Shown here: positions 1-64,000 of the stretch, piece after piece
Position numbering within the stretch: the stretch's first letter is position 1
Layout: every line of letters begins with the position of its first letter
From: JAWLHK01 sp041690355 [NCBI: bacterium]
GTDB lineage: Bacteria > J088 > JAWLBW01
Direction of reading: 5' to 3'
Assembly (NCBI GenBank): GCA_041690355.1
Contig: JAWLHK010000002.1
Coordinates: 186,001 to 250,000 of the forward strand
Length of the DNA stretch: 64,000 nucleotides
Notes under the pieces: model-generated
What the model was told of the DNA's origin: nothing
Seen by the model: the letters and a program-made list of their open reading frames with translations, nothing else
The model's database searches: none
Program-made: the position numbers and the translations under genes

Positions 1-256
1 CGAGCCGTTGCAGCGCCGACCGAAACCGTTCCTGATCGCGCGCGAGCAGGGCCGCCTCTGTGGCGCCGACGGCCGCAGAAACGCTCTGTGCGTAAATCGA
101 GTCGGCCGTCCCGCGCAGACAGGACAGCTGCCGACGCATGCGTTCGGCACTCTCCGAATGACGAAGACGCCCGGCCGCGAGCCGGAGGTCGAGAACCGTC
201 TCGCGGATCTCGGCCTCGAACATGGCCAGGGCATCCTGCGGGACGGATGCGATCAT
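1..256 (-). CDS. Hpt/CheA-P1-like helical protein, N-terminal fragment (runs off the left edge)
   Basis: An open frame starts at ATG 256 and stays open to base 1 (85 codons seen). Its start overlaps the stop of the upstream receiver gene as ATGA, so it belongs to the same minus-strand operon. The visible part is a predicted amphipathic helical segment (MFEAEIRETVLDLRLAAGRL, then RMRRQLSCLRGTADSI), resembling the first two helices of an Hpt/CheA P1 domain. At the place where Hpt domains carry the phosphoaccepting His (HxLKGxA), this one reads SCLRGTA, so the usual His is absent. It may be a degenerate Hpt, a pseudo-Hpt adaptor, or simply a coiled helical protein. The C-terminal part is not visible, so a full CheA-like kinase cannot be excluded. 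Confidence 0.5.
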   Translation of the reverse strand, partial: MIASVPQDALAMFEAEIRETVLDLRLAAGRLRHSESAERMRRQLSCLRGTADSIYAQSVSAAVGATEAALLARDQERFRSALQRL

Positions 257-678
257 ATGGCCATCCCCGAGAGGACGTTGCGGGCAACGGACACGGCGTG
301 GTCCCGGTCGGCCTTGGCGACAAGATGAAGCCGCGCGTGGTCGACCCCCTCGACATCGGCTCGCTCACCCGTCTTGACCATCGAGCTTACGACCATGACC
401 GGAAGCTTCGTGTCGAGCGCATGCGCGCGGGCGGCCAGCTTCCAGCCGTCGAGGCCGGGCATGTCGATGTCGGTAATGAGCAGGTCAAAGCGGATCGCCT
501 TGAGCAACTGCAGCGCCTGTTGACCGTCACGGGCCGTGACGATGCGCAGACCGGCTGTATCTGCGTGCAGAGCCTGCGCAATCTCTTCCGGGGTATCGCC
601 CTTGATCGGCGCGGCGCCAAGGGCGTACATCCACAGCGCGCGCTGGGTAGGGCTGTCGTCGACAATGAGAATTACCAT
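253..678 (-). CDS. Receiver-only response regulator with an insertion after helix 1
   Basis: A 141-residue protein that is a single CheY-like receiver. The acidic pair is in LIVDD near the N-terminus, the phosphoacceptor is D70 (LLITDIDMPG), and the conserved Lys is K122 (LVAKADR). D70 sits about 15 residues later than normal (about 53) because a loop, roughly residues 21-38, is inserted between helix 1 and strand 2. There is no output domain. ATG 678 is preceded by GGGAG and overlaps the end of the EAL gene (ATGGTAA); its own stop overlaps the next start. Likely role: phosphorelay intermediate or CheY-like effector within this signalling operon. The cognate kinase is presumably the large kinase at 3279-7244 (inferred). 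Confidence 0.85.
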   Translation of the reverse strand: MVILIVDDSPTQRALWMYALGAAPIKGDTPEEIAQALHADTAGLRIVTARDGQQALQLLKAIRFDLLITDIDMPGLDGWKLAARAHALDTKLPVMVVSSMVKTGERADVEGVDHARLHLVAKADRDHAVSVARNVLSGMAI

Positions 679-1442
679 GTTTGACTCCCAGGGGTTGAGA
701 AGTGAGTCTGAAGCTCTTCTGGATGGACCGGAGGCTGAAAGACGAATCCCTGCACGAAGCGGAAACCAAGACGGGCCGCCGCGTCCAGATCCGCGGGCGT
801 CTCGATCCCCTCGGCATAGACGTCCACGCCGAGGCGCTCGCCGAGGGCAAGCAGCATTTCGGCCATGGCCTGCCGGCGCGGTGAGCGGGCCAGGTCGATG
901 AGCAGGGGCCGGCCGATTTTCAGAATGTCGAAGGGACCGTCGACGACGACGTCGAGGTTGGCCGACCCGCACCCGACATCGTCGAGGGCGATGCGGAAGC
1001 CGCTTGCCTGGAGGGATTCGAGGCGGCGGAAAAAGCGGCGGTCCCGGGAAGGCAGCGCATTCTCGATGATCTCGAACACGACGTTGGCGCGCGGGATCCC
1101 GAATGCGTCGCAGACGGCTTCGGCGAGGACAACGAAGTCGTCGTCGAACGTCAGGGTCCACCCATGCAGGTTGACCATGACCGGCCGCGGCTCGGCGATG
1201 CGCCGGCTCGACTCGAGGGCGGCGGTGATGCAGAGCCGGTCGATGCCCGCGATGCGGTGTTTTCTGCGCACGTACTCGAACAGGATGTCCGGCTTCTCGA
1301 GATTCGTATCGCGCGGGCCCCTTGTGAGCGCCTCGTAGGCCACGGCGCTCCAGCCCTGCTCGTCGAGTCGGCACACGGGTTGGAACCGGGTCGAGACGGC
1401 GTTGGGCCGGTAGAGCTGCTCGAGCAGATCGTTCTCAGGCAC
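672..1442 (-). CDS. Stand-alone EAL-domain protein (cyclic-di-GMP phosphodiesterase)
   Basis: 256 residues, essentially one EAL domain. Family catalytic and metal-binding positions are visible: YEALTRG (the EAL motif, E37), MVNLHG (Asn), FEIIEN (Glu), ALDDVGCG (two Asp), ILKIGR (Lys), AEGIE (Glu) and QGFVF (Gln). The set is complete enough to expect hydrolysis of c-di-GMP to pGpG; activity is inferred. There is no GGDEF, PAS or membrane segment, so it is cytoplasmic and must be controlled through partners. Its ends overlap receiver genes on both sides (8 nt and 7 nt), which argues for translational coupling and a joint role: receiver, EAL, receiver. Confidence 0.88.
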   Translation of the reverse strand: MPENDLLEQLYRPNAVSTRFQPVCRLDEQGWSAVAYEALTRGPRDTNLEKPDILFEYVRRKHRIAGIDRLCITAALESSRRIAEPRPVMVNLHGWTLTFDDDFVVLAEAVCDAFGIPRANVVFEIIENALPSRDRRFFRRLESLQASGFRIALDDVGCGSANLDVVVDGPFDILKIGRPLLIDLARSPRRQAMAEMLLALGERLGVDVYAEGIETPADLDAAARLGFRFVQGFVFQPPVHPEELQTHFSTPGSQTW

Positions 1443-1821
1443 GTGCGCCGCCCTCGAGCATGGAATGAATCTGATCGGCCAGAAAATCGAGCGGCTGGGG
1501 CTTGGCCAGGAGGAGGTTCACCCCCATGTTTCTGGCCTCGGCCATGACGGGCGCGGTGCCGAAGGCGGTCAGCAGAATGACGGGAAGTGTCGGCGCCTTG
1601 TGCCGCGCAAGCTTGATGACTTCGAGCCCCTCGGCCCCCTGGACGCCCGTCAGGCGCAGGTCGGCAATCAGCAGATCGAAGTCTTCATGCAGGATGAGGG
1701 CCGCCGCTTCTTCTTCTTCGCGGGCGCACCAGGTGCGATAGCCCCGTTTCTGGAGATACCGGCTGAGGGCGAAGAGAATCGCCTGTTCGTCGTCGACGAT
1801 GAGAATGCGGGGTTGCGTCAT
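1435..1821 (-). CDS. Receiver-only response regulator
   Basis: 128 residues from ATG 1821 (MTQPRILIVDD). I chose this start because the receiver fold begins at once; the longer reading frame adds 26 residues with no receiver similarity. The phosphoacceptor is D54 (LLIADLRL), the conserved Thr is in LLTAFGT, and the Lys is K107 (LLLAKPQP). There is no output domain. The gene lies 130 nt after the NtrC-type regulator, with a strong hairpin between them, and its end overlaps the EAL gene by 8 nt. It probably passes phosphoryl groups to, or regulates, the EAL protein (inferred from coupling). Confidence 0.87.
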   Translation of the reverse strand: MTQPRILIVDDEQAILFALSRYLQKRGYRTWCAREEEEAAALILHEDFDLLIADLRLTGVQGAEGLEVIKLARHKAPTLPVILLTAFGTAPVMAEARNMGVNLLLAKPQPLDFLADQIHSMLEGGARA

Positions 1822-1902
1822 GGCGAGCGGCCATGCAGCGAAAGGCGTGCCAGCCTGCGCTCCGGGGAGAAAAGGGGCTTTCTCCCGGCGTTTTTCCACA
1901 AT

Positions 1903-1934
1903 TCGGATTCCAGATTCTAAAATCTGGAATCCGA
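1903..1934. repeat. Perfect 14-bp inverted repeat (hairpin) inside the signalling operon
   Basis: TCGGATTCCAGATT (1903-1916) and its exact reverse complement (1921-1934) flank a 4-nt loop, CTAA. It lies 17 nt beyond the stop of the NtrC-type regulator. Neither strand has a T-run after it, so it is not a standard terminator. It could be an RNA-processing or mRNA-stability element, or a remnant of a small mobile repeat. It is AT-richer than its surroundings. Confidence 0.75.
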
Positions 1935-1951
1935 GCGGCGCGTGGGGCGGC

Positions 1952-3301
1952 TCAGGATTCCTTGAGGCCGAACTGCTTCAGCTTGTTGTAGGCCGAGCTT
2001 CTGGAAATGCCGAGGATCTCGGCCGTAAGCTGCACGTTCTCACCGGTGTGGCGGAAGACGGAGGTAAAGTGCTCGCGCTCGATCTCGGCGAGCGTGGCCA
2101 GGCGCGGACCTTGGTGGGGTGACGTGACGGGGGGCGTCGCCGCCGAGGGAAGAACGAGGGCCTCCACGTCGACCACCGTCCCCTGCACGCGCAGGAGAGC
2201 GCGCTCGAGAACATTGCGAAGTTCACGGATGTTGCCCGGCCAGTCGTAGCGCTTCAACTTTTCCAGGGCCGCCGACGTGAGGGTGGGGGGCGAGCGGGAG
2301 AGGCCGGGTGCGAGCGCGGCTACGATCTTTTCGGCAAGAAACGGGATGTCCTCGGCCCGCTGCCGCAGCGGCGGCAGCGCGATGGGAAAGGCGCTGATCC
2401 GATAAAACAGGTCCTGCCGGAAGGCGCCCTCCGCCGCCCGTGTCTGGAGGGGATGGTGCGTGGCAAAGATGAGCCGTACATCGGCTACCTTTTCGCGAAC
2501 CGAGCCCAGGCGGCGGAACCGGCGATCTTCGATGACCTTGAGCAGTTTGGCCTGCACGCGAAGGTCGATATCGCCGATTTCGTCGAGAAAGAGAGTGCCG
2601 TGTTGGGCGACTTCGAGCAAGCCCGGTTTCGCGGCCACCGCCCCGGTGAAGGCGCCCTTCTCATGGCCGAAGAGTTCGCTCTCGAGAAACTCGGGCGTCA
2701 GGCCGGCGCAGTTCAGATCCACAAAGGGTTCTTCGCCGCGGCTGCTCTGCTCGTGCAGCCAGCGGGCGAGCACCCCTTTGCCGCTCCCGGTCTCGCCAAG
2801 CAGCAGGATCGGCCCCTGGCCCTGAAGGGCGCTCTCGGCTTCTACACGCAGCCGCTGCGAGGCCGGGCCCGGGCCCGCGAAGGGGTCCTGTTCGGCCGCG
2901 GGGCGGCTGCGCACGGCCGCGGCCTCCTTCTGCCGGCTGCGGCGCGCACTGTGCAGGCGATCGAGAATGGTGGCCAGAGAAGGGAGATCGACCGGCTTCG
3001 TCAGAAAGTGGTCTGCGCCGGCCTGCATGGCGCGCACGGCAAGGTCGACCGTCGCATGACCGGTCAGAATGATGAAGGGGATCGCTTCTTCGAGTGCGCG
3101 CACCCGTTCGAGGAGGCGCAGTGCGTCGCCGTCGGGCAAGGAGAAGTCCGAGACGATCCAGTGCGGCGGATTCGCTTCGAGCGATCGCAGCGCCGCCTCG
3201 ATCGTATCGGCCTCCTGCACGTCGATGTTGCGCCCTGCGAGAAATCGTCTGACACCGAAACGCACGGCGGCGTCGTCTTCAACCAGCAACAGAGAATTCA
3301 T
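1952..3301 (-). CDS. NtrC-family sigma-54-dependent response regulator
   Basis: 449 residues: an N-terminal receiver (LLLVEDD; phosphoacceptor D52 in IVSDFSLPDG; Lys in LTKPVD), a central AAA+ domain with Walker A GETGSGKG, the sigma-54 contact motif GAFTGA and Walker B FLDEIG, and a C-terminal Fis-type helix-turn-helix (LTAEILGISRSSAYNKL). It should activate transcription from sigma-54 promoters when phosphorylated. ATG 3301 overlaps the 3' end of the large kinase gene by 23 nt, so that kinase is its likely partner. No convincing sigma-54 promoter (TGGCAC-N5-TTGC) was found beside the operon, so its targets may lie elsewhere. The domain set is complete and of normal length. Confidence 0.93.
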   Translation of the reverse strand: MNSLLLVEDDAAVRFGVRRFLAGRNIDVQEADTIEAALRSLEANPPHWIVSDFSLPDGDALRLLERVRALEEAIPFIILTGHATVDLAVRAMQAGADHFLTKPVDLPSLATILDRLHSARRSRQKEAAAVRSRPAAEQDPFAGPGPASQRLRVEAESALQGQGPILLLGETGSGKGVLARWLHEQSSRGEEPFVDLNCAGLTPEFLESELFGHEKGAFTGAVAAKPGLLEVAQHGTLFLDEIGDIDLRVQAKLLKVIEDRRFRRLGSVREKVADVRLIFATHHPLQTRAAEGAFRQDLFYRISAFPIALPPLRQRAEDIPFLAEKIVAALAPGLSRSPPTLTSAALEKLKRYDWPGNIRELRNVLERALLRVQGTVVDVEALVLPSAATPPVTSPHQGPRLATLAEIEREHFTSVFRHTGENVQLTAEILGISRSSAYNKLKQFGLKES

Positions 3302-6300
3302 GGCCGTCTGGGGGTGAAAGAGGGAGTTCCATGACGACGCGCGCGCCGCCGTCTTCGCGATTTTCGGCCGTGACGTTGCCGCCGTGGTGCTCGACGAAGC
3401 GCTGCACGATCGACAGGCCGAGTCCCGTCCCCCCGCGTCGGCGCGTGAAGAACGGCTCGAAGATCCGGTGCAGGTCGGCGGCCGGAAATCCGGGGCCTTG
3501 ATCCTCGATGACAAATCGCAACGGCCGTTCGCCGGTTCCGCGCGCAAGCCGCAGGCGCACCGTCGCGCCGGCCGGAGAGTGCTGGATCGCATTCTGAATC
3601 AGGTTTTCGAGCGCCTGCCGCAGCCGGGAGGCGTCGGCGCGAAACTTCCCGAGCCCCGGCTCTACGGACCACTCGAGGCGCACGTCGGCCGCGTGCGCGA
3701 GGGCCGAGCAGGACCGCACCGCGTCGCCGACCAGTGCGGCGGGAGCGCAATCGGCAATGTCCAGTTCGCGCGGCCGCCCGTAGTCGAGCAGCTCGCTGGC
3801 CAGCGATTGCAACCGGTCGACGGCCGAACGCAGCACGGTGACATACTCGGCGATCTCGGGAAGCTCGGCGAACTCCTGATTCATGGCGTCGAGGCAGGCC
3901 GAGATGCTGAAGAGCGGATTCCGTACTTCGTGCGACACGCCGGCGACGATGCGCCCGAGGGCCGACATGGTTTCTGCGTGCCGCACCTTCTGCTCGAGCT
4001 CGACGCGTGAGGTGACGTCGCGCGCGAGCAGAATCATGCGGCGTTCGCCGCCGGGACCTTGAAACACGGTCGCCGCGACCTCCCAGGCGCGCCCCGATTC
4101 GCAGTCGGCAACCTGACGGGCCGCGGGAGCCGACGTGGCGGCCGCCTGGTCGAGACAGATCCGGAGCGAGGCCCACGGTTCGGCCTTACCGTAGTCGGCC
4201 AGGGTATTCGAATGGGCCCGGTTTACCGAGCGTGAGCGCAGCAGGCGCCCGGCCTCGTTACTGCGCGTCAGGTGTCCGGTGGCGTCGGCGATGAATACGG
4301 GAAAGTCGACGGCGTCAAAGGTCTTGCGCCACTCCAGTTCGCTCACCTCGATGGCCGCCCGCAGGCTGCGCTCGGCCTCTTCGAGCAGGGCGCGCTGGGT
4401 CACGTCGCGCAGAAAGACCGTGAAAAGTACGGTTCCGTCCTGAATGAGCTTCGATACCGACGCTTCGGCAGGAAACTCTTCACCGCTCCTGCGGCGGCCA
4501 TGAATGCCGCGCCGCCCGTTCATCGCGCGCGACGATACCCCCTGGCCCTCGAAGCGGCGTACAGCCTCGGCGTGGGTTTCTGCATGCCGGTCGGGGAGCA
4601 GTCTGGAGAGCGGCATCCCCAGAGCTTCGTCGGCGGAATAGCCGAAGATACGCTCGGCGGCCTTGTTGAAGAGGACAATCCTATGCGCTGCATCCATGGT
4701 GATGATGGCGTCGTCGGCGAGTTCAAGAATCCCCTGCAGACGCTCGCGCGACTTCAGCAGGTCGCGCTCGGCCTTGCGCTGGTGAGTGATGTCCCGTGCG
4801 CTCCCCATGAGGTGGGTACAGCGCCCGGCGCCGTCGAAGATCGGCGTCAGCCGCGTCTCGACCTGCACCTGGCCGGCGGGGAGGGAGACCGATTCTTCGT
4901 AGACGATCGGCGCGCCGGCGTGCAGGGCTTCTCGGTACTTCCCGATCACGAATCGGGCGGCCTCGGGCGGGAGAATATCTTCGATGTACCTGCCCAGCAG
5001 CTGGTCTTCACCCAGCCCGGTCCGCTGCAGATAGGCGTTGTTCACCGATACGCAACGGAAGCGATCGTTCTCCTCGACTTCCATGAGAAAGATCAGATCG
5101 GAAGTCGCCTGGTAGATGAGCGAGAGGCGCTGTTCGCTTTCGCGCAGGGCCTTCTCGACCATGCCGCGGCGCCGGATGTCCTCGGCGAGGCGCTCGTTGG
5201 CCTCGGCGAGCTGCACGGTGCGCTCTACGACCTTGTGCTCCAGCTCCTGGCCGAGCTCCCGAAGCCACTCTTCGACGATCTTCTGTTCCGTGATCTCACT
5301 GTGCGCAATGACCGCGCGGACGGGTCCGTCGTCGGGAAATTTGGTGATGCGGACCACATACCAGGCGGTGCGTGGCGGCACGCTCAATGAATACTCGTAT
5401 ATGAACTCTTCGCGCACCCCCGCGAGAACTTCGCGCAGCCCGCGGGCGACCTCTGCGGCCGCCTCATCTCCCTGATCTGCGGCGGCATCGCACACCGACA
5501 GATAGTTGGCTCCCCCGCCTGTTGCAAGGGGATCGCCGCCGTTGCGTTCTGAAAAGCGTCGCCAGGATGCATTCGTGCGCAGGATGGCGCCGTTCTCGTC
5601 GACGATCGCAATCTGCGCCGTGAGCGCATCGACGGTCGCCTTCGCAAACCGCTCTGACTCGGCCAGCGCAGTCTCTGCGGCGCGCCGCCGCTCTTCTTCG
5701 GCAAGCAGACCGAGCATATAAGACGCGTCGGTGACCAGCCGCTCGAGGTTGCCGTGGTCAATAACCCCGGCGATGGCCTCGCGCAGCCCGCTGATGTGCA
5801 GAACGTAGCGAATCTGAGCCCCGTCCATGAGCGGAACCGCGAAGCAGAAATCTTTGCTCCTGTCTGCCTCCGAGACCAGGTAGCGTTCGCCCGCCAGCAG
5901 GCTCGTGGCCATTTCGGGGTGCGCGGCGAGCACATAGGGCTGCACCGTGGCGTGGCGCGGGTAAACGTGCTGGGGCATCACTTCGCCGCGCTGATTCAGA
6001 CGGCCGAACCAGACTCTGCGAAAACCTGCTTCTTCGACCAGGATACGGCCAAGTTCGCCGAAGAGGGCCTCGCTCGAACGGCTGCGCAGAATCGCGGCGT
6101 TGAGGATGGCGTAAAGGGTATTCAGGCGGCGCATGGCTTCGAGTCGAGCATCGGCCGCTTTGCGTTCGCGAATGTCGCGGACGATCATCTGCAAGTAGCC
6201 GTCGCTCAGCCGGCGCGCGCTGATTTCGACGTCAAGCGGACGGCTGCGCGAGACGATGCTGCGCTCTCCGCTGCAGGTCTCGCCCGCTTCGAGCCGGTGC

Positions 6301-7244
6301 AGGAGTTCGGCATCCATGAGGCCGATCTCGCCGGGATCGCGGGAGAGCAGGGTGTCGCGTGACTGCTCCAGAAGATTGCAGGCTGCAAGATTCGCGTCGA
6401 CCAGATACCTCCCGTCAGGCGAGAACAGAACGATAGCGTCGGCAGCCTGCTCGATCAGACTTCGATAGCGCTCTTCGCTTTCGCGCAGCTCCTGCCGGTT
6501 GGCCTGAATGCGTGCGGCCATGGCATCGAATGCGCTGCCGATGTGCCCCAGTTCGTCGCCGCCACTGACATCGGAGCGCGCATGGTCGTCACCATCGGCG
6601 AACGCGGCGGCGGCGCGCGCAATGCGATGAACCCGCCGGGTAAGCAGAAGATCGAGAAGCAGCCACAGGGCGAACGCTATCAGCGTGACCAGCGCCGCCG
6701 TCAGCAGCATGGTCTGCTGCGCCTCCCACAGGCTGCGCTCATTCAGGTGGGCCAGATCGAATTCGACGTACAGCGTGCCGAGCGTATTGTTACCGAGAAT
6801 GACAGGGAAGTTGGCGATCCGCAGCCCCGATTCGGCGGTCGCCCACGAAACTTCGTTCACGTCCTCGCGCAAGAGCAACGGGTGGGAAGCCAGCGCCGGC
6901 GGGCCCGCGCCGTCGGCGGCCGCCCGACGGCCGACCATATCGAGGCGGGTGGCCGCCATGACCGTCCCGTCGGGCGCGAAAAGGGCGGCCATGCGGACGT
7001 CGGGGATCGTCGCGATCAGAGCGACCTCGCGCCCCACCATCTCGTTGTCGTTGCTGCGCAGCAGGTATTCCAGTGTCGTGCGCAGCCGGTTGAGCTCGGC
7101 GGTGTGGTTGGCAAGCACGGCTTCTTCGGTGCGCTCATGCCGGAGAACCGTGAGGAGATAGGAGATGGCCCCCGAGCCCGCGAGCGAGAATACGAGCAGG
7201 CTCATGGGGATCAGAACGCGAAGCGGAGGAATCAGCCGCGTCAT
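3279..7244 (-). CDS. Large membrane-bound multi-PAS/GAF histidine kinase
   Basis: 1321 residues. Order: an N-terminal transmembrane helix (about 11-31), an extracytoplasmic region of about 140 residues, a second helix (about 178-200), HAMP, PAS, a GAF-like segment, at least four further PAS domains, then HisKA (VSHEVRNPL, phosphoacceptor H1105) and HATPase (NLIQNAIQHS, DQGPGFP, TGLGLSI). No receiver is fused, consistent with the separate NtrC-type regulator directly downstream. ATG 7244 overlaps the stop of the upstream substrate-binding lipoprotein (ATGA). This suggests a ligand-loaded lipoprotein could talk to the kinase's extracytoplasmic domain; that is inference from gene order. The PAS count is from sequence pattern and could be off by one. 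Confidence 0.93.
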   Translation of the reverse strand: MTRLIPPLRVLIPMSLLVFSLAGSGAISYLLTVLRHERTEEAVLANHTAELNRLRTTLEYLLRSNDNEMVGREVALIATIPDVRMAALFAPDGTVMAATRLDMVGRRAAADGAGPPALASHPLLLREDVNEVSWATAESGLRIANFPVILGNNTLGTLYVEFDLAHLNERSLWEAQQTMLLTAALVTLIAFALWLLLDLLLTRRVHRIARAAAAFADGDDHARSDVSGGDELGHIGSAFDAMAARIQANRQELRESEERYRSLIEQAADAIVLFSPDGRYLVDANLAACNLLEQSRDTLLSRDPGEIGLMDAELLHRLEAGETCSGERSIVSRSRPLDVEISARRLSDGYLQMIVRDIRERKAADARLEAMRRLNTLYAILNAAILRSRSSEALFGELGRILVEEAGFRRVWFGRLNQRGEVMPQHVYPRHATVQPYVLAAHPEMATSLLAGERYLVSEADRSKDFCFAVPLMDGAQIRYVLHISGLREAIAGVIDHGNLERLVTDASYMLGLLAEEERRRAAETALAESERFAKATVDALTAQIAIVDENGAILRTNASWRRFSERNGGDPLATGGGANYLSVCDAAADQGDEAAAEVARGLREVLAGVREEFIYEYSLSVPPRTAWYVVRITKFPDDGPVRAVIAHSEITEQKIVEEWLRELGQELEHKVVERTVQLAEANERLAEDIRRRGMVEKALRESEQRLSLIYQATSDLIFLMEVEENDRFRCVSVNNAYLQRTGLGEDQLLGRYIEDILPPEAARFVIGKYREALHAGAPIVYEESVSLPAGQVQVETRLTPIFDGAGRCTHLMGSARDITHQRKAERDLLKSRERLQGILELADDAIITMDAAHRIVLFNKAAERIFGYSADEALGMPLSRLLPDRHAETHAEAVRRFEGQGVSSRAMNGRRGIHGRRRSGEEFPAEASVSKLIQDGTVLFTVFLRDVTQRALLEEAERSLRAAIEVSELEWRKTFDAVDFPVFIADATGHLTRSNEAGRLLRSRSVNRAHSNTLADYGKAEPWASLRICLDQAAATSAPAARQVADCESGRAWEVAATVFQGPGGERRMILLARDVTSRVELEQKVRHAETMSALGRIVAGVSHEVRNPLFSISACLDAMNQEFAELPEIAEYVTVLRSAVDRLQSLASELLDYGRPRELDIADCAPAALVGDAVRSCSALAHAADVRLEWSVEPGLGKFRADASRLRQALENLIQNAIQHSPAGATVRLRLARGTGERPLRFVIEDQGPGFPAADLHRIFEPFFTRRRGGTGLGLSIVQRFVEHHGGNVTAENREDGGARVVMELPLSPPDGHEFSVAG

Positions 7245-8206
7245 GGATAAACCTCGCGGACTTCGTCGCGATGCGGGATGAAGCGATCGAGCTGCGCGGG
7301 GTGATGCAGCAGCCCGCGGTTGAGCATGAATGTCTGGACGCGTTCGGCGGTCACGGAAAGCGGAGCGGGCGAGGTCGGGTCAAACGCTCCCAGGCTCTCC
7401 GGCGGATCGAAGAAGCGGATGGTGCCAAAAGCGTCTTCAGCATCGCCGATGGGCGTCCCCCGGCGTCTTTCGAGCAGCCCATGAGCCCGTGCGGGGGACA
7501 CGCGCAGAAACTGCACACCCCGGTACCAGGCGGCCACCATGCGGCGGAGCGTCTCGCGGCGGCTGTCCAGGAGCGCGCGACGGACGAGAAGGACGTCGAC
7601 GATTTCTCCGGGGAGAGAGCGGCTGTCGAACAGCTGTGTTCCCCCCAGATCGCGAAGAGCGCCGGCCATGGGCTCGAAGGTGACGACGGCATCGATCTCC
7701 GGGTCGTCAAACGCCTGGGAATGCGTTGTGGAATAGAGATCGCGAACCTTCACGTCGCCTGTCGTCAATCCGGCCGACTCGAGCGCGCGATGCAGCATGT
7801 AGGCACCTACGGCCGTCGGCTCCCGGGCCACGGTACGCCCTTTGAGGTCAGCGAGCGAACCGATACCGGCCCGGCCGATGATGGCGTCGGCCCCCTCAGA
7901 CACGCTGAGGGGGAGCAGCACGACGACGTCGGGATCCCATTGGGCCACGGTCAAGGCCTCGTCAAGGGTGAGCAGGGCCACATCGAGGAGACCGGTGCGA
8001 AACGCTCGAACCACGTCGGAATTCGCCAGGAAGTCGACCATACGCACGTCGGGAGGAAGCCAGCCCTGTTCCCTGGCCAGGTAGAACGGATCGTAGCCTG
8101 CCCAGATGATGTTTCCCATGCGCAGGGTGGGCGCGGGTTTCCGGACGCATCCGGGCAGGGAGAAAGCGAGCAGAAAGATGAGGGATACCCGCAGAATTGT
8201 GCGCAA
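7241..8206 (-). CDS. NMT1/SsuA-type substrate-binding lipoprotein, probable sensory partner of the kinase
   Basis: 321 residues from a TTG start at 8206. That start has a perfect GGAGGA (8212-8217) 5 nt upstream and gives a compact lipoprotein signal (RVSLIFLLAFSLPGC, lipid Cys20); the longer frame from 8296 would put 30 unlikely residues in front. The mature part follows the periplasmic type-2 binding-protein pattern of the NMT1/TauA/SsuA group (LRMGNIIWAGYDPFYLAREQ at the start; GRTVAREPTAVGAYMLHRAL later). No permease or ATPase gene is near, so transport is unlikely; it directly precedes and overlaps a membrane kinase gene. The ligand is unknown. Family members bind sulfonates, pyrimidines or similar small molecules. 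Confidence 0.85.
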   Translation of the reverse strand: MRTILRVSLIFLLAFSLPGCVRKPAPTLRMGNIIWAGYDPFYLAREQGWLPPDVRMVDFLANSDVVRAFRTGLLDVALLTLDEALTVAQWDPDVVVLLPLSVSEGADAIIGRAGIGSLADLKGRTVAREPTAVGAYMLHRALESAGLTTGDVKVRDLYSTTHSQAFDDPEIDAVVTFEPMAGALRDLGGTQLFDSRSLPGEIVDVLLVRRALLDSRRETLRRMVAAWYRGVQFLRVSPARAHGLLERRRGTPIGDAEDAFGTIRFFDPPESLGAFDPTSPAPLSVTAERVQTFMLNRGLLHHPAQLDRFIPHRDEVREVYP

Positions 8207-8211
8207 GCCGG

Positions 8212-8264
8212 TCCTCCGAAAAGGCAGGGGAAGATATTGTGCGACAATCGCGCCGAGGGGCAAA
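8212..8264 (-). promoter_or_regulatory. Probable promoter, inverted repeat and ribosome-binding site of the signalling operon
   Basis: On the minus strand there is a -35-like TTGCCC (8264-8259), an 18-nt spacer and a -10-like CAATAT (8240-8235), leaving a leader of about 20 nt that contains GGAGGA (8217-8212). An inverted repeat, ATTGT-GCG-ACAAT (8237-8249), overlaps the -10 element and could be an operator. The match to consensus is moderate. Three GTTAC/GTAAC words lie further upstream (8323, 8347, 8372). Confidence 0.45.
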
Positions 8265-8454
8265 GCCACCGGATCGACTTTTGCGCGATTCCGCACCCCT
8301 TGCGGGCGGCAGGCGACTCCACCGTTACATGGCTGAATCGTGGCCTGTAACGAAACGTGCCGAAGTGCGTCGTTACGCTACGCTCTGGGCATGCCGTACG
8401 CTCCCTGCTGCCGGGGTGGGACCGAGGCCGTGGTCGCGTGTGTCGCGAGTCCGT

Positions 8455-10299
8455 TCAGAGCGGCTGAAGCTGAGCCAGAAGTGCCCGGGCAAGCGCTCCG
8501 GCATCGGGGTGGTCGGCTACCCGGGTCGTGACGACGTCGCGCTTGCGCCGGACCCACGCCTCGGCGATACGGGCGTCCTGCATTTCGCCGGGTCCCCCCG
8601 CTCCCTTTCTCGTAAGCAGCGTGGCGACGGCCTGCGTCCATTCGCCAGCTTCCGGCGAGATTGCGCGGTGCACGCGAAGGCTCTCGACCCCGTGGCCCTG
8701 CCGGATGAGAAAGAGGCGCACGAAGTCGTCTTCGGCTGCCGGCAGCACGAACACGACGTCGCCCTGGGCCGCCAGTTCCCCTTCGCGGCGGATGGTCTGG
8801 TGCACGCCGCGCAGCACCTGGTAGCGATCGCGCAGAGCCGCCGCCCGCTCGTACTGCTGCCGCTCGGCCGCCAGAATAATCTCGGCGCGCAGCTCCGTGA
8901 GCAAGCGCCGTTCGCCACCGAGAAAGGCGCGAAGCGAGGCGACCCGTTCGCCATACTCCGCCTCCGTCTCCAGAAGTGCGCAGGGGCCGCCGCAGCGGCG
9001 CATGCCGTGCTCGATGCAGGGCGAGAAGGCGGCTTGCGGCGTCAGCATCCCGCGACAGTTTCGCAGGCGGAACGTTTCGCGCAGGGCTTTCACCTCGAGG
9101 CGGCCGCCCAGGGCGAACCGGAAGGGGCCGTACGATTCCCGTTGTTCCCTGTCGCGCCCCTCTTTGCTGAAGCGCAGGCGCGGGAACGGGTCGTTCCGGT
9201 CCAGATGCAGGTATCCGTAGCGTCCCCAGGTGCGCAGCGCGTGATTGTACTCCGGCTGGCGCAGGCGGATCTCGCGCGCTTCTTCGAGCAGAGCCTCGAG
9301 TTCACTGCCGACGACGGTGTAATCGAAGTCGCGCACCTCGAGCAGCATGCGGCTCGTTTTGCCCTTCTTGGTTCCGATGAAGTAGCTGCCGAGCCGTTTG
9401 CGCAGATTCAACGCCTTGCCGACGTAGATGACCTCGCCCTTCTCATTGCGGAACCGGTAGATGCCGGGATTTTCGGGTAAGGCGCGGATGCGCTCGGGGC
9501 CCACCTTGAAGCGCAGGGCCGCACCCTGGCCCTTGGGCTTTCGATAGGCGCGCAGCCCGTCGACCGAAGAAATGCCGGCAGACTCGGCACGCCGCAGCAG
9601 CTCGACGAGGACGTCGGCCGTTACGCGGGCGTCGCCCAGGGCGCGGTGCCGATCGGAGGTGGGAATCTTCAGGCGGGCGGCCAACGCATCGAGGTTGTAG
9701 CGGGGGCCGGGGGCGAAGCTCCGCCCCAGCTTGACGGTGCACAGTTCATGACCCGCTCCCACGGGGGCCATCCCGCGCGCGCGAAAGGCGGTGTCGAGAA
9801 AGCCGAAATCGAACTTCGCGTTGTGCGCGACGCCGACGACCCCCTGGAAAAGCCGATGCAGGCGTTCGGCCACCTCGTCGAACGGGGGCGCGTCGGCAAC
9901 CATGGCGTTATCGATTCCCGTCAAACCGGTGATGAAGGGTGGTATCGTGCGGCGCGGGCGAACCAGCGTGTGCTCTTCGCCGAGCACCTTGCCGTTGCGC
10001 ACGTAGACGGCGCCGAACTCGATGATTTCGGCCGAGGCCGGATGCACGCCGGTGGTTTCGAGGTCGACGACGAGAAAGGTCGTTTCGGCGAGGGTGTCGG
10101 CGGCGGTCGTCGCCGGGCGAAGCCAGCGCACGGCGCGCCCCTCGAACTGAAGCTCGCCGGGGAGGGCGGTTTCGAGCAGTCTCCGGGCGAGATCCGGCCC
10201 CGCATCCAGGGCGAAGGCCGCCTTGCATGCCTCGACCGGATCGCATTCACCGTGCGCTTTCAGAAAGGCGCGCAACCGCTCTGCAACTGCCTGCGACAT
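8455..10299 (-). CDS. DEDDh exonuclease fused to a GIY-YIG (UvrC N-terminal-like) endonuclease
   Basis: 614 residues. A short N-terminal helical region is followed by a DnaQ-like 3'-5' exonuclease (VVDLETTG, D79/E81; HNAKFDFGFLD; HRALGDARVTADVL), then a GIY-YIG nuclease (GIYRFRN...VIYVGKALNLRKRL) and a UVR-like segment (EIILAAERQQYERAAALRD). It lacks UvrC's C-terminal RNase H and HhH domains, so it resembles the Cho-like DnaQ/UvrC fusion family found in several phyla. Likely role: DNA incision and end trimming in repair. On the minus strand, TAGCCT (10312-10307) sits 7 nt before ATG 10299 and there is no Shine-Dalgarno, so translation may be leaderless. Confidence 0.92.
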   Translation of the reverse strand: MSQAVAERLRAFLKAHGECDPVEACKAAFALDAGPDLARRLLETALPGELQFEGRAVRWLRPATTAADTLAETTFLVVDLETTGVHPASAEIIEFGAVYVRNGKVLGEEHTLVRPRRTIPPFITGLTGIDNAMVADAPPFDEVAERLHRLFQGVVGVAHNAKFDFGFLDTAFRARGMAPVGAGHELCTVKLGRSFAPGPRYNLDALAARLKIPTSDRHRALGDARVTADVLVELLRRAESAGISSVDGLRAYRKPKGQGAALRFKVGPERIRALPENPGIYRFRNEKGEVIYVGKALNLRKRLGSYFIGTKKGKTSRMLLEVRDFDYTVVGSELEALLEEAREIRLRQPEYNHALRTWGRYGYLHLDRNDPFPRLRFSKEGRDREQRESYGPFRFALGGRLEVKALRETFRLRNCRGMLTPQAAFSPCIEHGMRRCGGPCALLETEAEYGERVASLRAFLGGERRLLTELRAEIILAAERQQYERAAALRDRYQVLRGVHQTIRREGELAAQGDVVFVLPAAEDDFVRLFLIRQGHGVESLRVHRAISPEAGEWTQAVATLLTRKGAGGPGEMQDARIAEAWVRRKRDVVTTRVADHPDAGALARALLAQLQPL

Positions 10300-10413
10300 G
10301 CTTTACAGGCTAGCACCCGCCCGCGGCAATGGCCAACCGGGCGTCGCTCACCCGGACGCCGGAGTGACGTGCCGGATGCCGATCCTGCCCCGCAGGTGCC
10401 CGGACGCCGCGAA

Positions 10414-10944
10414 CTATTGCTTCCGGGTCAGTTCCCGCCATCGGGCATCGTCGACGACTTCCTGCCGATATCCGGCGTGGCAGGCGACGCAGTGGTCGAG
10501 GGTCCGGTTGAGGGCCGTTAGAACCGCAGCGGAATTCTGTGTTTTTGCGGCGGCGCCGATGTTGTCGGCCGTCTCATGGAAGGCGAGCGCCCGCTTCGCG
10601 AACCCGGCGGTGGCGGCCCCCATGTGCATGCACATCTGTTGCATGGCGGGACTCGTGCCCAGCTTCTTTGCCGCAGATTCGACGGTCTTGTAGTCGCTGC
10701 GGGCCAGCGCCGCGACGACTTCATTGACTGCGGCAAGGTGCTCACGCATGTTCTGCTTCTGATGTTCGGCCATCATGGGCAGCAGGTAGAGCGGCTGGCG
10801 GGTATTGTCCTGCGCCAGGCTCGACATGGGCGCCTGCGCCCCATGTCCATGGTGCCCGTGATCGGGTTCGGCATCGGCACGGACGGCAAGAAAGGCAGGC
10901 AGGGAGAGGGCAATGACGAACATTTTCCAGGCTGTTCGGTTCAA
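10414..10944 (-). CDS. Secreted class II-like c-type cytochrome (cytochrome c' type)
   Basis: 176 residues from a TTG start at 10944 with GGAGGA (10951-10956) 6 nt upstream. The TTG overlaps the stop of the MarR gene (TTGA), so the two are translationally coupled. A signal peptide (FVIALSLPAFLAVRADA) is followed by a His-rich stretch and a helical body. One C-terminal haem site, CVACH (C152/C155/H156), sits where four-helix cytochromes c' carry it. The segment MCMHMG supplies possible extra metal ligands. Likely periplasmic: electron transfer or binding of a small gas ligand such as NO (family inference). Alternative: a general monohaem CxxCH protein of unknown role. Confidence 0.8.
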   Translation of the reverse strand: MNRTAWKMFVIALSLPAFLAVRADAEPDHGHHGHGAQAPMSSLAQDNTRQPLYLLPMMAEHQKQNMREHLAAVNEVVAALARSDYKTVESAAKKLGTSPAMQQMCMHMGAATAGFAKRALAFHETADNIGAAAKTQNSAAVLTALNRTLDHCVACHAGYRQEVVDDARWRELTRKQ

Positions 10945-11408
10945 GGGGCGTCCTCCGGAAAAGGATGTTTACGTTGAAGGGCTTCGTTGAGTCGGCGGAA
11001 AGCGGTAAGGACGTCACGGCGCGCTGGCCCGGGAAGACCGGCAAGGAGATCGGCGAAAAGGGATGAACTGGCCGCTTCGACTTCTGTGGCCAGCTTGCGG
11101 CCCCGTGGCGTCAAGGAGAGCACGAGCAGCCTGCCGTCGTCGGGGTCGCGCTGCATTGCGGTATGGCCCTGCAACCCCATGCGCCGGCAGAGGCGCGTCC
11201 CATTGCTCTTGTCGATCCCCAACCGGCGCGCAAGCGCAGTCGGTGTGCACCGGGTGGCGGCGCGTTCGCACGCGAGAAGAATCATCAGGGCGTGGGCGTG
11301 CGACTTCGAAAGCGGTTTCCCGCACGGCGTTACGTGATCGTTGAGGAGGCCCATCCGCCGGATGAATTCCTGAACCTCCGAGCGTAACCGAACGGCTCCC
11401 TGGCGCAT
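10941..11408 (-). CDS. MarR-family transcriptional regulator
   Basis: 155 residues with the MarR winged-helix pattern: a helical N-terminus, recognition region TALARRLGIDKSNGTRLCRRM and wing motif RDPDDGRLLVLSLTPRG. It is probably a dimeric repressor. A perfect 14-bp palindrome lies 23 nt upstream of its start, typical of autoregulation. It heads a two-gene operon with the c-type cytochrome, so the cytochrome is probably induced by whatever ligand releases this repressor. Several Cys residues (C29, C47, C58, C74) might allow redox sensing; that is speculative. Confidence 0.9.
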   Translation of the reverse strand: MRQGAVRLRSEVQEFIRRMGLLNDHVTPCGKPLSKSHAHALMILLACERAATRCTPTALARRLGIDKSNGTRLCRRMGLQGHTAMQRDPDDGRLLVLSLTPRGRKLATEVEAASSSLFADLLAGLPGPARRDVLTAFRRLNEALQRKHPFPEDAP

Positions 11409-11430
11409 ACCAGATGCTATCAGGATAATA

Positions 11431-11444
11431 GTTGCGTACGCAAC
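11431..11444. promoter_or_regulatory. MarR-type operator palindrome
   Basis: GTTGCGT-ACGCAAC is a perfect 14-bp palindrome lying 23-36 nt upstream of the MarR start codon. On the minus strand TATTAT (11430-11425) and TAGCAT (11419-11414) downstream of it are candidate -10 elements. Length, symmetry and position fit binding by the MarR dimer encoded next to it. Confidence 0.8.
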
Positions 11445-11483
11445 CAGTTGGCGCGCGCTGAGCGGGCCCCATCTGCGGGAGCT

Positions 11484-12515
11484 TTACGCCAGCACGAGAA
11501 GGAGCATCCCCCCTGTGTATCCGACCAGGATGACCACCCCTTCCAATCCGATTCCCGCCAGCCCGAACTTCTCGCGGCGGATGAACCCCATCAGCGCGAC
11601 GCCGGTGAGAAAGATGGTGAGCGCCACCAGATAGGTCTGGCGCGGCGTCAAGACGTGGTAGATGGAGCCCCCCCGGTAGGCGATATCCGACAGCGCGACC
11701 AGCAGCGTGTCGAACGCATTGCCGCCGATGATGCCGCTCACCGCCAGGGTCAGGGCGCCCTGGCGCACGGCGGCGATACCCGTGACCAGCTCGGGAAGCG
11801 ACGTGGCGACGGCCGTCATGAGGGCGCCCACCGCCGTTTCGCTCAGGCCGGTCAGCACGCTCACGGCGATGCCCGTCTGCGCCACGAGCCAGCCGCTGCT
11901 TCCCAGCAGAAGCGCGAGGATCACGAACTCGGCCAGGAGGCCCCTCAGGGACATGCGTCTCGCCGTTTCGTCGGCCACGTCCACGATGGTTTCCCGGGTT
12001 CGGGCCGGGCTCCACATCGGCGATTGCCCGGCTCTGCTGACGAGCACGATGCCGTAGACGTATATGACGACCAGGAGAATCGTGGCCGGATGAACGCCGA
12101 GGACTACGACATCCGGAGTGCCCCCCGCGAGCAGCGGAATCGTGAGCAGCGTGCAGAGCAGCGCGGCCTGCATCAGCGTGGCGCTTGACGCCGCCGCATG
12201 CTCGAGGTTCGCGCGACGATACGTCAGGTCGACGACCGCCAGAAAAGCCGTCTGGGCTGCAACGCCTCCGAGCGCATTGCTGACCGCGAGCTCGGGATAG
12301 TTTTCGGCGGCGGCGACCACCGAGGCCATGATATCGGCCAACGAGGTCGAGCCGCCGAGCAGTACGGCGCCGATGACCGCTTCACCGAGCCCCGTCCGGT
12401 CGGCCAGACGGTCGGCTACCTTGGCCATCCGCCACCCGGCGATGGTGATCATGCCGGCTGCGAGTAGAAAGAGCGCCAGGTTAAGGCCGAGTGAGAGGGC
12501 TTCGAAATCGGGCAT
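11484..12515 (-). CDS. CaCA-family sodium/calcium exchanger-type membrane protein
   Basis: 343 residues, about ten hydrophobic segments. The two diagnostic alpha repeats are visible: GEAVIGAVLLGGSTSLADIM near the N-terminus and SETAVGALMTAVATSLPELV in the second half, followed by GGNAFDTLL. The first repeat has STSLAD where classical exchangers have GTSLPE; the second has the canonical SLPE. The two halves are joined by a cytoplasmic loop with basic and acidic residues. Expected function: inner-membrane cation antiport (Ca2+, possibly Mn2+, against Na+ or H+). Transcribed alone; no riboswitch was recognised upstream. Confidence 0.87.
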   Translation of the reverse strand: MPDFEALSLGLNLALFLLAAGMITIAGWRMAKVADRLADRTGLGEAVIGAVLLGGSTSLADIMASVVAAAENYPELAVSNALGGVAAQTAFLAVVDLTYRRANLEHAAASSATLMQAALLCTLLTIPLLAGGTPDVVVLGVHPATILLVVIYVYGIVLVSRAGQSPMWSPARTRETIVDVADETARRMSLRGLLAEFVILALLLGSSGWLVAQTGIAVSVLTGLSETAVGALMTAVATSLPELVTGIAAVRQGALTLAVSGIIGGNAFDTLLVALSDIAYRGGSIYHVLTPRQTYLVALTIFLTGVALMGFIRREKFGLAGIGLEGVVILVGYTGGMLLLVLA

Positions 12516-12760
12516 GCGGGGAGATGAAGGTTCGCTCGTACCAGCCTACGTCAAGCCGGCCGCCGGGGTAACCGGGCCGCGCGAGAATAACCCCGGATGG
12601 GAACGCCTTCTGGCGCCGGGAGGTGTCAACCCGCCCTCTTGCAGTACCGCTGTCGAAACCCCGGGTACCGTCTCCTTACCCTAGGATGAAAGCAGAGGCG
12701 CGGTTCGTCTGCGACGGCTCGGGCTATGCCCGTTTCCGGCCCCCGGGTCAGAGTGGGGGC

Positions 12761-13225
12761 ATGGAGGCAGCCGCACGCATGCGCATCCGCCTGACTCCGG
12801 CCCGGCATCCCCTGGCCGCATTTCTGGCGCTTGTCCTGTTGCTCTCGGCCGGCTTCGAGGCGCTCGGCGCCGGTCTGCGCGGCGGGTGGGGCGAATGGGG
12901 AGAAGACATTCTGTGGTATCGCGCCTCCTGCCTCATCAACGACGTGCTGCTCGCCTGGGGCGCCTGGCTGTACGGGCGCATTCTGGGCGGTCCTGCCTGG
13001 TACCGGGCCCCCGGGAGGCACCCCCGCATCGGATTCGGGCTCGTGTTGTTGGGCGGCGCGGTCTTTCTGCTCCTGCTGGGCCAGCGCTTCGAGGCGCTTT
13101 ACGAAGACGCTTCGCCGCCCTTTGCAACCGGTTGGTTTTCGGTCGCCCATCGCGCGCTGGCGCCGCTCTGGCTCTTGTCCTGGTTGCGGCGCTGCTGCGA
13201 CCGGACACCGCTGCCGCACAGCTAG
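12761..13225 (+). CDS. Small membrane protein of unknown function upstream of tamA
   Basis: 154 residues (alternative start at 12779). It shows about four hydrophobic helices (near residues 17-38, 58-75, 84-103 and 118-137) separated by short charged loops, for example GGWGEWGEDILWYR and RFEALYEDASPP. I do not recognise the family. It ends inside the 5' part of the tamA-like gene in another frame, overlapping about 90 nt, so it is likely cotranscribed and coupled. Its membrane-protein character supports it as a real gene, but it could be an overprinted frame. The start is uncertain; GTGGGGGC precedes ATG 12761. Confidence 0.6.
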   Translation: MEAAARMRIRLTPARHPLAAFLALVLLLSAGFEALGAGLRGGWGEWGEDILWYRASCLINDVLLAWGAWLYGRILGGPAWYRAPGRHPRIGFGLVLLGGAVFLLLLGQRFEALYEDASPPFATGWFSVAHRALAPLWLLSWLRRCCDRTPLPHS

Positions 13226-14997
13226 GCCTGCTCGAGCCCCGCCCGGAGGTGCCGATCAAGGGGGAATCGTTTCTGCTGAAGGATCCCCCGCCGCGGTTGG
13301 GACGCATCTTTTTCGAGGGGCTCGACGAGCTCGACCGCGACGACCTGCTCGAGCGCATGGCCGTCGAGCCCCGGCCCTGGTCGGTGTGGTCGGAGCCCGA
13401 AGAGGTCGATCTGCGGACCGTGCAGGATGATATCCGGCGGGTGGAGAACGTCTACCGGCGCGCCGGATATTACCAGGCGCGTGTCGAGCGCGTCGAAGTC
13501 GAAGAGCGCCCCGAGGGGTTCGTTGACCTCTACTTTTCGGTCTACGAAGGTGAGCCGCTGCGCGTGAGCAGGACGGTCGATCTGCAGTATCCCGAGCAGA
13601 CGACGCCGGCCGTCGGGCTGCGCGCGGTCAACACGCTCGATCGCGGCGATGTCTTTTCAGAAGACAACTATTTCGCTGCCGCCGAACGCATGCGGGAGTT
13701 TCTGCAGAACGTCGGCTATTACGCGGCCGCCGTCACGCCCGAGGCCTGGCTCGATCCCGACGCCTACTCGGTGTCGGTGACCTACGTCGTCTTCGACGGG
13801 CCGCGTGTACGCTTCGGTCCGATCGCGGTCGAAGGCCTGCAGTCGGTCGACGAGTCGCTCGTGCGCCGCGAGCTCGAGTTCCAGACCGGTCAGTGGTACC
13901 AGCGCCGGCGCGTCGAAGCCACCATCGACGACCTGATGGGGCTCAATCTGTTTCGCTCGGTGCGCATCGAGCCGCGCTATCCGTCGGCGGTCTCGGACCC
14001 GATGCCGATGGTGATTCGCGTCATCGAGGGCTCGGCCCAGAACGTCCGGCTCGGGGCCGGCTATGGAACCGAAGATCAGATTCGCGCCCAGGCCATCTAT
14101 CAGCATTACAACCTCCTCGGGGGCGGACGCCGGCTGCGGGCCGCGCTGCGCGTGTCGGCCATCCTTCAGACCGCCGACGTGACCTTCGTGCAACCGCACG
14201 TGCTGAGCAAATACAATCTCTTCAGCCTGTCGGCCGGCTACCGCCGCGAAGAACGCCTCGATGCCTATTCGTTCGAGCGGTTCACGCTCACGCCGCGCAT
14301 GAACCGTCGCATCAACCGGCGGCTCACTGTGTTTGCCGGCTATCTTCTCGAATACAATTTCGCCTTCGATCTGCTGGCCCCCATCCCCCTCGAAGAGCGG
14401 CGTATCGTCGAGCCGGGGCTTCTGTCGGGCCCCGTTCTGGGGGCAGAGTGGAACTCTACGGACTCCCTCCTGTTTCCCACCGAGGGCAACGTGACCCGCG
14501 CGCTGTTCTTCTACGCCGGCCGCTGGTTCGGGGGCGAATTCGATTTCTACCGCTGGACGCTCGAGTCGCGGCAATATCTGCAGCCGGCCCGGCGCTGGGT
14601 GACGACGTTACGCATACGGGTCGGCTCGGCTGAAGCCGTCGGAAGCAGTCGCGTACCCATCTACGAGAAATTCTATTCCGGGGGCGACGCAAGCATCCGC
14701 GGATACCGCCGCGACAGGCTGGGGCCGGCCATCGGGGGGCTCACGCTCGTCGAAGGGTCGCTCGAGGCGCGCCGCCGTTTCCGCCCCCAGTGGTGGATTG
14801 CCGCATTCGTCGATGCCGGCATGGTTTCTCTGAGCCCCTACGACTGGGCCGAGAATCAACTGCGCTGGGGGGTTGGCCCCGGGGTTCTCTACGAGAGCCT
14901 CGTCGGCCTGATTCACGTCTACCTGGGCGTCCCTCTCCAGCCTCGCGTCGACGAGCCCACCTGGCGGCTGCACCTCAGCATCGGGCAGGCGTTCTGA
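13132..14997 (+). CDS. tamA: TamA-like Omp85-family outer-membrane assembly protein
   Basis: About 621 residues from TTG 13132. This start yields a standard signal peptide (AGAALALVLVAALL, then TAAA before Q); the frame stays open further upstream, so the start is uncertain and no good Shine-Dalgarno is seen. Residues about 40-300 form three POTRA-like repeats (RIFFEGLDELDRDDLLERM; a second near LRVSRTV; RFGPIAVEGLQSVDESLVRR). The C-terminal 320 residues are a surface-antigen/D15 barrel with the lid motif GGDASIRGY and a terminal beta-signal ending WRLHLSIGQAF. Three POTRAs and the adjacent tamB favour TamA over BamA. Role: outer-membrane half of the translocation and assembly module. The stop overlaps the tamB start (ATGA-type, at 14997). 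Confidence 0.88.
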   Translation: MVFGRPSRAGAALALVLVAALLRPDTAAAQLGLLEPRPEVPIKGESFLLKDPPPRLGRIFFEGLDELDRDDLLERMAVEPRPWSVWSEPEEVDLRTVQDDIRRVENVYRRAGYYQARVERVEVEERPEGFVDLYFSVYEGEPLRVSRTVDLQYPEQTTPAVGLRAVNTLDRGDVFSEDNYFAAAERMREFLQNVGYYAAAVTPEAWLDPDAYSVSVTYVVFDGPRVRFGPIAVEGLQSVDESLVRRELEFQTGQWYQRRRVEATIDDLMGLNLFRSVRIEPRYPSAVSDPMPMVIRVIEGSAQNVRLGAGYGTEDQIRAQAIYQHYNLLGGGRRLRAALRVSAILQTADVTFVQPHVLSKYNLFSLSAGYRREERLDAYSFERFTLTPRMNRRINRRLTVFAGYLLEYNFAFDLLAPIPLEERRIVEPGLLSGPVLGAEWNSTDSLLFPTEGNVTRALFFYAGRWFGGEFDFYRWTLESRQYLQPARRWVTTLRIRVGSAEAVGSSRVPIYEKFYSGGDASIRGYRRDRLGPAIGGLTLVEGSLEARRRFRPQWWIAAFVDAGMVSLSPYDWAENQLRWGVGPGVLYESLVGLIHVYLGVPLQPRVDEPTWRLHLSIGQAF

Positions 14998-17900
14998 TGG
15001 CGCGATCGCGTGCATCCCGGTTCGCCGTGTGGGGGTTCGTCGTCCTGCTCGTGCTCATGGCCCTGCCGATTCTGCTCTGGCAGATCGATCCGGTGCGCCA
15101 GGCCTTCGTGCAGCGGGTGCTGGAGTCGATCAGCGGGAGGCTGGAGGACGGCGACATCCGCGTCGGACGGGTCGACGGCAGTCTTCTCGACGGGCTGCAG
15201 GTCGAAGATCTCGAGTACGATCGGGGCGGCGTTCGCCTCGAGATCGCGCGGGGTGAGATCGAGTACGCGCTCGCGCCGCTGTTGCGCCGACAGGCGCGCA
15301 TCGACCGGTTGCGCCTCGAGGGGGTGCGCCTGTCGCTCTCGCCCGAGCCGGCCACGAGCCCATCCGAAGCCCTCGGCCTGCGGTTGCCTTTGCGCATTGA
15401 CGCCCCCGATATCATCGTGACCGACGGCCGGGTGCGCATCGCGTCGGCGGCGGGGGAGCACGAGCTGCGCATCGACCGGTTTGCGGGTGGCATCACGGCC
15501 GAGTCCGACCGCGTCGTTCTGCGCGTCGACGATCTGCGCGGCAGCCTGGTCGAGCCCGAAGTCGACGTCGTCTCGGCGCGTGGCACCGTGGCCGCCACCT
15601 GGCGCGCGGGGGCGCCGACCCCCGCAATCGATGTCGACCGGCTTCAAGTCAAGCTGCCGCACAGCCGCCTGCACGCAGACGGGGCCGCGCGGTTCTGTGC
15701 CGGCGAGGCTGTGAATCTGGCGTTCAGGGCTGCCCCGCTCGACCCGCGGGATACGGCGGCGGTGGGCAACCCGTTTGCCGTTCCGGTCTCGGCGACCGTG
15801 CGCGCCACGGGTACGCTTGACGCCTTGCAGTGGTCTGCCGCGCTCGATTCCACAGCCGGCAATCTACGTGCCGAGGGGAGCGCCGGCGTCCCCTTCGAGG
15901 CGCGATGCCGCCCGAACTGGGCGGGAATCGACGGCGCGGCAGCGGGCACGGTCGCGGCCCTTGCGCCGGCGCAGCTGCTGAGCGCAGAGCTCCCCGATGC
16001 GGCGAGGCGTACGCTGCTCAGTCTGGACTTTGCCGGTTCGGTCACCGATGCCGGACGTCCAGGCCGCAGCCTGTCTGCGAACTTCGAGGGCCGGCGCTCT
16101 TTGCTCAGCGGGCGTCCGGTGCGCGCATTCGACGGCCGGTTAACCTGGCGCGAGCGGCGCATCGCGGGGCGGGTCGACCTCGCCACCGAGGACTCGGCGG
16201 CACAGGTGGCCGGTGAAGTCAACCTGCGCAGCGAGCGCTACGATGGAGAGATCCGGCTTGCGGGGGCCGACCCGGGGGTCTGGCTCGGTTCGCGGTGGGC
16301 GGGGGCCGTGGACGTGCGGGCCCGAATCGAAGGCGCCGGGTTCGACCCCGAGACGCTCACGGCATCGCTCGAGGTAACGGGCGGCCGGCTGCGCATCGGC
16401 GGCGTGCGCGGCCGTCGCCTCTTCTTCGACGTCAGGGCGCGGGACGGGCTGCTCACCGTGCGCCGGGGCGAACTGGACACCAACGTCGCCGACCTGCGTG
16501 TCGAAGGGACGGCCCCGCTTCGGCCCGGGCGTGAGGGGGCCCTGCGCGCGCTCGTCCGTATGGAGAATGCGCAGGCCGTCGCTGATCTGTTTCCGGGGGC
16601 GATCACCGAGCCGGTGAGCGGCCGCGCGTTCGCGCGCGTCGTTGCCGAGGGAACTCTGGAACGCATGCGGGTCGACATTCGCCTGCGGGCCGACGCACCG
16701 CGGCTGGGAGAGACCCAGGCCGGGGCCGTTTTTCTCGATGCCGAGTCGGCCGATTTCCGCCCCCGGGCCCTGGCGGGCTCCCTGCAGACCACGCTGCGCG
16801 TGCCGGGCCTCGTGGTCGGCGGCACCATGGTCGGCGATGTCGAAGCCGCCGTTTCGGTCGAAGGAGAACGCCCCCGTTTTGCCGGCACGCTGTTCGTGGC
16901 CATCGCCCGCGCCGAAGAGCGCAGCCGCCTGCGGGGGGAGTTCACCTACCGCGCGGGCCGGCAGACCATCGTGATGGATGAGCTGGCGCTCGCCTTCGGC
17001 GGCACGCGCTGGCAGAACGAGGGGCGACTCGTCATCGAAAGCCACTCGGGACCCGGGGGGCGCAACTGGACGATCGAAAACCTTGCCTTGACGAGCGAGG
17101 GGCAACGGGTCGCGCTCGACGGCTCGCTCCAGGGCGACGGGACGCTCGACGTCGAGCTGCTGCTCAACCGTCTGCAGCTCGAACCGATTGCCGATCTGAC
17201 GGCCGCCGAAGATCAACTGACCGGTGAGTTGAACGGGTCGCTGCAGCTAACCGGAACGTTCGAACGGCCGACGGTCACCGGGGCCATCTCTGCCGTAGAC
17301 CTCCGTTCGGGCACGGTCGAACTCGATGTCTTGACCGCGACCTTCGGGCTCGACGAAGGCGTGCTCGACACCGAGATCCGGCTGGTGCAGCGGGCCGGAA
17401 CCGGCATGCTGCGGGCCGATCTGCGCATCGGCGTGCCGGGCCTCACCGCCGACGACGACTGGCGCCAGGCCCCGCTCGAGGGAACCGTGCAGGCCGAAGA
17501 CCTGCGTCTTGCCCTGCTCGATGCGTGGATCGACGAGGCGACGTTTCCGGCCGGGCGAATCACGGTCGACCTGCGGGTCGCCGGCACCCTATCTGATCCG
17601 CAGGTCGAGGGGGTGGCGCAGCTGCGCGAAGGGGCCGTGCGCGTAGCCGTCACCGGCGTCACCTACGAAGACGTGCGCGGTGACCTCTTCTTTCAGCGAG
17701 GCACGGCCGCCTTGCGCAACTTCAGCGCGCGCACGGGCGAAGGCCGGCTGCTGGCACAGGCGACCGTCGATCTGACCGATCCGCTCAACCCGGGCGCGCT
17801 GGCCGGCGAGATCACGGCCCGGCGCTTTCAGGCGGTCGATACACGCCTCGCCGGAGGAACGGTGGATGCGCGCCTGTCCCTCGTGGGGTCCTGGAGAGAG

Positions 17901-18794
17901 CCCGTGCTCGTGGGGGGCATGACCATCCGCGAACTTGAAATCCGGCCGCGTTCCGGAGAACGCGAGCTGGAGCCCCTCGAGTTCTCGTTGCCCGGCCTGC
18001 ACGTGCTCGGCGAGAGCAAAGCTCCGTCCCAGGATGTCGATCGCCGCCAGGTGCGCGCCCCGTTCTTCGAGCGCGTCGCCGTGCATGTAACCATCGAGGC
18101 AGGCCGCGACGTCTGGGTGCGGGCCGACGACATGAACCTCGAGTGGCGCGGTGACCTGCTCGTCTTCAAACAGGCCGGCGAAGAGTACCTGCGTCTCGTC
18201 GGCGATCTGGAGTCGGTGCGGGGCTTCGTGGTCGTCCAGGGGCGGCGCCTGCGCCTCGAGCGGGGACTCGTGACGTTTATGGGGACGGCGGTGCTCGACC
18301 CGCGCCTCGATCTGAACCTCTCCTACGAAACGCCCGAGTACGACATCACGGCCCGGGTGCGCGGGACGATTGCCATGCCGCGCATCGAACTGAGCAGCGA
18401 TCCGCCGCTCGAAGACGCCGACGTCCTGGCGGTGCTGCTCTTCGGCCGACCCTTCAGCGAGCTCGACCAGGGGGAGCAGACGGCCATGCGCGACCGCGTG
18501 GGTGCCGCCGTCGGCGGGGTGGCCGCCGGGCAGCTGACCCGCCTGCTCGGAGCCCGCCTGCCCATCGACGTTCTGGAGGTGCGCACCGGCGACGCGACCA
18601 CCGAGGGGCCGGGATTCGGCGTCGGAAAATACGTCACCGAAGACATCTTCGTCCAGTACGTGCAGCGCTTCGGCGCCGACGCCGACAGCGAGTTGCGGCT
18701 GGAGTATTATTTCGCACGCCGCTGGCTCGTCGTTTCGAGCGTGGGCACGTCGGGCGAAAGCGCCGTAGACGTGTTCTGGGAAACGGCCTTCTGA
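14997..18794 (+). CDS. tamB: TamB-like inner-membrane-anchored assembly protein
   Basis: 1265 residues from ATG 14997, which overlaps the tamA stop (TGATG). An N-terminal signal anchor (FVVLLVLMALPILLW) is followed by a very long repetitive beta-rich region and a C-terminal DUF490/TamB domain (DILEADVLAVLLFGR-like: DADVLAVLLFGRPFSELDQG). It ends in Phe (VFWETAF), as in family members. TamB spans the periplasm and works with TamA in outer-membrane protein assembly; related AsmA-like proteins move lipids between membranes. Length is typical (E. coli TamB is about 1260). Operon: small membrane protein, tamA, tamB. Confidence 0.92.
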   Translation: MARSRASRFAVWGFVVLLVLMALPILLWQIDPVRQAFVQRVLESISGRLEDGDIRVGRVDGSLLDGLQVEDLEYDRGGVRLEIARGEIEYALAPLLRRQARIDRLRLEGVRLSLSPEPATSPSEALGLRLPLRIDAPDIIVTDGRVRIASAAGEHELRIDRFAGGITAESDRVVLRVDDLRGSLVEPEVDVVSARGTVAATWRAGAPTPAIDVDRLQVKLPHSRLHADGAARFCAGEAVNLAFRAAPLDPRDTAAVGNPFAVPVSATVRATGTLDALQWSAALDSTAGNLRAEGSAGVPFEARCRPNWAGIDGAAAGTVAALAPAQLLSAELPDAARRTLLSLDFAGSVTDAGRPGRSLSANFEGRRSLLSGRPVRAFDGRLTWRERRIAGRVDLATEDSAAQVAGEVNLRSERYDGEIRLAGADPGVWLGSRWAGAVDVRARIEGAGFDPETLTASLEVTGGRLRIGGVRGRRLFFDVRARDGLLTVRRGELDTNVADLRVEGTAPLRPGREGALRALVRMENAQAVADLFPGAITEPVSGRAFARVVAEGTLERMRVDIRLRADAPRLGETQAGAVFLDAESADFRPRALAGSLQTTLRVPGLVVGGTMVGDVEAAVSVEGERPRFAGTLFVAIARAEERSRLRGEFTYRAGRQTIVMDELALAFGGTRWQNEGRLVIESHSGPGGRNWTIENLALTSEGQRVALDGSLQGDGTLDVELLLNRLQLEPIADLTAAEDQLTGELNGSLQLTGTFERPTVTGAISAVDLRSGTVELDVLTATFGLDEGVLDTEIRLVQRAGTGMLRADLRIGVPGLTADDDWRQAPLEGTVQAEDLRLALLDAWIDEATFPAGRITVDLRVAGTLSDPQVEGVAQLREGAVRVAVTGVTYEDVRGDLFFQRGTAALRNFSARTGEGRLLAQATVDLTDPLNPGALAGEITARRFQAVDTRLAGGTVDARLSLVGSWREPVLVGGMTIRELEIRPRSGERELEPLEFSLPGLHVLGESKAPSQDVDRRQVRAPFFERVAVHVTIEAGRDVWVRADDMNLEWRGDLLVFKQAGEEYLRLVGDLESVRGFVVVQGRRLRLERGLVTFMGTAVLDPRLDLNLSYETPEYDITARVRGTIAMPRIELSSDPPLEDADVLAVLLFGRPFSELDQGEQTAMRDRVGAAVGGVAAGQLTRLLGARLPIDVLEVRTGDATTEGPGFGVGKYVTEDIFVQYVQRFGADADSELRLEYYFARRWLVVSSVGTSGESAVDVFWETAF

Positions 18795-19097
18795 CCGCGC
18801 CTCGACGGCGTCCGTCGATGTGCCTCGACTGCCCGGTAGCGCTCGCACCCTGAACCTCCCGTGGTTGCTTACCACAGCTCCCATGATTATCTTTCATGGC
18901 AGGGAAGGAGAATCGCGCGGGGGTTGACAACCCCGGGATCGGGCATTACAATCTTGAAATCCTCTCGGGGGACGTGTGCCTGCACTCGGGGCTGACGTAA
19001 ACGTCTGAAAATCCACGGAGTTTTCGTGCGCTTCGGAGCGGGGCTTCGAAGTCCGAGGGACTGTATCGTCCTGAATACACAGAGCTTTTTAGAAAAC
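18795..19097 (+). other. Intergenic region between tamB and rpoD
   Basis: No gene is seen in these 303 bases. They hold a 7-bp hairpin just after tamB (18802-18818, no T-run), a short CCATGA...TCATGG inverted repeat near 18880, the rpoD promoter (18924-18952) and an untranslated leader of about 140 nt. The leader has a GACGT-AA-ACGTC repeat at 18994-19005. A GTG at 19026, preceded by GGAG, is in frame with rpoD and is a possible alternative start. Confidence 0.7.
18920..18952 (+). promoter_or_regulatory. Near-consensus sigma-70 promoter of rpoD with a symmetrical repeat over the -35 box
   Basis: TTGACA (18924-18929), a 17-nt spacer and TACAAT (18947-18952). The -35 box is embedded in GGGGTTG-A-CAACCCC (18920-18934), seven-base arms around a central A. 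A dimeric repressor binding there would block RNA polymerase. No such repressor is identified in the window. Confidence 0.88.
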
Positions 19098-21035
19098 ATG
19101 GCCAAAAAGACCACATCGAAGGGTTCGAACACCACCGGCGCCTCGAAAGGGACCAGCCGGACGAAAGCGGGATCCAAACCGACCGCCCAAGAGCTTGCCC
19201 GGGCCGAGCATAAGGCGAAGACGCCTGCCGGCACACACGAAGGCAAAGCCGGGCGCAAAACCACTCCCCGCGACACGACCACGACCAAAGCTGCGCCCAA
19301 GGCCTCGCTGGCCCGGACGGCAGCTGCCGAACAGGAACGCCCGGCCCGCCGGGGCCGCAAGGCCACTGATGCGGTTGCCGCAGAAGACGCCGCCGCCGCC
19401 CGCGGGCGCGTGACCGGCAAGATCTCGTACCGCGAGCTCAAGGAAGCCCTTCCGCCGGAGACAGAAGTCGACCTCGCAGAAGAGCCCATCGACATCCAGG
19501 AACTCTTCGTCGATTACGACTACGAGCTCATTGAGGATGAAGAGGCGGCCGAGGAGGTCGAAGAAGAAGAGGCTGCCGAAGAGAAGTCTCTTTATCCCGA
19601 AGACGAGAAGCACCTCAACTCCATCAGCCTCTACTTCAAGGAGATGGGCGAAATTCCGCTCATCTCTCAGGAAGTCGAGGTCGAGCTCTCGAAGAAGATC
19701 CGCGGCGGCGAAGACGCCATCCGCACGATTCTTTCGGAGAACGTCTATTTCATCGCCCGTTTCTGCGAAGAGCTGAGCCGGTACGACACGCTCGAGTCGA
19801 GCGTCAAGAATCTGCTTCTCGTGCGGGAAGAAGGCGACGACGACGACGAAGAGGGGGGCAGCACCTCGAGCGGCGACGAGAGCGCCATCGCTGAGATGGT
19901 CGGCAAGGCCGACAAGATTCTCAAGACGCAGGCCGAGGTCGAGCGTCTCGAGAAAAAGATGGAAAAGGCCGAGAGCGCCAAGGAAATCGAGGCGATTTCG
20001 GAGAAGCTCGAGAAGAAACGCGTCAGCATGGTGCGCCAGATCAGCGAAGTGAAGCTCTCACGGGAGTTCATGTCGAAGATCATTCAGGAGATCAAGTTCC
20101 TCGCCCAGGAAGTCGAACGGGCCGAGCGCGACATCGAGTACTTCAATCAGAAGATCGGGCTCGTGCGCGACCCCGACGAGCTCGATCTCTGGAAGCAGAA
20201 GCTCAAGAACGCCAAAATCGTCGTCAAGGAAAACCTCGACCGCGTCTCCCTGGCCAAGAAAGACTTCCGCAAGCTGCTCGAAGAGCTCGTGCAGGCCGAA
20301 GAGCAGATCAAATTCGCGCGCAATGAGCTCATGAAGGCGAACCTGCGGCTCGTCATCTCGATTGCGAAGCGCTACATCGGACGCGGGCTGCCCCTCTCGG
20401 ATCTGATTCAGGAGGGGAACCTGGGCCTGATGAAGGCGGTCGAACGCTTCGACTTCACTAAGGGGTATAAGTTTTCGACGTATGCCACCTGGTGGATCCG
20501 GCAGGCGATCACGCGCGCCATCGCCAACAAGGCGCGCACGATCCGCATTCCCGTGCACATGCTCGACATCATCAACAACCTGCTGTCGATCAGCCGTGAG
20601 CTGCACCTGAAACTCGGGCGCGAGCCGAAGGAAGAAGAAGTGGCCGAGGCCATGAAGCTTCCGGTCGAAAAGGTGAAGGAGATCAAGAAGCTCGTGCGCG
20701 AGCCGATCTCCCTCGACGAGCCGATTCACGAAGGGGACGAGAACACAATCGCCTACTTCGTGCCCGACCAGACGAGCATGAGCCCGAGCGAGGCGACGAT
20801 CAACCGTAACCTCACCGAGCAGACGCTGAAGCTTCTGAGCACGCTGAGTCCGCGCGAAGAGAAGATCATTAAGATGCGCTTCGGCCTCGGCGGCGAAACC
20901 GAGCACACGCTCGAGGAGATCGGCCGCAGCTTCAACCTGAGCCGCGAACGCATCCGTCAGATTGAAGCCGAGGCGCTGCGCAAGCTCAAGAGCCCGATTC
21001 GCTCCCGCAAGCTGCGCGAGTTTCTCGAGTTCTGA
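19098..21035 (+). CDS. rpoD: RNA polymerase primary sigma factor (sigma-70)
   Basis: 645 residues from ATG 19098 (MAKKTTSKG). An alternative GTG at 19026 with GGAG upstream would add 24 residues of unlikely composition. The N-terminal 100 residues are Lys/Ala/Thr-rich and low in complexity, followed by an acidic stretch, region 1.2 ([16 protein letters not shown]), a long acidic non-conserved insert, region 2 ([33 protein letters not shown]), region 3, and region 4 ([20 protein letters not shown]). The insert and full region 4 mark it as the housekeeping factor. It has its own promoter and terminator, so it appears monocistronic; dnaG is not adjacent. Confidence 0.97.
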
Positions 21036-21057
21036 GCTGCACCGGTTCGAATTCTTC

Positions 21058-21096
21058 AAAGGCCCATCGGAGACGATGGGCCTTTCCTTTTTTCGC
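21058..21096 (+). terminator. Rho-independent terminator of rpoD
   Basis: A 12-bp stem, AAAGGCCCATCG / CGATGGGCCTTT (21058-21069 and 21074-21085), with loop GAGA is followed by CCTTTTTT. Confidence 0.93.
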
Positions 21097-21152
21097 CTTT
21101 CCACCGGGCTCCCGCCGTCGCGCCGGGGGCCGCGCCTGTCCATCATGGACGC

Positions 21153-21425
21153 ATGGAAATACTCTGGCTACTTATCGTCGGCCTCATCGCGGGGCTCCTG
21201 GCCCGGGCCATCATGCCCGGCGACGACAGCATGGGGATTCTGCTCACCATCGTTCTCGGCATCGTCGGCGCGTTCATCGCCGGTTTTCTGGGAAGGGCGC
21301 TGGGCATTTACGAATCGACGTCGGAGGGGGGGCACATCATTGCCGCCACCATCGGCGCCATCATCCTGCTTGCCGTCGCCCGCCTGGTGAAAGGCCGCGG
21401 GCGGCATCGGCCGCATCACGCTTAG
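21153..21425 (+). CDS. GlsB/YeaQ/YmgE-family small membrane protein
   Basis: 90 residues with three hydrophobic segments (ILWLLIVGLIAGLLARAIM; LLTIVLGIVGAFIAGFLG; IIAATIGAIILLAVARL). This is the characteristic Gly-rich pattern of the transglycosylase-associated/GlsB family, including MGILLTIVLGIVGA. The C-terminus is basic and His-rich (KGRGRHRPHHA). Members are stress-related inner-membrane proteins of unclear biochemical function. It lies between the rpoD terminator and its own terminator, so it is a single-gene unit. Confidence 0.9.
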   Translation: MEILWLLIVGLIAGLLARAIMPGDDSMGILLTIVLGIVGAFIAGFLGRALGIYESTSEGGHIIAATIGAIILLAVARLVKGRGRHRPHHA

Positions 21426-21449
21426 CGTCCCTCGCGGACGACTCCACCT

Positions 21450-21492
21450 CGACAGTTCCGCCCCGCCTGGGGGCGGGACTGTCGGTTTTTCC
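21450..21492 (+). terminator. Rho-independent terminator after the GlsB-family gene
   Basis: A 15-bp stem with one G-T pair (21450-21464 with 21470-21484, CGACAGT...ACTGTCG) is followed by GTTTTT-like sequence (21486-21490). It separates this unit from the convergent terpene-synthase-like gene. Confidence 0.9.
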
Positions 21493-21518
21493 TTGCGGCC
21501 GGGCCTGCATCTGCGCGA

Positions 21519-23393
21519 TCAGGCGCGCGCCTTGCCTTCGGGGGCGCAGGCGAGAAGGGCCCAGGCGGTGGTAAGCACCGGGTGCCCCCAACAGGCCGGG
21601 AGGTAGTCCCGGTCGATGGAGACGAAAGCCGCTTCGCCGGGCCAGCTGCCATCGATCGTCTGCCGATCGAGCAGCCAGGCGGCAATCCGCTGACCGTCGA
21701 CAGGGAGCGACCAGCAGCGCGCCGCGAGGACGGCCGCTATGGTCTCGAGCACGCCGCCATAGCTGCCGTCGAGCCGTTCTTCGGCACGCAGTTCTGCTTC
21801 GAGCGTCTGGCAGACACTTTGGGCCGACGCCTCGTCGATGAATCCGTGACGCCGTGCCTGCGCGAGCACGCGATGCACGAACCAGCGCGTGAGCGGCGCG
21901 ACGTAGAAGGGGCCCTCGAATTCGCCGCGCTCGGCAACGCCGCACAGCCGTTTCCAGGCGCCGGGCGGAATGCGCTCGGCCTGGCCCTGCTCGAGCAGGC
22001 CCCAGATCGCATTGGCGGCGGTTCCGGGACAATCGTTCCCCTGCCAGACGATACCCTCGGGAGAGGGGCCCATCCAGGTGCGTACCCCCTCGTCGACAAG
22101 ATTGTCGAGCAGGAGAGCAGTGTCGGCTGCGCGGATTTCAGCCGCAAGCCGCGCCCCGAAGTAGCCGAGCACCAGTCCGGTATCGTCGGCGTCGGGAGGG
22201 ATGGTACGCTCGTGCGGGTAGTACCGCCAGCCATCGGGGTCGCGCAGGCGCTGCAGCTTCTCCCATTCGTCGTGTGCCGGGCGCCCCCACGCCTGCAATG
22301 CGGCGAGCCTGAAGATGGCCGGATACAGATCGGCGCGGACCCGCGGCTTCCCGAACAGCCCCCACCGGTGAACCTCGGCGGCCCCGGTCGCCTCCTCGAG
22401 ATACGCGAGGGCGCGCTCGACGCCATTCTCCGGGGTCAGGGCGGGAAGTGCGCGGGGACGGTCAAGCATACCGAGTGTCTCGCGTATCGTGGCCGCCGTA
22501 GCCAGAAACCAGGCGACGGCGGGTTCGAACCCCGAGGCCTCGGTAACGTCATCGATGAGCCGTGCCCAGGCCTCGCGCACGGAGAATTCTGCGTCCTGCA
22601 GGGCGATCATGGCCGATGCCGCCGCCTGAAAGCGCATCTCTGCCTGCACGTCGGGGCGCGAACGCAATCGGGAAGCGAGCAGCCTGAAGGGGCGCTTTCC
22701 GTATAGGGGAGCGAGAACGCGCGTCCACTTGCCCGCGATGAAGTCGCCCGAGCGCGGCTTCAGGTAAACGTCGAACACGTCGCTCAGGTCCTGGAGGGCG
22801 GCGCCGAAGCGCAGCCCGAATGCCTCGAACGGTCTGGTCGGACGGTCTGCCGCACGGGCGGCGACGGCGAAGAACAGCGCGAATTCGGCCCCGGCCTTGT
22901 CGAGGTGGATGGCGTCGGTGTCCGGCACCCGGGGACGATCGGTGGCGTCGAGGTCGCGGTTCTGGCCGCCGGCCATGATGAGGCCGAAGTGCAGGGCCGC
23001 CTCCAGGATCTCCGGGGTGATCGCGGCGGCTGCACGGTGGGCGAGCATGAGCAGGGCGCAAGCGTCGTTGGCGCGCGCGCCGGGCGCGTCGCCGTCGTCG
23101 ATGTCGTCGGCGACGTCGGCCGCGGCCCAGAGCAGGGTGCAGAAGATCCCGGCGGCATCGACCCGTTCCTGGGAAGCGCCCAGCGAGCGGGCCATGCGCA
23201 CCGCGAAGAGCGCGGGCGAGCCTCCGGTATGCCCGGGGGGCGTGAGAACGCGCTTTCGAAGTCGCGCGAGGAGCCCGGCCTCGACGGGGGCGCGTTGCAG
23301 ATGGGTCTCGACGGCGCTGTTCAACATGGACAGCAGCCCGGCTTCTTCGGTAAGCCAGCGTTCTTCATCATGAGCCGTCGTATGCATGTTCAT
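21519..23393 (-). CDS. Two-domain terpene-synthase-like protein: prenyl-synthase-like domain plus DxDDT/QW cyclase-like domain
   Basis: 624 residues. Residues about 55-310 look like an isoprenyl-diphosphate-synthase/class I fold: an Asp-rich motif DVADDIDDGD (93-102), then QDLSDVFDVY (201-210), where the usual QxxDDxxD has Ser204 in place of the first Asp, followed by GKWT (K222). Residues about 320-620 resemble a class II terpene cyclase/prenyltransferase alpha-barrel: WRYYPHE, then DADDTG (401-406), matching DxDDT, and a QW-like motif RQTIDGSWPGE (577-587). The inferred activity is chain elongation or ionisation plus protonation-started cyclisation; the product is unknown. It follows a hybrid kinase by 14 nt in the same operon. 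No other terpenoid gene is nearby. Alternatives: a catalytically altered or single-activity protein. Confidence 0.75.
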   Translation of the reverse strand: MNMHTTAHDEERWLTEEAGLLSMLNSAVETHLQRAPVEAGLLARLRKRVLTPPGHTGGSPALFAVRMARSLGASQERVDAAGIFCTLLWAAADVADDIDDGDAPGARANDACALLMLAHRAAAAITPEILEAALHFGLIMAGGQNRDLDATDRPRVPDTDAIHLDKAGAEFALFFAVAARAADRPTRPFEAFGLRFGAALQDLSDVFDVYLKPRSGDFIAGKWTRVLAPLYGKRPFRLLASRLRSRPDVQAEMRFQAAASAMIALQDAEFSVREAWARLIDDVTEASGFEPAVAWFLATAATIRETLGMLDRPRALPALTPENGVERALAYLEEATGAAEVHRWGLFGKPRVRADLYPAIFRLAALQAWGRPAHDEWEKLQRLRDPDGWRYYPHERTIPPDADDTGLVLGYFGARLAAEIRAADTALLLDNLVDEGVRTWMGPSPEGIVWQGNDCPGTAANAIWGLLEQGQAERIPPGAWKRLCGVAERGEFEGPFYVAPLTRWFVHRVLAQARRHGFIDEASAQSVCQTLEAELRAEERLDGSYGGVLETIAAVLAARCWSLPVDGQRIAAWLLDRQTIDGSWPGEAAFVSIDRDYLPACWGHPVLTTAWALLACAPEGKARA

Positions 23394-23407
23394 CCTGGAA
23401 GAAAAAG

Positions 23408-25477
23408 TCAGTGAAGCGAGCGACCGTGAGCATCCGACCGGGATGCCACGGCGTGCAGCTGCCGGCGCAGCTCTTCGAGCGCAATCGGCTTCTGCAGGAC
23501 ACGCACGCCGGGCGGGAGGTCGGCCAGTTCAGCCGTCCCCGGGGGGAGCGCGGTCAGAAACAGGAACCGCTCGCGCAGCGCATCCGGCGCGGCGCGTAAG
23601 AGTTCGGGGCCGGTGCCGTCACCGAGACGGATGTCGCAGAGTACGGCCGAAAACGGCTGTTTCAGATATGGGAGCGCCTCGTGAACCGAAGCGGCGGTCG
23701 TGACGGCGAAATCGCGCAGGACGTTGCGGAACAGGGTGAGGGTCCGCACCTCGTCGTCGACGATGAGAATCGGTCGCCGTTCCCGGGTTTCGATGTTCCC
23801 GGCCAGCGGCAGAGAAAGCGTGAAGGTGCTCCCCTCGTTTTCTTTCGAGTAGACCCGCAGCTGCCCGCCGTGTTCGGTGGCGATGTGGTAGCTCACGCTG
23901 AGCCCCAGGCCGGTACCGCTGCCGGGCGACTTCGTGGTGAAGAAGGGGTCGAAAATGCGCCGAAGCCGGTCGGCGGGAATTCCCGCGCCATTGTCCTCGA
24001 CCGAGAGCGTGCCGCTGATCTCGTCGGAGACCACGCGCACGATGATCCGATTCTCGTCGCGCGGACGCTCGGGAAGGGCCTGCCGCGCATTGATGAGCAG
24101 GTTGAGCAGCACCTGCACGATTTCGTCGGGTCGGCAGGAGACCATGACCGGTCGATCGGGAACTTCGACCTGCAGCTGGGTCAGGTGATGAAAATCCGCG
24201 GCGACGAGACGGTGTACGCGCTGTACGAGCTCGACGAGATCGACGGCCTCGAAAGTCCTTGACGGGGTCGGATGCGAAAGCCGCTTCAGCCCCTGGACGA
24301 TGCTGGCCACCTGGGCAAACCCGCTCTGAATGTCTTCGAGCGGCGACCGGTAGCTTTCTGGCAGGTCTTCGCGGGAAAGCAGATATTCGAGGTTGCCGGA
24401 GATGTACGTGAGCGGATTATTGATCTCGTGTGCGACCCCGGCAGACAGCGTACCCATGGCAACCATGCGATCGGCGAGCGCAAAGTGTTCCTGTAGCTCG
24501 CGGTTCTTGCGTTCGAACTCGACGCGATCCGTGGCGTCCTGGGCGAGAACGGCAAAGCGCCGCTCCTGATCGCGCAGGGGGAGCGGGACGATGCGGATGT
24601 CGAGGTATCGCTCCGACTCGGTGGCCGGCTGTCCATAAATGGAGGCGGGAACTCCGGTGGCCTCGATGCGTCGCAGCACCTCGTAAAGGTCGGCGATTTC
24701 GAGCGAGCCATCCTGGCGCCGCAGACCGGGGGCCTGCCCCGACTCCCGGTAGGTCAGGCAGAGGCCGTTGCGATCCATGACGTACAGGGCCGCCGTGGCC
24801 TGCTCGAGGGTCGACAGCCAGTCTTTTTCGACGTCGCGCAGACGCCGCTCGGCATCCAGATTCACGCGTGTAAGGTTGAGCTCGTGCTCCGACTTCATCG
24901 CGAGCTCCAGAAGTCCGATCTGCTTGACCCGTTCCGAGCCGAAGAATCCGGCCAGAACGACCGACAGCCCCGCGAGCGACCAGAGCATCGGTCGTTCACC
25001 GGCCACGGGCAGCTCGCTGTGGTATGCGAACGCGACCACGACCAGAATCGGGGCCGCGACCCCCGCCAGGACGCTCGGGTGGTTTCCCGCGCTCTGGGCC
25101 AGAAGAACGGCCATGAGGATGTAGAACGCCCCGAGATAGGTATGCCCGCCAGACGCGAGGGCAACCTCGATACACAGGCCGGCAAGGAAAATCTCGCTTT
25201 CGAGCCAGTTTGCGGCGCTGTAGGCCAGAGAGTCGAATCCATAGTGATCATATATCCATCGTGTGGTCGCCATGGCGATCGCGAAGACGCCGAACACAAA
25301 CAGGGTCGGTTCAGCGGGAAGCGGCAACCATCCGATTACCGCCAGCCCGGCCACGATGGCCAGGACGGCCACCCCCTGAAAGAAGAACGTTCGGCTTCTT
25401 CCGTGGGCGTGATAGGCCGGGTCGAGCGCCGGGGGGATGATTCTCGCGAGCTTCTTCGCAAAAGAGCCAGGATTCAT
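23408..25477 (-). CDS. Polytopic membrane hybrid histidine kinase (MASE-like N-terminus, PAS, HisKA, HATPase, receiver)
   Basis: 689 residues. About six transmembrane segments (residues 30-180) are followed by a coiled linker, a PAS domain (about 220-320), HisKA ([11 protein letters not shown], phosphoacceptor H350), HATPase ([25 protein letters not shown]) and a C-terminal receiver (LIVDDEV; D615 in [14 protein letters not shown]). The short loops between helices suggest ligand sensing inside the membrane rather than by a large periplasmic domain. It sits 14 nt upstream of the terpene-synthase-like gene, which may be its output. It is divergent from a small peptide gene and an OmpR-type regulator (25896-26615), a possible partner. 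Confidence 0.9.
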
Positions 25478-25509
25478 TGAAATTCCCGCAGGGGTGCACA
25501 GACAAGAAT

Positions 25510-25561
25510 TGTTACAGAAATCGACGAAAAGCGGGCCGAATGTTACGAACTGTAACGTAAC
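25510..25561. promoter_or_regulatory. Cluster of GTTAC/GTAAC elements between the hybrid kinase and the small peptide gene
   Basis: Four copies occur in 52 bases: GTTAC at 25511 and 25542, GTAAC at 25552 and 25557. The pair GTTAC-gaact-GTAAC (25542-25556) is a perfect inverted repeat. The region lies in the divergent promoter area of the kinase (minus) and the peptide gene (plus). The words resemble halves of the Pho box used elsewhere in the window, but the spacing (10, not 11) does not fit well. Function unknown. Confidence 0.45.
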
Positions 25562-25659
25562 GGCCAGCCGTCGTCACATTGCGGGAAGCTTTGCGGCGGG
25601 CCGACTAGCATGCGTTGGCAACCGGACATGATGTTCGGGGTTCTCTGAGGAGAGTTGCC

Positions 25660-25749
25660 ATGACGCTCAAGAAACTTGCCGCCGCCATTCTTGCCTCGAC
25701 CACCAACGCCCCCACCGCGCCGAACGATACCATCGCCTACTATCCCTGA
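25660..25749 (+). CDS. Candidate secreted 29-residue peptide
   Basis: ATG 25660 has a strong GAGGAG 7 nt upstream, and a Rho-independent terminator begins 8 nt after the stop, so the unit looks deliberately built. The product starts MTLKKLAAAILASTTNA: two Lys, a short hydrophobic core and an Ala that could be a signal-peptidase site. This leaves about 12 residues (PTAPNDTIAYYP). There is no Cys, so it is not an autoinducer of disulfide or thiolactone type. It is divergent from a polytopic membrane kinase and upstream of an OmpR regulator. Possible roles: signalling peptide, small membrane-active peptide or leader peptide. I do not recognise a family. Confidence 0.6.
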   Translation: MTLKKLAAAILASTTNAPTAPNDTIAYYP

Positions 25750-25757
25750 ACCAGACG

Positions 25758-25798
25758 GGGCCCGTCTGCCGCGACAAGGGCGACGGGCCCTGCTTTTT
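25758..25798 (+). terminator. Rho-independent terminator after the small peptide gene
   Basis: GGGCCCGTC (25758-25766) pairs with GACGGGCCC (25782-25790), followed by TGCTTTTT (T-run 25794-25798). Confidence 0.9.
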
Positions 25799-25860
25799 CG
25801 TCGGTTGACCCCGCCGGCGCAGTGCCTTTCGCGGTAATTCTCCGCCTTACCCCATTGGGC

Positions 25861-25889
25861 TTGCCAACGTTGCAACAGCTGACTATGCT
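25861..25889 (+). promoter_or_regulatory. Probable promoter of the OmpR-type regulator
   Basis: TTGCCA (25861-25866), a 17-nt spacer and TATGCT (25884-25889). The GTG start at 25896 follows six bases after the -10 box, so the transcript would start at or very near the first codon. Confidence 0.65.
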
Positions 25890-25895
25890 AATGCC

Positions 25896-26615
25896 GTGCA
25901 GCGTTTTTACCCGGCCGGGGATCTCGGGCGACTCCTTCTCGTAGAGGATGATCCGCGAATCGTGCGGATGCTCGCTCGCTACTTCGGCGAGCGGGGCGTG
26001 CAGGTGCACGCGACCGACGACCCGGTCACCGTTTGCGCCTCCATCGAGGAGGCGCGGCCCGACCTCATCCTGCTCGACTGGGTGATGCCTGAGCGCAGCG
26101 GCCTCGACGTGCTCCGCGAGATCCGCCGCCATGCCCGCTTCGTCGATATTCCCGTCATCATGCTGACGGCCCGCGCCGAAGAACTCGACCGGGTCGAGGG
26201 CCTGCTTACCGGCGCCGACGACTATGTCGTCAAACCCTTCAGCCTGGCCGAACTCGACGCGCGCATCGTCAGCGTCATGCGCCGGTATCGCCGCCGCGCT
26301 CTCCCGTACCGGGATGAGTATCTCGAAATCGATGTCGACCGCAAACGGCTCGTGTCGGGCGGGACACCGCGTACCCTGAGCGCTCAGGAGTGGGGTCTGC
26401 TCGAACTCCTCCTGCGCAGCGACGGCGTGGTTACCCGGCAGCAGATCGTCGATACGGTCTGGGGGCCGGGATTCGCCGTCACGCCGCGGGCGGTCGACGT
26501 CATGGTGGCCCGGCTGCGCCGCGCCATGGAGCCCGAGCCCGAATTCCCCCGCTATCTGCTGACCGAGCGCGGCACGGGGTACCGCTTCTGCCGCCGGCGC
26601 GATCGGCTGGACTGA
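25896..26615 (+). CDS. OmpR/PhoB-type response regulator
   Basis: 239 residues from GTG 25896. Receiver: LLLVEDD, phosphoacceptor in LILLDWVMPERSG, IMLTARAEE and Lys in YVVKPFSLAEL. The C-terminal winged helix has LSAQEWGLLELLLRSDGVVTR... and the typical VDVMVARLRRAM and RGTGYRF motifs. It is complete and of normal length. No kinase gene follows; the nearest is the divergent hybrid kinase at 23408-25477, which already carries its own receiver. There is no Shine-Dalgarno, and the promoter abuts the start codon (leaderless pattern). Targets are not known. Confidence 0.92.
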   Translation: MQRFYPAGDLGRLLLVEDDPRIVRMLARYFGERGVQVHATDDPVTVCASIEEARPDLILLDWVMPERSGLDVLREIRRHARFVDIPVIMLTARAEELDRVEGLLTGADDYVVKPFSLAELDARIVSVMRRYRRRALPYRDEYLEIDVDRKRLVSGGTPRTLSAQEWGLLELLLRSDGVVTRQQIVDTVWGPGFAVTPRAVDVMVARLRRAMEPEPEFPRYLLTERGTGYRFCRRRDRLD

Positions 26616-26642
26616 ATGCGCGCCACCCGCTAGACTCTGGGC

Positions 26643-27965
26643 ATGATGCGCCTGTCCGGATGCCTTCTGTCCGCCTGCCTCCTCCTCTCCTGCAGTTCGC
26701 CCGTTCCGCCTCCGGCAGACCGGGAGAACGACGTGAAGCCGGTTTCCGTGGCCGAACGTCTCGCGGCCCGTTACGGCATCGAACCGCTCGATTATGCCCG
26801 CGAAGAGTACTGGGGGTGCGGGATCACGCCCGGCGCAGACGCCTGCGCGCTCGACGCACAGGTGGCACGGCTCGTGACCGACGGCACGGTGCGCCTGACC
26901 GCGTTGCCGACCCTCGAGCAACCGCCGGTCGACTGTTTCTACATCTACCCCACGGTCGCGCCCGATCCGTCCGTCGACGAACACGGCGCCTTTCGCAGCG
27001 TCGAGCAGCCGCGGCTTGTCATGCAGCTGCAGGCGGCCTGGTTCGGACGCGTCTGCCGCGTGTTCGCCCCCTTTTACCGGCAGGCGACGATCGATCGCTA
27101 CCTGAAGCACGATGAGGAGTCGAAGGAGATCTTCCGCACTGCCTTTGTGGATGTGGCGGCCGCCTTCGAACACTTTCTGGCCGCGTGGAACGGGAACCGG
27201 CCGCTCGTGATCCTGGGGCACAGCCAGGGGGCGCAGATGGCCTCCTATCTGCTGCATCTCTACTTCGACGGCGCCACCACGGTCACGCGCGTCGCGGGGA
27301 GCCATACGAGCGACGCCCTGCGCCGCCGGCTTCTCGTGGCCATGCCCATCGGGTTTCACGTCTTCGTACCCGCGGGAGAACCGGTCGGCGGCTCCTTCTC
27401 GCACCTGCCGCTGTGCGAGCAGGATGCCGATCGGGGGTGCGTCATCAGCTACCGGAGCTATGCCGATGGCGAGCCCTACCATACGGCCTGGGCGACCGGA
27501 TGGATCGATGAGCAGCTGGCCGCCGAAGGGCTCCTCTACCGGACCTACGAGAAACAGTCCGATCGCCTCGCGTGCGTCAATCCTGCGCGACTCGCCCTCG
27601 ACGCTGCGAACGGGGCATTGGCGCTGGACACCGAGGGAAATGCGGCGCCCGCGGGGGCCCGTGTGCTGGATGGATCGATGATTCCCGAAGCGATGAGCAA
27701 CGTCGCCGGCCGGTTTCCCGAGGCCAAGGGGTTCTGGCTCGAGACGCCCGGCCGTTACACCGCCGCCTGCCGCGAAGACGAGAACGGAGAGCAGTATCTC
27801 GGCATCGGGTTCCACCAGCCGGCCACGACCGCCTGGCCCGGCGGAGACCTGCGGGGCGACCCGCTGGCCGCCGGGCTGCCGACCTCTGCGCTGGGTCTGC
27901 ACCTCATCGATTTCAATCACGCCCTCGGCGACCTGATCGATCACGTGCGCGTTCGGATCCCCTGA
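26643..27965 (+). CDS. DUF3089-family alpha/beta-hydrolase lipoprotein
   Basis: 440 residues. A short lipoprotein signal ends in LLLSC (lipid Cys17). The mature part has the DUF3089 pattern: VDCFYIYPTV, RVFAPFYRQAT and the nucleophile elbow ILGHSQGAQM (catalytic Ser expected in GHSQG). It is probably a membrane-anchored esterase or lipase of unknown substrate. TAGACT (26631-26636) lies six bases before ATG 26643 and no Shine-Dalgarno is present, so it may be leaderless; the second ATG at 26646 is also possible. It sits 27 nt after the OmpR regulator in the same orientation. A 7-bp GC hairpin without a T-run (27976-27999) follows the gene. Confidence 0.88.
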   Translation: MMRLSGCLLSACLLLSCSSPVPPPADRENDVKPVSVAERLAARYGIEPLDYAREEYWGCGITPGADACALDAQVARLVTDGTVRLTALPTLEQPPVDCFYIYPTVAPDPSVDEHGAFRSVEQPRLVMQLQAAWFGRVCRVFAPFYRQATIDRYLKHDEESKEIFRTAFVDVAAAFEHFLAAWNGNRPLVILGHSQGAQMASYLLHLYFDGATTVTRVAGSHTSDALRRRLLVAMPIGFHVFVPAGEPVGGSFSHLPLCEQDADRGCVISYRSYADGEPYHTAWATGWIDEQLAAEGLLYRTYEKQSDRLACVNPARLALDAANGALALDTEGNAAPAGARVLDGSMIPEAMSNVAGRFPEAKGFWLETPGRYTAACREDENGEQYLGIGFHQPATTAWPGGDLRGDPLAAGLPTSALGLHLIDFNHALGDLIDHVRVRIP

Positions 27966-28026
27966 GCCCCCGCTCCGGCGCCTCCCGCTCTCGGCGCCGC
28001 GTCTGCTCGGGTTTAGCATGGGACGC

Positions 28027-29391
28027 ATGTACTTTCGCGATCGCACGGATGCTGGAAAACAGCTGGCGGCGGCCCTTCTGCGTCTGCGTCCCGAGCGTCC
28101 GGTGGTGCTCGCGCTCCCGCGCGGCGGCGTGCCGGTCGCCTATGAGGTCGCCGCGGCGCTGGACGCTCCACTGGACGTGCTCGTCGCCCGGAAACTCGGG
28201 GCGCCCAGCCAGCCCGAGTTCGGCTTCGGCGCCATCGCCCCCGACGCACTCTATCTCGACCCGCACACGGTGCGGATGCTGCGGCTGGGCGACGCCGAGA
28301 TCGAGGAAATCGTCGGCCGTGAGAGCCGCGAGCTCGAGCGGCGCGAACGGGCCTACCGCAACGGACGCCCGCCGGCCGATGTCTCCGGCCGCACGGTCAT
28401 TCTCGTGGATGACGGACTGGCGACCGGCGTCACCATGCGCGCGGCCATACGCTCGGTCAAGGCGCGCAACCCCGGCCGCATCGTCGTGGCCGTGCCCGTG
28501 GGGGCGCCCGAAACCGTGCAGGAGATCGAGCTCGAAGTGAGCGAGATCATCTGTCTCAATCAGCCTTGGGATTTCTCGGCCGTCGGCGTCTGGTACGAAG
28601 ACTTCCGCCAGACGGAAGATCAGGAGGTCATCGAGCTGCTTGAGAAGGCGCCCCGCGGACAGCCGCAGCCGCCTGCGCAGGGGGCAGGGGGAATCGCCGG
28701 CTACGATGTAACGATACCGGCGGGCGGCCATGTCATTCTTCCGGGCAACCTGCACGTGCCGGCCGCGGCGGTCGGCGTCGTGGCCTTCGCGCACGGCAGC
28801 GGCAGCAGCCGGTTCAGCACACGCAACCGGTATGTCGCCCGCGTGCTGCAGGACGCGGGCGTCGCGACGCTGCTCTTCGACCTGCTTACCGCCGAAGAAG
28901 AAGAGGAAGATCGCTACACGGCCCACCTGCGCTTCGATATTGATTTGCTCTCCGAACGGCTCCTTGCCGCCGTGAACTGGCTCGATCAGGATGTGCGCAC
29001 GTCGGGCCTGCCCGTCGGCCTTTTCGGTGCCAGCACCGGCGGGGCGGCGGCCATCCGGGCGGCGGCCGAAGACGAGCGGGTCAAAGCCGTGGTCTCCCGC
29101 GGGGGCAGGCCTGATCTGGCGGGGAATGCGCTCGAACGCATTCTGGCGCCCACGCTGCTGCTGGTCGGCGAGAACGATCCGGTCGTCCTCGAACTGAACG
29201 AGGCGGCCTTTGCGACGATGCGCGCGCACAAGCGGCTCACGCTCATCCCGCGCGCGACCCACCTCTTTGAAGAGCCCGGAACCCTCGAGCAGGCAGCCGC
29301 CGCCGCGCGTGACTGGTTCGTGCGCCACCTCGAAGCCCCTTCGCCCGAAGTCCGTCCCGGCCGCGCGCCGGGCCGCGAAGCCCGCGAGTAG
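28027..29391 (+). CDS. Phosphoribosyltransferase fused to an alpha/beta hydrolase
   Basis: 454 residues from ATG 28027 (MYFRDRTDAGKQLA), the usual start of this family; ATG 28018 would add three residues. The N-terminal half is a type I phosphoribosyltransferase with the PRPP loop VILVDDGLATGVTM. The C-terminal half (about 220-435) is a dienelactone-hydrolase-like domain with VAFAHGSGSSR, nucleophile elbow GASTGGAA and acid/base regions VGENDPVV and ATHLFEEP. This is a known fusion, often beside erythromycin-esterase genes as here (gap 22 nt). Substrates are unknown. TAGCAT (28014-28019) lies 7 nt before the chosen start, again a leaderless layout. Confidence 0.9.
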   Translation: MYFRDRTDAGKQLAAALLRLRPERPVVLALPRGGVPVAYEVAAALDAPLDVLVARKLGAPSQPEFGFGAIAPDALYLDPHTVRMLRLGDAEIEEIVGRESRELERRERAYRNGRPPADVSGRTVILVDDGLATGVTMRAAIRSVKARNPGRIVVAVPVGAPETVQEIELEVSEIICLNQPWDFSAVGVWYEDFRQTEDQEVIELLEKAPRGQPQPPAQGAGGIAGYDVTIPAGGHVILPGNLHVPAAAVGVVAFAHGSGSSRFSTRNRYVARVLQDAGVATLLFDLLTAEEEEEDRYTAHLRFDIDLLSERLLAAVNWLDQDVRTSGLPVGLFGASTGGAAAIRAAAEDERVKAVVSRGGRPDLAGNALERILAPTLLLVGENDPVVLELNEAAFATMRAHKRLTLIPRATHLFEEPGTLEQAAAAARDWFVRHLEAPSPEVRPGRAPGREARE

Positions 29392-29413
29392 CATCCGACA
29401 CGCAGGAGACGCC

Positions 29414-30796
29414 ATGACCCGCATGAGACCTTGGGACCAGCCGCAACCGATGCCGCCGCAGCGGGATCGCAGCGGCGGAGCCTGGGGTGCGTGGATCGGA
29501 CGCCACGGCCTGCCCCTGCGCGCAGAGGACGACCTCCGTCCGCTGTTCCGCGACATAGGCTCGGCGCGCTATGTGCTCATCGGCGAGGCCTCGCACGGCA
29601 CGGCGGAATTCTACCTGTGGCGCGCGGCCATCACGGCCCGGCTCATCCGCGACTACGGGTTTTCGTTTGTCGCCGTCGAAGGAGACTGGCCCGACTGCTA
29701 CCGCATCAACCGGTACGTGCGCGGCATGGACGGCGGCGGTCACGGCGCGCGTCAGGTGCTGCACGCCTTCGAGCGCTGGCCGACGTGGATGTGGGCGAAT
29801 CGCGAGACCCTCCGGTTTCTCGACTGGCTGCGCGGGTGGAACGAGGATCGTCCCTTCGAGCAGCGGGCGGGTTTCTACGGCCTTGACGTCTACAGCCTCT
29901 GGGACTCGCTGGCCGCCGTCATGGGCTATCTGGAACGGCACGACGGCGCCGCCCTGCAGGCCGCCCGCACGGCAAGCTCGTGCTTCGAGCCGTACGGAGA
30001 ATCCATCGAGTCTTATGCCGAATCGACCGCCTTGGTTCCCGCCGGCTGCGAGCAGGAGGTCATCACCCTGCTGACCCGGATGCGCGAGGAGCGCCCGGCG
30101 CTGGCCGGCGACGACCCGGAGGCCTATTTCGATGCAGAGCAGAATGCGCTCGTGACGCGCAACGCCGAGCTCTACTACCGGGCCATGGTGCGCCGGGGGA
30201 GCAGCTCCTGGAACATCCGTGACCATCACATGGTTTCGACGCTCGAGCGCCTGATGCACCACTACGGGGATCACCATCGAAACGGGAGCGCGCCCAAGGC
30301 CGTCGTCTGGGCCCACAACACGCACGTCGGCGACGCCCGCGCGACCGACATGGCGCCAGCGGGCATGGTCAACGTCGGGCAGCTCGTGCGCGAACGGCAC
30401 CATGAAGACGGGGTCTACATCATCGGCTTCTCGAGCCATCGGGGAACGGTGGTCGCAGCCGACGAGTGGGGCGCGCCGGCCGAACGGATGCGAGTGCCGA
30501 AGGCGCGGCCGGGGAGCTTCGACGACCTGCTTCACCGGTCCTTCGGCGGTGACGGCATGCTGCTCCTGGAGGGCGCGGCCGACGACGACCTGCTTTTGCA
30601 GCCGCACGGGCACCGGGCCATCGGCGTGGTCTACCATCCGGATTTCGAAGCCTACGGCAACTATGCCGTCACCTCGCTCCCTCTCCGGTACGACGCGCTC
30701 CTGCACATCGACCACACCCACGCCCTGCGGCCCCTGCACACGACGCCGCATGACGACGTCCACGACCTGCCCGAAACCTATCCCTTCGGGCTGTGA
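29414..30796 (+). CDS. Erythromycin-esterase-family protein
   Basis: 460 residues from ATG 29414, chosen because AGGAG sits six bases upstream; the longer frame overlaps the previous gene. Family motifs: LIGEASHGTAEFYLWRAAIT (with the conserved Glu and His), FVAVEGDWPDCYRINRYVRG, VVWAHNTHVGDARATDM and GFSSHRGTV. The family includes EreA/EreB macrolide esterases, but most chromosomal members have unknown substrates and no shown resistance. The 22-nt gap to the phosphoribosyltransferase-hydrolase fusion and the frequent pairing of these families suggest a shared pathway. Do not read it as a resistance gene without a test. Confidence 0.9.
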   Translation: MTRMRPWDQPQPMPPQRDRSGGAWGAWIGRHGLPLRAEDDLRPLFRDIGSARYVLIGEASHGTAEFYLWRAAITARLIRDYGFSFVAVEGDWPDCYRINRYVRGMDGGGHGARQVLHAFERWPTWMWANRETLRFLDWLRGWNEDRPFEQRAGFYGLDVYSLWDSLAAVMGYLERHDGAALQAARTASSCFEPYGESIESYAESTALVPAGCEQEVITLLTRMREERPALAGDDPEAYFDAEQNALVTRNAELYYRAMVRRGSSSWNIRDHHMVSTLERLMHHYGDHHRNGSAPKAVVWAHNTHVGDARATDMAPAGMVNVGQLVRERHHEDGVYIIGFSSHRGTVVAADEWGAPAERMRVPKARPGSFDDLLHRSFGGDGMLLLEGAADDDLLLQPHGHRAIGVVYHPDFEAYGNYAVTSLPLRYDALLHIDHTHALRPLHTTPHDDVHDLPETYPFGL

Positions 30797-30845
30797 TTCG
30801 GAGGCGCAGGCGGCCGCAGAACCGGGGTGCGGTCGCGCGCACAGC

Positions 30846-30875
30846 TTGAGGCGATGCCCTCGGCTCCCGTATAAT
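30846..30875 (+). promoter_or_regulatory. Promoter of the mnmA-mtaB-rnc-era operon
   Basis: TTGAGG (30846-30851), an 18-nt spacer and TATAAT (30870-30875). The predicted transcript starts close to an ATG at 30882, which opens a 12-codon frame (MTFFRGRSAWPA) that stops inside the first codons of mnmA. Confidence 0.75.
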
Positions 30876-30907
30876 GTTGGAATGACCTTTTTCCGGGGAC
30901 GTTCCGC

Positions 30908-31984
30908 ATGGCCCGCGTAGTCGTAGCCATGAGCGGCGGCGTCGACAGTTCGGTGGCGGCCCTTCTGCTCAAGGAGCAGGGGCACGACGTCATCGGCATC
31001 TCCATGCAGCTTCATGACGCTTCGTACGGCACGAACGGCCGGTTCGATACCTGCTGTTCGCTGGACGACTTCGCCGACGCGCGCCGCGTGTGCGATCGGA
31101 TCGGCGTGCCGTTCTACGTCATGAACTACGAGGATGAGTTCCGCAAGCGGGTCATCGATCCGTTCATCGCCGAGTACCGCGCCGGACGCACCCCGAACCC
31201 TTGCGCACTCTGCAACCAATGGCTCAAGTTCGACCATCTGGTCGCGCACGGCAATGCCCTCGAGGCCGACTTCGTCGCCACGGGGCACTATGCCCGCCGG
31301 CTCGAAGAAGAGGGCGAGATCGTGCTGCGCAAAGGGCGCGATCCGGGTAAGGACCAGAGTTACTTTCTCTTCGGCCTCACGCCCGAACAGCTGCGGCGCG
31401 CCTGGTTTCCGCTCGGCGATCTCGTCAAGGACGACGTGCGCCGGCTCGCGGCAGAAGCGGGTCTGCGCACCGCGAGCAAGCCCGAGAGCCAGGAGATCTG
31501 CTTCGTGCCCGACCGCGACTACGCATCCTTTGTCGCGCAGAACTCTCCCGCGCCGATGCCGGCCGGCGAGGTGGTCGATACCAGCGGGCGCGTGCTCGCC
31601 ACCCACGAGGGGATTCATCAGTTCACGGTCGGTCAGCGCAAGGGGATCGGCGTCGCGGCCGGCGAGCCGATGTACGTGCGCAGCATCGACCCCGAGACGC
31701 ATCGGGTCGTCGTCGGGCGCAAAGAAGAAATTGCCGCGGCCGGCCTCGAGGCCTCGCGCGTGAACTGGCTGGCCGCCCCCCGTGCGCGGGAGGCGACGGT
31801 GCGCATCCGCTATCGGCACGGCGGGGTCGCGGGGCGCGTAACACCGTTCGACGGCGACCGCGTGCGCGTGCAGTTCGATGCGCCGTGCCCGGCCGTTTCT
31901 CCCGGGCAGGCGGCGGTCTTTTACGACGGCGATCGCGTGCTCGGCGGCGGCTGGATCGACCGCGCCCTCTGGGAGCCGGTATGA
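30908..31984 (+). CDS. mnmA: tRNA-specific 2-thiouridylase (s2U34)
   Basis: 358 residues, family-typical length. The PP-loop is VVVAMSGGVDSSV. The active-site cysteines are C99 and C102 in NPCALCN, and C198 in SQEICFV. The first motif is CxxC, not the DxxC of the E. coli enzyme, so three Cys could hold an iron-sulfur cluster (inference from work on related thiolases). The enzyme adds sulfur to U34 of Lys, Glu and Gln tRNAs. GGGGA precedes ATG 30908 by eight bases. The stop overlaps the mtaB start (ATGA). It heads an operon with another tRNA sulfur-transfer enzyme and RNA maturation genes. Confidence 0.96.
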   Translation: MARVVVAMSGGVDSSVAALLLKEQGHDVIGISMQLHDASYGTNGRFDTCCSLDDFADARRVCDRIGVPFYVMNYEDEFRKRVIDPFIAEYRAGRTPNPCALCNQWLKFDHLVAHGNALEADFVATGHYARRLEEEGEIVLRKGRDPGKDQSYFLFGLTPEQLRRAWFPLGDLVKDDVRRLAAEAGLRTASKPESQEICFVPDRDYASFVAQNSPAPMPAGEVVDTSGRVLATHEGIHQFTVGQRKGIGVAAGEPMYVRSIDPETHRVVVGRKEEIAAAGLEASRVNWLAAPRAREATVRIRYRHGGVAGRVTPFDGDRVRVQFDAPCPAVSPGQAAVFYDGDRVLGGGWIDRALWEPV

Positions 31985-33285
31985 AGCGCGTCGCCCTGGC
32001 GACGATGGGCTGCAAGGTCAACGCCTACGACTCGGCGCACATCCGGGGGACGCTCGACGGCAGTGTCCGGTTCGTCCCGTTCAGTGAAGACGCCGATGTC
32101 TATATTCTGAATTCCTGCACGGTCACGAACAACAGCGATCGCGAAGCCCGCAATCTGCTGCGCCGCGCCCGCCGGCGCAACCCGGCCGCCCAGACGATTG
32201 TCACGGGCTGCTACGCCCAGACCCGCCCGGATGAGCTGCGCGGCATGGCCGAAGTCGACTACGTGGTCGGCAATGCCGAAAAGGGGCGCATCGCCGACAT
32301 CGTACGCGGCCTCGGGGCCGGGTTTCTCCCAGACGCACACCCGGCCGAACTCGTGACTGACGTGCAGGCGCTGACCGAAGTGCGCCACGTCGACGCCGGT
32401 TTCTTCGAAGGGCAGACCCGCGGCTACCTCAAGGTGCAGGAGGGCTGCCTCTACCGCTGCTCCTACTGCATCATTCCCTATTCGCGGGGAGGGGCGAGCC
32501 GCTCCGTGCCGCTCGCGGCCGCGCGCGCCCAGGCTCAGTCGCTCGCCGAACGCGGCTACCGCGAACTGGTGCTCACCGGCGTGCACATCGGGAGCTGGGG
32601 GCACGAGTGGGACCTGGAGCTGGCCGATCTGGTCGAAGCGGTGGCTGAGGTCGATGGCATCGAGCGGGTGCGAATTTCGTCCATCGATTCCCCCGAGTTG
32701 CGCCCGCGTCTCGTCGAGCTGCTGGCAGAGCATCCGCGGGTCGCGCGGCACGCCCATGTGTGCCTGCAGAGCGGCAGCGACGGCGTGCTCCGGCGCATGG
32801 CGCGCGTCTACACGGCCGGGGAATACCGGGCCGCGGTAGAAAGCCTGGTCGCGCGCAACGCCGATATCTGCGTAGGCACCGATGTTATCGTCGGTTTTCC
32901 CGGCGAAACCAACGCCGAGTTCGCCGAAACCGAGGCGCTGCTCGCAACGGCCCCCGTGCACTACTTTCACGTCTTCACGTTTTCGCCGCGTTCGGGCACG
33001 CCGGCCGCCGAACTTCCGGGTACGGTGCATGGTGAAATCGCCCGTGAACGCAGCCGGCGACTGCGCGATCTGAGCGCCGCGCGCAAGGCCCGCTGGGCGT
33101 CAGCCTTCGTCGGGCGGCGCATGCCGGTGCTCTTCGAGCGCGACTCGGCTCCGGACAGCAGCCGCGGGCACGCGCCGAACTACCTCGACGTGCGGGTTGC
33201 CGCGCGCCTGTCGCCGGGAGACATCCGGCAGGTCGAGATCCGCTCCGTCGAGGCCGGCAAGGCCTCGGGAGTCGTCGTGCCATGA
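31981..33285 (+). CDS. mtaB: MtaB-type tRNA methylthiotransferase (radical SAM)
   Basis: 434 residues from ATG 31981. The N-terminal UPF0004 domain has three Cys for its own cluster (TMGCKVN, LNSCTVTN, VTGCYAQ). The radical-SAM domain has CLYRCSYC (Cx3Cx2C) and CLQSGSD. The C-terminus is TRAM-like. MtaB converts t6A37 to ms2t6A37 in tRNAs reading ANN codons; distinction from MiaB rests on the GCKVN opening and overall length, and is fairly secure. Coupled to mnmA and rnc by ATGA overlaps on both sides. Confidence 0.92.
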   Translation: MKRVALATMGCKVNAYDSAHIRGTLDGSVRFVPFSEDADVYILNSCTVTNNSDREARNLLRRARRRNPAAQTIVTGCYAQTRPDELRGMAEVDYVVGNAEKGRIADIVRGLGAGFLPDAHPAELVTDVQALTEVRHVDAGFFEGQTRGYLKVQEGCLYRCSYCIIPYSRGGASRSVPLAAARAQAQSLAERGYRELVLTGVHIGSWGHEWDLELADLVEAVAEVDGIERVRISSIDSPELRPRLVELLAEHPRVARHAHVCLQSGSDGVLRRMARVYTAGEYRAAVESLVARNADICVGTDVIVGFPGETNAEFAETEALLATAPVHYFHVFTFSPRSGTPAAELPGTVHGEIARERSRRLRDLSAARKARWASAFVGRRMPVLFERDSAPDSSRGHAPNYLDVRVAARLSPGDIRQVEIRSVEAGKASGVVVP

Positions 33286-33956
33286 AAGGTCTCGATGAAT
33301 TTCAGGCGCGCCTCGGCTACGTTTTCCGGGGTCCGGCGTTGCTGATGCAGGCGCTGACGCACGCCAGCTACGGCTACGAAGCCGATCTGGCCGACAATCA
33401 GCGGCTCGAGTTTCTCGGCGACGCCGTCATCGATCTCGCCGCCAGCCACTACCTGCTCGCGACCTGCCCCGATGCCAGCGAGGGCGAACTTTCGCGCCGG
33501 CGCGCCGCCATGGTCAACGAATCGGCGCTGGCCGCCATCGCGCTGCGCCTGCAGATCGGCGACGTCCTGCGCCTCGGCAAAGGCGAACGCCGCAGCGGCG
33601 CGTCTACGCGGCCGTCCATCCTGGCCGATACCGTCGAGGCGGTGCTCGGGGCCGTCTTTCTCGACGGCGGTTACGAAGCGGCCGAACGGCTTGCGCGGAC
33701 CTGGTTTCTCAATGAACTGGGGGAGAGCTACGCCAAGGGCGATCCCAAGAGCCGGCTCCAGGAGTGGGCCCAGAAGCGGTTTAATCTGCTGCCGGTCTAC
33801 GCCATCGACGCCGAATCGGGCCCGCCGCACGAACGGCGCTACCGCGTTTCGGTTCGCGTGCGTGACGAGCTTCTCGGCGAGGGCGAAGGGCGCTCGAAGA
33901 AAGAGGCAGAACTGAATGCGGCACGCGCCGCGCTGGAGAAGGTGCCCGATGCATAG
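33282..33956 (+). CDS. rnc: Ribonuclease III
   Basis: 224 residues. The RNase III signature NQRLEFLGDAVIDL contains catalytic Glu and Asp; later acidic residues lie in ILADTVEAVLGAVFLDGG. The C-terminal dsRNA-binding domain is VYAIDAESGPPHERRYRVSV...GRSKKEAELNAA. It processes rRNA precursors and other double-stranded RNA. The start overlaps mtaB (ATGA), and its end overlaps the start of era by eight bases, the common rnc-era pairing. Confidence 0.97.
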   Translation: MKGLDEFQARLGYVFRGPALLMQALTHASYGYEADLADNQRLEFLGDAVIDLAASHYLLATCPDASEGELSRRRAAMVNESALAAIALRLQIGDVLRLGKGERRSGASTRPSILADTVEAVLGAVFLDGGYEAAERLARTWFLNELGESYAKGDPKSRLQEWAQKRFNLLPVYAIDAESGPPHERRYRVSVRVRDELLGEGEGRSKKEAELNAARAALEKVPDA

Positions 33957-34827
33957 CGGATACGTGGCCCTGGTCGGCCGACCGAACGTCGGCAAGTCGA
34001 CGCTCATGAACGCTCTCCTGGGCGAGAAGATCAGTATCGTCTCTTCGCGCCCGCAGACGACGCGCAACCGGATTTCGGGAATACTCTCGAGCGAGCAGGG
34101 GCAGATTGTCTTCGTCGACACCCCGGGCATTCACGCCGGGCGCGGCGAGCTGAACAAGTATATGGTCGAGGTGGCGCTGCGCAGTCTCGGCGACGTCGAC
34201 GTCGTGGCCGTGCTCGTCGACGCCGCACGCACGCCGGGGGCCGCCGACGAGGAAATCATCACGCGCGCCTTCGCCTCGGGCCGGCCAGTCGTGCTCATCC
34301 TGAACAAGGTCGACGCGATTGACAAAGCGGCGCTCCTGCCGCTCATCGACCGCCTGCGCAGCCTGGGGGAATACGCCGACATCCTTCCGCTCTCGGCGTT
34401 GACGGGGGATGGGATCGAGCGTCTACCCGAAGTCCTCCTGCGCCTGCTGCCCGAACACCCCCCGTTTTTTCCGACCGATCAGCTCACCGAGGTGCCCGAG
34501 CGGTTCATCGCCGCCGAGCTCATCCGCGAGAAGCTGTTCGAGCTGCTGCGCGAAGAGATTCCGTACAGCACGGCCGTCGAAATCGAGAAGTTCGATGAGT
34601 CGGACCCGACGATCATCCGTGTCGCCGCCATCGTCATCGTCGAGCGTGACAGCCAGAAAGGGATCGTCATCGGAAAAGGGGGTAAGATGCTCAAGGAAGT
34701 TGGAACGCGCGCCCGGCTCGATCTGGAGAAGCTTCTGGCCACCCGCGTGTTTCTCGAAATTTTCGTCAAAGTCGTCCCTCACTGGACCCGCAACGCTTCG
34801 GACCTGAAGCGGTTCGGCTACGAGTGA
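33949..34827 (+). CDS. era: GTPase Era, 30S ribosome assembly factor
   Basis: 292 residues from ATG 33949, inside the last codons of rnc. G1 is GRPNVGKST, switch region SSRPQTTRNRI, G3 DTPG and G4 NKVD. The C-terminal KH domain (GIVIGKGGKMLKEVG) binds the 3' end of 16S rRNA. Complete and of normal length. It is the last gene of the mnmA operon; the following 75 nt contain short repeats before der. Confidence 0.97.
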   Translation: MHSGYVALVGRPNVGKSTLMNALLGEKISIVSSRPQTTRNRISGILSSEQGQIVFVDTPGIHAGRGELNKYMVEVALRSLGDVDVVAVLVDAARTPGAADEEIITRAFASGRPVVLILNKVDAIDKAALLPLIDRLRSLGEYADILPLSALTGDGIERLPEVLLRLLPEHPPFFPTDQLTEVPERFIAAELIREKLFELLREEIPYSTAVEIEKFDESDPTIIRVAAIVIVERDSQKGIVIGKGGKMLKEVGTRARLDLEKLLATRVFLEIFVKVVPHWTRNASDLKRFGYE

Positions 34828-34836
34828 AGGCACAGT

Positions 34837-34866
34837 GTTCAGTTTCAGTTTTCAGTTTTCAGTCTT
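34837..34866 (+). repeat. Short tandem heptanucleotide repeat between era and der
   Basis: The run GTTCAGTTTCAGTTTTCAG continues with a further TTTTCAG; CAG recurs at 34840, 34846, 34853 and 34860 with spacing 6, 7 and 7. The unit is CAGTTTT, AT-rich against the GC-rich genome. No gene lies here. Confidence 0.8.
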
Positions 34867-34902
34867 CGGCGAACCCCGAGGCAGAAGGCGATCCGAGTTT
34901 TC

Positions 34903-36285
34903 ATGGCGCTACCCGTCGTAACCATCATCGGCCGTACCAACGTCGGTAAGTCGACTCTTTTCAACCGCATCACGAAATCGCGGCGGGCCATCGTAGCCGA
35001 TGAGCCCGGCGTCACGCGCGATCGGCTCTTCGGGACCGCTGCGTGGCGCACCCGCCCCTTTCTGCTCGTCGATACCGGCGGATTCGAAAACCCGCACGGC
35101 GAGTACATCAAGGAGCGCATGCTAGAGCAGACGCGCACCGGCATCGAGGAGGCCGATCGGGTGCTCTTCATGGTCGACGCGCGCGCAGGCCTGCTGCCCG
35201 CCGATCGTGACGTTGCCCTCGAACTGCGCAAAAGCGGCAAGCCGATCTTTCTCGTCGTCAACAAAGTCGACGTGCAGCGCGGCATCGAAGAGCGCCTGGC
35301 CGAGTTCTATGCGCTGGGCCTGGACGCCGTTTTTCCGGTGTCTGCCGAACATGGCGAAGGCATGGACACCCTGCTCGACGCCGTGACCGACGGCTTCGAA
35401 GAGGTGCCTGAGGAGCCGGACGAGGAAGACGAAGGCCACCCCACGATTGAAGAGGCGGCCGAGGCCATGGATGCCCGTGCCGTCGAAGCGGAGGCGCGGC
35501 CGTTGCGCATCGCCATCGTAGGCCGGCCGAACGTCGGCAAGAGCTCGCTCGTCAACATGCTGCTTGGCTACGAGCGCATGGTCGTGCACGACCAGGCGGG
35601 CACGACGCGCGACGCCATCGACACCCTGCTCGAGTGGGAGGGCAGAAAGTTCGTGCTCGTCGACACGGCCGGGGTCCGGCGCAAGAGCCGGATTTCGGAA
35701 CGAGTCGAGAAGTTTTCGGTCGTCAAGGCTTTCCGCGCCATTGAGGAATGCGATGTCGGCGTGCTCGTTCTCGATGCCACCCTCGGCCCGGAAGATCAGG
35801 ATGCGCGCATCGCCGGCATGATTGTCGAAGAAGGGCGCGGCCTGGTGGTCGTCTTCAATAAGTGGGACCTTCCCGAAGGGCGGGAGCAGCGCATCAAGGA
35901 GCTGCAGGATCTGTTGCGCCGGCAGATGAAGTTCCTGCCCGATCCGCCGGTTGTCTTTGTCTCGGCCAAGACCGGGCAGCGCGTGCCGAAGATCCTCGAG
36001 CTGGCCGAGCAGGTGGGACTCGAAAACAGCAAGCGCATTCCCACGAGCAAGTTCAACGAGATGCTGCTTGCCGCAACCGAGCATCACAAGCCGCCCATGT
36101 ACGCGAACCAGAACGTGAAGTTCTACTACGCGGCGCAGATCGGTGTACGTCCGCCTACGTTCGCCTTGAAGACGAACCTGCCGCAGGGCGTGCACTTTTC
36201 CTACCAGCGGTTCATCGAGAACTGGATCCGCGATCGCTATGGATTTCAGGGCGCGCCCATCCGCCTGAAGTTCCGCAAACGCTGA
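34903..36285 (+). CDS. der: GTPase Der (EngA), 50S ribosome assembly factor
   Basis: 460 residues with two tandem GTPase domains: GRTNVGKST at residue 10 and GRPNVGKSS near residue 207, each with DTGG or DTAG and NKVD or NKWD. They are separated by a long acidic linker (EEPDEEDEGHPTIEEAAE). The C-terminal KH-like domain binds the 50S subunit. The start follows only a weak GAG. It has era-like context but is separated by 75 nt. It is flanked on both sides by different heptanucleotide repeats. Confidence 0.97.
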   Translation: MALPVVTIIGRTNVGKSTLFNRITKSRRAIVADEPGVTRDRLFGTAAWRTRPFLLVDTGGFENPHGEYIKERMLEQTRTGIEEADRVLFMVDARAGLLPADRDVALELRKSGKPIFLVVNKVDVQRGIEERLAEFYALGLDAVFPVSAEHGEGMDTLLDAVTDGFEEVPEEPDEEDEGHPTIEEAAEAMDARAVEAEARPLRIAIVGRPNVGKSSLVNMLLGYERMVVHDQAGTTRDAIDTLLEWEGRKFVLVDTAGVRRKSRISERVEKFSVVKAFRAIEECDVGVLVLDATLGPEDQDARIAGMIVEEGRGLVVVFNKWDLPEGREQRIKELQDLLRRQMKFLPDPPVVFVSAKTGQRVPKILELAEQVGLENSKRIPTSKFNEMLLAATEHHKPPMYANQNVKFYYAAQIGVRPPTFALKTNLPQGVHFSYQRFIENWIRDRYGFQGAPIRLKFRKR

Positions 36286-36290
36286 TACAA

Positions 36291-36318
36291 GTGACGAGTG
36301 GCGAGTGACGAGTGACGA
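36291..36318 (+). repeat. Four tandem heptanucleotides after der
   Basis: GTGACGA-GTGGCGA-GTGACGA-GTGACGA (36291-36318), directly after the der stop. It is followed by short AACCGAAA-like repeats (about 36332-36350). No gene lies in this 82-nt gap. Confidence 0.9.
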
Positions 36319-36367
36319 ATACCGGAACGAACAACCGAAAAACCGAAATGAACAGGCTTCGGTCTTC

Positions 36368-37270
36368 TTACTCGTCTTCGTCCAGGCCCAGCTCCCGTAA
36401 TTCTTCCGGGCTCAACTCGTAGGCGTTGTCTTCGTCGAGGATGACGGTCTCGCGTACGCGCAGTTCGAGCCGGCGCGAGGCCAGACGGCGCAGCGTAGGG
36501 TGCAACAGACCGTCGTCGGCGATCTCTTCCAGATCGACCCGGGTCAGATTGGCGACATAGCGTCCCGCGACGTCAAGCGGCGTGTCGGGGTTCTTGGCCA
36601 GCGCGCGGCCCACGGCATAGTTGTGCATCCAGCGGGCATGCAGCGCGATGCCCCGCAGCTGGTGCGCGCGCCCGGGGCGCCGGGCCGACACGGCGACCAC
36701 TTCGGCGACGCCCACGCGGGGGTTGGCCAGCACGATCCGCATGACATGCGGGTGATCGTCGTGCAGGAGCTTGGCGAGCAGATCCTTACGCCCGCTGCGC
36801 GCGAGCGCCTTGCGTTCGCCGAGGGTCAGCTCGCGCAGGTCCTTGTGGGTCCGGTACTCGGTGCGGGCGCTTTCGTCGATGGGGCGCAGCAGCTCCGAGG
36901 CGATGACGTCGCCGCGCAGGCGGGCCTGGGCCGCGGCCATGAGCATGCGGTCGCGGCCCAGCTTTTCTTCGATGGCCCGGGCGTCGCGGAAACACGCGAG
37001 CAGCTGGAGGGCGGCCTCGTGGCCGTCGCCGGCGATGTCATGCAGGCGCCCGGCCACCGAAATCAGGTCGTCTTCGGTCAGGGCGGCCAGTCGTTCGGCC
37101 ATGGCCAGCGTGCGGATGCGCGGGTCTAGGACAGAAGACAGACTGCGTACAAGCCGGTCCACATAGTCCGGAGTCCACTGCAGGGCGATGGGGGTCAGAA
37201 CCGGCTCAGGAGCCGGGCTCGGATCCGGAAGCCTCGACGCGCGGGGTGCCGATCGGTTCTTGGACATCAT
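36368..37270 (-). CDS. Helical-repeat (HEAT-like) protein of unknown function
   Basis: 300 residues, predicted all-helical and soluble. It shows repeats such as LLAKLLHDDHPHVMRIVLANPRV and AVGRALAKNPDTPLDVAGR, the pattern of HEAT or leucine-rich-variant repeats seen in deltaproteobacterial hypothetical proteins. The N-terminal 30 residues are Pro/Ala-rich and the C-terminus is acidic (LGLDEDE). It starts 65 nt inside the 3' end of the zinc-ribbon gene, so both form one operon. Possibly a scaffold or interaction protein; no catalytic motif is visible. Confidence 0.78.
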   Translation of the reverse strand: MMSKNRSAPRASRLPDPSPAPEPVLTPIALQWTPDYVDRLVRSLSSVLDPRIRTLAMAERLAALTEDDLISVAGRLHDIAGDGHEAALQLLACFRDARAIEEKLGRDRMLMAAAQARLRGDVIASELLRPIDESARTEYRTHKDLRELTLGERKALARSGRKDLLAKLLHDDHPHVMRIVLANPRVGVAEVVAVSARRPGRAHQLRGIALHARWMHNYAVGRALAKNPDTPLDVAGRYVANLTRVDLEEIADDGLLHPTLRRLASRRLELRVRETVILDEDNAYELSPEELRELGLDEDE

Positions 37271-38711
37271 AGAAGATGATCTGGAACGGGATGGCGTTCT
37301 GCGGTGCGACGTCGAGGTTCATGAGGCCGCCCCCGACGCTGCGGTTGAGGGTGCCGTCGATGCGCACGCGGTCGAGGCCACGGATCTCTTCGTCGTTTAG
37401 GGTGTTTCCGGCGAAGACTTCGCGCGTGCTGATGACGTTGCCCTCGGCGTCGGTCAGCGTACCCCTGACGCGGATGAAGCTGCGCGTATCGGCGTAGTCG
37501 TTGCGGACCGTGCCTTCGACGACGAAGAGGTTGTCGCCGCGGGCGCCGACAAGCATGCGTGACGCGGTGACGGTGACCGTGTGGCGAACCGGCTCGTTGA
37601 CCGGGCCCTTCTCTTCGGACTCGAGCAGGCCCGTCAGCTGATCGAGCGGCAGGGTGCGCACGAGGTCGAGCACCGGTTTCTGTACGGCCGGAACCAGCGC
37701 GACGGTGGCGCCGCCGCCCAGGATCGCCAGGAGAAGCAGGGTCAGGGCGATGGCCTTGACGGGGAACTTGCGGGCGCTTTTCTGCCCTTTGGGCTCGGGC
37801 GCCTTGGGGGGTGCGGTGCGCGGCGCATCCTCTTCCTTGAGCGCCGGCTCGAGGTTCATGCTCGCGGCCAGCTCCTCGGCGCTCGGCGTGCGCGGTTGCG
37901 GCGGCCGCGTCGACAGTGCCGCCGGTTCGGGGCGCCTGGCCTGCGGCGCCGGGGCGGGAGCCGCCGCAGGCGTATCGTCTTCGAAGAGCGCATCGAGACG
38001 GTCGGCGGTCGGCGGCGCTTTCGGCGCCGCGGGCTGCGCAGGCTGATCGAAGAGGCTGTCGATATCGGGAGGCGGCGGCGCTGCCGGCGCCTTTTTGGGG
38101 GCTTTGGGCTTGTCGAACAGCTGCGTCGCGAAGTCGTCGGCGCTGTTGTCGAGCCCCTTGCCAAAAAGATCGTCCAGGTTGTCTCTGCCGCCCCCCTTCG
38201 AGGCGGGTGAGGGCGGCGGGGGTTCAGGCGCCTGCTCGGCCTTCGAAGCGCGGATGTCGGCGACGAACTTGTCGAGCGGGTCGTCTTCTTCATCGGCCGG
38301 CCCCTGCTCGGCCGGGCTCGGAGCCGGGGCGAGATCGTCGCCCGAGCCGAAGAGCGATGAAACGTCGTCGGTATCCAGAGACGGAGCTTTGGAGGGCGTC
38401 GGCGAAAGGTCTTCGCCCGAACCGAAGAGGTCGTCGGTGCGTGCACTCCCCATCGGCCGGAGCTGGGTCTTGTAGTTGTCCATCTCGGCGCCGAAGTTGT
38501 CGCCGCCGAAGATATCGTCTTCGGGGGGCGGCGGCGGGGGCGCGGGGGCCACCGGAGCGGCCTGTGCCGGGGCCGGAGCGGTATCGCCGGCCTTGCGCTT
38601 GACGGTAAATACTTTGCTGCACTTGCCGCACTTGACCTTCGTCCCTTCGGGCTTGATCTTCTCGTCGGGTACGGAGATGCGCGTTTTACAGCTGGGGCAG
38701 GATATCTGCAT
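37206..38711 (-). CDS. MJ0042-type zinc-ribbon protein with a Pro/Ala-rich linker, one TM helix and DUF3426
   Basis: 501 residues. The N-terminal zinc ribbon (ISCPSCKTRISV...KCGKCSKVF, CxxC...CxxC) is followed by about 270 residues rich in Pro, Ala and Asp with repeated DDLFGSG-like blocks. A single membrane helix follows (about 322-345, IALTLLLLAILGGGATVALV) and then a C-terminal DUF3426 domain (FVVEGTVRNDYADTRSFIRV...). Topology: ribbon and linker in the cytoplasm, DUF3426 outside. Function unknown. The gene has its own clear promoter and is divergent from the ArsA-like gene. Confidence 0.9.
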   Translation of the reverse strand: MQISCPSCKTRISVPDEKIKPEGTKVKCGKCSKVFTVKRKAGDTAPAPAQAAPVAPAPPPPPPEDDIFGGDNFGAEMDNYKTQLRPMGSARTDDLFGSGEDLSPTPSKAPSLDTDDVSSLFGSGDDLAPAPSPAEQGPADEEDDPLDKFVADIRASKAEQAPEPPPPSPASKGGGRDNLDDLFGKGLDNSADDFATQLFDKPKAPKKAPAAPPPPDIDSLFDQPAQPAAPKAPPTADRLDALFEDDTPAAAPAPAPQARRPEPAALSTRPPQPRTPSAEELAASMNLEPALKEEDAPRTAPPKAPEPKGQKSARKFPVKAIALTLLLLAILGGGATVALVPAVQKPVLDLVRTLPLDQLTGLLESEEKGPVNEPVRHTVTVTASRMLVGARGDNLFVVEGTVRNDYADTRSFIRVRGTLTDAEGNVISTREVFAGNTLNDEEIRGLDRVRIDGTLNRSVGGGLMNLDVAPQNAIPFQIIFYDVQEPIGTPRVEASGSEPGS

Positions 38712-38732
38712 GGTGCCTGAAAAGTTGCAGCT

Positions 38733-38761
38733 ATTGTATCAATCGTTTGCTAAGCCAGCAA
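38733..38761 (-). promoter_or_regulatory. Promoter of the zinc-ribbon gene
   Basis: On the minus strand: TTGCTG (38761-38756), 17-nt spacer, TACAAT (38738-38733). The leader is only about 15 nt. Confidence 0.75.
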
Positions 38762-38832
38762 CACCATTGGATTTCTTGCCGGTCTGTTTGCGCGGTGCGG
38801 CAGGGAGTGCTATGGTGAAAAGGCTTTGTTCT

Positions 38833-40002
38833 ATGCGCATACTTTTATATACCGGAAAAGGGGGGGTCGGCAAGACGAGCCTCTCGGCAGCTACGGCCCT
38901 CGCCGCCGCCCGTAAGGGGCACCGGGTGCTCGTGATGAGCACCGACCCCGCGCATAGCCTTTCGGATTCCTTCGACCTGCCTCTGGGACCCCGGCCCGTA
39001 TCGGTCGCTCCGAACCTCGACGCCCTCGAAATTGACGTCAACGAAGAGTTCCGCCAGCACTGGGGGGCCATCAAGGACTATCTGAGCCTCGTCCTGCGCT
39101 CGCAGGGGATGGACGAACTGGTCGCCGAGGAGATGACCGTCGTCCCGGGAATCGAAGAGCTGTTCAGCCTGCTCAGACTGCGGGAGTTCGCCCGGAGCGG
39201 CGCCTATGACGTCATCGTGCTCGACTGCGCGCCCACAGGCAATACGATGCGCCTGTTGAGCCTTCCCGAGGCGCTGCGTTGGTACATGGACCGCTACTTT
39301 CACCTCGAGCGCCGCCTGATGAAAACCTTCAGGCCTCTGGCCGAGAAGGTGATTCGCGTGCCGCTGCCCGAAGACGACGTCTTTCAGCACATCGAGAAGC
39401 TCTACGAGGGTATCGGCGAGGTGCGCGCATTGCTGGCCGACCCCGAGGTGACGAGTATCCGGCTCGTATGCAATCCGGAGAAAATGGTCATCAAAGAGAG
39501 CCAGCGCGCGCTGACCTACCTCAGCCTGTTCGGATTCACCGTCGATCTGGTCGTCATGAACAAGGTTTTTCCCGAAGAGGCGGCCGACGGATACCTCAAG
39601 GATTGGCTCGGAATTCAGGCCGGACACCTTGCCGATGCTGAACAGGGCTTTGCGCCGCTGCCTGTCGTGCGCGTACCCTTTCAGCAGCGTGAGGTCGTCG
39701 GGGTGCAGGCGCTGAATCAGCTGGCCCGCATCGTTTTCGGCCGCAGGGATCCGGCCGCCAGCCAGACCCGCTCGGTCCCCATGCGCATGGAAAAAGGGGA
39801 TGAGGGATACGTGCTCCGGCTGCACCTGCCGTTCGCCGAGCGCGACCAGCTCGACTGCTGGGTCAAGGGGGATGAGCTGATCGTCAGCATCCGCAACTTC
39901 CGGCGCAGCATCTACCTGCCGCGCTCGCTGGCCGGCCTTCCGCTGCAGAAGGCGAGCTTCAGGGACGGCTGGTTTCAAATCGATTTCGGAGCCGCCGCTT
40001 GA
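38833..40002 (+). CDS. ArsA/Get3-family ATPase with C-terminal HSP20-like domain
   Basis: 389 residues from ATG 38833 (MRILLYTGKGGVGKTS). ATG 38812 with GGGAG upstream is an alternative and adds seven residues. The deviant Walker A is GKGGVGKT, switch I region STDPAHSLSDSFD, Walker B IVLDCAPTGNTMRLL. The last ~80 residues (MRMEKGDEGYVLRLHLPFAE...) match the HSP20-like tail of many bacterial ArsA homologues. No arsenic genes are near and there is one ATPase domain, so a protein-targeting or chaperone-like role is more likely than arsenite efflux. The last codons overlap the next gene (TTGA); it is followed by a PHA regulator, suggesting a link with storage-granule proteins (inferred). Confidence 0.9.
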   Translation: MRILLYTGKGGVGKTSLSAATALAAARKGHRVLVMSTDPAHSLSDSFDLPLGPRPVSVAPNLDALEIDVNEEFRQHWGAIKDYLSLVLRSQGMDELVAEEMTVVPGIEELFSLLRLREFARSGAYDVIVLDCAPTGNTMRLLSLPEALRWYMDRYFHLERRLMKTFRPLAEKVIRVPLPEDDVFQHIEKLYEGIGEVRALLADPEVTSIRLVCNPEKMVIKESQRALTYLSLFGFTVDLVVMNKVFPEEAADGYLKDWLGIQAGHLADAEQGFAPLPVVRVPFQQREVVGVQALNQLARIVFGRRDPAASQTRSVPMRMEKGDEGYVLRLHLPFAERDQLDCWVKGDELIVSIRNFRRSIYLPRSLAGLPLQKASFRDGWFQIDFGAAA

Positions 40003-40484
40003 ACGACGTCAAACCCGAAAACGTAGATTCCTGGGTCGAGTTTCTGCGCTCGTTTGAAACGGCGCGCAGGCACTTCGGCCAGGCCTACCGGCACGCCATG
40101 CTCGGGGCCGCCGAGACGGCCCGGGCCTTCGAGCACCTGACCGCCGATCCGCGGGCGGCCGCCTTCGGTGGCGTGCCGGCCACGAGCCTGCTCGAGGTCA
40201 TCCGGCGCGGTCTGGCGCTGCTCGCCGATCGGGTTCCGGCCATTGTCGAAGCCGGCTCGATCGACCTCGCCAAGCGCGAGGGACTGATGATGGTGAAAGA
40301 GGTTCTGCTGGCCGAACTGAAACGCATCGAGCTCGACGGGGATGCGTCTGAAGAAACCCGCGCCCGGGTCGAAGCACTGCAGGCGATCCTGCGGGTGGTG
40401 GATCTGGAGCTCGAACGCCGTTCTGAATCGAACGGCAGCCACGCCGAGGCGTCGACCGCCTTCCGGCGTGTCGTCATCGAATGA
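39999..40484 (+). CDS. Unknown helical protein between the ArsA-like ATPase and PhaR
   Basis: 161 residues from TTG 39999, which overlaps the stop of the ATPase gene; its stop overlaps the phaR start (ATGA), so all three are coupled. The protein is predicted helical (FLRSFETARRHFGQAYRHAM, then long Leu/Glu-rich helices) with no membrane segment or Cys. It could be a phasin-like or structural granule protein, judged only by position. I do not recognise the family. Confidence 0.75.
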   Translation: MNDVKPENVDSWVEFLRSFETARRHFGQAYRHAMLGAAETARAFEHLTADPRAAAFGGVPATSLLEVIRRGLALLADRVPAIVEAGSIDLAKREGLMMVKEVLLAELKRIELDGDASEETRARVEALQAILRVVDLELERRSESNGSHAEASTAFRRVVIE

Positions 40485-41098
40485 GGGAGAACATCGTGAC
40501 CGACGCATCCTATAAGCTCATCAAGCGCTATCCGAACCGTAAACTCTATGATACGGAGAGCAGCACCTACGTGACGCTCGACGACATCGCCAAGATGGTC
40601 AAGGCGGGCCGTGATCTGAAAATCATCGATCACAAGAGCGGGAACGACATCACCAACGTGACGCTGGCGCAGATCGTTTTCGAAGAGGGCAAGCGCAAAC
40701 GCGGCGCGCTACCCATTACGACGCTCAAGGAACTGATCACCCAGCGCGGCGAGCAGGTGCGCGACTTCGTGGACCGCATCGTGCACGAGAGCCCGCTGAG
40801 CCACGCGCGCGAAGAGGCCGAAGAGAAAGTTCAGCTCCTGCTGCGCCGCGGCGAGAGCGCGCGCGACGAGAGCACCCGGTTCTTCAAGGAACTGGTCGGC
40901 AACTACACCAAGGCCGTCGAAGACGTGCAGAAGAAGCTCGACGACCGGGTGCGCGATTTCAGCGACCGCCTGGCCGGTTTCCCCGCGGTCATCGGCGATC
41001 TGGGGCTGCTGAACGATCGCCTTTCGGCCATCGAGAAGCGGCTCGAGGAGCTGGACGGCCGGCTGCAGAAAATCGAAACGGCGCGCCAGGAAAAATAG
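40481..41098 (+). CDS. phaR: PhaR-type polyhydroxyalkanoate synthesis regulator
   Basis: 205 residues. The N-terminal 60 residues match the PHA accumulation regulator DNA-binding domain: LIKRYPNRKLYDTESSTYVTLDDIA. The rest is a long helical, coiled-coil region ending RLEELDGRLQKIETARQEK, resembling phasins. PhaR proteins bind both DNA and PHA granules and repress phasin genes. No PHA synthase gene lies in the window, so the link to PHA is by family only. Possible alternative start MTDASYKLI a few codons later (GTG 40497). Confidence 0.9.
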   Translation: MRENIVTDASYKLIKRYPNRKLYDTESSTYVTLDDIAKMVKAGRDLKIIDHKSGNDITNVTLAQIVFEEGKRKRGALPITTLKELITQRGEQVRDFVDRIVHESPLSHAREEAEEKVQLLLRRGESARDESTRFFKELVGNYTKAVEDVQKKLDDRVRDFSDRLAGFPAVIGDLGLLNDRLSAIEKRLEELDGRLQKIETARQEK

Positions 41099-41123
41099 CG
41101 CTAACCCTGAAGGAGCTCTCCTC

Positions 41124-41624
41124 ATGAAGTTCGAACTGATCCACCATTTCGACGCTGAAATCGACGCGTTCGTGAAAACCGTCTATTTCGACGACAACCT
41201 CAATCAGCGCCTCCTCAAGATGAAGAACATCTCGGCGCGCGAAGTGAAGTCGATCGAAGACAAGGGCGACACCGCAGAGCGCGTCGTGTTCATCGAGGCC
41301 GCGGCTGCCATCCCCAAGGAAGCGCGCGCCATCGTCGGCGAAAAGCTCGGGTGGAACGAGCATTCGCGCCTGGATAAGCGCACGCGCACGGTTTCGTTCG
41401 AGATCAAGCCCCTCATCAAGGTTCCCCTCGACTGCCATGGCCGGTATGAGATGGTTCCCGAGGCCGACGGGCGCGTGCGCCGGGTCATCACGGGCGAGGT
41501 GAACGTCAAGGTTCCTCTCATCGGCAAGACCATCGAAAAGTTCATCGTCAAGGCCCTTACCGAGAGCTTCGAAGAAGAAGAAGTCCTGGTCAAGGAATAC
41601 CTGCGGGAAACCGCCGGCAAGTAG
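41124..41624 (+). CDS. DUF2505 family protein
   Basis: 166 residues. AAGGAG lies eight bases upstream of ATG 41124. The pattern is that of DUF2505, a helix-grip (START/SRPBCC-like) fold: FELIHHFDAEIDAFVKTVYF, later RVRRVITGEVNVKVPLIGKTIEKFIVKALTESFEEE. Such folds bind hydrophobic ligands or lipids. It is the last gene of the ArsA-PhaR operon and is followed by a terminator. Confidence 0.87.
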   Translation: MKFELIHHFDAEIDAFVKTVYFDDNLNQRLLKMKNISAREVKSIEDKGDTAERVVFIEAAAAIPKEARAIVGEKLGWNEHSRLDKRTRTVSFEIKPLIKVPLDCHGRYEMVPEADGRVRRVITGEVNVKVPLIGKTIEKFIVKALTESFEEEEVLVKEYLRETAGK

Positions 41625-41648
41625 CCCGGTCCGGTTCCGCTCTTTCTC

Positions 41649-41680
41649 GGGCCTGCGGGGGCAACCCGCAGGCCCTTCTT
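41649..41680 (+). terminator. Terminator after the DUF2505 gene
   Basis: An 11-bp perfect stem, GGGCCTGCGGG / CCCGCAGGCCC (41649-41659 and 41665-41675), is followed by TTCTTTG. Confidence 0.9.
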
Positions 41681-41690
41681 TGTATCCGCC

Positions 41691-42626
41691 GTGGTTACCG
41701 CAGCGCTTCGCCGCATTCCCCGTCTCGTCCAGGACGAGTTCTGGCTCTTTCTGCTGGCTTCGCTGGCCATGGCCTTCGTGTTTCCCGAATTCGGGCGCAC
41801 CTGGCTGAAGCCGCTGGCGCTGCCGGCGATTCTCGCGCAGATGTACGTCGTCATGCTCAACATCCGCCCGGCAGAGCTCGCGGCGGCCGTTCGGGCGTGG
41901 CGGCCCCTTGCGCGCGCCCTCGCCTTTCTGTTCCTGCTGACGCCGCCGCTGGCGCTGCTGGCCCGCCTGGGCTTCGGACCGGAGATCGCCCTGGGCTTCG
42001 CCATCGTCTGCACGCTGCCCTCGGGCATGAGCTCGCCGTTCTTCGCTCTGCGCTTCGGCGGTGACGCGGCGCTCGCCGTCGTCGTCACGGCGGTCAGCCA
42101 TCTGCTGCTCCCGCTCGTCGCCCCTATCTGGGTTTCGGTGCTCGCAAGCAGCAGCATGGAAGTGGACCCGGTGGAGATCTTCGTGCGCCTGCTGCAGCTC
42201 GTCGTGCTTCCGTTCGCGCTGGCGGCGCTGACACGGTGGGTCCTGGGCGAAAGGCGAACCGGTGCGCTGTATGAGCGGACCAGTTGGCTGGGCGGCGTCT
42301 TCATCATGATCGTCACTTGGGGAATCGTCGCCGAAATCACCGTCACGCCGGTCCCCCTCGCGCCCGTGGCCGGTCTCGTCCTCGCGCTGAACGGCGCCTT
42401 GTACGCGGCCGGTTATCTGCTCGGCGGCGAGGCCCGGCGCACGACGACGATGACCTCGGGCTACCGCAATGTAACCCTGGGCATGGTGCTTGCCCTGAGT
42501 GTCTGGGGCGACCCGCGGGTCGCGCTGCCCAGCGTCGTGTGGACACTGACGCACACCGTCTACGCGGTGCTCCTGCTCTTTCTGCACCGGCGCGGAGCTC
42601 GCGGGTCCGCAGAAACAATCCGGTAA
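41691..42626 (+). CDS. Bile acid:sodium symporter (BASS/SBF)-like transporter
   Basis: 311 residues from GTG 41691, nine or ten hydrophobic segments. Features of the BASS/AEC-like fold: LLTPPLALLARLGFG, the Gly/Ser/Pro-rich crossing LPSGMSSPFFALRFGGDAAL, and a second half with TTTMTSGYRNVTLGMVLAL. The substrate is unknown; members carry organic anions or arsenite (ArsB/Acr3 relatives). The usual Acr3 Cys is not evident. The phoR Pho box overlaps its stop codon, so it directly borders the Pho cluster. Confidence 0.75.
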   Translation: MVTAALRRIPRLVQDEFWLFLLASLAMAFVFPEFGRTWLKPLALPAILAQMYVVMLNIRPAELAAAVRAWRPLARALAFLFLLTPPLALLARLGFGPEIALGFAIVCTLPSGMSSPFFALRFGGDAALAVVVTAVSHLLLPLVAPIWVSVLASSSMEVDPVEIFVRLLQLVVLPFALAALTRWVLGERRTGALYERTSWLGGVFIMIVTWGIVAEITVTPVPLAPVAGLVLALNGALYAAGYLLGGEARRTTTMTSGYRNVTLGMVLALSVWGDPRVALPSVVWTLTHTVYAVLLLFLHRRGARGSAETIR

Positions 42627-42655
42627 TCGAACCGCTGGCGCCAATCCCGTACAAT
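42621..42655 (+). promoter_or_regulatory. Pho-box-like element and -10 box of phoR
   Basis: CGGTAAT (42621-42627) with a weaker second half, CCGCTGG (42632-42638, period 11), then TACAAT (42650-42655) 29 nt from the start of the box. No -35 box is present, as expected for a PhoB-activated promoter. The ATG at 42663 follows seven bases after the -10 box. Confidence 0.6.
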
Positions 42656-42662
42656 GATGGCC

Positions 42663-44393
42663 ATGCGGCGGGGTTCGTTTTTTCGACAGGTCTTTCTGGG
42701 CATCATGGCAACGTCGGCCCTCGCCGTGCTCGCGAGCGCGTTCGGCATCGAACGCATGCTCGAGCGGCGCATGGTCGAGACCCTGGCCGAAAACCTGCTC
42801 GTCGACGCCCGCATGCTGGCCGAGACGCTCGACGAGGGCGCTCTGCAGGAGCGTGTCGGCGTACTGCGGGAACGGTTCGGCCGGCGCATCACGGTCATCG
42901 CGCCCGACGGCAGGGTTACGGCGGAATCGGACGTGCCCGACGAGGCCGTCGCCCGCATCGAGAGTCACGCGACGCGCGCCGAGGTGCAGCAGGCCTGGCG
43001 CGAGGGGTGGGGCTGGAGCACCCGCCGCAGCGCCACCATCGATCGGGAACTGCTCTACGTCGCCTGGCGGGATGACGCGAACCGCCGCATCGTACGTCTC
43101 GCCCTTCCGCTGGGCGTGGTGGAGGAAAGCGTCGCGCGGGTTCGGGGCGGGGTGGTGACCGGCATGGGGCTGGGACTTCTTCTCGCCCTGCTGGTTGCAT
43201 GGCTCATCGCGCGGCGCATGGCGGCCGAGGTCAACGGCGTCGCGCAGGTGGCGCTCGATAGGGCGGGCGGGGCCCGCCCCCCGTTCCCCGTGACGCGGAC
43301 TGAGGAACTGGCGCGCCTCAGCGGTGCCCTGGCCGTCATGGGCCGCGAACTCGACCAGCGCGTCGACGACCTCGAGGCCGAGCATCACCGTCTGCAGACG
43401 ATTCTCGACACGATGAACGAGGGGGTCGTGCTCTGCGACGAGCAAGGGCGCATCATTCTCTTCAACCGGGCGGCGCGCGAGCAGTTCGAGGTCGAGGGCG
43501 AGGTCACCGAACGCACGTTCGTCGAAACCATCCGGGTGCCCGAGGTCGTGGCCCTGGCGGGGAGAATGCTTCGCGAGCGCGAACCCGACAGCGTGGAGTT
43601 CGACTGGCGCGGCCGCAGCATCCAGGCCAGCTTCGTTCCGCTGGTCGAAGACTTTCAAGCCGGGTTCCTGGCCGTGTTCCACGACGTCACCGTGCTGAAG
43701 CGGGCCGACCGGATCCGCCGGGATTTCGTCGCCAACGTCAGCCACGAACTGCGCACGCCGCTGGCGTCGATCGCCGGGTTCGCCGAGAGCCTGGCCGAAG
43801 GCGCCCTCGAAGACAAGGCCGTCGCAGTCAGCTTCGTCGACGGCATTCAGCGGAATGCGGAGCGCCTGGCCCGGATCATCGAGGACCTCCTTCAGCTCGG
43901 GCGCATCGAAAGCGGGCGCCTCCCGCTGGCGCCCGAGGAGCTTGGAGTCGGGCCGGCGGTGGACGCGGCCGCGCAGGTCATCAGCACATTGCGGACGAAG
44001 CGGCATGCGTTCGTGAATGCCGTCGCCGGCGACGCGAAAGTGTACGCCGATCGCAAGGCGCTCAGCCAGATCCTCGTCAACCTGATCGAGAATGCCGCCA
44101 AGTACTGTCCGCCCGAGTCGCGGATCGAAGTGTCGGCAGACGAACGGGACGGGATGCGGAGAATTCTCGTCCGGGACAACGGCCCCGGAATTCCACCGCA
44201 GGATCTGCCGCGTATCTTCGAGCGCTTCTACCGGGGAGACAAGAGCCGTAACGCCGCCGGCGAGCCGGGTACGGGGCTCGGGCTGGCCATCTGCAAGCAT
44301 CTGGCTACGGAGATGGGCGGCCGGATCGAAGCCGAGAGCGACGGAAGAGGAACAACATTCTTCCTGTTTCTCCCTCTTCATCCGCCGGTATGA
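42663..44393 (+). CDS. phoR: PhoR-like phosphate-sensing histidine kinase
   Basis: 576 residues from ATG 42663 (MRRGSFFRQVF); ATG 42654 would lie inside the promoter. Two transmembrane helices (about 9-26 and 162-181) flank a periplasmic region of about 130 residues. HAMP, PAS (LQTILDTMNEGVVLCDEQGR), HisKA (VANVSHELRTPL, H361) and HATPase (NLIENAAKYCP; DNGPGIP; TGLGLAI) follow. The layout matches PhoR kinases; the cognate regulator is most likely PhoB at 50864-51589 in the same cluster. It follows the -10 box closely and seems leaderless. Confidence 0.92.
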   Translation: MRRGSFFRQVFLGIMATSALAVLASAFGIERMLERRMVETLAENLLVDARMLAETLDEGALQERVGVLRERFGRRITVIAPDGRVTAESDVPDEAVARIESHATRAEVQQAWREGWGWSTRRSATIDRELLYVAWRDDANRRIVRLALPLGVVEESVARVRGGVVTGMGLGLLLALLVAWLIARRMAAEVNGVAQVALDRAGGARPPFPVTRTEELARLSGALAVMGRELDQRVDDLEAEHHRLQTILDTMNEGVVLCDEQGRIILFNRAAREQFEVEGEVTERTFVETIRVPEVVALAGRMLREREPDSVEFDWRGRSIQASFVPLVEDFQAGFLAVFHDVTVLKRADRIRRDFVANVSHELRTPLASIAGFAESLAEGALEDKAVAVSFVDGIQRNAERLARIIEDLLQLGRIESGRLPLAPEELGVGPAVDAAAQVISTLRTKRHAFVNAVAGDAKVYADRKALSQILVNLIENAAKYCPPESRIEVSADERDGMRRILVRDNGPGIPPQDLPRIFERFYRGDKSRNAAGEPGTGLGLAICKHLATEMGGRIEAESDGRGTTFFLFLPLHPPV

Positions 44394-44396
44394 GTC

Positions 44397-44430
44397 CGGT
44401 TATCGCCCGGTAATCTGCGCGGGTTACCTT
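44397..44430 (+). promoter_or_regulatory. Pho-box-like element before the receiver-only gene
   Basis: CGGTTAT (44397-44403) and CGGTAAT (44408-44414) have the 11-nt period of PhoB sites. TACCTT (44425-44430), a -10-like hexamer, starts 28 nt from the first half-site. The start codon at 44437 is six bases further on. Confidence 0.65.
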
Positions 44431-44436
44431 CGCGGT

Positions 44437-44820
44437 ATGGCAAGAACCGCACCCGTGACCATCCTGATTGTCGAGGACGATCCCGACATCGCAACACTCC
44501 TCGAATATCGGCTTCGCAAGGAAGGATTCTCGGTACAGTCGGTCGACCGCGGCGACAAGGTGCTCGCAACGGTCGATTCCTGCATGCCCGACCTCATCGT
44601 TCTCGATCTTGCCCTGCCCGGGTTCAGCGGCGTTGAAGTCTGCCGCGCGCTGCGCCACCATCCGCGTGCATCGGAAACCCCCATTCTGGTCGTGACCGCC
44701 TCGGCCGACGAAGAGGAACACAGGGCCGCCCTGGCCGCGGGCGCCAGTCGTTTACTGGTCAAGCGGGGGTTTCTCAAGGCCGTGGACGGGGCGGTCACTG
44801 CGCTTCTTCCTCCTCTTTGA
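44437..44820 (+). CDS. Receiver-only response regulator in the Pho cluster
   Basis: 127 residues, one receiver: ILIVEDD, phosphoacceptor D55 in LIVLDLALPG, VVTASADE and Lys in LLVKRGF. The usual KP after strand 5 is KR, a small deviation. There is no DNA-binding domain. It lies between phoR and the porin gene with its own Pho-box-like promoter and no Shine-Dalgarno. Possible roles: a phosphate sink tuning PhoR-PhoB signalling, or a CheY-like output controlling a non-transcriptional process under phosphate limitation. Confidence 0.87.
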   Translation: MARTAPVTILIVEDDPDIATLLEYRLRKEGFSVQSVDRGDKVLATVDSCMPDLIVLDLALPGFSGVEVCRALRHHPRASETPILVVTASADEEEHRAALAAGASRLLVKRGFLKAVDGAVTALLPPL

Positions 44821-44843
44821 CTTCGACCCGTTCTGCATGCCCT

Positions 44844-44909
44844 CTGTTACCGAGGGGTACCCCTTCTGTTACCGGACCGAATAATCCGGTAACAAACCCC
44901 CGCTATCGT
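44844..44909 (+). promoter_or_regulatory. Extended Pho-box-like region before the porin gene
   Basis: CTGTTAC at 44844 and 44866 (22 nt apart, twice the 11-nt period), GGGTACC between them at 44855, and CGGTAAC at 44887. TATCGT (44904-44909) is a possible -10. Half-sites match those before phoR and pstS. The leader to the porin start is then about 80 nt. Confidence 0.6.
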
Positions 44910-44995
44910 AATTCCTGCGAGTCGCCCTTGGGTCTGGGTTCCCTCCCACGCCTGGGGCCGGAGGTGTACCCTAATACCAAGTAACAAAGGTCAAA

Positions 44996-46168
44996 ATGAA
45001 GACGTTTGTGTTCTCCCTGGCTCTTCTGAGCCTGTCCGTACCCGTGTATGCGCTGGATGACGTCACCGCCGCGACGCGCGCCGTCGCGCCGGCCCCGGTA
45101 ACCGCCGAGGCCTCTGAAGTCATCCCGCCGTCCCCAGCCCCTGAAGCCGGGGCCGCGTCCCCTGAAGGAGCGGCCGTGGCGACGACCCCGGCCGAGCCGG
45201 CCGCGCCCGAAAAGGCAGAAAAGAAGAATCTGTTCGATCGGGTCAAGCTGTCGAGCTATGCCCAGGTGCGTTATACCCATGGGGAGGGCGCCGGCACGGC
45301 CACCAAGGCCGAAAGCGGTTTCAGCGTCCGCCGCGCCCGCCTGAAGTTCGAGCTCCGGGGGGGCGAGCTCACGAGCCTGGTCATTCAGGGGGATTTCACC
45401 CCCAAGGCGGTGGAGCTCCGCGACGCCTACGTCGACGCACGTGATCCGTGGACGAAAAAGGCATACTGGCTGCGCGCCGGCCTCTTCAAAACGCCCTACG
45501 GCTACGAAATCGAGCAGTCATCAAGCGAACGGCCGGTGCCCGAGCGTTCGACCTTCACGCGCACGGTTTTTCCGGGCGAACGCGACCTCGGGGCGGGGCT
45601 CTTCGCCAAGCGGGGCCGCCTGCGCGCAGCCGCAGCCGTCATGAACGGCGATTTCGGCGACAGCCTCTTCCCCAACCGCGACAACAACCTCGGTAAGAAC
45701 ATCGTCGGGCGGGTCGGCTTTCAGAACGACTTTCTCAACGTGGGTCTGAGCGGGGTCGGCGGCACGAACCTCGACAACGACACCGGCGGCCAGTTCTCCC
45801 AGAAAATCGGCAACGTCTACCTTCAGGCCGAGAAGGATTTCGGGATCGGCGATACCTTCGTCGCCGGCGAGTATAACCTCGGGATCACGACGCCGACCTT
45901 CGCGGGCGGGTCCGACACCAACCTCAGCGGCTGGCACGCGCTGGTCGGTCAGAATCTGGGCGCCCACAACCAGCTCGTCTACCGCATCGACGGTTTCAAT
46001 GCCGATCTCGAGAACGGAGACTGGACCCTGCGCCATGTCGTGGCGTGGAATCTGTTTCTCGACGCGAAACACGTGCGGCTGACCACTTCCTACCAGTTTC
46101 CGACCCAGGTGGCGGGAGTTTCGAAGAACGACGGTACGTTCATCGAACAGCTGCAATTCAAGTTCTAA
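44996..46168 (+). CDS. OprP/OprO-type phosphate-selective porin
   Basis: 390 residues. A signal peptide (MKTFVFSLALLSLSVPVYA) precedes about 55 residues rich in Ala/Pro/Glu and then the porin domain: SSYAQVRYTHGEG, FSVRRARLKFELRG, LRAGLFKTPYGYEIEQSSSE and a C-terminal aromatic end (FIEQLQFKF). This matches the O/P porin family, trimeric 16-strand barrels that take up phosphate or polyphosphate. AAAGG lies upstream of ATG. The Pho-box region before it and phoU/pst after it fit phosphate starvation control. Confidence 0.88.
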   Translation: MKTFVFSLALLSLSVPVYALDDVTAATRAVAPAPVTAEASEVIPPSPAPEAGAASPEGAAVATTPAEPAAPEKAEKKNLFDRVKLSSYAQVRYTHGEGAGTATKAESGFSVRRARLKFELRGGELTSLVIQGDFTPKAVELRDAYVDARDPWTKKAYWLRAGLFKTPYGYEIEQSSSERPVPERSTFTRTVFPGERDLGAGLFAKRGRLRAAAAVMNGDFGDSLFPNRDNNLGKNIVGRVGFQNDFLNVGLSGVGGTNLDNDTGGQFSQKIGNVYLQAEKDFGIGDTFVAGEYNLGITTPTFAGGSDTNLSGWHALVGQNLGAHNQLVYRIDGFNADLENGDWTLRHVVAWNLFLDAKHVRLTTSYQFPTQVAGVSKNDGTFIEQLQFKF

Positions 46169-46239
46169 CGGCTTGACGCTGGGTGAGCAACCTGTGATCC
46201 TTTAGGGATAACCCCTGACGGGAATTTTTTGGAAGAGAC

Positions 46240-46917
46240 ATGCGGACGAACGAACACATCGTCAAGCGGTACGACGAAGAGCTGGCCGAGCTGAAGAAGG
46301 AGATCCTGGCCATGGGCGGCATCGTCGAAAAGATGATCGCCGACGCCATGCGGGCCCTCATCGACGGCAACGGCGACCTTGCCCGATCGGTCATTCAGTA
46401 CGACCGTGAAGTCAATCGCAAGGAGCTCTCGGTCGACAGCATGGCGGTCAACATTCTGGCCAAGCGCCAGCCTGTTGCCCGCGATCTGCGCCTGCTGACG
46501 ATGGCGATGAAGGTCAACACCGACCTGGAGCGGATCGGCGACACGGCCGTCAACATCAGCGAACGGTCCCTCGAACTGCTCGAGGAGCCGCCGCTGAAGC
46601 CGTACGTCGATCTGCCCCGCATGAGCGCACTGACCCAGACCATGGTCAAGCAGGCGCTCGATTCGTTCGTCGAAGGTAACGTCAAGCTGGCCCAGACGGT
46701 CATCGCCAGCGACGACGAGATCGATGCTCTCTACCAGCAGATTTTCCGCGAGCTGCTCACCCACATGATGGGCGATGCGAAGACGATTACCCGGGCTATC
46801 CGGTTGCTCTTCATCGCCAAATACCTCGAGCGGATCGCCGATCACGCAACGAACATTGCCGAAATGGTCACGTACCTCATCGAGGGCGAAGACGTCCGGC
46901 ACCTGGATTCGCGCTGA
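46240..46917 (+). CDS. phoU: PhoU, negative regulator of the Pho response
   Basis: 225 residues with the two three-helix PhoU repeats and their metal-binding motifs: EILAMGGIVEKMI..., DLERIGDTAVNISER in the first half and LERIADHATNIAEMVTYL in the second. GGAAGAG lies just upstream of ATG 46240. PhoU links the Pst transporter to PhoR and keeps the regulon off when phosphate is plentiful. Its place before pstS (rather than after pstB) is less usual. Confidence 0.96.
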   Translation: MRTNEHIVKRYDEELAELKKEILAMGGIVEKMIADAMRALIDGNGDLARSVIQYDREVNRKELSVDSMAVNILAKRQPVARDLRLLTMAMKVNTDLERIGDTAVNISERSLELLEEPPLKPYVDLPRMSALTQTMVKQALDSFVEGNVKLAQTVIASDDEIDALYQQIFRELLTHMMGDAKTITRAIRLLFIAKYLERIADHATNIAEMVTYLIEGEDVRHLDSR

Positions 46918-46929
46918 TCGGGTTCGTTT

Positions 46930-46963
46930 CGGTAACAATCCGGTGAAACGGGTTCGATAGACT
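46930..46963 (+). promoter_or_regulatory. Pho box and -10 element of pstS
   Basis: CGGTAAC (46930-46936) and CGGTGAA (46941-46947) repeat at 11 nt; TAGACT (46958-46963) begins 28 nt from the first half-site. AGGAG precedes the pstS start at 47013. Confidence 0.75.
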
Positions 46964-47012
46964 GAGGGATGGATCCGCAGCCTTCGAGCCGAACGCAGTC
47001 AGGAGAATATCC

Positions 47013-48122
<1,110 letters not shown>

Positions 48123-48134
48123 GTGTAGGATTTC

Positions 48135-48162
48135 GGCGGGAGGAGGGCTTTCTCCTCCCGCC
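48135..48162 (+). terminator. Intercistronic hairpin between pstS and pstC (attenuator or processing site)
   Basis: GGCGGGAGGAG (48135-48145) and CTCCTCCCGCC (48152-48162) form a perfect 11-bp stem with loop GGCTTT. No T-run follows, so read-through is likely. The left arm holds the only GGAGG-like sequence near pstC. Confidence 0.6.
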
Positions 48163-48176
48163 ACGTTTCGACCCGT

Positions 48177-49175
48177 ATGCACGTGCACGCCGCGCAAGGC
48201 GAAGAAAGCAAGGACGCCGCCCGAGTGGAACCAGGACCTTCTCGACGGCAGCAGATCGAGGACGCCCTTTTCCGGGGGGCGACTCGATTTTTCACGTTGC
48301 TCGTTCTCGGGCTGCTAGCCGCCATCATCGTAACGCTCGCCGTCGGAAGCCTGCCGGCGCTGCGGGCCTACGGGCTCTCGTTCTATTCGACGGCCGAGTG
48401 GAATCCGGTCACCGAAGTCTTCGGCGGTATCGTGCCCATTCTCGGCACGCTCATCACGTCGCTGCTGGCCATGCTGATCGCCGTGCCGATCAGCTTCGGC
48501 ATCGCCATCTTTCTCACGCAAATTGCGCCCAACTGGATGAAGCGGCCGCTCGGGATCACCATCGAGCTTCTGGCGGCGGTGCCGAGCATCATCTACGGCA
48601 TGTGGGGGCTGTTCGTGCTCGCCCCCTTTCTGGGCGCGCACGTTTATCCCTGGATCAACGACTACCTGGGGGCCATTCCGGGCATCGGCGTGCTCTTTCA
48701 GGGGCCGCCCATCGGCATCGGCGTGCTCACGGCCGGGATCATCCTGGCCATCATGGTCATCCCCTTCACGTCGTCGGTCATGCGTGACGTCTTCGAGGTG
48801 GTTCCCCCGCTGCTCAAGGAGTCGGCCTTCGGGCTCGGCTCGACGACGTGGGAAGTCGTCTGGCACGTGGTGCTCCCCTACACGCGCACCGGGGTGATCG
48901 GCGGCGTGCTGCTCGGCCTCGGGCGTGCCCTCGGCGAGACGATGGCCGTCACCTTCGTCATCGGCAATGCGCACCACCTGAGCGCCTCGTTGCTCATGCC
49001 GGGAAACACGATATCGGCAGCCCTGGCCAACGAATTTACCGAAGCGGTGGGCGATCTGTATACCTCGTCGCTGATTCTGCTCGGGCTCACGCTCTTCGGG
49101 ATTACCTTCGTCGTGCTCTCGATTGCCAAGATCGTTCTTCTGCGCCTCGAAAAGCGGGCAAATCGACTTTCCTGA
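48177..49175 (+). CDS. pstC: Phosphate ABC transporter permease PstC
   Basis: 332 residues: an N-terminal cytoplasmic tail of about 30 residues and six or seven transmembrane helices. Family features: [33 protein letters not shown], the [12 protein letters not shown] motif and the EAA-like loop [20 protein letters not shown]. It pairs with PstA as the membrane channel. The start codon lacks a clear Shine-Dalgarno; 15 nt upstream is the intercistronic hairpin. Confidence 0.95.
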
Positions 49176-49183
49176 GCGCCTCC

Positions 49184-50023
49184 ATGGATTCAACCCGTTA
49201 TCTGATGCGCCGCACCGTGAACGCCCTGACCATGCTGGTCTCGGCGGGCGCCATGCTCTTCGGCATCGTCTGGCTGGTGTGGATTCTGATCACCTTGCTC
49301 GACAACGGCCTCGCGGGGCTCGGGACGCATCTGTTCACCGAATCGACCCCCCCGCCGGGGAGCGCGGGCGGCCTGGCCAACGCCATCATGGGAAGTCTGA
49401 TCATGACGGGGGTGGCCACGCTCATCGGCACCCCGATCGGCATTCTGGCCGGCACCTATCTGGCTGAATTCGGTGGCGAAGGCTGGCTCGCCCGAACGAC
49501 CCGGTTCATCAACGACATTCTGCTGAGTGCCCCCTCCATCGTCATCGGTCTGTTCATCTACGGCGTCGTGGTCGCCCCCATGGGGCACTTCTCGGCGTGG
49601 GCGGGCTCCCTTGCGCTGGCGGTCATCGTCATCCCGGTCGTCGTGCGCACGACCGAGAACATGCTGCGGCTCGTGCCCAACAGCCTGCGCGAGGCCGCAA
49701 GCGCCCTGGGCGCGCCTCAGTGGAAGGTCGTGACGATGGTGGCCTACCGCGCGTCGATGGGCGGCATCATGACGGGCATCCTGCTCGCCGTGGCCCGCAT
49801 CAGCGGCGAAACGGCGCCGCTGCTCTTCACCGCCCTCAACAACCAGTTCTGGAGCACGAACCTGAACGCTCCGATGGCGAACCTGCCCGTCGTCATGTTT
49901 CAATTTGCCATGAGCCCCTACGATGACTGGCACAGCCTGGCCTGGGCGGGCGCCTTTCTCATCACCTTTGCTGTACTCGGGCTGAACATCGTCGCGCGGG
50001 TCGTGTTCCGCAAGCATATCTGA
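49184..50023 (+). CDS. pstA: Phosphate ABC transporter permease PstA
   Basis: 279 residues from ATG 49184, eight bases after pstC; the longer frame lies inside pstC. Six hydrophobic helices, with [33 protein letters not shown] and the EAA-like loop [18 protein letters not shown]. It is the partner of PstC. Complete and of normal length. Confidence 0.95.
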
Positions 50024-50036
50024 TAAAAGGTAAAGC

Positions 50037-50822
50037 GTGCCCCAATCCGCAGTTGAACCGATCATCGAGAATCCGAAGGTCGAAGTGCGCAATCTGCACT
50101 TCTACTACGGCGGATTCCACGCCCTGAAAGACATCAACATCCGCATTCCCGAACGCCAGGTGACCGCCTTCATCGGCCCGTCGGGCTGCGGGAAATCGAC
50201 GCTGCTGCGTACGCTCAACCGCATGTTCGAGCTGTATCCGAAGCAGAAGGCGCAGGGCGAAATTCTGCTCGACGGCAAGAACATCCTCGATGCGCGCCAG
50301 GACGTCAATCTGCTGCGGGCCCGCGTCGGCATGGTCTTTCAGAAGCCGACGCCGTTTCCCATGTCCATCTTCCGCAACGTCGCCTTCGGCGTGAACCTGT
50401 ACGAGAAGCTCTCGAACAGCGCCATGGAAGAGCGTGTCGAGTGGGCGCTGCGCAAAGCCGCCCTCTGGGACGAGGTCAAGGACAAGCTGGGGCAGGGCGG
50501 CGACAGTCTTTCGGGAGGGCAGCAGCAGCGGCTCTGTCTGGCACGAGCGCTCGCCGTCAAGCCGCAGGTGATTCTGCTCGATGAGCCGACCTCGGCGCTC
50601 GACCCGATTGCAACCGCGAACATCGAAGAGCTCATCAACGAACTCAAGGCCGATTACACGATCATCATCGTCACGCACAACATGCAGCAGGCTGCCCGCG
50701 TCTCGGACTACACCTGCTTCATGTACCTGGGCGAGGTCATCGAGTTCGGCGCTACCCAGCAGATTTTCACACGTCCCCGCAAGCGCGAAACCGAAGATTA
50801 CATCACCGGAAAATTCGGGTAA
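50037..50822 (+). CDS. pstB: Phosphate ABC transporter ATPase PstB
   Basis: 261 residues from GTG 50037. Walker A is GPSGCGKST (47-55), the Q-loop VFQKPTPFP has the Pst-specific PTPFP, signature LSGGQQQRL, Walker [13 protein letters not shown], and switch His in VTHNMQQA. It energises phosphate import. AAGG lies upstream. Directly followed by phoB. Confidence 0.97.
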
Positions 50823-50863
50823 TCTTGCAGTGGTACGATGGTCAGGCAAAGAGGAAAAAGAAA

Positions 50864-51589
50864 ATGTCTGACCGTATCCTGATCGTTGATGACGAGCGCG
50901 ACCTCTGCGAAGTGCTCGCCTACAATCTGCGCAAAGAGGGGTTTCAGGTCGACGTCCTGCACGAGGGGCGGCTGGTGCTCAGCTCGCTCGAGCAGAACCG
51001 CCCGGCACTGGTCGTTCTCGACTGGATGCTGCCCGATCGCATGGGCGTCGACATTCTGAAATCCATCCGCCGCCACGACACCCTTTACGATCTGCCCGTG
51101 GTCATGCTGACCGCCCGCAGCGAAGAGGCCGACCGCGTCCTGGGCCTGGAGCTGGGGGCCGACGACTACGTGACCAAGCCGTTCAGCGTCAAGGAGCTGG
51201 TGGCCCGCGTCCGCAGCATCCGCCGCCGCGTCGGTTCGGCCATGGCCGTCTCCAAGGACGTCTATGACGACGGCGCGCTCGTCATCGACCCCTCGCGCCA
51301 GAGCGTAACCTTCGGCGGAGCCCCGGTCACCCTGACGGGGCGCGAATTCGACGTCCTCTACTTTCTCGCCCGGCATCCCGGCCGCATCTTCAGCCGCGAC
51401 CAGCTGCTCGACAACGTCTGGGGCGATGAAGTCTACGTGACCGACCGAACCGTCGACGTGCGGATTCACCGGGTGCGCACCGCGTTGTCGACCGCCGGGG
51501 CCGAAGGGGATTACATCCGCACGGTGCGCGGCAAGGGATATCTATTCGAACCTCCCCGAAGCGGGCAGGCGAGCGCCGAAGCGTCCTGA
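50864..51589 (+). CDS. phoB: Phosphate regulon response regulator PhoB
   Basis: 241 residues from ATG 50864 with GAGG nine bases upstream; the frame from 50825 adds a non-homologous stretch. Receiver: ILIVDDERDL, D53 in LVVLDWMLPD, MLTARSEE and Lys in YVTKPFSVKEL. The winged helix includes LTGREFDVLYFLARHPGRIF and TVDVRIHRVRTAL. The position right after pstB and the Pho boxes in this cluster identify it as PhoB rather than another OmpR-type regulator. Confidence 0.93.
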   Translation: MSDRILIVDDERDLCEVLAYNLRKEGFQVDVLHEGRLVLSSLEQNRPALVVLDWMLPDRMGVDILKSIRRHDTLYDLPVVMLTARSEEADRVLGLELGADDYVTKPFSVKELVARVRSIRRRVGSAMAVSKDVYDDGALVIDPSRQSVTFGGAPVTLTGREFDVLYFLARHPGRIFSRDQLLDNVWGDEVYVTDRTVDVRIHRVRTALSTAGAEGDYIRTVRGKGYLFEPPRSGQASAEAS

Positions 51590-51677
51590 CTGGTAGACTG
51601 TCAGGCGGCAACCTGCGGAATCGTGTGCATCTCTGTGCGCGGCTCCTGATGATCACTCCCTTCAACAAGGAGACGTC

Positions 51678-53159
51678 ATGAGCGTCGTCGCCCTTTCTTT
51701 TCTTTCCTTTCTGGCCGCCATCACCCTTCTCGGCGCCGCCTCGGTGTTCCGGTCGAAGAAGACGACCGACGACTACCTTCTCGCCAGCCGCAGCGTCGGC
51801 CCCGGCCTCACGGCCCTGTCGTCGGTCGCCACGAACAACAGCGGCTACATGTTCGTCGGCCTCGTCGGTTTCGCCTATGCGAGCGGACTCGCCGCCATGT
51901 GGCTGCAGGTCGGCTGGATTCTCGGCGACATGGTCGCCTGGGCCTGGCTTCACCGGCGTGTGCGCGAGGAGTCGGGACGCCATGAAACCGCGACGCTCCC
52001 CGCGCTGCTGGGTACGAGCCGGCACGGCCGGCGGCAGCGCAGCGTCACGGTTGCCTCGGCCCTGCTTACGCTGGTTCTGCTCGCCGCCTATGCCGCCGCG
52101 CAGCTCAATGCGGGGAGCAAGGCCCTGAACGTGCTTTTCGGCTGGGACTACGCCGTGGGGGCCGTGATCGGCGCCGCCATCGTCGTCGTCTACTGTTTCG
52201 CCGGCGGTATCCGGGCCTCGATCTGGACCGACGCCGCACAGTCGGTCGTCATGTTTCTGTCGCTCGCTGCGCTGTGCACCGTCGCGCTCGTCGAGGCGGG
52301 GGGCCCCGCGGCACTCTTCGCCCGGCTGCAAAGCATTGATCCGGCCCTCGTTACCTTGTTCCCCGAGCAGCGCCTCTTCGGCTTCGCCCCCTGGTTTCTC
52401 GGGTTCATTTTCGGCGGCTTCGGCGTCATCGGCCAGCCGCACATTCTCGTGCGCACGATGGCGCTGCGCTCGGCGAGCCTGATACCTCAGGCGCGCCGAA
52501 TCTACTTTCTCTGGTTCATCCCCTTTTCAGCCTTCTCGGTGCTCGTCGGGCTGAGCGCGCGCGCGCTGCTCCCCGAAGCGGGAACCGGGGCCTTCGATCC
52601 CGAGCTTGCGCTGCCGCAGCTCGGCATGTCGCTGCTCGCGCCGGTTGCGGTCGGCTTTCTCCTGGCCGGCCTCTTTTCGGCGACGATGTCGACGGCCGAT
52701 TCCCAGATTCTGGCCTGCTCTGCGGCGCTCACGCACGATCTGGCACCGCGCCTCGGGCGCTCGTATCTCATGACCAAACTGGGCACGCTGCTGATTGCCG
52801 GCGGCGCGCTCGCGATTGCGCTCGTCGGCCCCGACAGTGTCTTTCTTCTCGTGCTCATGGCCTGGTCGGCGCTGGCGGTAAGCCTGGGCCCGGTGCTTCT
52901 GCTGCGCCTGCTGCGCTGGCCGCTCGGACCGCGCCTCGCGATTGCGGTCATGGCCGCGGGGCTCGTCGGCGCCATCGGCTGGAAGTACGGACTGGAGCTC
53001 GACGGCGCCGTCTACGAGATTCTGCCGGGGCTCGTGACGGCATTCGCCGTGTACGCCTTCGCCTATCGGATGGGATGGGATCTGGAAGACGGGCCGCCCG
53101 AGGGAGCGCATGCGCCGGACGAGGCAGCCGCGAAGGCCCCGGGTCTGGAGGTCGGCTGA
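51678..53159 (+). CDS. Sodium:solute symporter (SSS family, PutP-like)
   Basis: 493 residues, about 12-13 transmembrane helices. Family features: DDYLLASRSVGPGLTALS near the start with SSVATNNSGYMFVG, and the sodium-site region GLFSATMSTADSQILACSAAL. The closest pattern is the proline/pantothenate branch. Its substrate cannot be named from sequence alone. AAGGAG is upstream. It follows phoB by 88 nt; a 6-bp CCTGAC...GTCAGG hairpin lies between them, and no Pho box was seen. Confidence 0.9.
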   Translation: MSVVALSFLSFLAAITLLGAASVFRSKKTTDDYLLASRSVGPGLTALSSVATNNSGYMFVGLVGFAYASGLAAMWLQVGWILGDMVAWAWLHRRVREESGRHETATLPALLGTSRHGRRQRSVTVASALLTLVLLAAYAAAQLNAGSKALNVLFGWDYAVGAVIGAAIVVVYCFAGGIRASIWTDAAQSVVMFLSLAALCTVALVEAGGPAALFARLQSIDPALVTLFPEQRLFGFAPWFLGFIFGGFGVIGQPHILVRTMALRSASLIPQARRIYFLWFIPFSAFSVLVGLSARALLPEAGTGAFDPELALPQLGMSLLAPVAVGFLLAGLFSATMSTADSQILACSAALTHDLAPRLGRSYLMTKLGTLLIAGGALAIALVGPDSVFLLVLMAWSALAVSLGPVLLLRLLRWPLGPRLAIAVMAAGLVGAIGWKYGLELDGAVYEILPGLVTAFAVYAFAYRMGWDLEDGPPEGAHAPDEAAAKAPGLEVG

Positions 53160-53184
53160 GCGGGCGTACCGGAGGGCCGCCTGA

Positions 53185-53210
53185 TAAAATGGCAGATCTA
53201 TGAAGATCTG
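53185..53210 (+). promoter_or_regulatory. Start-codon hairpin and -10-like box before the CsgG-like gene
   Basis: TAAAAT (53185-53190) is a possible -10. CAGATCT (53193-53199) and AGATCTG (53204-53210) form a 7-bp stem with the four-base loop ATGA, so the start codon at 53200 is displayed in the loop. No Shine-Dalgarno is present. Confidence 0.55.
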
Positions 53211-54828
53211 GCTAGCGCTCGGAATCGTGGCGGCGACCCTGGTTGCAGGGGTGGCCTGGTGGATGACTCGCACCGAGGCCGGCCCTGCGTCGCCGCAGGT
53301 CGCAGCGACCCGCGCAGCGAAGCCGCCGGAACCCGTCCCGGAGCCGGCTGCAGAGCGCGTGGCGCGAGCAGAAGAAAATGTTCCGCTTGCACAGAGCCGG
53401 AGCGAGCCTGCCCCGGCGCCCGCCCGCGCCGCAGTGCCGGCACGCCCCGAACCGGCCGCCGGGGACGAGTCCGATGCGGCGCCGGTCGTGCGAGCGGAAA
53501 TGCCGGAAGGTGGCGGACCCGACACGACATCGGAACCGGCCCCGCCACCCGCCGCCGAACCGCTCCCGGAGGTTGCCGCCGCGCCGGAGCCAGCGGATCC
53601 CGAGCCGGAAGTAGTCCCCATCGCCGCCAACGCGCCCTCCAGCCCCGCCGGCGGCCACCCGGAACTCGCTGGCGAAACGGCTGAGGAATCGGTTGCGGAT
53701 TCGGCCCCGAGCGCGCCGGCCCCCGAGACGCACGCACTCGCATCTGCGCCCGCTGCTCCGCCTGCTCCGGCGGAGCCCGCTCCCACTGCGGCAGCTCCCG
53801 CTTTTGAGCCGGAGTCTGTCGCGGTCGCAGCAGACCCCGAACCGGAAACCCTGGCCCAAGCGGAACCTTCTCCCGTGCCGGTCGCAGGCGCGCAGGCCGC
53901 CGCCGTCCCCGAGACCTATGCCGCCGCCGAATCCGAGCCGGTCGCCGCGGCTCCGTCCGCCGTTCCCGTCGTCAGCACGCGCCACGAGTCCATCGAAGAG
54001 GCCATGCAGTCGGTGGCCGGCGCCATGGCCGCCGAGATCGGGCGTGACCGGGTACTCGCCGTCACGAAGCTGGCCCAGCTCAGCCCGGGGGTGCGCCGCA
54101 ATGAAACCGGCGCCATGGCCGCCGAACTGCTGACGACGGCACTCGTCAATCGGGGCGAAACGCGCGTCGTCGAGGAGGCGCAGGTCGAGCGCATTCTCGA
54201 AGAGACCCAGCTCGGCGGCCTGGGGCTCACGCAGACCGACAACGCCTCGAAAATCGGCCAGATGCTCGGTTCCGACGCCGTCGTGGTCGGTTCGGCCCGT
54301 GACGAGGGTGACGACATCATCGTGCGCACCGAACTCGTCGACAGCGGCGCACCGCTCCCGCGCAAGATCTACGAACTGCGCTTCCCGGCGCCCAAAGCGC
54401 CTGAAGCCTCCGCGGCCGAACTGACCGAGAGGCTTGTCGTCAGGACGAAGCGCGACGCCCTGTTTCGCTCGCTGGTGGTCCCCGGCTGGGGCCAGTTTTA
54501 CAACGGCGACGTCGCCAAGGGCATCATCGCGCTGACCTTGACCGGCACCTTTCTCGGGGCCTCGCTGTACGAGTACAACCAGTTCACGCTTGCGCGCGAT
54601 CTATATTACGACGCGAGTTCGGCTACCGAATCCAACGCCGCCTGGTCGCGAGCCGAAACGCACAAAACCGGCGCGTTCGTGTTCATCGGGCTCACGGCTG
54701 CCTGGTGGGGGATCGTGGCGACTGAGGCGTACGTGAACGGCACCGACACGCGCCCCGCCGAGCTCCGCCTGACCCCCACACTGGGCTCCCGAGGCGAACC
54801 GGGCATCAGCCTGGCCTGGCGCTGGTAG
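53200..54828 (+). CDS. Membrane-anchored protein with Ala/Pro-rich linker, CsgG/FlgO-like domain and DUF5683-like C-terminus
   Basis: 542 residues. An N-terminal membrane anchor (LALGIVAATLVAGVAWWM) is followed by about 230 residues of Ala/Pro/Glu-rich linker. The domain at about 265-390 resembles the CsgG/FlgO lipoprotein-type fold: VLAVTKLAQLSPGVRR, MAAELLTTALVNRGETRVVE, IGQMLGSDAVVVGSA. The C-terminal part (about 410-510) has LFRSLVVPGWGQFYNGDVAK and two hydrophobic helices, as in DUF5683/TM2-like proteins. The linker could span the periplasm. Function unknown; possibly envelope assembly or secretion. Confidence 0.72.
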   Translation: MKIWLALGIVAATLVAGVAWWMTRTEAGPASPQVAATRAAKPPEPVPEPAAERVARAEENVPLAQSRSEPAPAPARAAVPARPEPAAGDESDAAPVVRAEMPEGGGPDTTSEPAPPPAAEPLPEVAAAPEPADPEPEVVPIAANAPSSPAGGHPELAGETAEESVADSAPSAPAPETHALASAPAAPPAPAEPAPTAAAPAFEPESVAVAADPEPETLAQAEPSPVPVAGAQAAAVPETYAAAESEPVAAAPSAVPVVSTRHESIEEAMQSVAGAMAAEIGRDRVLAVTKLAQLSPGVRRNETGAMAAELLTTALVNRGETRVVEEAQVERILEETQLGGLGLTQTDNASKIGQMLGSDAVVVGSARDEGDDIIVRTELVDSGAPLPRKIYELRFPAPKAPEASAAELTERLVVRTKRDALFRSLVVPGWGQFYNGDVAKGIIALTLTGTFLGASLYEYNQFTLARDLYYDASSATESNAAWSRAETHKTGAFVFIGLTAAWWGIVATEAYVNGTDTRPAELRLTPTLGSRGEPGISLAWRW

Positions 54829-54850
54829 ACCGGGTCTTTCTCGTACCGAG

Positions 54851-54893
54851 AGCGGGTTTCTTACGGGGAACCCGCTTCTTTTTTTTCTTGTAC
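54851..54893 (+). terminator. Terminator after the CsgG-like gene
   Basis: AGCGGGTT pairs with AACCCGCT across a 10-nt loop, followed by TCTTTTTTTT. Confidence 0.9.
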
Positions 54894-54907
54894 AGGCCGC
54901 GCAGATG

Positions 54908-54943
54908 AAAAAGGCCCGGTAGACACAGACGTCTGCCGGGCCT
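54908..54943 (-). terminator. Terminator of the giant lipoprotein gene
   Basis: AGGCCCGG (54912-54919) extended by GAC/GTC pairs forms a 13-position stem with 54931-54943. On the minus strand it is followed by TTTTT (54912-54908). The plus strand also has a short T-run (TTTT near 54948), so it may work both ways. Confidence 0.85.
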
Positions 54944-54975
54944 CGGGTTTTCGAGCAGGCATGCGCCTGCCCGGC

Positions 54976-57900
54976 TTATTCCTGGATCACCTGTGACGGT
55001 CCGTGGGTTCCCGCGAAGTCGTAGAGCAACTTCAACTTCTGCGTGCCGCTCGTGTTGTCTACGTAGGTCGCGAACAGGCGGCCGTTACGGTCGACGGCAA
55101 GGGCGGGATGGTTGCCGATGTCGTTCGTGCTCGCATCCAGAACGACTTTGGCCCAGTACCCCGGGCGGTTGGTCACATACCAGAGGTCGTCGGAGCTGTC
55201 GTTGTAGTGAACGACGTGTACCTTGCCGTCTGCGTCGGCCTGAATGGCCGACTTCTGGCCGGCCTTGGTGCCGGTGTCGATGGTCGACCGCGACCACGTG
55301 CCGTCGCTCGCGCGGCTGGCATAGCGCAGCAGCGTATCGGTCGAGTCGTAATGGGCGATGTGTACCGTCCCTTCCGGCGTAACGGCGAGGCTGGCACGGT
55401 AGCCGAGATTCTTGTTCGACAGGCTTTGGCCGGTTTCCACCGTCCACGTCGTACCCTCCAGCATCGCCAGCTCGAGCGTCGCTTTGCCGTTGGCATTCAT
55501 CCCCCGGTAGGTAACGTAGAGCTTCCCGTTTCCGTCGATGCGGATGCCGGTGCGCTGCACGTAGCTCCCTTCGTCGGCGACATCGACGGTATCCACGTCA
55601 GAACGCGCCCAGAAGCCGTCCTTGTTCGTGACATACCGGATGGCGTCGTTGCCGCTGCCGTCTTCGAAGTAGTAGACGGCGTGCACTTTTCCGCCCGCAT
55701 CGACCGCCACGGATGCGCCGATGCCCGAATCGTCGACCGATTCACGGGTCTCGACCGTCCAGGCTCCGAACGTGCCCGTGGCGTAGCGCAGGTCGTTGTT
55801 GTCGTCGTCGTAGTAGAACATGTGCACGGTGCCGTCGCCGGCCACGCCGATGGAAGGCCACTCCACATCGACAACCGTATCGACCAGTTCCGATCGCCAG
55901 AGGCCGTCGGGACGGTTGGTCGCGTACTTGAGCTCTCCGGTGTTGCCCCCGCCGTCGCGGAAGGCGATGTGGAGAAACCCGAGCGAATCGACCGCCACCG
56001 CCGTGTCGTCGACGGAGGTTGCCGCCGTCAGGTCGAGCTTGTGCGTGCTGTACTCACGCCAGCGGCTGAGTACCAGATCGCCCTCGACGGCATCGTAATG
56101 GGTCGCGAACAGGGCGCCCGTGGTGTCGACGGCCAGCGAGGCGAACAAGCCCACCGAAGGCCGGTCGTCGAGCGTGCGCACGACCCAGCTGCCCGAAGTA
56201 TTCGTGGCGTAGCCGAGCCCCGCCGACCCGTTCAGGTAGGCAACGTGAACCCCGGTGGCGCTCAAGGCGAGCGAGGCATAGGCGCCCACGTCGGCTCCGC
56301 CGGTCGTCGTGATCGTCGTCAGCGTCCAGGCGCCGGGCGAGCCGCTCGCGTACTTGAGCTGGTCGGCGGCGCCGTTCTCCTTGAAATAGGCGATGTGCAC
56401 CGTGCCGGCCGCGTCGACGGCCAGTGAGTTGAACTGACCGCTGTCTCCCGTGTCTACGGTGCTCGGCGCCGAAAAGGCCGCCGACCCGGTGACGTGCGTC
56501 GCGTAGCGGAGCTCTTTCGCCCAGACGTTGTGCCAGGTGACGTGCACGGTTCCGTTCCGGTCGACGGCAATGCCGGTCGTCGCGTCGGTAACCGGCTGCA
56601 CGGCGCCGACGTGGTCGATGCGGATGGGGCTGCCCCAGACGTCGTTAATCCTCGCGACGTAACGCGTCTCGGCCGTGACGCCGTAGGCGTTGTAGAAGCT
56701 GATGTAAACGTTCTGCCAGCGGTCGACCGCGATGGACGACCAGCGACCGGCATCGGTGGCCGCATCGGCAAAGGCGGTTTCCGAAACCCATCCGCCATCC
56801 TTGTTCGTGGCGTATTTGAGCGCGCCGTTGGTCTGATCGTAGTAGGCAATGTGGGCGTTGCCGTACATGTCGACGGCAACCGAGCCGTACTGCCCCACGT
56901 CGCCGGCCGAATCGACCAGCGAGGCATCCCACGCGCCGGTGACATTGCTCATGTAGCGCAGGTCGCCCGCGGTCGCATCGTAGTAGGCGATGTGGATGCC
57001 GCCATGCGGATCGAGAGCGACGGCACTGTCGGCGCCGACGTCGTTCAGCGGATCGAGCGTCAGGTTGTCGTTGATTTCGAGCGGGAACCGGGAACGGTAG
57101 TTCAGAACGGAGCCTTCATTCGAAACGCGTACGTCAATCGACTCGTCGATCCAGACCGTGCCGACGGTACGGTCCCAGCTCGTGCTGCCCGCGAGCTGAT
57201 TGCTGAACGGGCTGCCGGTCGGGTACGGCTCGCCGTTGTGATAGGCCTGCGTGAGCGTTACGCCGGCACCCTGTTGCCCATATTCGTAGTGGTAGTTCGT
57301 GGCGTTGCGTACCCAGGTCAACCGCTCTGCCGGCCGGATCGGCGTGATGCTGAGCGTGTCGGAAACCGTGGAGGCATTGCCCAGGTCGTCATAGGCCTGC
57401 AGCTGATAACGATGGACGAGGCCGAAGTAGGCCTCGTCGGTCGTATCGCGCCAGGTCGTCGGGCAGGGGCAGACCGTGTCGACAAGCGTCAGGAACGCAC
57501 CATCGACCCCATCGACCTGGCGGCGAAGCACGATGCGCTCGAGATCGGCGGCCGCGGGAACGGTGAGGGCCAGCTCGATATCCTGATCCTTCATTTTGTA
57601 ACCGTCGCCGTCCATGTCGGCGAGGGCGATCGACGGTTTTCCCGGCGGGGTCTGGTCGAGCGTCACACTTGCGCTGACCGCCGCGGCGATTTCGTTGCCT
57701 GCCGCGTCGCGGGCGCGCGCATAGAGTGTTTTCACTCCGTCACCCGCGGCAAGGGCCCACCCGACGAGCGAAGTTGCGGGGAACCAGGTGGCGCCGCTGA
57801 ACGTGCTGCTCGTGCTGAGCTGAAGCTCGGCCACGTCGGTCGTTGCGTTGACGAAGGTCACGTCGACGTTGAGCGCGGCCGTGCGGCCGGCGAAAACGCT

Positions 57901-60900
57901 GGCGCCGGTGATATCGATGGCGAATCCCGGCGACCAGAACTGGCTGTCGACCGTGATGTCGTCATGTACGCATGTCGAGACGTTGCCGGCCGCGTCCTGG
58001 AATTCCGCATAGACCCGGCGGAGCCCCTGCGTCGTTCCCAGATCGAGCGTGGCGCTCGTATCGTAGGCAACCCACGACCCGATGGCGCAGCCCGCCTGCG
58101 AAAAACGCATCTGCACGGCGTTGCCCCCCGCCGAGAAGGTGGCCACGACCGAGGCCGGCGCATTGGTCGCCGTCGCGCCGCCGTTCAGTACGATGGAGAC
58201 CGGCGTCGGCGCGAGCGTGTCGACCTCGACGGTCGAGAACGTATCGATCGCGTGCCCCGCATTGTCGAGCAGGCGCACGTATACAAACCGGATGCCGTCG
58301 CCCGGTGCGAGTGTCCACGCGGTGACCGCAGGACTGTACGGGATGGGGGCCTGCGCAAATGTGCCGTCGTTGCTGATCTGCATCCAGGCGGCGCCGGAGC
58401 CGAAAATCTGCAGGTCGACCTGGTTCGTGGTTGCGTAGGTTGCGCCTCCGTTGAGCGTCACGGCCGGAGTCTGGGTGAAGACCGGCGGCTGGGTATCAAG
58501 GGTGATCGAATCCCAGTATTCGCCGGTCACGTTGCCCGCTGAATCGCGGAAGCGCACCCCGACGCTGCGCACCCCGTCACCCGGGCCACTGGGCAGGGCG
58601 ACATCGAGAAAGGTGCGATACGATTCCCAGGCAGACCCCGAAAAGGTTCCGTCGAAGCCGATGATCATTTCCGTCGCGCCCGTGACCGACATGGCCAGGC
58701 TCACCAGGCTGCTGATCGTGTGCGTCGCTCCGTTTTCGACCAGGATGCCGCCCGCGTATGCTTCGGGAGCCTTGAAGTCGTAAAGAATCGAGTCGCTGAC
58801 CGGTGTGCTCCAGTTACCGGCCCGGTCGCTGAAGGTTGCGCAAACGAACTGCTCGGCCTCGACGCCTGCGCCATACTGCTCGAGCTGCCAGCTCAGCGAC
58901 GCGCCGAATGCATACTCCTGCCAGGCAAGTCCGCCCGTGTTGCACGAGGGGGCCGCGCCCAGGTTGGCGATGCGCATGCGGTCGAGCCCGCTGATGGTAT
59001 CCTGCCCGTCGATGGACAGGAGCACGTTTCCGAGCGGGTCCTTGGTCAGCGCCGGGCTTGTCCGGTTGATGATGAAGCTGGTAATCGACGGGGCGGCGCG
59101 GTCGAGGACGATGCTCGTCGACGCGGCGTCGGTTTCGTTGTTGGCCTCGTCATAGAATTTCACCGCAACCGTACGCGTGCCGTCGACGGCGTCGAGCGTC
59201 CACGGATACGTAGAGGCATAGGCAAGGTACGGCTCGGTGTCGAAGGCGCCGTCGTTCGAGATACGCATGCGCAGGGCGGTGGCGTCGCTTGCAGAGAGGG
59301 TCAGGCCCACCGAGGTGCTGGTCGTGAACGCGGCCCCCGAGTTGATGGCAATGGCGGGGCTGCCGAGCGCGGGCTTGGTGCCGTCGTAGTTGATGGCATC
59401 GGAATAGATGCCGGTTTCGTTGCCCGCCGGATCGCGGAACTTCAGATAGACTGTCGCCGTCAGACCACCCGTGTTGATGACGTGGGGGAACGAAGACTGG
59501 TACGTCAGCCACTGGGCGTTCGTGAAGAACGCATCATTCGCCACGAGCATCTGGCTGGCGCCGGAGACGTCGAGGGTCATCGTCACCTGTCCGCTGTTCG
59601 TATAGGCGGCGCCGCCATTGATGAGCGGTGTGGCGTTCGCGACGGGCGCCATCGTGTCGTACTGGATGGTGTCGGTGACGGGCGTGCTCCAGTTGCCGAG
59701 CCTGTCCTGGAAGCGGGCGCAGACGACGCGCAGCCCCTCCTGGTTCGCCCCCGTCGGCGCTGCGAGCGGCCAGGCCCCGACACCGCCGGCCGTGAACGAG
59801 AGCGTCGTTCCGGTGTTCAGCGTCGTCTCGTCGCAGGGGCTCCCCGCGTTGACGTTGACGAGCTGCGCCGCCTCCACCGACGTCGACAGGTCGAGAACGG
59901 TCCAGTTCAAGGGCACCGAACCGGAGAGGGCGCGCGTATGGTCCTTACCTCCGTCGATCGTGAAGTTGGTTACGACCGGCGGCGTGGAATCCAGCAGTAC
60001 CGACGCCTGCACGGCCTGCGAATAGTTGCCGAGGCTGTCCTGAAAGCGGGCATACAGGTTCTTGACGCCGTCGCCGCTCGAGAGCGTGTAGGGGAAGTAG
60101 TTGGCGACACCCGGAGACACGGGCAGCGTGGTCGGATTGAAGAAATTCAGGTTGTTCGCAATCTGGACGTTGACCGCGTTGTCGGCCGACACGACGACGG
60201 TGATGTTCGGCGAAGCCGTCTCGGTGGCCGTAATGCTGAGGTTGGGGTTCGTGGGCCCCGCCGTCTTGATGCGCACGGTAATGGGTCCTACCGTCAGCGT
60301 GTTGCCGGCCGCGTCGAGAATCCGGGCCCAGGTCTGGCGATCTTCGCCTTCGGCGTTCGTGGGGGCGGGCACGTACCAGAGCCGGCGTCCGCTGTAGGCA
60401 TACTCTTCGGTTGCCGAGGCAAGAAACGATTCGGACGAGCTGTACTGGACGAAGAGCGGGTTTGCGTCGGTGACCTTGAGATACAGGTAATAGTACAGGT
60501 TGTTGGTCTGCGTGATCGTGGCGCCCCCCTGATCCTGGGCCTCGAACGCAGACTCGAGAACGGGCTGGGAGCGGTCGAGTGTGATAGGACGCGGGGTGGC
60601 GCTCGTGACGTTGCCGGCCGCGTCGCGCAGCTGAACGTAGACGGTGTAGTCGCCGTCAACGCCGGCAAGCGTCAGGTTGCGCACGGGCGTGAACGGCTGC
60701 CAGGTCGCGTCGCTGAAATCGGACAGCTGGCTGATGCGCATCTGCATGACGTCGCTCGCCAACACCTGAAGCGAGAGATTTTCGTTGTTGATGTACTGCT
60801 GGCTGGCCACGAAACCGCCCCCCTGAATCTGGACGTACGGCGCGGGTGGCGGGGTCTTGTCCAGCACGAGATTCAGCGAGCGGACGAGAGACAGGTTGCC

Positions 60901-62751
60901 TGCCTGATCGCGCAGCTGGGCATAGATCGTTTTGTTCCCCTCGGCAGGCGAAACGGTATAGGTCGTCGTGGCGCGATAGGCCGTCCACGGTGCCGAGGCG
61001 AAAGTCGGGTCTTCAGAAATTCGCATCTCCGAAGCGCCGGACGCAGTCAGAGTAAGGTTGATGACGTCGTCGTTGCTGAGCTGCGGGCCAGCCAGACCGT
61101 CGAACAGGGGCGCGATGGTATCGACCACTACGCTCCAGGAGACGACGTTGACCGTCGGCGTGTTTCCGGCCGCGTCGCGGATCATCGCGTAGACCGTGCG
61201 CGACTCGCCGATCGGATCGGTCGGCATGGCCACGTTCCACTGAAACGTCTCCTGGTACGGGCGCCAGTTCGATTCGGCGAAGTCGCTCGTGTTCGAGATG
61301 CGCATCGAAAGCGGGGTCTGCAGGTCGTCGGCCACGAGGCGCAGATTCAGCTGCGTGCTGCGGCTGAGAAACACCGGTGCGCCGAATCCGTCGTCGGCCT
61401 GGAACGCGGCGAGCGTCGGGTTGCCCGAGTCGAGCGTGATGGACGCCGACACCGGCGCCGAGCCGTTGCCCGCGTGGTCGAAGAAGCGGACGTAGTAGGT
61501 ATAGGTGCCGTCAGGATTCAGCGGGTCGAGAGCGGCTACCGGAACGACGAGCGCGGGCACGAAATCCTGACGTGGCGCCGCCGTCGCATCGGCGGGCGCC
61601 TGGTAGATCGCCATCCGGTCGACGCCCGCCAGCGGATCGAACGCCGTCAGGTTGACGATGATGCCGGGGTCGGTGGCGTAGAGGGCGCCGTTGTTGAGCA
61701 GAATGCCCGTATTCGTCGGCGGGGTTCTGTCGTACACGATATCGGCGGTCAGCGCGTCGGTTTCACGGCCGTCGTCGGCGATGTATTTGACGCAGATCGT
61801 CCAACGGCCTTCTGCGGGAAGCCGGTAGTCGACTTCGGCTTCGTACGGAACCGGGGCGTCGAACTCGCAATTGACCGGCCGGCCGTCGTCGCTCGTGCCG
61901 ATGGCGACCTGGTCGGCGCTGATGCCCATGAGCCGCAGGCGAACGGTGTCGGAGTCCGTATACTCGCGGCTGGTCCAGGCGCCGTTCACGCGGCCGAACA
62001 CGTCCATGTATCCGGTCAGCGGGCTGAGCGTGATCGGCTCGAGGGTGATCGATTCTTCTTCGCCCGTCACCGTGAGCGTGCCCACGACCAGGGTCACCTG
62101 CCCGGGATTCGAGGCGATGATGTTATAGCGGCCGGCGGGCACGTTGTCGAGGGTGAAGGAGCCGTCCGAAAGCGAAACCGTGCTGTAGGTGGGGAGGGGA
62201 TTCGCCAGCGGACGCAGCGACGGCCGCGCGAGCATCTGCAGCACGGGAGCCGTCGAGGTCTCCGGATCGCGTATCGAGCCGTTTTTCTCGAGCGCGACTA
62301 CGACGCCGCCCTCTTCGGTGGGGGTACGGTTGACGAGCCGCTGCACGACCGCGGTGCCGGTCACCTGAGAGCTGCGCGGCAGCAGCAGGCGCCGGTCGAG
62401 TTCGACGCGCTCAGCCAGCGGGACCCGAACCTGCTCGGCGTATTCCTGGAACGACTTTACCGAATAGCGGACGGTGTACTCGCCGGGGACGATGCCCGTG
62501 ATTTTAAAGGCACCGGCCTGATCGGTCTGCACCGTGTAGGTGTACTTTTCGTTCTGCAGAAGAACGTCGACCCCTGCGTAATCGGTCTCGCCCTGCAGTT
62601 CGACGTAGCCGAACACCGAGGCCTTGGCCTGCTTTTCGGCCGGCGCGTTCGGATCGTAGGGGCCTTCATGTTCGAGGTCGAACGAGCAGGACGTCGAAAA
62701 CAAAAACACCGCACTGAGCAGTGCGGCGGCAAAACGAGCCGTATTACGCAT
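54976..62751 (-). CDS. Giant surface lipoprotein with Ig-like repeats and two seven-bladed beta-propellers
   Basis: 2591 residues. The signal FAAALLSAVFLFSTSC gives a probable lipid Cys22 (the lipobox is slightly unusual). Two carboxypeptidase-regulatory-like domains follow (ITGIVPGEYTVRYS; LDNVPAGRYNIIASNPG). Residues about 250-1750 hold about 14 Ig-like repeats of about 90 residues, each closing with a motif such as RDAAGN, QDRLGNWS or RDQAGN. An FN3-like unit comes next. Residues about 1890-2591 hold 14 units of about 50 residues of the type SLAVDxxGTVHIAYYD...LRYATN, enough for two seven-bladed propellers. Likely exported to the cell surface for adhesion or ligand binding. GGGAGGG precedes the ATG. 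Single-gene unit. Confidence 0.88.
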   Translation of the reverse strand: MRNTARFAAALLSAVFLFSTSCSFDLEHEGPYDPNAPAEKQAKASVFGYVELQGETDYAGVDVLLQNEKYTYTVQTDQAGAFKITGIVPGEYTVRYSVKSFQEYAEQVRVPLAERVELDRRLLLPRSSQVTGTAVVQRLVNRTPTEEGGVVVALEKNGSIRDPETSTAPVLQMLARPSLRPLANPLPTYSTVSLSDGSFTLDNVPAGRYNIIASNPGQVTLVVGTLTVTGEEESITLEPITLSPLTGYMDVFGRVNGAWTSREYTDSDTVRLRLMGISADQVAIGTSDDGRPVNCEFDAPVPYEAEVDYRLPAEGRWTICVKYIADDGRETDALTADIVYDRTPPTNTGILLNNGALYATDPGIIVNLTAFDPLAGVDRMAIYQAPADATAAPRQDFVPALVVPVAALDPLNPDGTYTYYVRFFDHAGNGSAPVSASITLDSGNPTLAAFQADDGFGAPVFLSRSTQLNLRLVADDLQTPLSMRISNTSDFAESNWRPYQETFQWNVAMPTDPIGESRTVYAMIRDAAGNTPTVNVVSWSVVVDTIAPLFDGLAGPQLSNDDVINLTLTASGASEMRISEDPTFASAPWTAYRATTTYTVSPAEGNKTIYAQLRDQAGNLSLVRSLNLVLDKTPPPAPYVQIQGGGFVASQQYINNENLSLQVLASDVMQMRISQLSDFSDATWQPFTPVRNLTLAGVDGDYTVYVQLRDAAGNVTSATPRPITLDRSQPVLESAFEAQDQGGATITQTNNLYYYLYLKVTDANPLFVQYSSSESFLASATEEYAYSGRRLWYVPAPTNAEGEDRQTWARILDAAGNTLTVGPITVRIKTAGPTNPNLSITATETASPNITVVVSADNAVNVQIANNLNFFNPTTLPVSPGVANYFPYTLSSGDGVKNLYARFQDSLGNYSQAVQASVLLDSTPPVVTNFTIDGGKDHTRALSGSVPLNWTVLDLSTSVEAAQLVNVNAGSPCDETTLNTGTTLSFTAGGVGAWPLAAPTGANQEGLRVVCARFQDRLGNWSTPVTDTIQYDTMAPVANATPLINGGAAYTNSGQVTMTLDVSGASQMLVANDAFFTNAQWLTYQSSFPHVINTGGLTATVYLKFRDPAGNETGIYSDAINYDGTKPALGSPAIAINSGAAFTTSTSVGLTLSASDATALRMRISNDGAFDTEPYLAYASTYPWTLDAVDGTRTVAVKFYDEANNETDAASTSIVLDRAAPSITSFIINRTSPALTKDPLGNVLLSIDGQDTISGLDRMRIANLGAAPSCNTGGLAWQEYAFGASLSWQLEQYGAGVEAEQFVCATFSDRAGNWSTPVSDSILYDFKAPEAYAGGILVENGATHTISSLVSLAMSVTGATEMIIGFDGTFSGSAWESYRTFLDVALPSGPGDGVRSVGVRFRDSAGNVTGEYWDSITLDTQPPVFTQTPAVTLNGGATYATTNQVDLQIFGSGAAWMQISNDGTFAQAPIPYSPAVTAWTLAPGDGIRFVYVRLLDNAGHAIDTFSTVEVDTLAPTPVSIVLNGGATATNAPASVVATFSAGGNAVQMRFSQAGCAIGSWVAYDTSATLDLGTTQGLRRVYAEFQDAAGNVSTCVHDDITVDSQFWSPGFAIDITGASVFAGRTAALNVDVTFVNATTDVAELQLSTSSTFSGATWFPATSLVGWALAAGDGVKTLYARARDAAGNEIAAAVSASVTLDQTPPGKPSIALADMDGDGYKMKDQDIELALTVPAAADLERIVLRRQVDGVDGAFLTLVDTVCPCPTTWRDTTDEAYFGLVHRYQLQAYDDLGNASTVSDTLSITPIRPAERLTWVRNATNYHYEYGQQGAGVTLTQAYHNGEPYPTGSPFSNQLAGSTSWDRTVGTVWIDESIDVRVSNEGSVLNYRSRFPLEINDNLTLDPLNDVGADSAVALDPHGGIHIAYYDATAGDLRYMSNVTGAWDASLVDSAGDVGQYGSVAVDMYGNAHIAYYDQTNGALKYATNKDGGWVSETAFADAATDAGRWSSIAVDRWQNVYISFYNAYGVTAETRYVARINDVWGSPIRIDHVGAVQPVTDATTGIAVDRNGTVHVTWHNVWAKELRYATHVTGSAAFSAPSTVDTGDSGQFNSLAVDAAGTVHIAYFKENGAADQLKYASGSPGAWTLTTITTTGGADVGAYASLALSATGVHVAYLNGSAGLGYATNTSGSWVVRTLDDRPSVGLFASLAVDTTGALFATHYDAVEGDLVLSRWREYSTHKLDLTAATSVDDTAVAVDSLGFLHIAFRDGGGNTGELKYATNRPDGLWRSELVDTVVDVEWPSIGVAGDGTVHMFYYDDDNNDLRYATGTFGAWTVETRESVDDSGIGASVAVDAGGKVHAVYYFEDGSGNDAIRYVTNKDGFWARSDVDTVDVADEGSYVQRTGIRIDGNGKLYVTYRGMNANGKATLELAMLEGTTWTVETGQSLSNKNLGYRASLAVTPEGTVHIAHYDSTDTLLRYASRASDGTWSRSTIDTGTKAGQKSAIQADADGKVHVVHYNDSSDDLWYVTNRPGYWAKVVLDASTNDIGNHPALAVDRNGRLFATYVDNTSGTQKLKLLYDFAGTHGPSQVIQE

Positions 62752-62808
62752 GGAACCCTCCCCAAGAGAATGCCGATCATTCTGGCATTTTCAAGGGGAG
62801 CGCGCAAC

Positions 62809-62817
62809 TTATCCACA
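62809..62817 (+). promoter_or_regulatory. Single perfect DnaA-box sequence
   Basis: TTATCCACA occurs once in the gap between the giant lipoprotein and the barrel gene. Only one copy is present and no origin features surround it, so it is at most a DnaA regulatory or titration site. The same gap carries AATGCC...GGCATT (about 62769-62790), a short inverted repeat upstream of the lipoprotein gene. Confidence 0.4.
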
Positions 62818-62882
62818 GGTCGGATTGCAGAGTCCCGCGGGGGACAGTGCGGTCGGGCTCCGGCGGCCGGGGCGGTGGGAAA

Positions 62883-63653
62883 TCAGTACCTGCCGCCGAC
62901 CAGGAGATAGATGGAATCCTGATGGAAGTTTTCCATCTCGAGGGTGAAGAAGACCTGGGGGGTGACGTCGTAATCGGCGCCGAGAACGATGCCGATCCAG
63001 TCGGCGGGGCGCGTGGTCTCTGTCGTATCGGCCCCGAGCGCCTCGCCTTGGGCGTCGGCGCGGCGATTGTAGTAGGTCCAGTTCCAGTCGAGCTTGGGGC
63101 CGCCGTAGAAGGTCACCCGCCCGTCCTTGCGAGAAAAGAGCACGCTCAGCTCGTTGTGCCAGGTCTGCGCCGTCATCTCGTGGCGGGTCGAGGATTCGGT
63201 GATCAGATTGACGGGTGAGCCTGTCTGGAACCGGCCGTTTCCGGAGCTGCGTTCATAGGAACTCTGCAGCACCACACCGACCCCGAAGCCGACCGATTCG
63301 CGCTGGATCAGCGGATCGATACGCAGCCCGAGTCCGAGCATGACCCCCAATCCGCCATCGAAATCGATCAGGTCGCGCGAACGATCGCCCAGCCCCAGCG
63401 TGAACATCGGCGACAGCCACGGGAGCACGCTGTACTGAGCCCGGGCGAGCAGGCGAACCGAGTTCTCTTCGTCATAGAGATTGGGGCTGAAATCGTCGCC
63501 GCGCACCTGCCGCGAGACGTAGCCGGCGCCGCCCATGATTGAGAAGCGGTGATCGGTCGTGTAGAGCGACGCCCCGGGCCCGCCGACGGGGAGGGCGTGG
63601 GCGGCCGTCGAGGCGGCCAGAAGCAGAACGAAAGCAGCCAGGATGCGAATCAT
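62883..63653 (-). CDS. Outer-membrane beta-barrel protein of unknown function
   Basis: 256 residues from ATG 63653, with GGAG eight bases upstream; the longer frame adds 11 residues that spoil the signal. The signal peptide is MIRILAAFVLLLAASTAAHA. The rest alternates hydrophobic and polar residues with Gly/Tyr-rich strands (FSIMGGAGYVSRQV; YSVLPWLSPMFTLGLGD; GLGVMLGLGLRID; VTFYGGPKLDWNWTYY) and ends in aromatic Tyr (LVGGRY). This suggests an 8-10 strand barrel. No family recognised. It lies 55 nt after the MYXO-CTERM-like gene, with a 10-bp hairpin between. Confidence 0.75.
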   Translation of the reverse strand: MIRILAAFVLLLAASTAAHALPVGGPGASLYTTDHRFSIMGGAGYVSRQVRGDDFSPNLYDEENSVRLLARAQYSVLPWLSPMFTLGLGDRSRDLIDFDGGLGVMLGLGLRIDPLIQRESVGFGVGVVLQSSYERSSGNGRFQTGSPVNLITESSTRHEMTAQTWHNELSVLFSRKDGRVTFYGGPKLDWNWTYYNRRADAQGEALGADTTETTRPADWIGIVLGADYDVTPQVFFTLEMENFHQDSIYLLVGGRY

Positions 63654-63665
63654 GCAGGGTCTCCG

Positions 63666-63702
63666 GACCGCCCGCGAAAAGCACACGGCAGGGCGGGCGG
63701 TC
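63666..63702. repeat. GC-rich hairpin between the MYXO-CTERM-like gene and the barrel gene
   Basis: GACCGCCCGC (63666-63675) and GCGGGCGGTC (63693-63702) form a perfect 10-bp stem with a 17-nt loop. No T-run follows on the minus strand, so it is perhaps a weak terminator or a processing site. Confidence 0.6.
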
Positions 63703-63708
63703 TGCCCG

Positions 63709-64000
63709 TTATGCTACCAGAGATCGGGGCGCACCGGCGACCCGCGCGGCGATATCCATCGCGCGCCTTCGCAGCACGCGCAACCCGGCCGTGAAGAGCA
63801 GCAGCAGCGCGAACCCGCCCGGCCCGCCGTCGCGGGCGCCGCTGGCGCAGCTGCATCCTGCCGCTACCGCGTCGGGGCCGGGCTGAAGCGCAAGGGCAGT
63901 CGAGGCGTTACCCGTATTCTGATTGTCGTGGTGGAAGCCGGCCCACTGCACGGCGTTTTTTCCGTTCTGCTGCGCCGGGCCGCGGGTTTTCCACGCGAAG
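63709..64000 (-). CDS. C-terminus of a MYXO-CTERM-like exported protein (enters from the right edge)
   Basis: The frame is open from base 64000 to TAA at 63709 (96 codons seen; the start is outside). The visible part ends with a polar region (NAVQWAGFHHDNQNTGN), then GCSCASG, a hydrophobic stretch (GFALLLLFTAGL) and an Arg cluster (RVLRRR). This three-part tail of Cys-Gly motif, membrane helix and basic residues matches MYXO-CTERM-type sorting signals thought to be processed by a rhombosortase/myxosortase-type enzyme. About 24 further residues follow the Arg cluster, longer than typical. The body of the protein is not visible. Confidence 0.6.
   Translation of the reverse strand, partial: FAWKTRGPAQQNGKNAVQWAGFHHDNQNTGNASTALALQPGPDAVAAGCSCASGARDGGPGGFALLLLFTAGLRVLRRRAMDIAARVAGAPRSLVA

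What the first reader, a model, noticed from the sequence alone, without database searches (positions are those of the whole stretch)
21519..23393. Prenyl-synthase-like domain fused to a DxDDT/QW cyclase-like domain
One 624-residue protein carries Asp-rich motifs of an isoprenyl diphosphate synthase (DVADDIDDGD; QDLSDVFD with Ser for the first Asp; GKWT) and, in its second half, DADDTG and a QW-like RQTIDGSWPGE as in class II terpene cyclases. A protein that both builds or ionises a prenyl chain and cyclises it would be a compact terpenoid pathway. The single cyclase-like barrel (about 300 residues) is smaller than the two-barrel squalene-hopene type, and the Ser substitution may change or remove class I activity. 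I cannot tell whether this architecture has been described.
Basis: partly seen in the sequence, partly recalled or inferred. Interest (0 to 1): 0.8.

Follow-up and report, generated by a model that had tools for sequence, protein, structure and literature searches.

The report
Kinase-linked two-part terpene synthase fusion
A bacterial gene next to a sensor kinase encodes one protein that joins a prenyl-synthase-like half to a single-barrel terpene-cyclising half, a combination we saw in no other genome searched, and its first half resembles a family of kinase-paired, terpene-enzyme-like proteins in related bacteria, hinting at terpenoid signalling.

Summary
The motifs are real; the gene is on the minus strand (21519-23393, 624 aa). 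I favour class II cyclisation followed by class I-type handling of the diphosphate, as in HAD-TCbeta drimenol synthases, with a prenyl-synthase-like domain in place of HAD. No fused relative was found. The gene lies 14 bp behind a histidine kinase. Its N-half groups (long branch) with a family found in 12 of 195 genomes of one phylum (probably Myxococcota): class I-like proteins without those motifs, beside a histidine kinase in 11 of 11 readable loci (0 of 8 for ordinary prenyl synthases), with a ~100-aa protein in 11 of 11 (one weakly alike) and, in 7 of 11, a methyltransferase gene of a family closest to C6-FPP/C6-GPP methyltransferases. This suggests a terpenoid two-component signalling module. 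Activity, product and signalling are untested; no usable structure model of the C-half could be made.

The parts
21519..23393 (-). fused protein, 624 aa: prenyl-synthase-like N-domain (about residues 1-305) and class II terpene-cyclase-like C-domain (about 326-624); the boundary is my estimate
23088..23108 (-). first Asp-rich motif DDIDDGD (residues 96-102), without the RRG that follows it in canonical synthases
22770..22784 (-). second Asp-rich motif SDVFD (residues 204-208); Ser for the first Asp
22722..22733 (-). GKWT (residues 221-224), like the GKxT of canonical synthases
22182..22193 (-). class II catalytic-type motif DADD (residues 401-404), aligned with DxDD of squalene-hopene cyclases
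21642..21665 (-). QW-like motif RQTIDGSW (residues 577-584)
23408..25477 (-). hybrid histidine kinase, 689 aa: hydrophobic N-terminal segments, HisKA, HATPase_c, receiver (receiver match just under its cut-off); stop codon 14 bases before the start of the fused gene
25896..26615 (+). response regulator with a Trans_reg_C (OmpR-type) domain, divergent from the kinase; partner role inferred from position only

Best explanation
The protein is a two-domain terpene synthase. Steps 1-2 rest on sequence, 3-5 are inferred. [quoted passage not shown] (2) The N-half is an isoprenyl-synthase-type domain that keeps the first metal motif, part of the second and GKxT but lacks the canonical IPP-side motifs, so it probably does not elongate chains. 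(3) The C-domain protonates an ordinary prenyl diphosphate (FPP or GGPP) through DADD and makes a cyclic diphosphate such as a drimenyl or labdadienyl type. (4) The N-domain binds the diphosphate end with Mg2+ and ionises or removes it, possibly across a dimer, as the HAD domain does in HAD-TCbeta drimenol synthases. (5) It is co-transcribed with a hybrid histidine kinase and is kin to a kinase-linked class I-like family, so the product is likely a sensed terpenoid or its synthesis is controlled by that kinase. Rough odds: step 1 0.9; step 2 fold 0.95, no elongation 0.8; step 3 0.65; step 4 0.45; step 5 functional link to the kinase 0.6, product is the kinase's ligand 0.35.
For: N-fold: PF00348, NCBIfam and PDB best hits; 41% identity over residues 123-223 to a canonical synthase frame, E 5.5e-7; Foldseek of a low-confidence N-model: the 50 rows shown, of 570, are prenyl synthases. 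Missing IPP-side motifs: alignment and count. C-fold: SHC profile 22.8 bits vs 5.4 for the best of 200 shuffles, two collinear blocks, DADD on DxDD and QW on QW; 16-row alignment at 21-28% identity. Precedent for a beta-only class II barrel behind a diphosphate-handling N-domain: AsDMS and AstC (PMC9128629, PMC13244436; passages). Kinase link: 14-bp gap; N-domain groups with the kinase-linked family, 98/98, and again in two rebuilds; kinase beside 11 of 11 readable family loci against 0 of 8 canonical ones; methyltransferase of the C6-FPP/C6-GPP type in 7 of 11 readable loci.
Against: Pfam and NCBIfam scores of both halves are under the curated cut-offs; the C-half alone had no meaningful PDB hit and its two blocks are weak singly. 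Neither structure model is good: pLDDT 44.8 for the whole, 60.9 for the N-half with two prenyl-synthase rows in its alignment, so clefts were not tested. The N-domain is a long branch (2.51); its highest identity in the tree is to an IspA-like row (29%), and grouping it with IspA-like rows is rejected only at p 0.037. One canonical row (L074) scores as well with the family profile as the window domain, 40.3 vs 39.2 bits. No second fused protein shows that the architecture is kept. The window holds another kinase gene (3279-7244), so kinase adjacency in the window alone is weak evidence. The window lacks the small protein and methyltransferase of the related loci, and its kinase is alike only in the kinase core. 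Co-transcription is inferred from spacing.
Confidence: 0.5

Rival explanations
1. Assembly-line enzyme: the N-domain makes FPP or GGPP from IPP and an allylic diphosphate, the C-domain cyclises it (a compact bacterial counterpart of fungal PvCPS).
For: First Asp motif, GGQ, Lys166 (HLDKAG) and GKxT are kept; PvCPS shows prenyltransferase plus class II cyclase in one chain (PMC8190136, passages).
Against: GKxxR and RRG are absent and the first Asp of the second motif is Ser. That these residues bind IPP and metal is recalled knowledge, not tested here.
Confidence: 0.15
2. ComQ-like prenyltransfer: the class I domain transfers a prenyl (here cyclised) group to a peptide or other acceptor, and the kinase senses the product, as in ComQXPA.
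For: Class I-type domain without IPP motifs next to a kinase with hydrophobic N-terminal segments; in the related loci a ~100-aa protein stands just before the kinase in 11 of 11, the one in L046 only weakly alike.
Against: The small proteins share no conserved Trp or Cys and none is found near the window gene; the kinases tested match HisKA or only HATPase_c, not HisKA_3. A methyltransferase of the prenyl-diphosphate type beside the gene points to small-molecule chemistry. ComQ itself was not compared.
Confidence: 0.15
3. Regulatory pseudo-enzyme: the N-domain binds a prenyl diphosphate and controls the neighbouring kinase; the C-barrel is structural.
For: Altered second Asp motif in the family and in the window protein; constant pairing with kinases.
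Against: DADD is intact and placed as in class II cyclases; the first metal motif DDxxDG(D/E) is kept in 12 of 12 family rows and in the window protein.
Confidence: 0.15
4. The kinase neighbour is coincidence and the enzyme is an ordinary specialised-metabolism terpene synthase.
For: Another histidine kinase lies in the same 64 kb; the tree position rests on a long branch; small protein and methyltransferase are missing in the window.
Against: Kinase beside 11 of 11 readable family loci versus 0 of 8 canonical synthases; 14-bp same-strand spacing.
Confidence: 0.2

Closest known systems
HAD-TCbeta drimenol/albicanol-type synthases (AsDMS, AstC, AacA)
   Same: N-terminal domain of another fold plus C-terminal class II beta-type barrel with an Asp motif, no gamma domain; in AsDMS the N-domain motif is needed for the diphosphate step (PMC9128629, PMC13244436; passages)
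   Different: N-domain here is an isoprenyl-synthase-type domain, not HAD; DADD followed by T rather than DxDTT
Fungal chimeric PvCPS-type synthase (prenyltransferase plus class II cyclase, alpha-beta-gamma)
   Same: prenyl-synthase fold and class II cyclase in one chain (PMC8190136, passages)
   Different: here bacterial, one barrel, IPP-side motifs lost; prenyl-synthase domain N-terminal (that it is C-terminal in PvCPS is recalled)
Bacterial gamma-beta-alpha diterpene cyclases/synthases (CseDCS, ChjDCS)
   Same: class II and class I type domains fused in a bacterial protein (PMC11469919, abstract and passages)
   Different: those have gamma-beta N-terminal and alpha C-terminal; here the order is reversed and there is no gamma
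Squalene-hopene cyclase C-terminal (beta) domain
   Same: DxDD block and QW block collinear with the C-half
   Different: no second barrel; 21-28% identity to the 15 rows aligned; the stretch RWGVNYxYGT is missing
C6-FPP / C6-GPP methyltransferase terpene clusters (C6-FPP-MT with SluTC or SmoTC; BezA)
   Same: in 7 related loci the class I-like gene is followed by a methyltransferase gene; the one searched (L078) is closest to 9tb4 C6-FPP-MT (E 1.2e-54) and BezA (1.5e-49) (PMC12929941, first of four parts of the text)
   Different: paired with a kinase and a small protein; class I-like partner has IDS-like motifs; no such methyltransferase by the window gene
ComQXPA quorum sensing
   Same: class I isoprenoid enzyme encoded next to a kinase
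   Different: the census reports none outside Firmicutes (PMC4008528, passages); no small homologue near the window gene, no conserved Trp in the related small proteins, no HisKA_3 match

Membership tests
Isoprenyl diphosphate synthase (PF00348) | profile score over the curated cut-off | tested here: not met
   15.6 bits against 27
Isoprenyl diphosphate synthase (PF00348) | first Asp-rich motif DDxxD | tested here: met
   DDIDD at residue 96
Isoprenyl diphosphate synthase (PF00348) | second Asp-rich motif DDxxD | tested here: not met
   SDVFD at 204-208
Isoprenyl diphosphate synthase (PF00348) | IPP-side motifs GKxxR and RRG (role recalled) | tested here: not met
   both absent; GKxxR in 13 of 13 readable canonical rows (GGKRxR in 11), RRG in 13 of 14
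[quoted passage not shown]
   DADD aligned on DxDD
[quoted passage not shown]
   RQTIDGSW aligned with a QW block; a weaker DGSY at 542
[quoted passage not shown]
   13.9 bits against 26.1
[quoted passage not shown]
   pLDDT under 50 over most of the C-half; no second model of it
HAD-TCbeta synthases | N-terminal HAD domain | tested here: not met
   no HAD match at E up to 1; N-half is prenyl-synthase-like
HAD-TCbeta synthases | C-terminal beta-only cyclase that protonates FPP | not testable with these tools
   architecture fits; activity needs an assay
Beta-gamma or gamma-beta-alpha terpene synthases | gamma barrel | tested here: not met
   313 residues remain after the N-domain; they match the C-terminal cyclase profile, not SQHop_cyclase_N
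Kinase-linked class I-like family described here | DDxxDG(D/E) without RRG; second motif with first Asp lost; kinase gene directly upstream | tested here: met
   tree split 98/98 with long-branch warning
Kinase-linked class I-like family described here | ~100-aa protein before the kinase | tested here: not met
   none found among frames of 50+ aa in window 20001-30000
ComQXPA | ComX pre-peptide and HisKA_3 kinase (recalled) | tested here: not met
   no homologue of the small proteins near the window gene (ComX itself not searched); HisKA, no HisKA_3 match

The most novel reading that the evidence does not exclude
A terpenoid two-component signalling system: in Myxococcota-like bacteria a class I-like terpene enzyme, often with a prenyl-diphosphate C-methyltransferase, makes a small terpenoid that a neighbouring histidine kinase senses, with a ~100-aa protein as partner; in the window the enzyme has captured a class II cyclase barrel, giving a new alpha-beta order of fused terpene synthase.
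Probability: 0.3. Interest if true: 0.9.

Novelty: new variant of a known kind. Interest (0 to 1): 0.7.

Why it matters
If the enzyme works as proposed, a prenyl-synthase-type domain can play the part of the HAD domain behind a beta-only class II cyclase, which bears on how class I and class II domains came to be fused in terpene synthases. If the kinase link is functional, terpenoids would join the small molecules that bacteria sense through two-component kinases, and the related loci give a set of genes on which to test it.

Tried and rejected
Led nowhere: genome contigs and viral-contig scans with the whole protein and tblastn on plasmids (best E 5). No fused relative among 9, 199, 398, 195, 1 and 77 genomes (E limits 1, 0.01, then 0.001): every match covers part of one half, and none of 3386 frames in the 117 loci held matches both a prenyl-synthase and a cyclase profile at E 1e-3. 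L011, a hit at residues 352-404 in G005, and L015, L018 and L020 match neither profile and were dropped. Rfam and tRNA scans of the window were empty. Scans of viral contigs with A8 and A4 found no relative; A9 gave two prenyl synthases, L115 and L116. In 374 genomes of the phylum of G003 the family alignment gave one match, L117, a canonical synthase. L047-L049 were fetched and not studied.

Considered and rejected: that the frame is chance; that the C-half is some other alpha-alpha barrel without catalytic motif (DADD placed as in SHC); that the 1010-1037-aa cyclases among L102-L110 are fusions like this one: the four tested (L102, L104, L105, L110) carry an MPAB/Lcp oxygenase domain instead.

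Alignments that failed: two attempts to align the whole protein with both groups put the cyclase rows on the N-half and were not used. Rows dropped before counts: of 25 loci, I called 12 family and 8 canonical prenyl synthases by motif; 5 (L068, L069, L070, L071, L073) read as unrelated frames. L054 starts inside the gene, so its upstream side is unreadable. For the methyltransferase count L080 was dropped because its contig ends 149 bases after the gene; L044, counted as without it, has another methyltransferase-domain gene about 1.6 kb further on. Several family loci are close kin (L061 and L062, for example), so the Fisher p of 1.3e-5 overstates independence. Canonical loci were read with about 650-1350 bases on each side.

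Full report
What is there. The frame at 21519-23393 is on the minus strand and encodes 624 residues. The gene follows a 689-aa hybrid histidine kinase (23408-25477, same strand) with 14 bases between stop and start; a response regulator with an OmpR-type domain is divergent at 25896-26615. A sigma-70 factor gene (19026-21035) lies on the other strand behind it. The window's organism is not known and no genome is held for it. Era-Der gene order is shared with one of six loci looked at, from the 9-Mb genome G755; Der identity is slightly higher in two other genomes, G732 and G759 (49 and 48% against 45%), whose held phyla gave no match. That G755's phylum is Myxococcota is my inference from genome sizes up to 13.8 Mb, not a label given by a tool; the window kinase's best NCBIfam hits are Myxococcus EspC and EspA.

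The N-half. Pfam, NCBIfam and PDB agree on a prenyl synthase, each weakly. A canonical frame in G189 gives 41% identity over residues 123-223, E 5.5e-7. AlphaFold on the N-half with two prenyl-synthase rows reached pLDDT 60.9; of 570 Foldseek matches with E up to 10, the 50 listed are prenyl synthases, TM-scores about 0.4-0.6, partly by construction of the alignment. In the alignment the domain keeps DDIDDGD, GGQ, a Lys in HLDKAG and GKWT. The second motif reads SDVFD. RRG, in 13 of 14 canonical rows, and GKxxR, in 13 of 13 readable ones, are absent. From established knowledge of farnesyl diphosphate synthases (recalled), these residues hold IPP; without them chain elongation is unlikely.

The C-half. 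PF13243 E 0.029, NCBIfam squalene cyclase E 0.014. A profile of 30 cyclase frames, picked by script from the 30 loci kept, scores it 22.8 bits (E 2.8e-5 for 20000 sequences); the best of 200 shuffles scores 5.4. Two blocks are collinear: GWRYYPHERTIPPDADDTG on the DxDD block and RQTIDGSWPGE...TAWALLA on a QW block; singly they have i-E 0.36 and 0.08. With 15 cyclase fragments cut to the same span the C-half aligns at 21-28% identity. It has about the length of one barrel and no gamma barrel remains. AstC and AsDMS show that one class II beta-type barrel behind a different N-domain can be an active cyclase (passages).

How it may work. By analogy with those enzymes, DADD protonates a prenyl diphosphate and the barrel cyclises it; the metal motif of the N-domain then handles the diphosphate, perhaps in trans in a dimer. 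This is inferred.

The kinase-linked family. Searching 195 genomes of the phylum of G755 with the whole protein gave two one-half matches: L037, a cyclase, and L036, a prenyl-synthase-like gene directly behind a kinase. An alignment of the N-half with L036 led to L046, again behind a kinase, and the three-row alignment A4 gave 25 loci in 24 of 195 genomes. Twelve of them, in 12 genomes, I call one family by motif: DDxxDG(D/E), no RRG, an altered second motif; eight are canonical synthases; five are unrelated frames. A kinase lies directly upstream on the same strand in 11 of 11 readable family loci and beside 0 of 8 canonical ones (Fisher p 1.3e-5 ignoring kinship). Five of the eleven kinases were checked with Pfam: all have HATPase_c; hydrophobic N-terminal segments were computed for two of them and the window kinase. 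A protein of about 100 aa precedes the kinase in 11 of 11; ten are clearly alike, L046's only weakly (E 0.001). The family members searched have no convincing Pfam match; they share a LAGGE-like stretch and most end in TAV/TTV/ATV. A methyltransferase follows the class I gene in 7 of 11 readable loci. One of the seven was searched in the PDB: its closest relatives are C6-FPP methyltransferase 9tb4 (E 1.2e-54) and BezA (E 1.5e-49); in NCBIfam GPP 2-C-methyltransferase is the best hit of that one and the second of another, far under the cut-off. In published homoterpene pathways such methyltransferase genes accompany terpene synthase genes (PMC12929941, first of four parts; PMC12723460, passages). 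A profile of six family members has four PDB matches with E up to 10, three named as prenyl synthases and one as a rice protein Os02g0668100; best E 0.032.

Does the window protein belong there? In a 27-row tree the N-half and the family are separated from the canonical synthases with support 98/98. In two rebuilds with rows left out it again falls in a supported set of the size of the family rows plus itself (99/97, members not printed) or with L050 and L051 (95/97). Grouping it with IspA-like rows is rejected at p 0.037, with octaprenyl-type rows at p 0.005. It is a long branch and its highest pairwise identity is to an IspA-like row, so this is support, not proof. The family profile scores it 39.2 bits and the canonical profile 14.8, but canonical row L074 scores 40.3 with the family profile. 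Not shared: no small protein and no such methyltransferase by the window gene, and a kinase whose significant likeness to two of the others covers only the kinase core.

Distribution of the fusion. No second fused protein was found in 9, 199, 398, 195, 1 and 77 genomes, in the 3386 frames of the 117 loci held, or in the scans. The pattern scans need near-identical peptides and can miss distant relatives.

Literature. Full-text searches for fusions of prenyl synthases or class I domains with class II cyclases led to the fungal PvCPS type, bacterial gamma-beta-alpha enzymes and HAD-TC enzymes; the listings and passages I saw name none with this order. Searches joining terpene, methyltransferase, kinase and myxobacteria terms listed nothing that by title or abstract describes the module. 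The library holds open-licence papers only, so absence there is weak evidence.

Verdict. A real and apparently undescribed combination of known folds; the chain-building reading is unlikely; the signalling reading is attractive and untested.

Noticed in passing
L102:346-3429, L104:346-3375, L105:595-3705, L110:370-3420: Large (1010-1037 aa) squalene-hopene-cyclase-like proteins fused to an MPAB/Lcp rubber-oxygenase-type domain (PF09995) in all four tested; L102, L104 and L105 carry D(A/C)DDAG in place of DxDDTA.
   Followed up: partly
L081:10007-10306, L080:6078-6392 and nine more loci: ~100-aa protein without convincing Pfam match directly before the kinase, most ending TAV/TTV/ATV; could be a kinase partner or a peptide precursor.
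   Followed up: partly
window 8455-10299 (-): One protein with an RNase_T exonuclease domain, a GIY-YIG nuclease domain and a UvrB/C motif.
   Followed up: no
window 54976-62751 (-): 2591-aa protein with carboxypeptidase-regulatory-like and bacterial Ig-like domains.
   Followed up: no
window 28018-30796 (+): Phosphoribosyltransferase-hydrolase fusion next to an erythromycin-esterase-family gene.
   Followed up: no
window 26643-27965 (+): DUF3089 alpha/beta hydrolase gene directly behind the response regulator.
   Followed up: no
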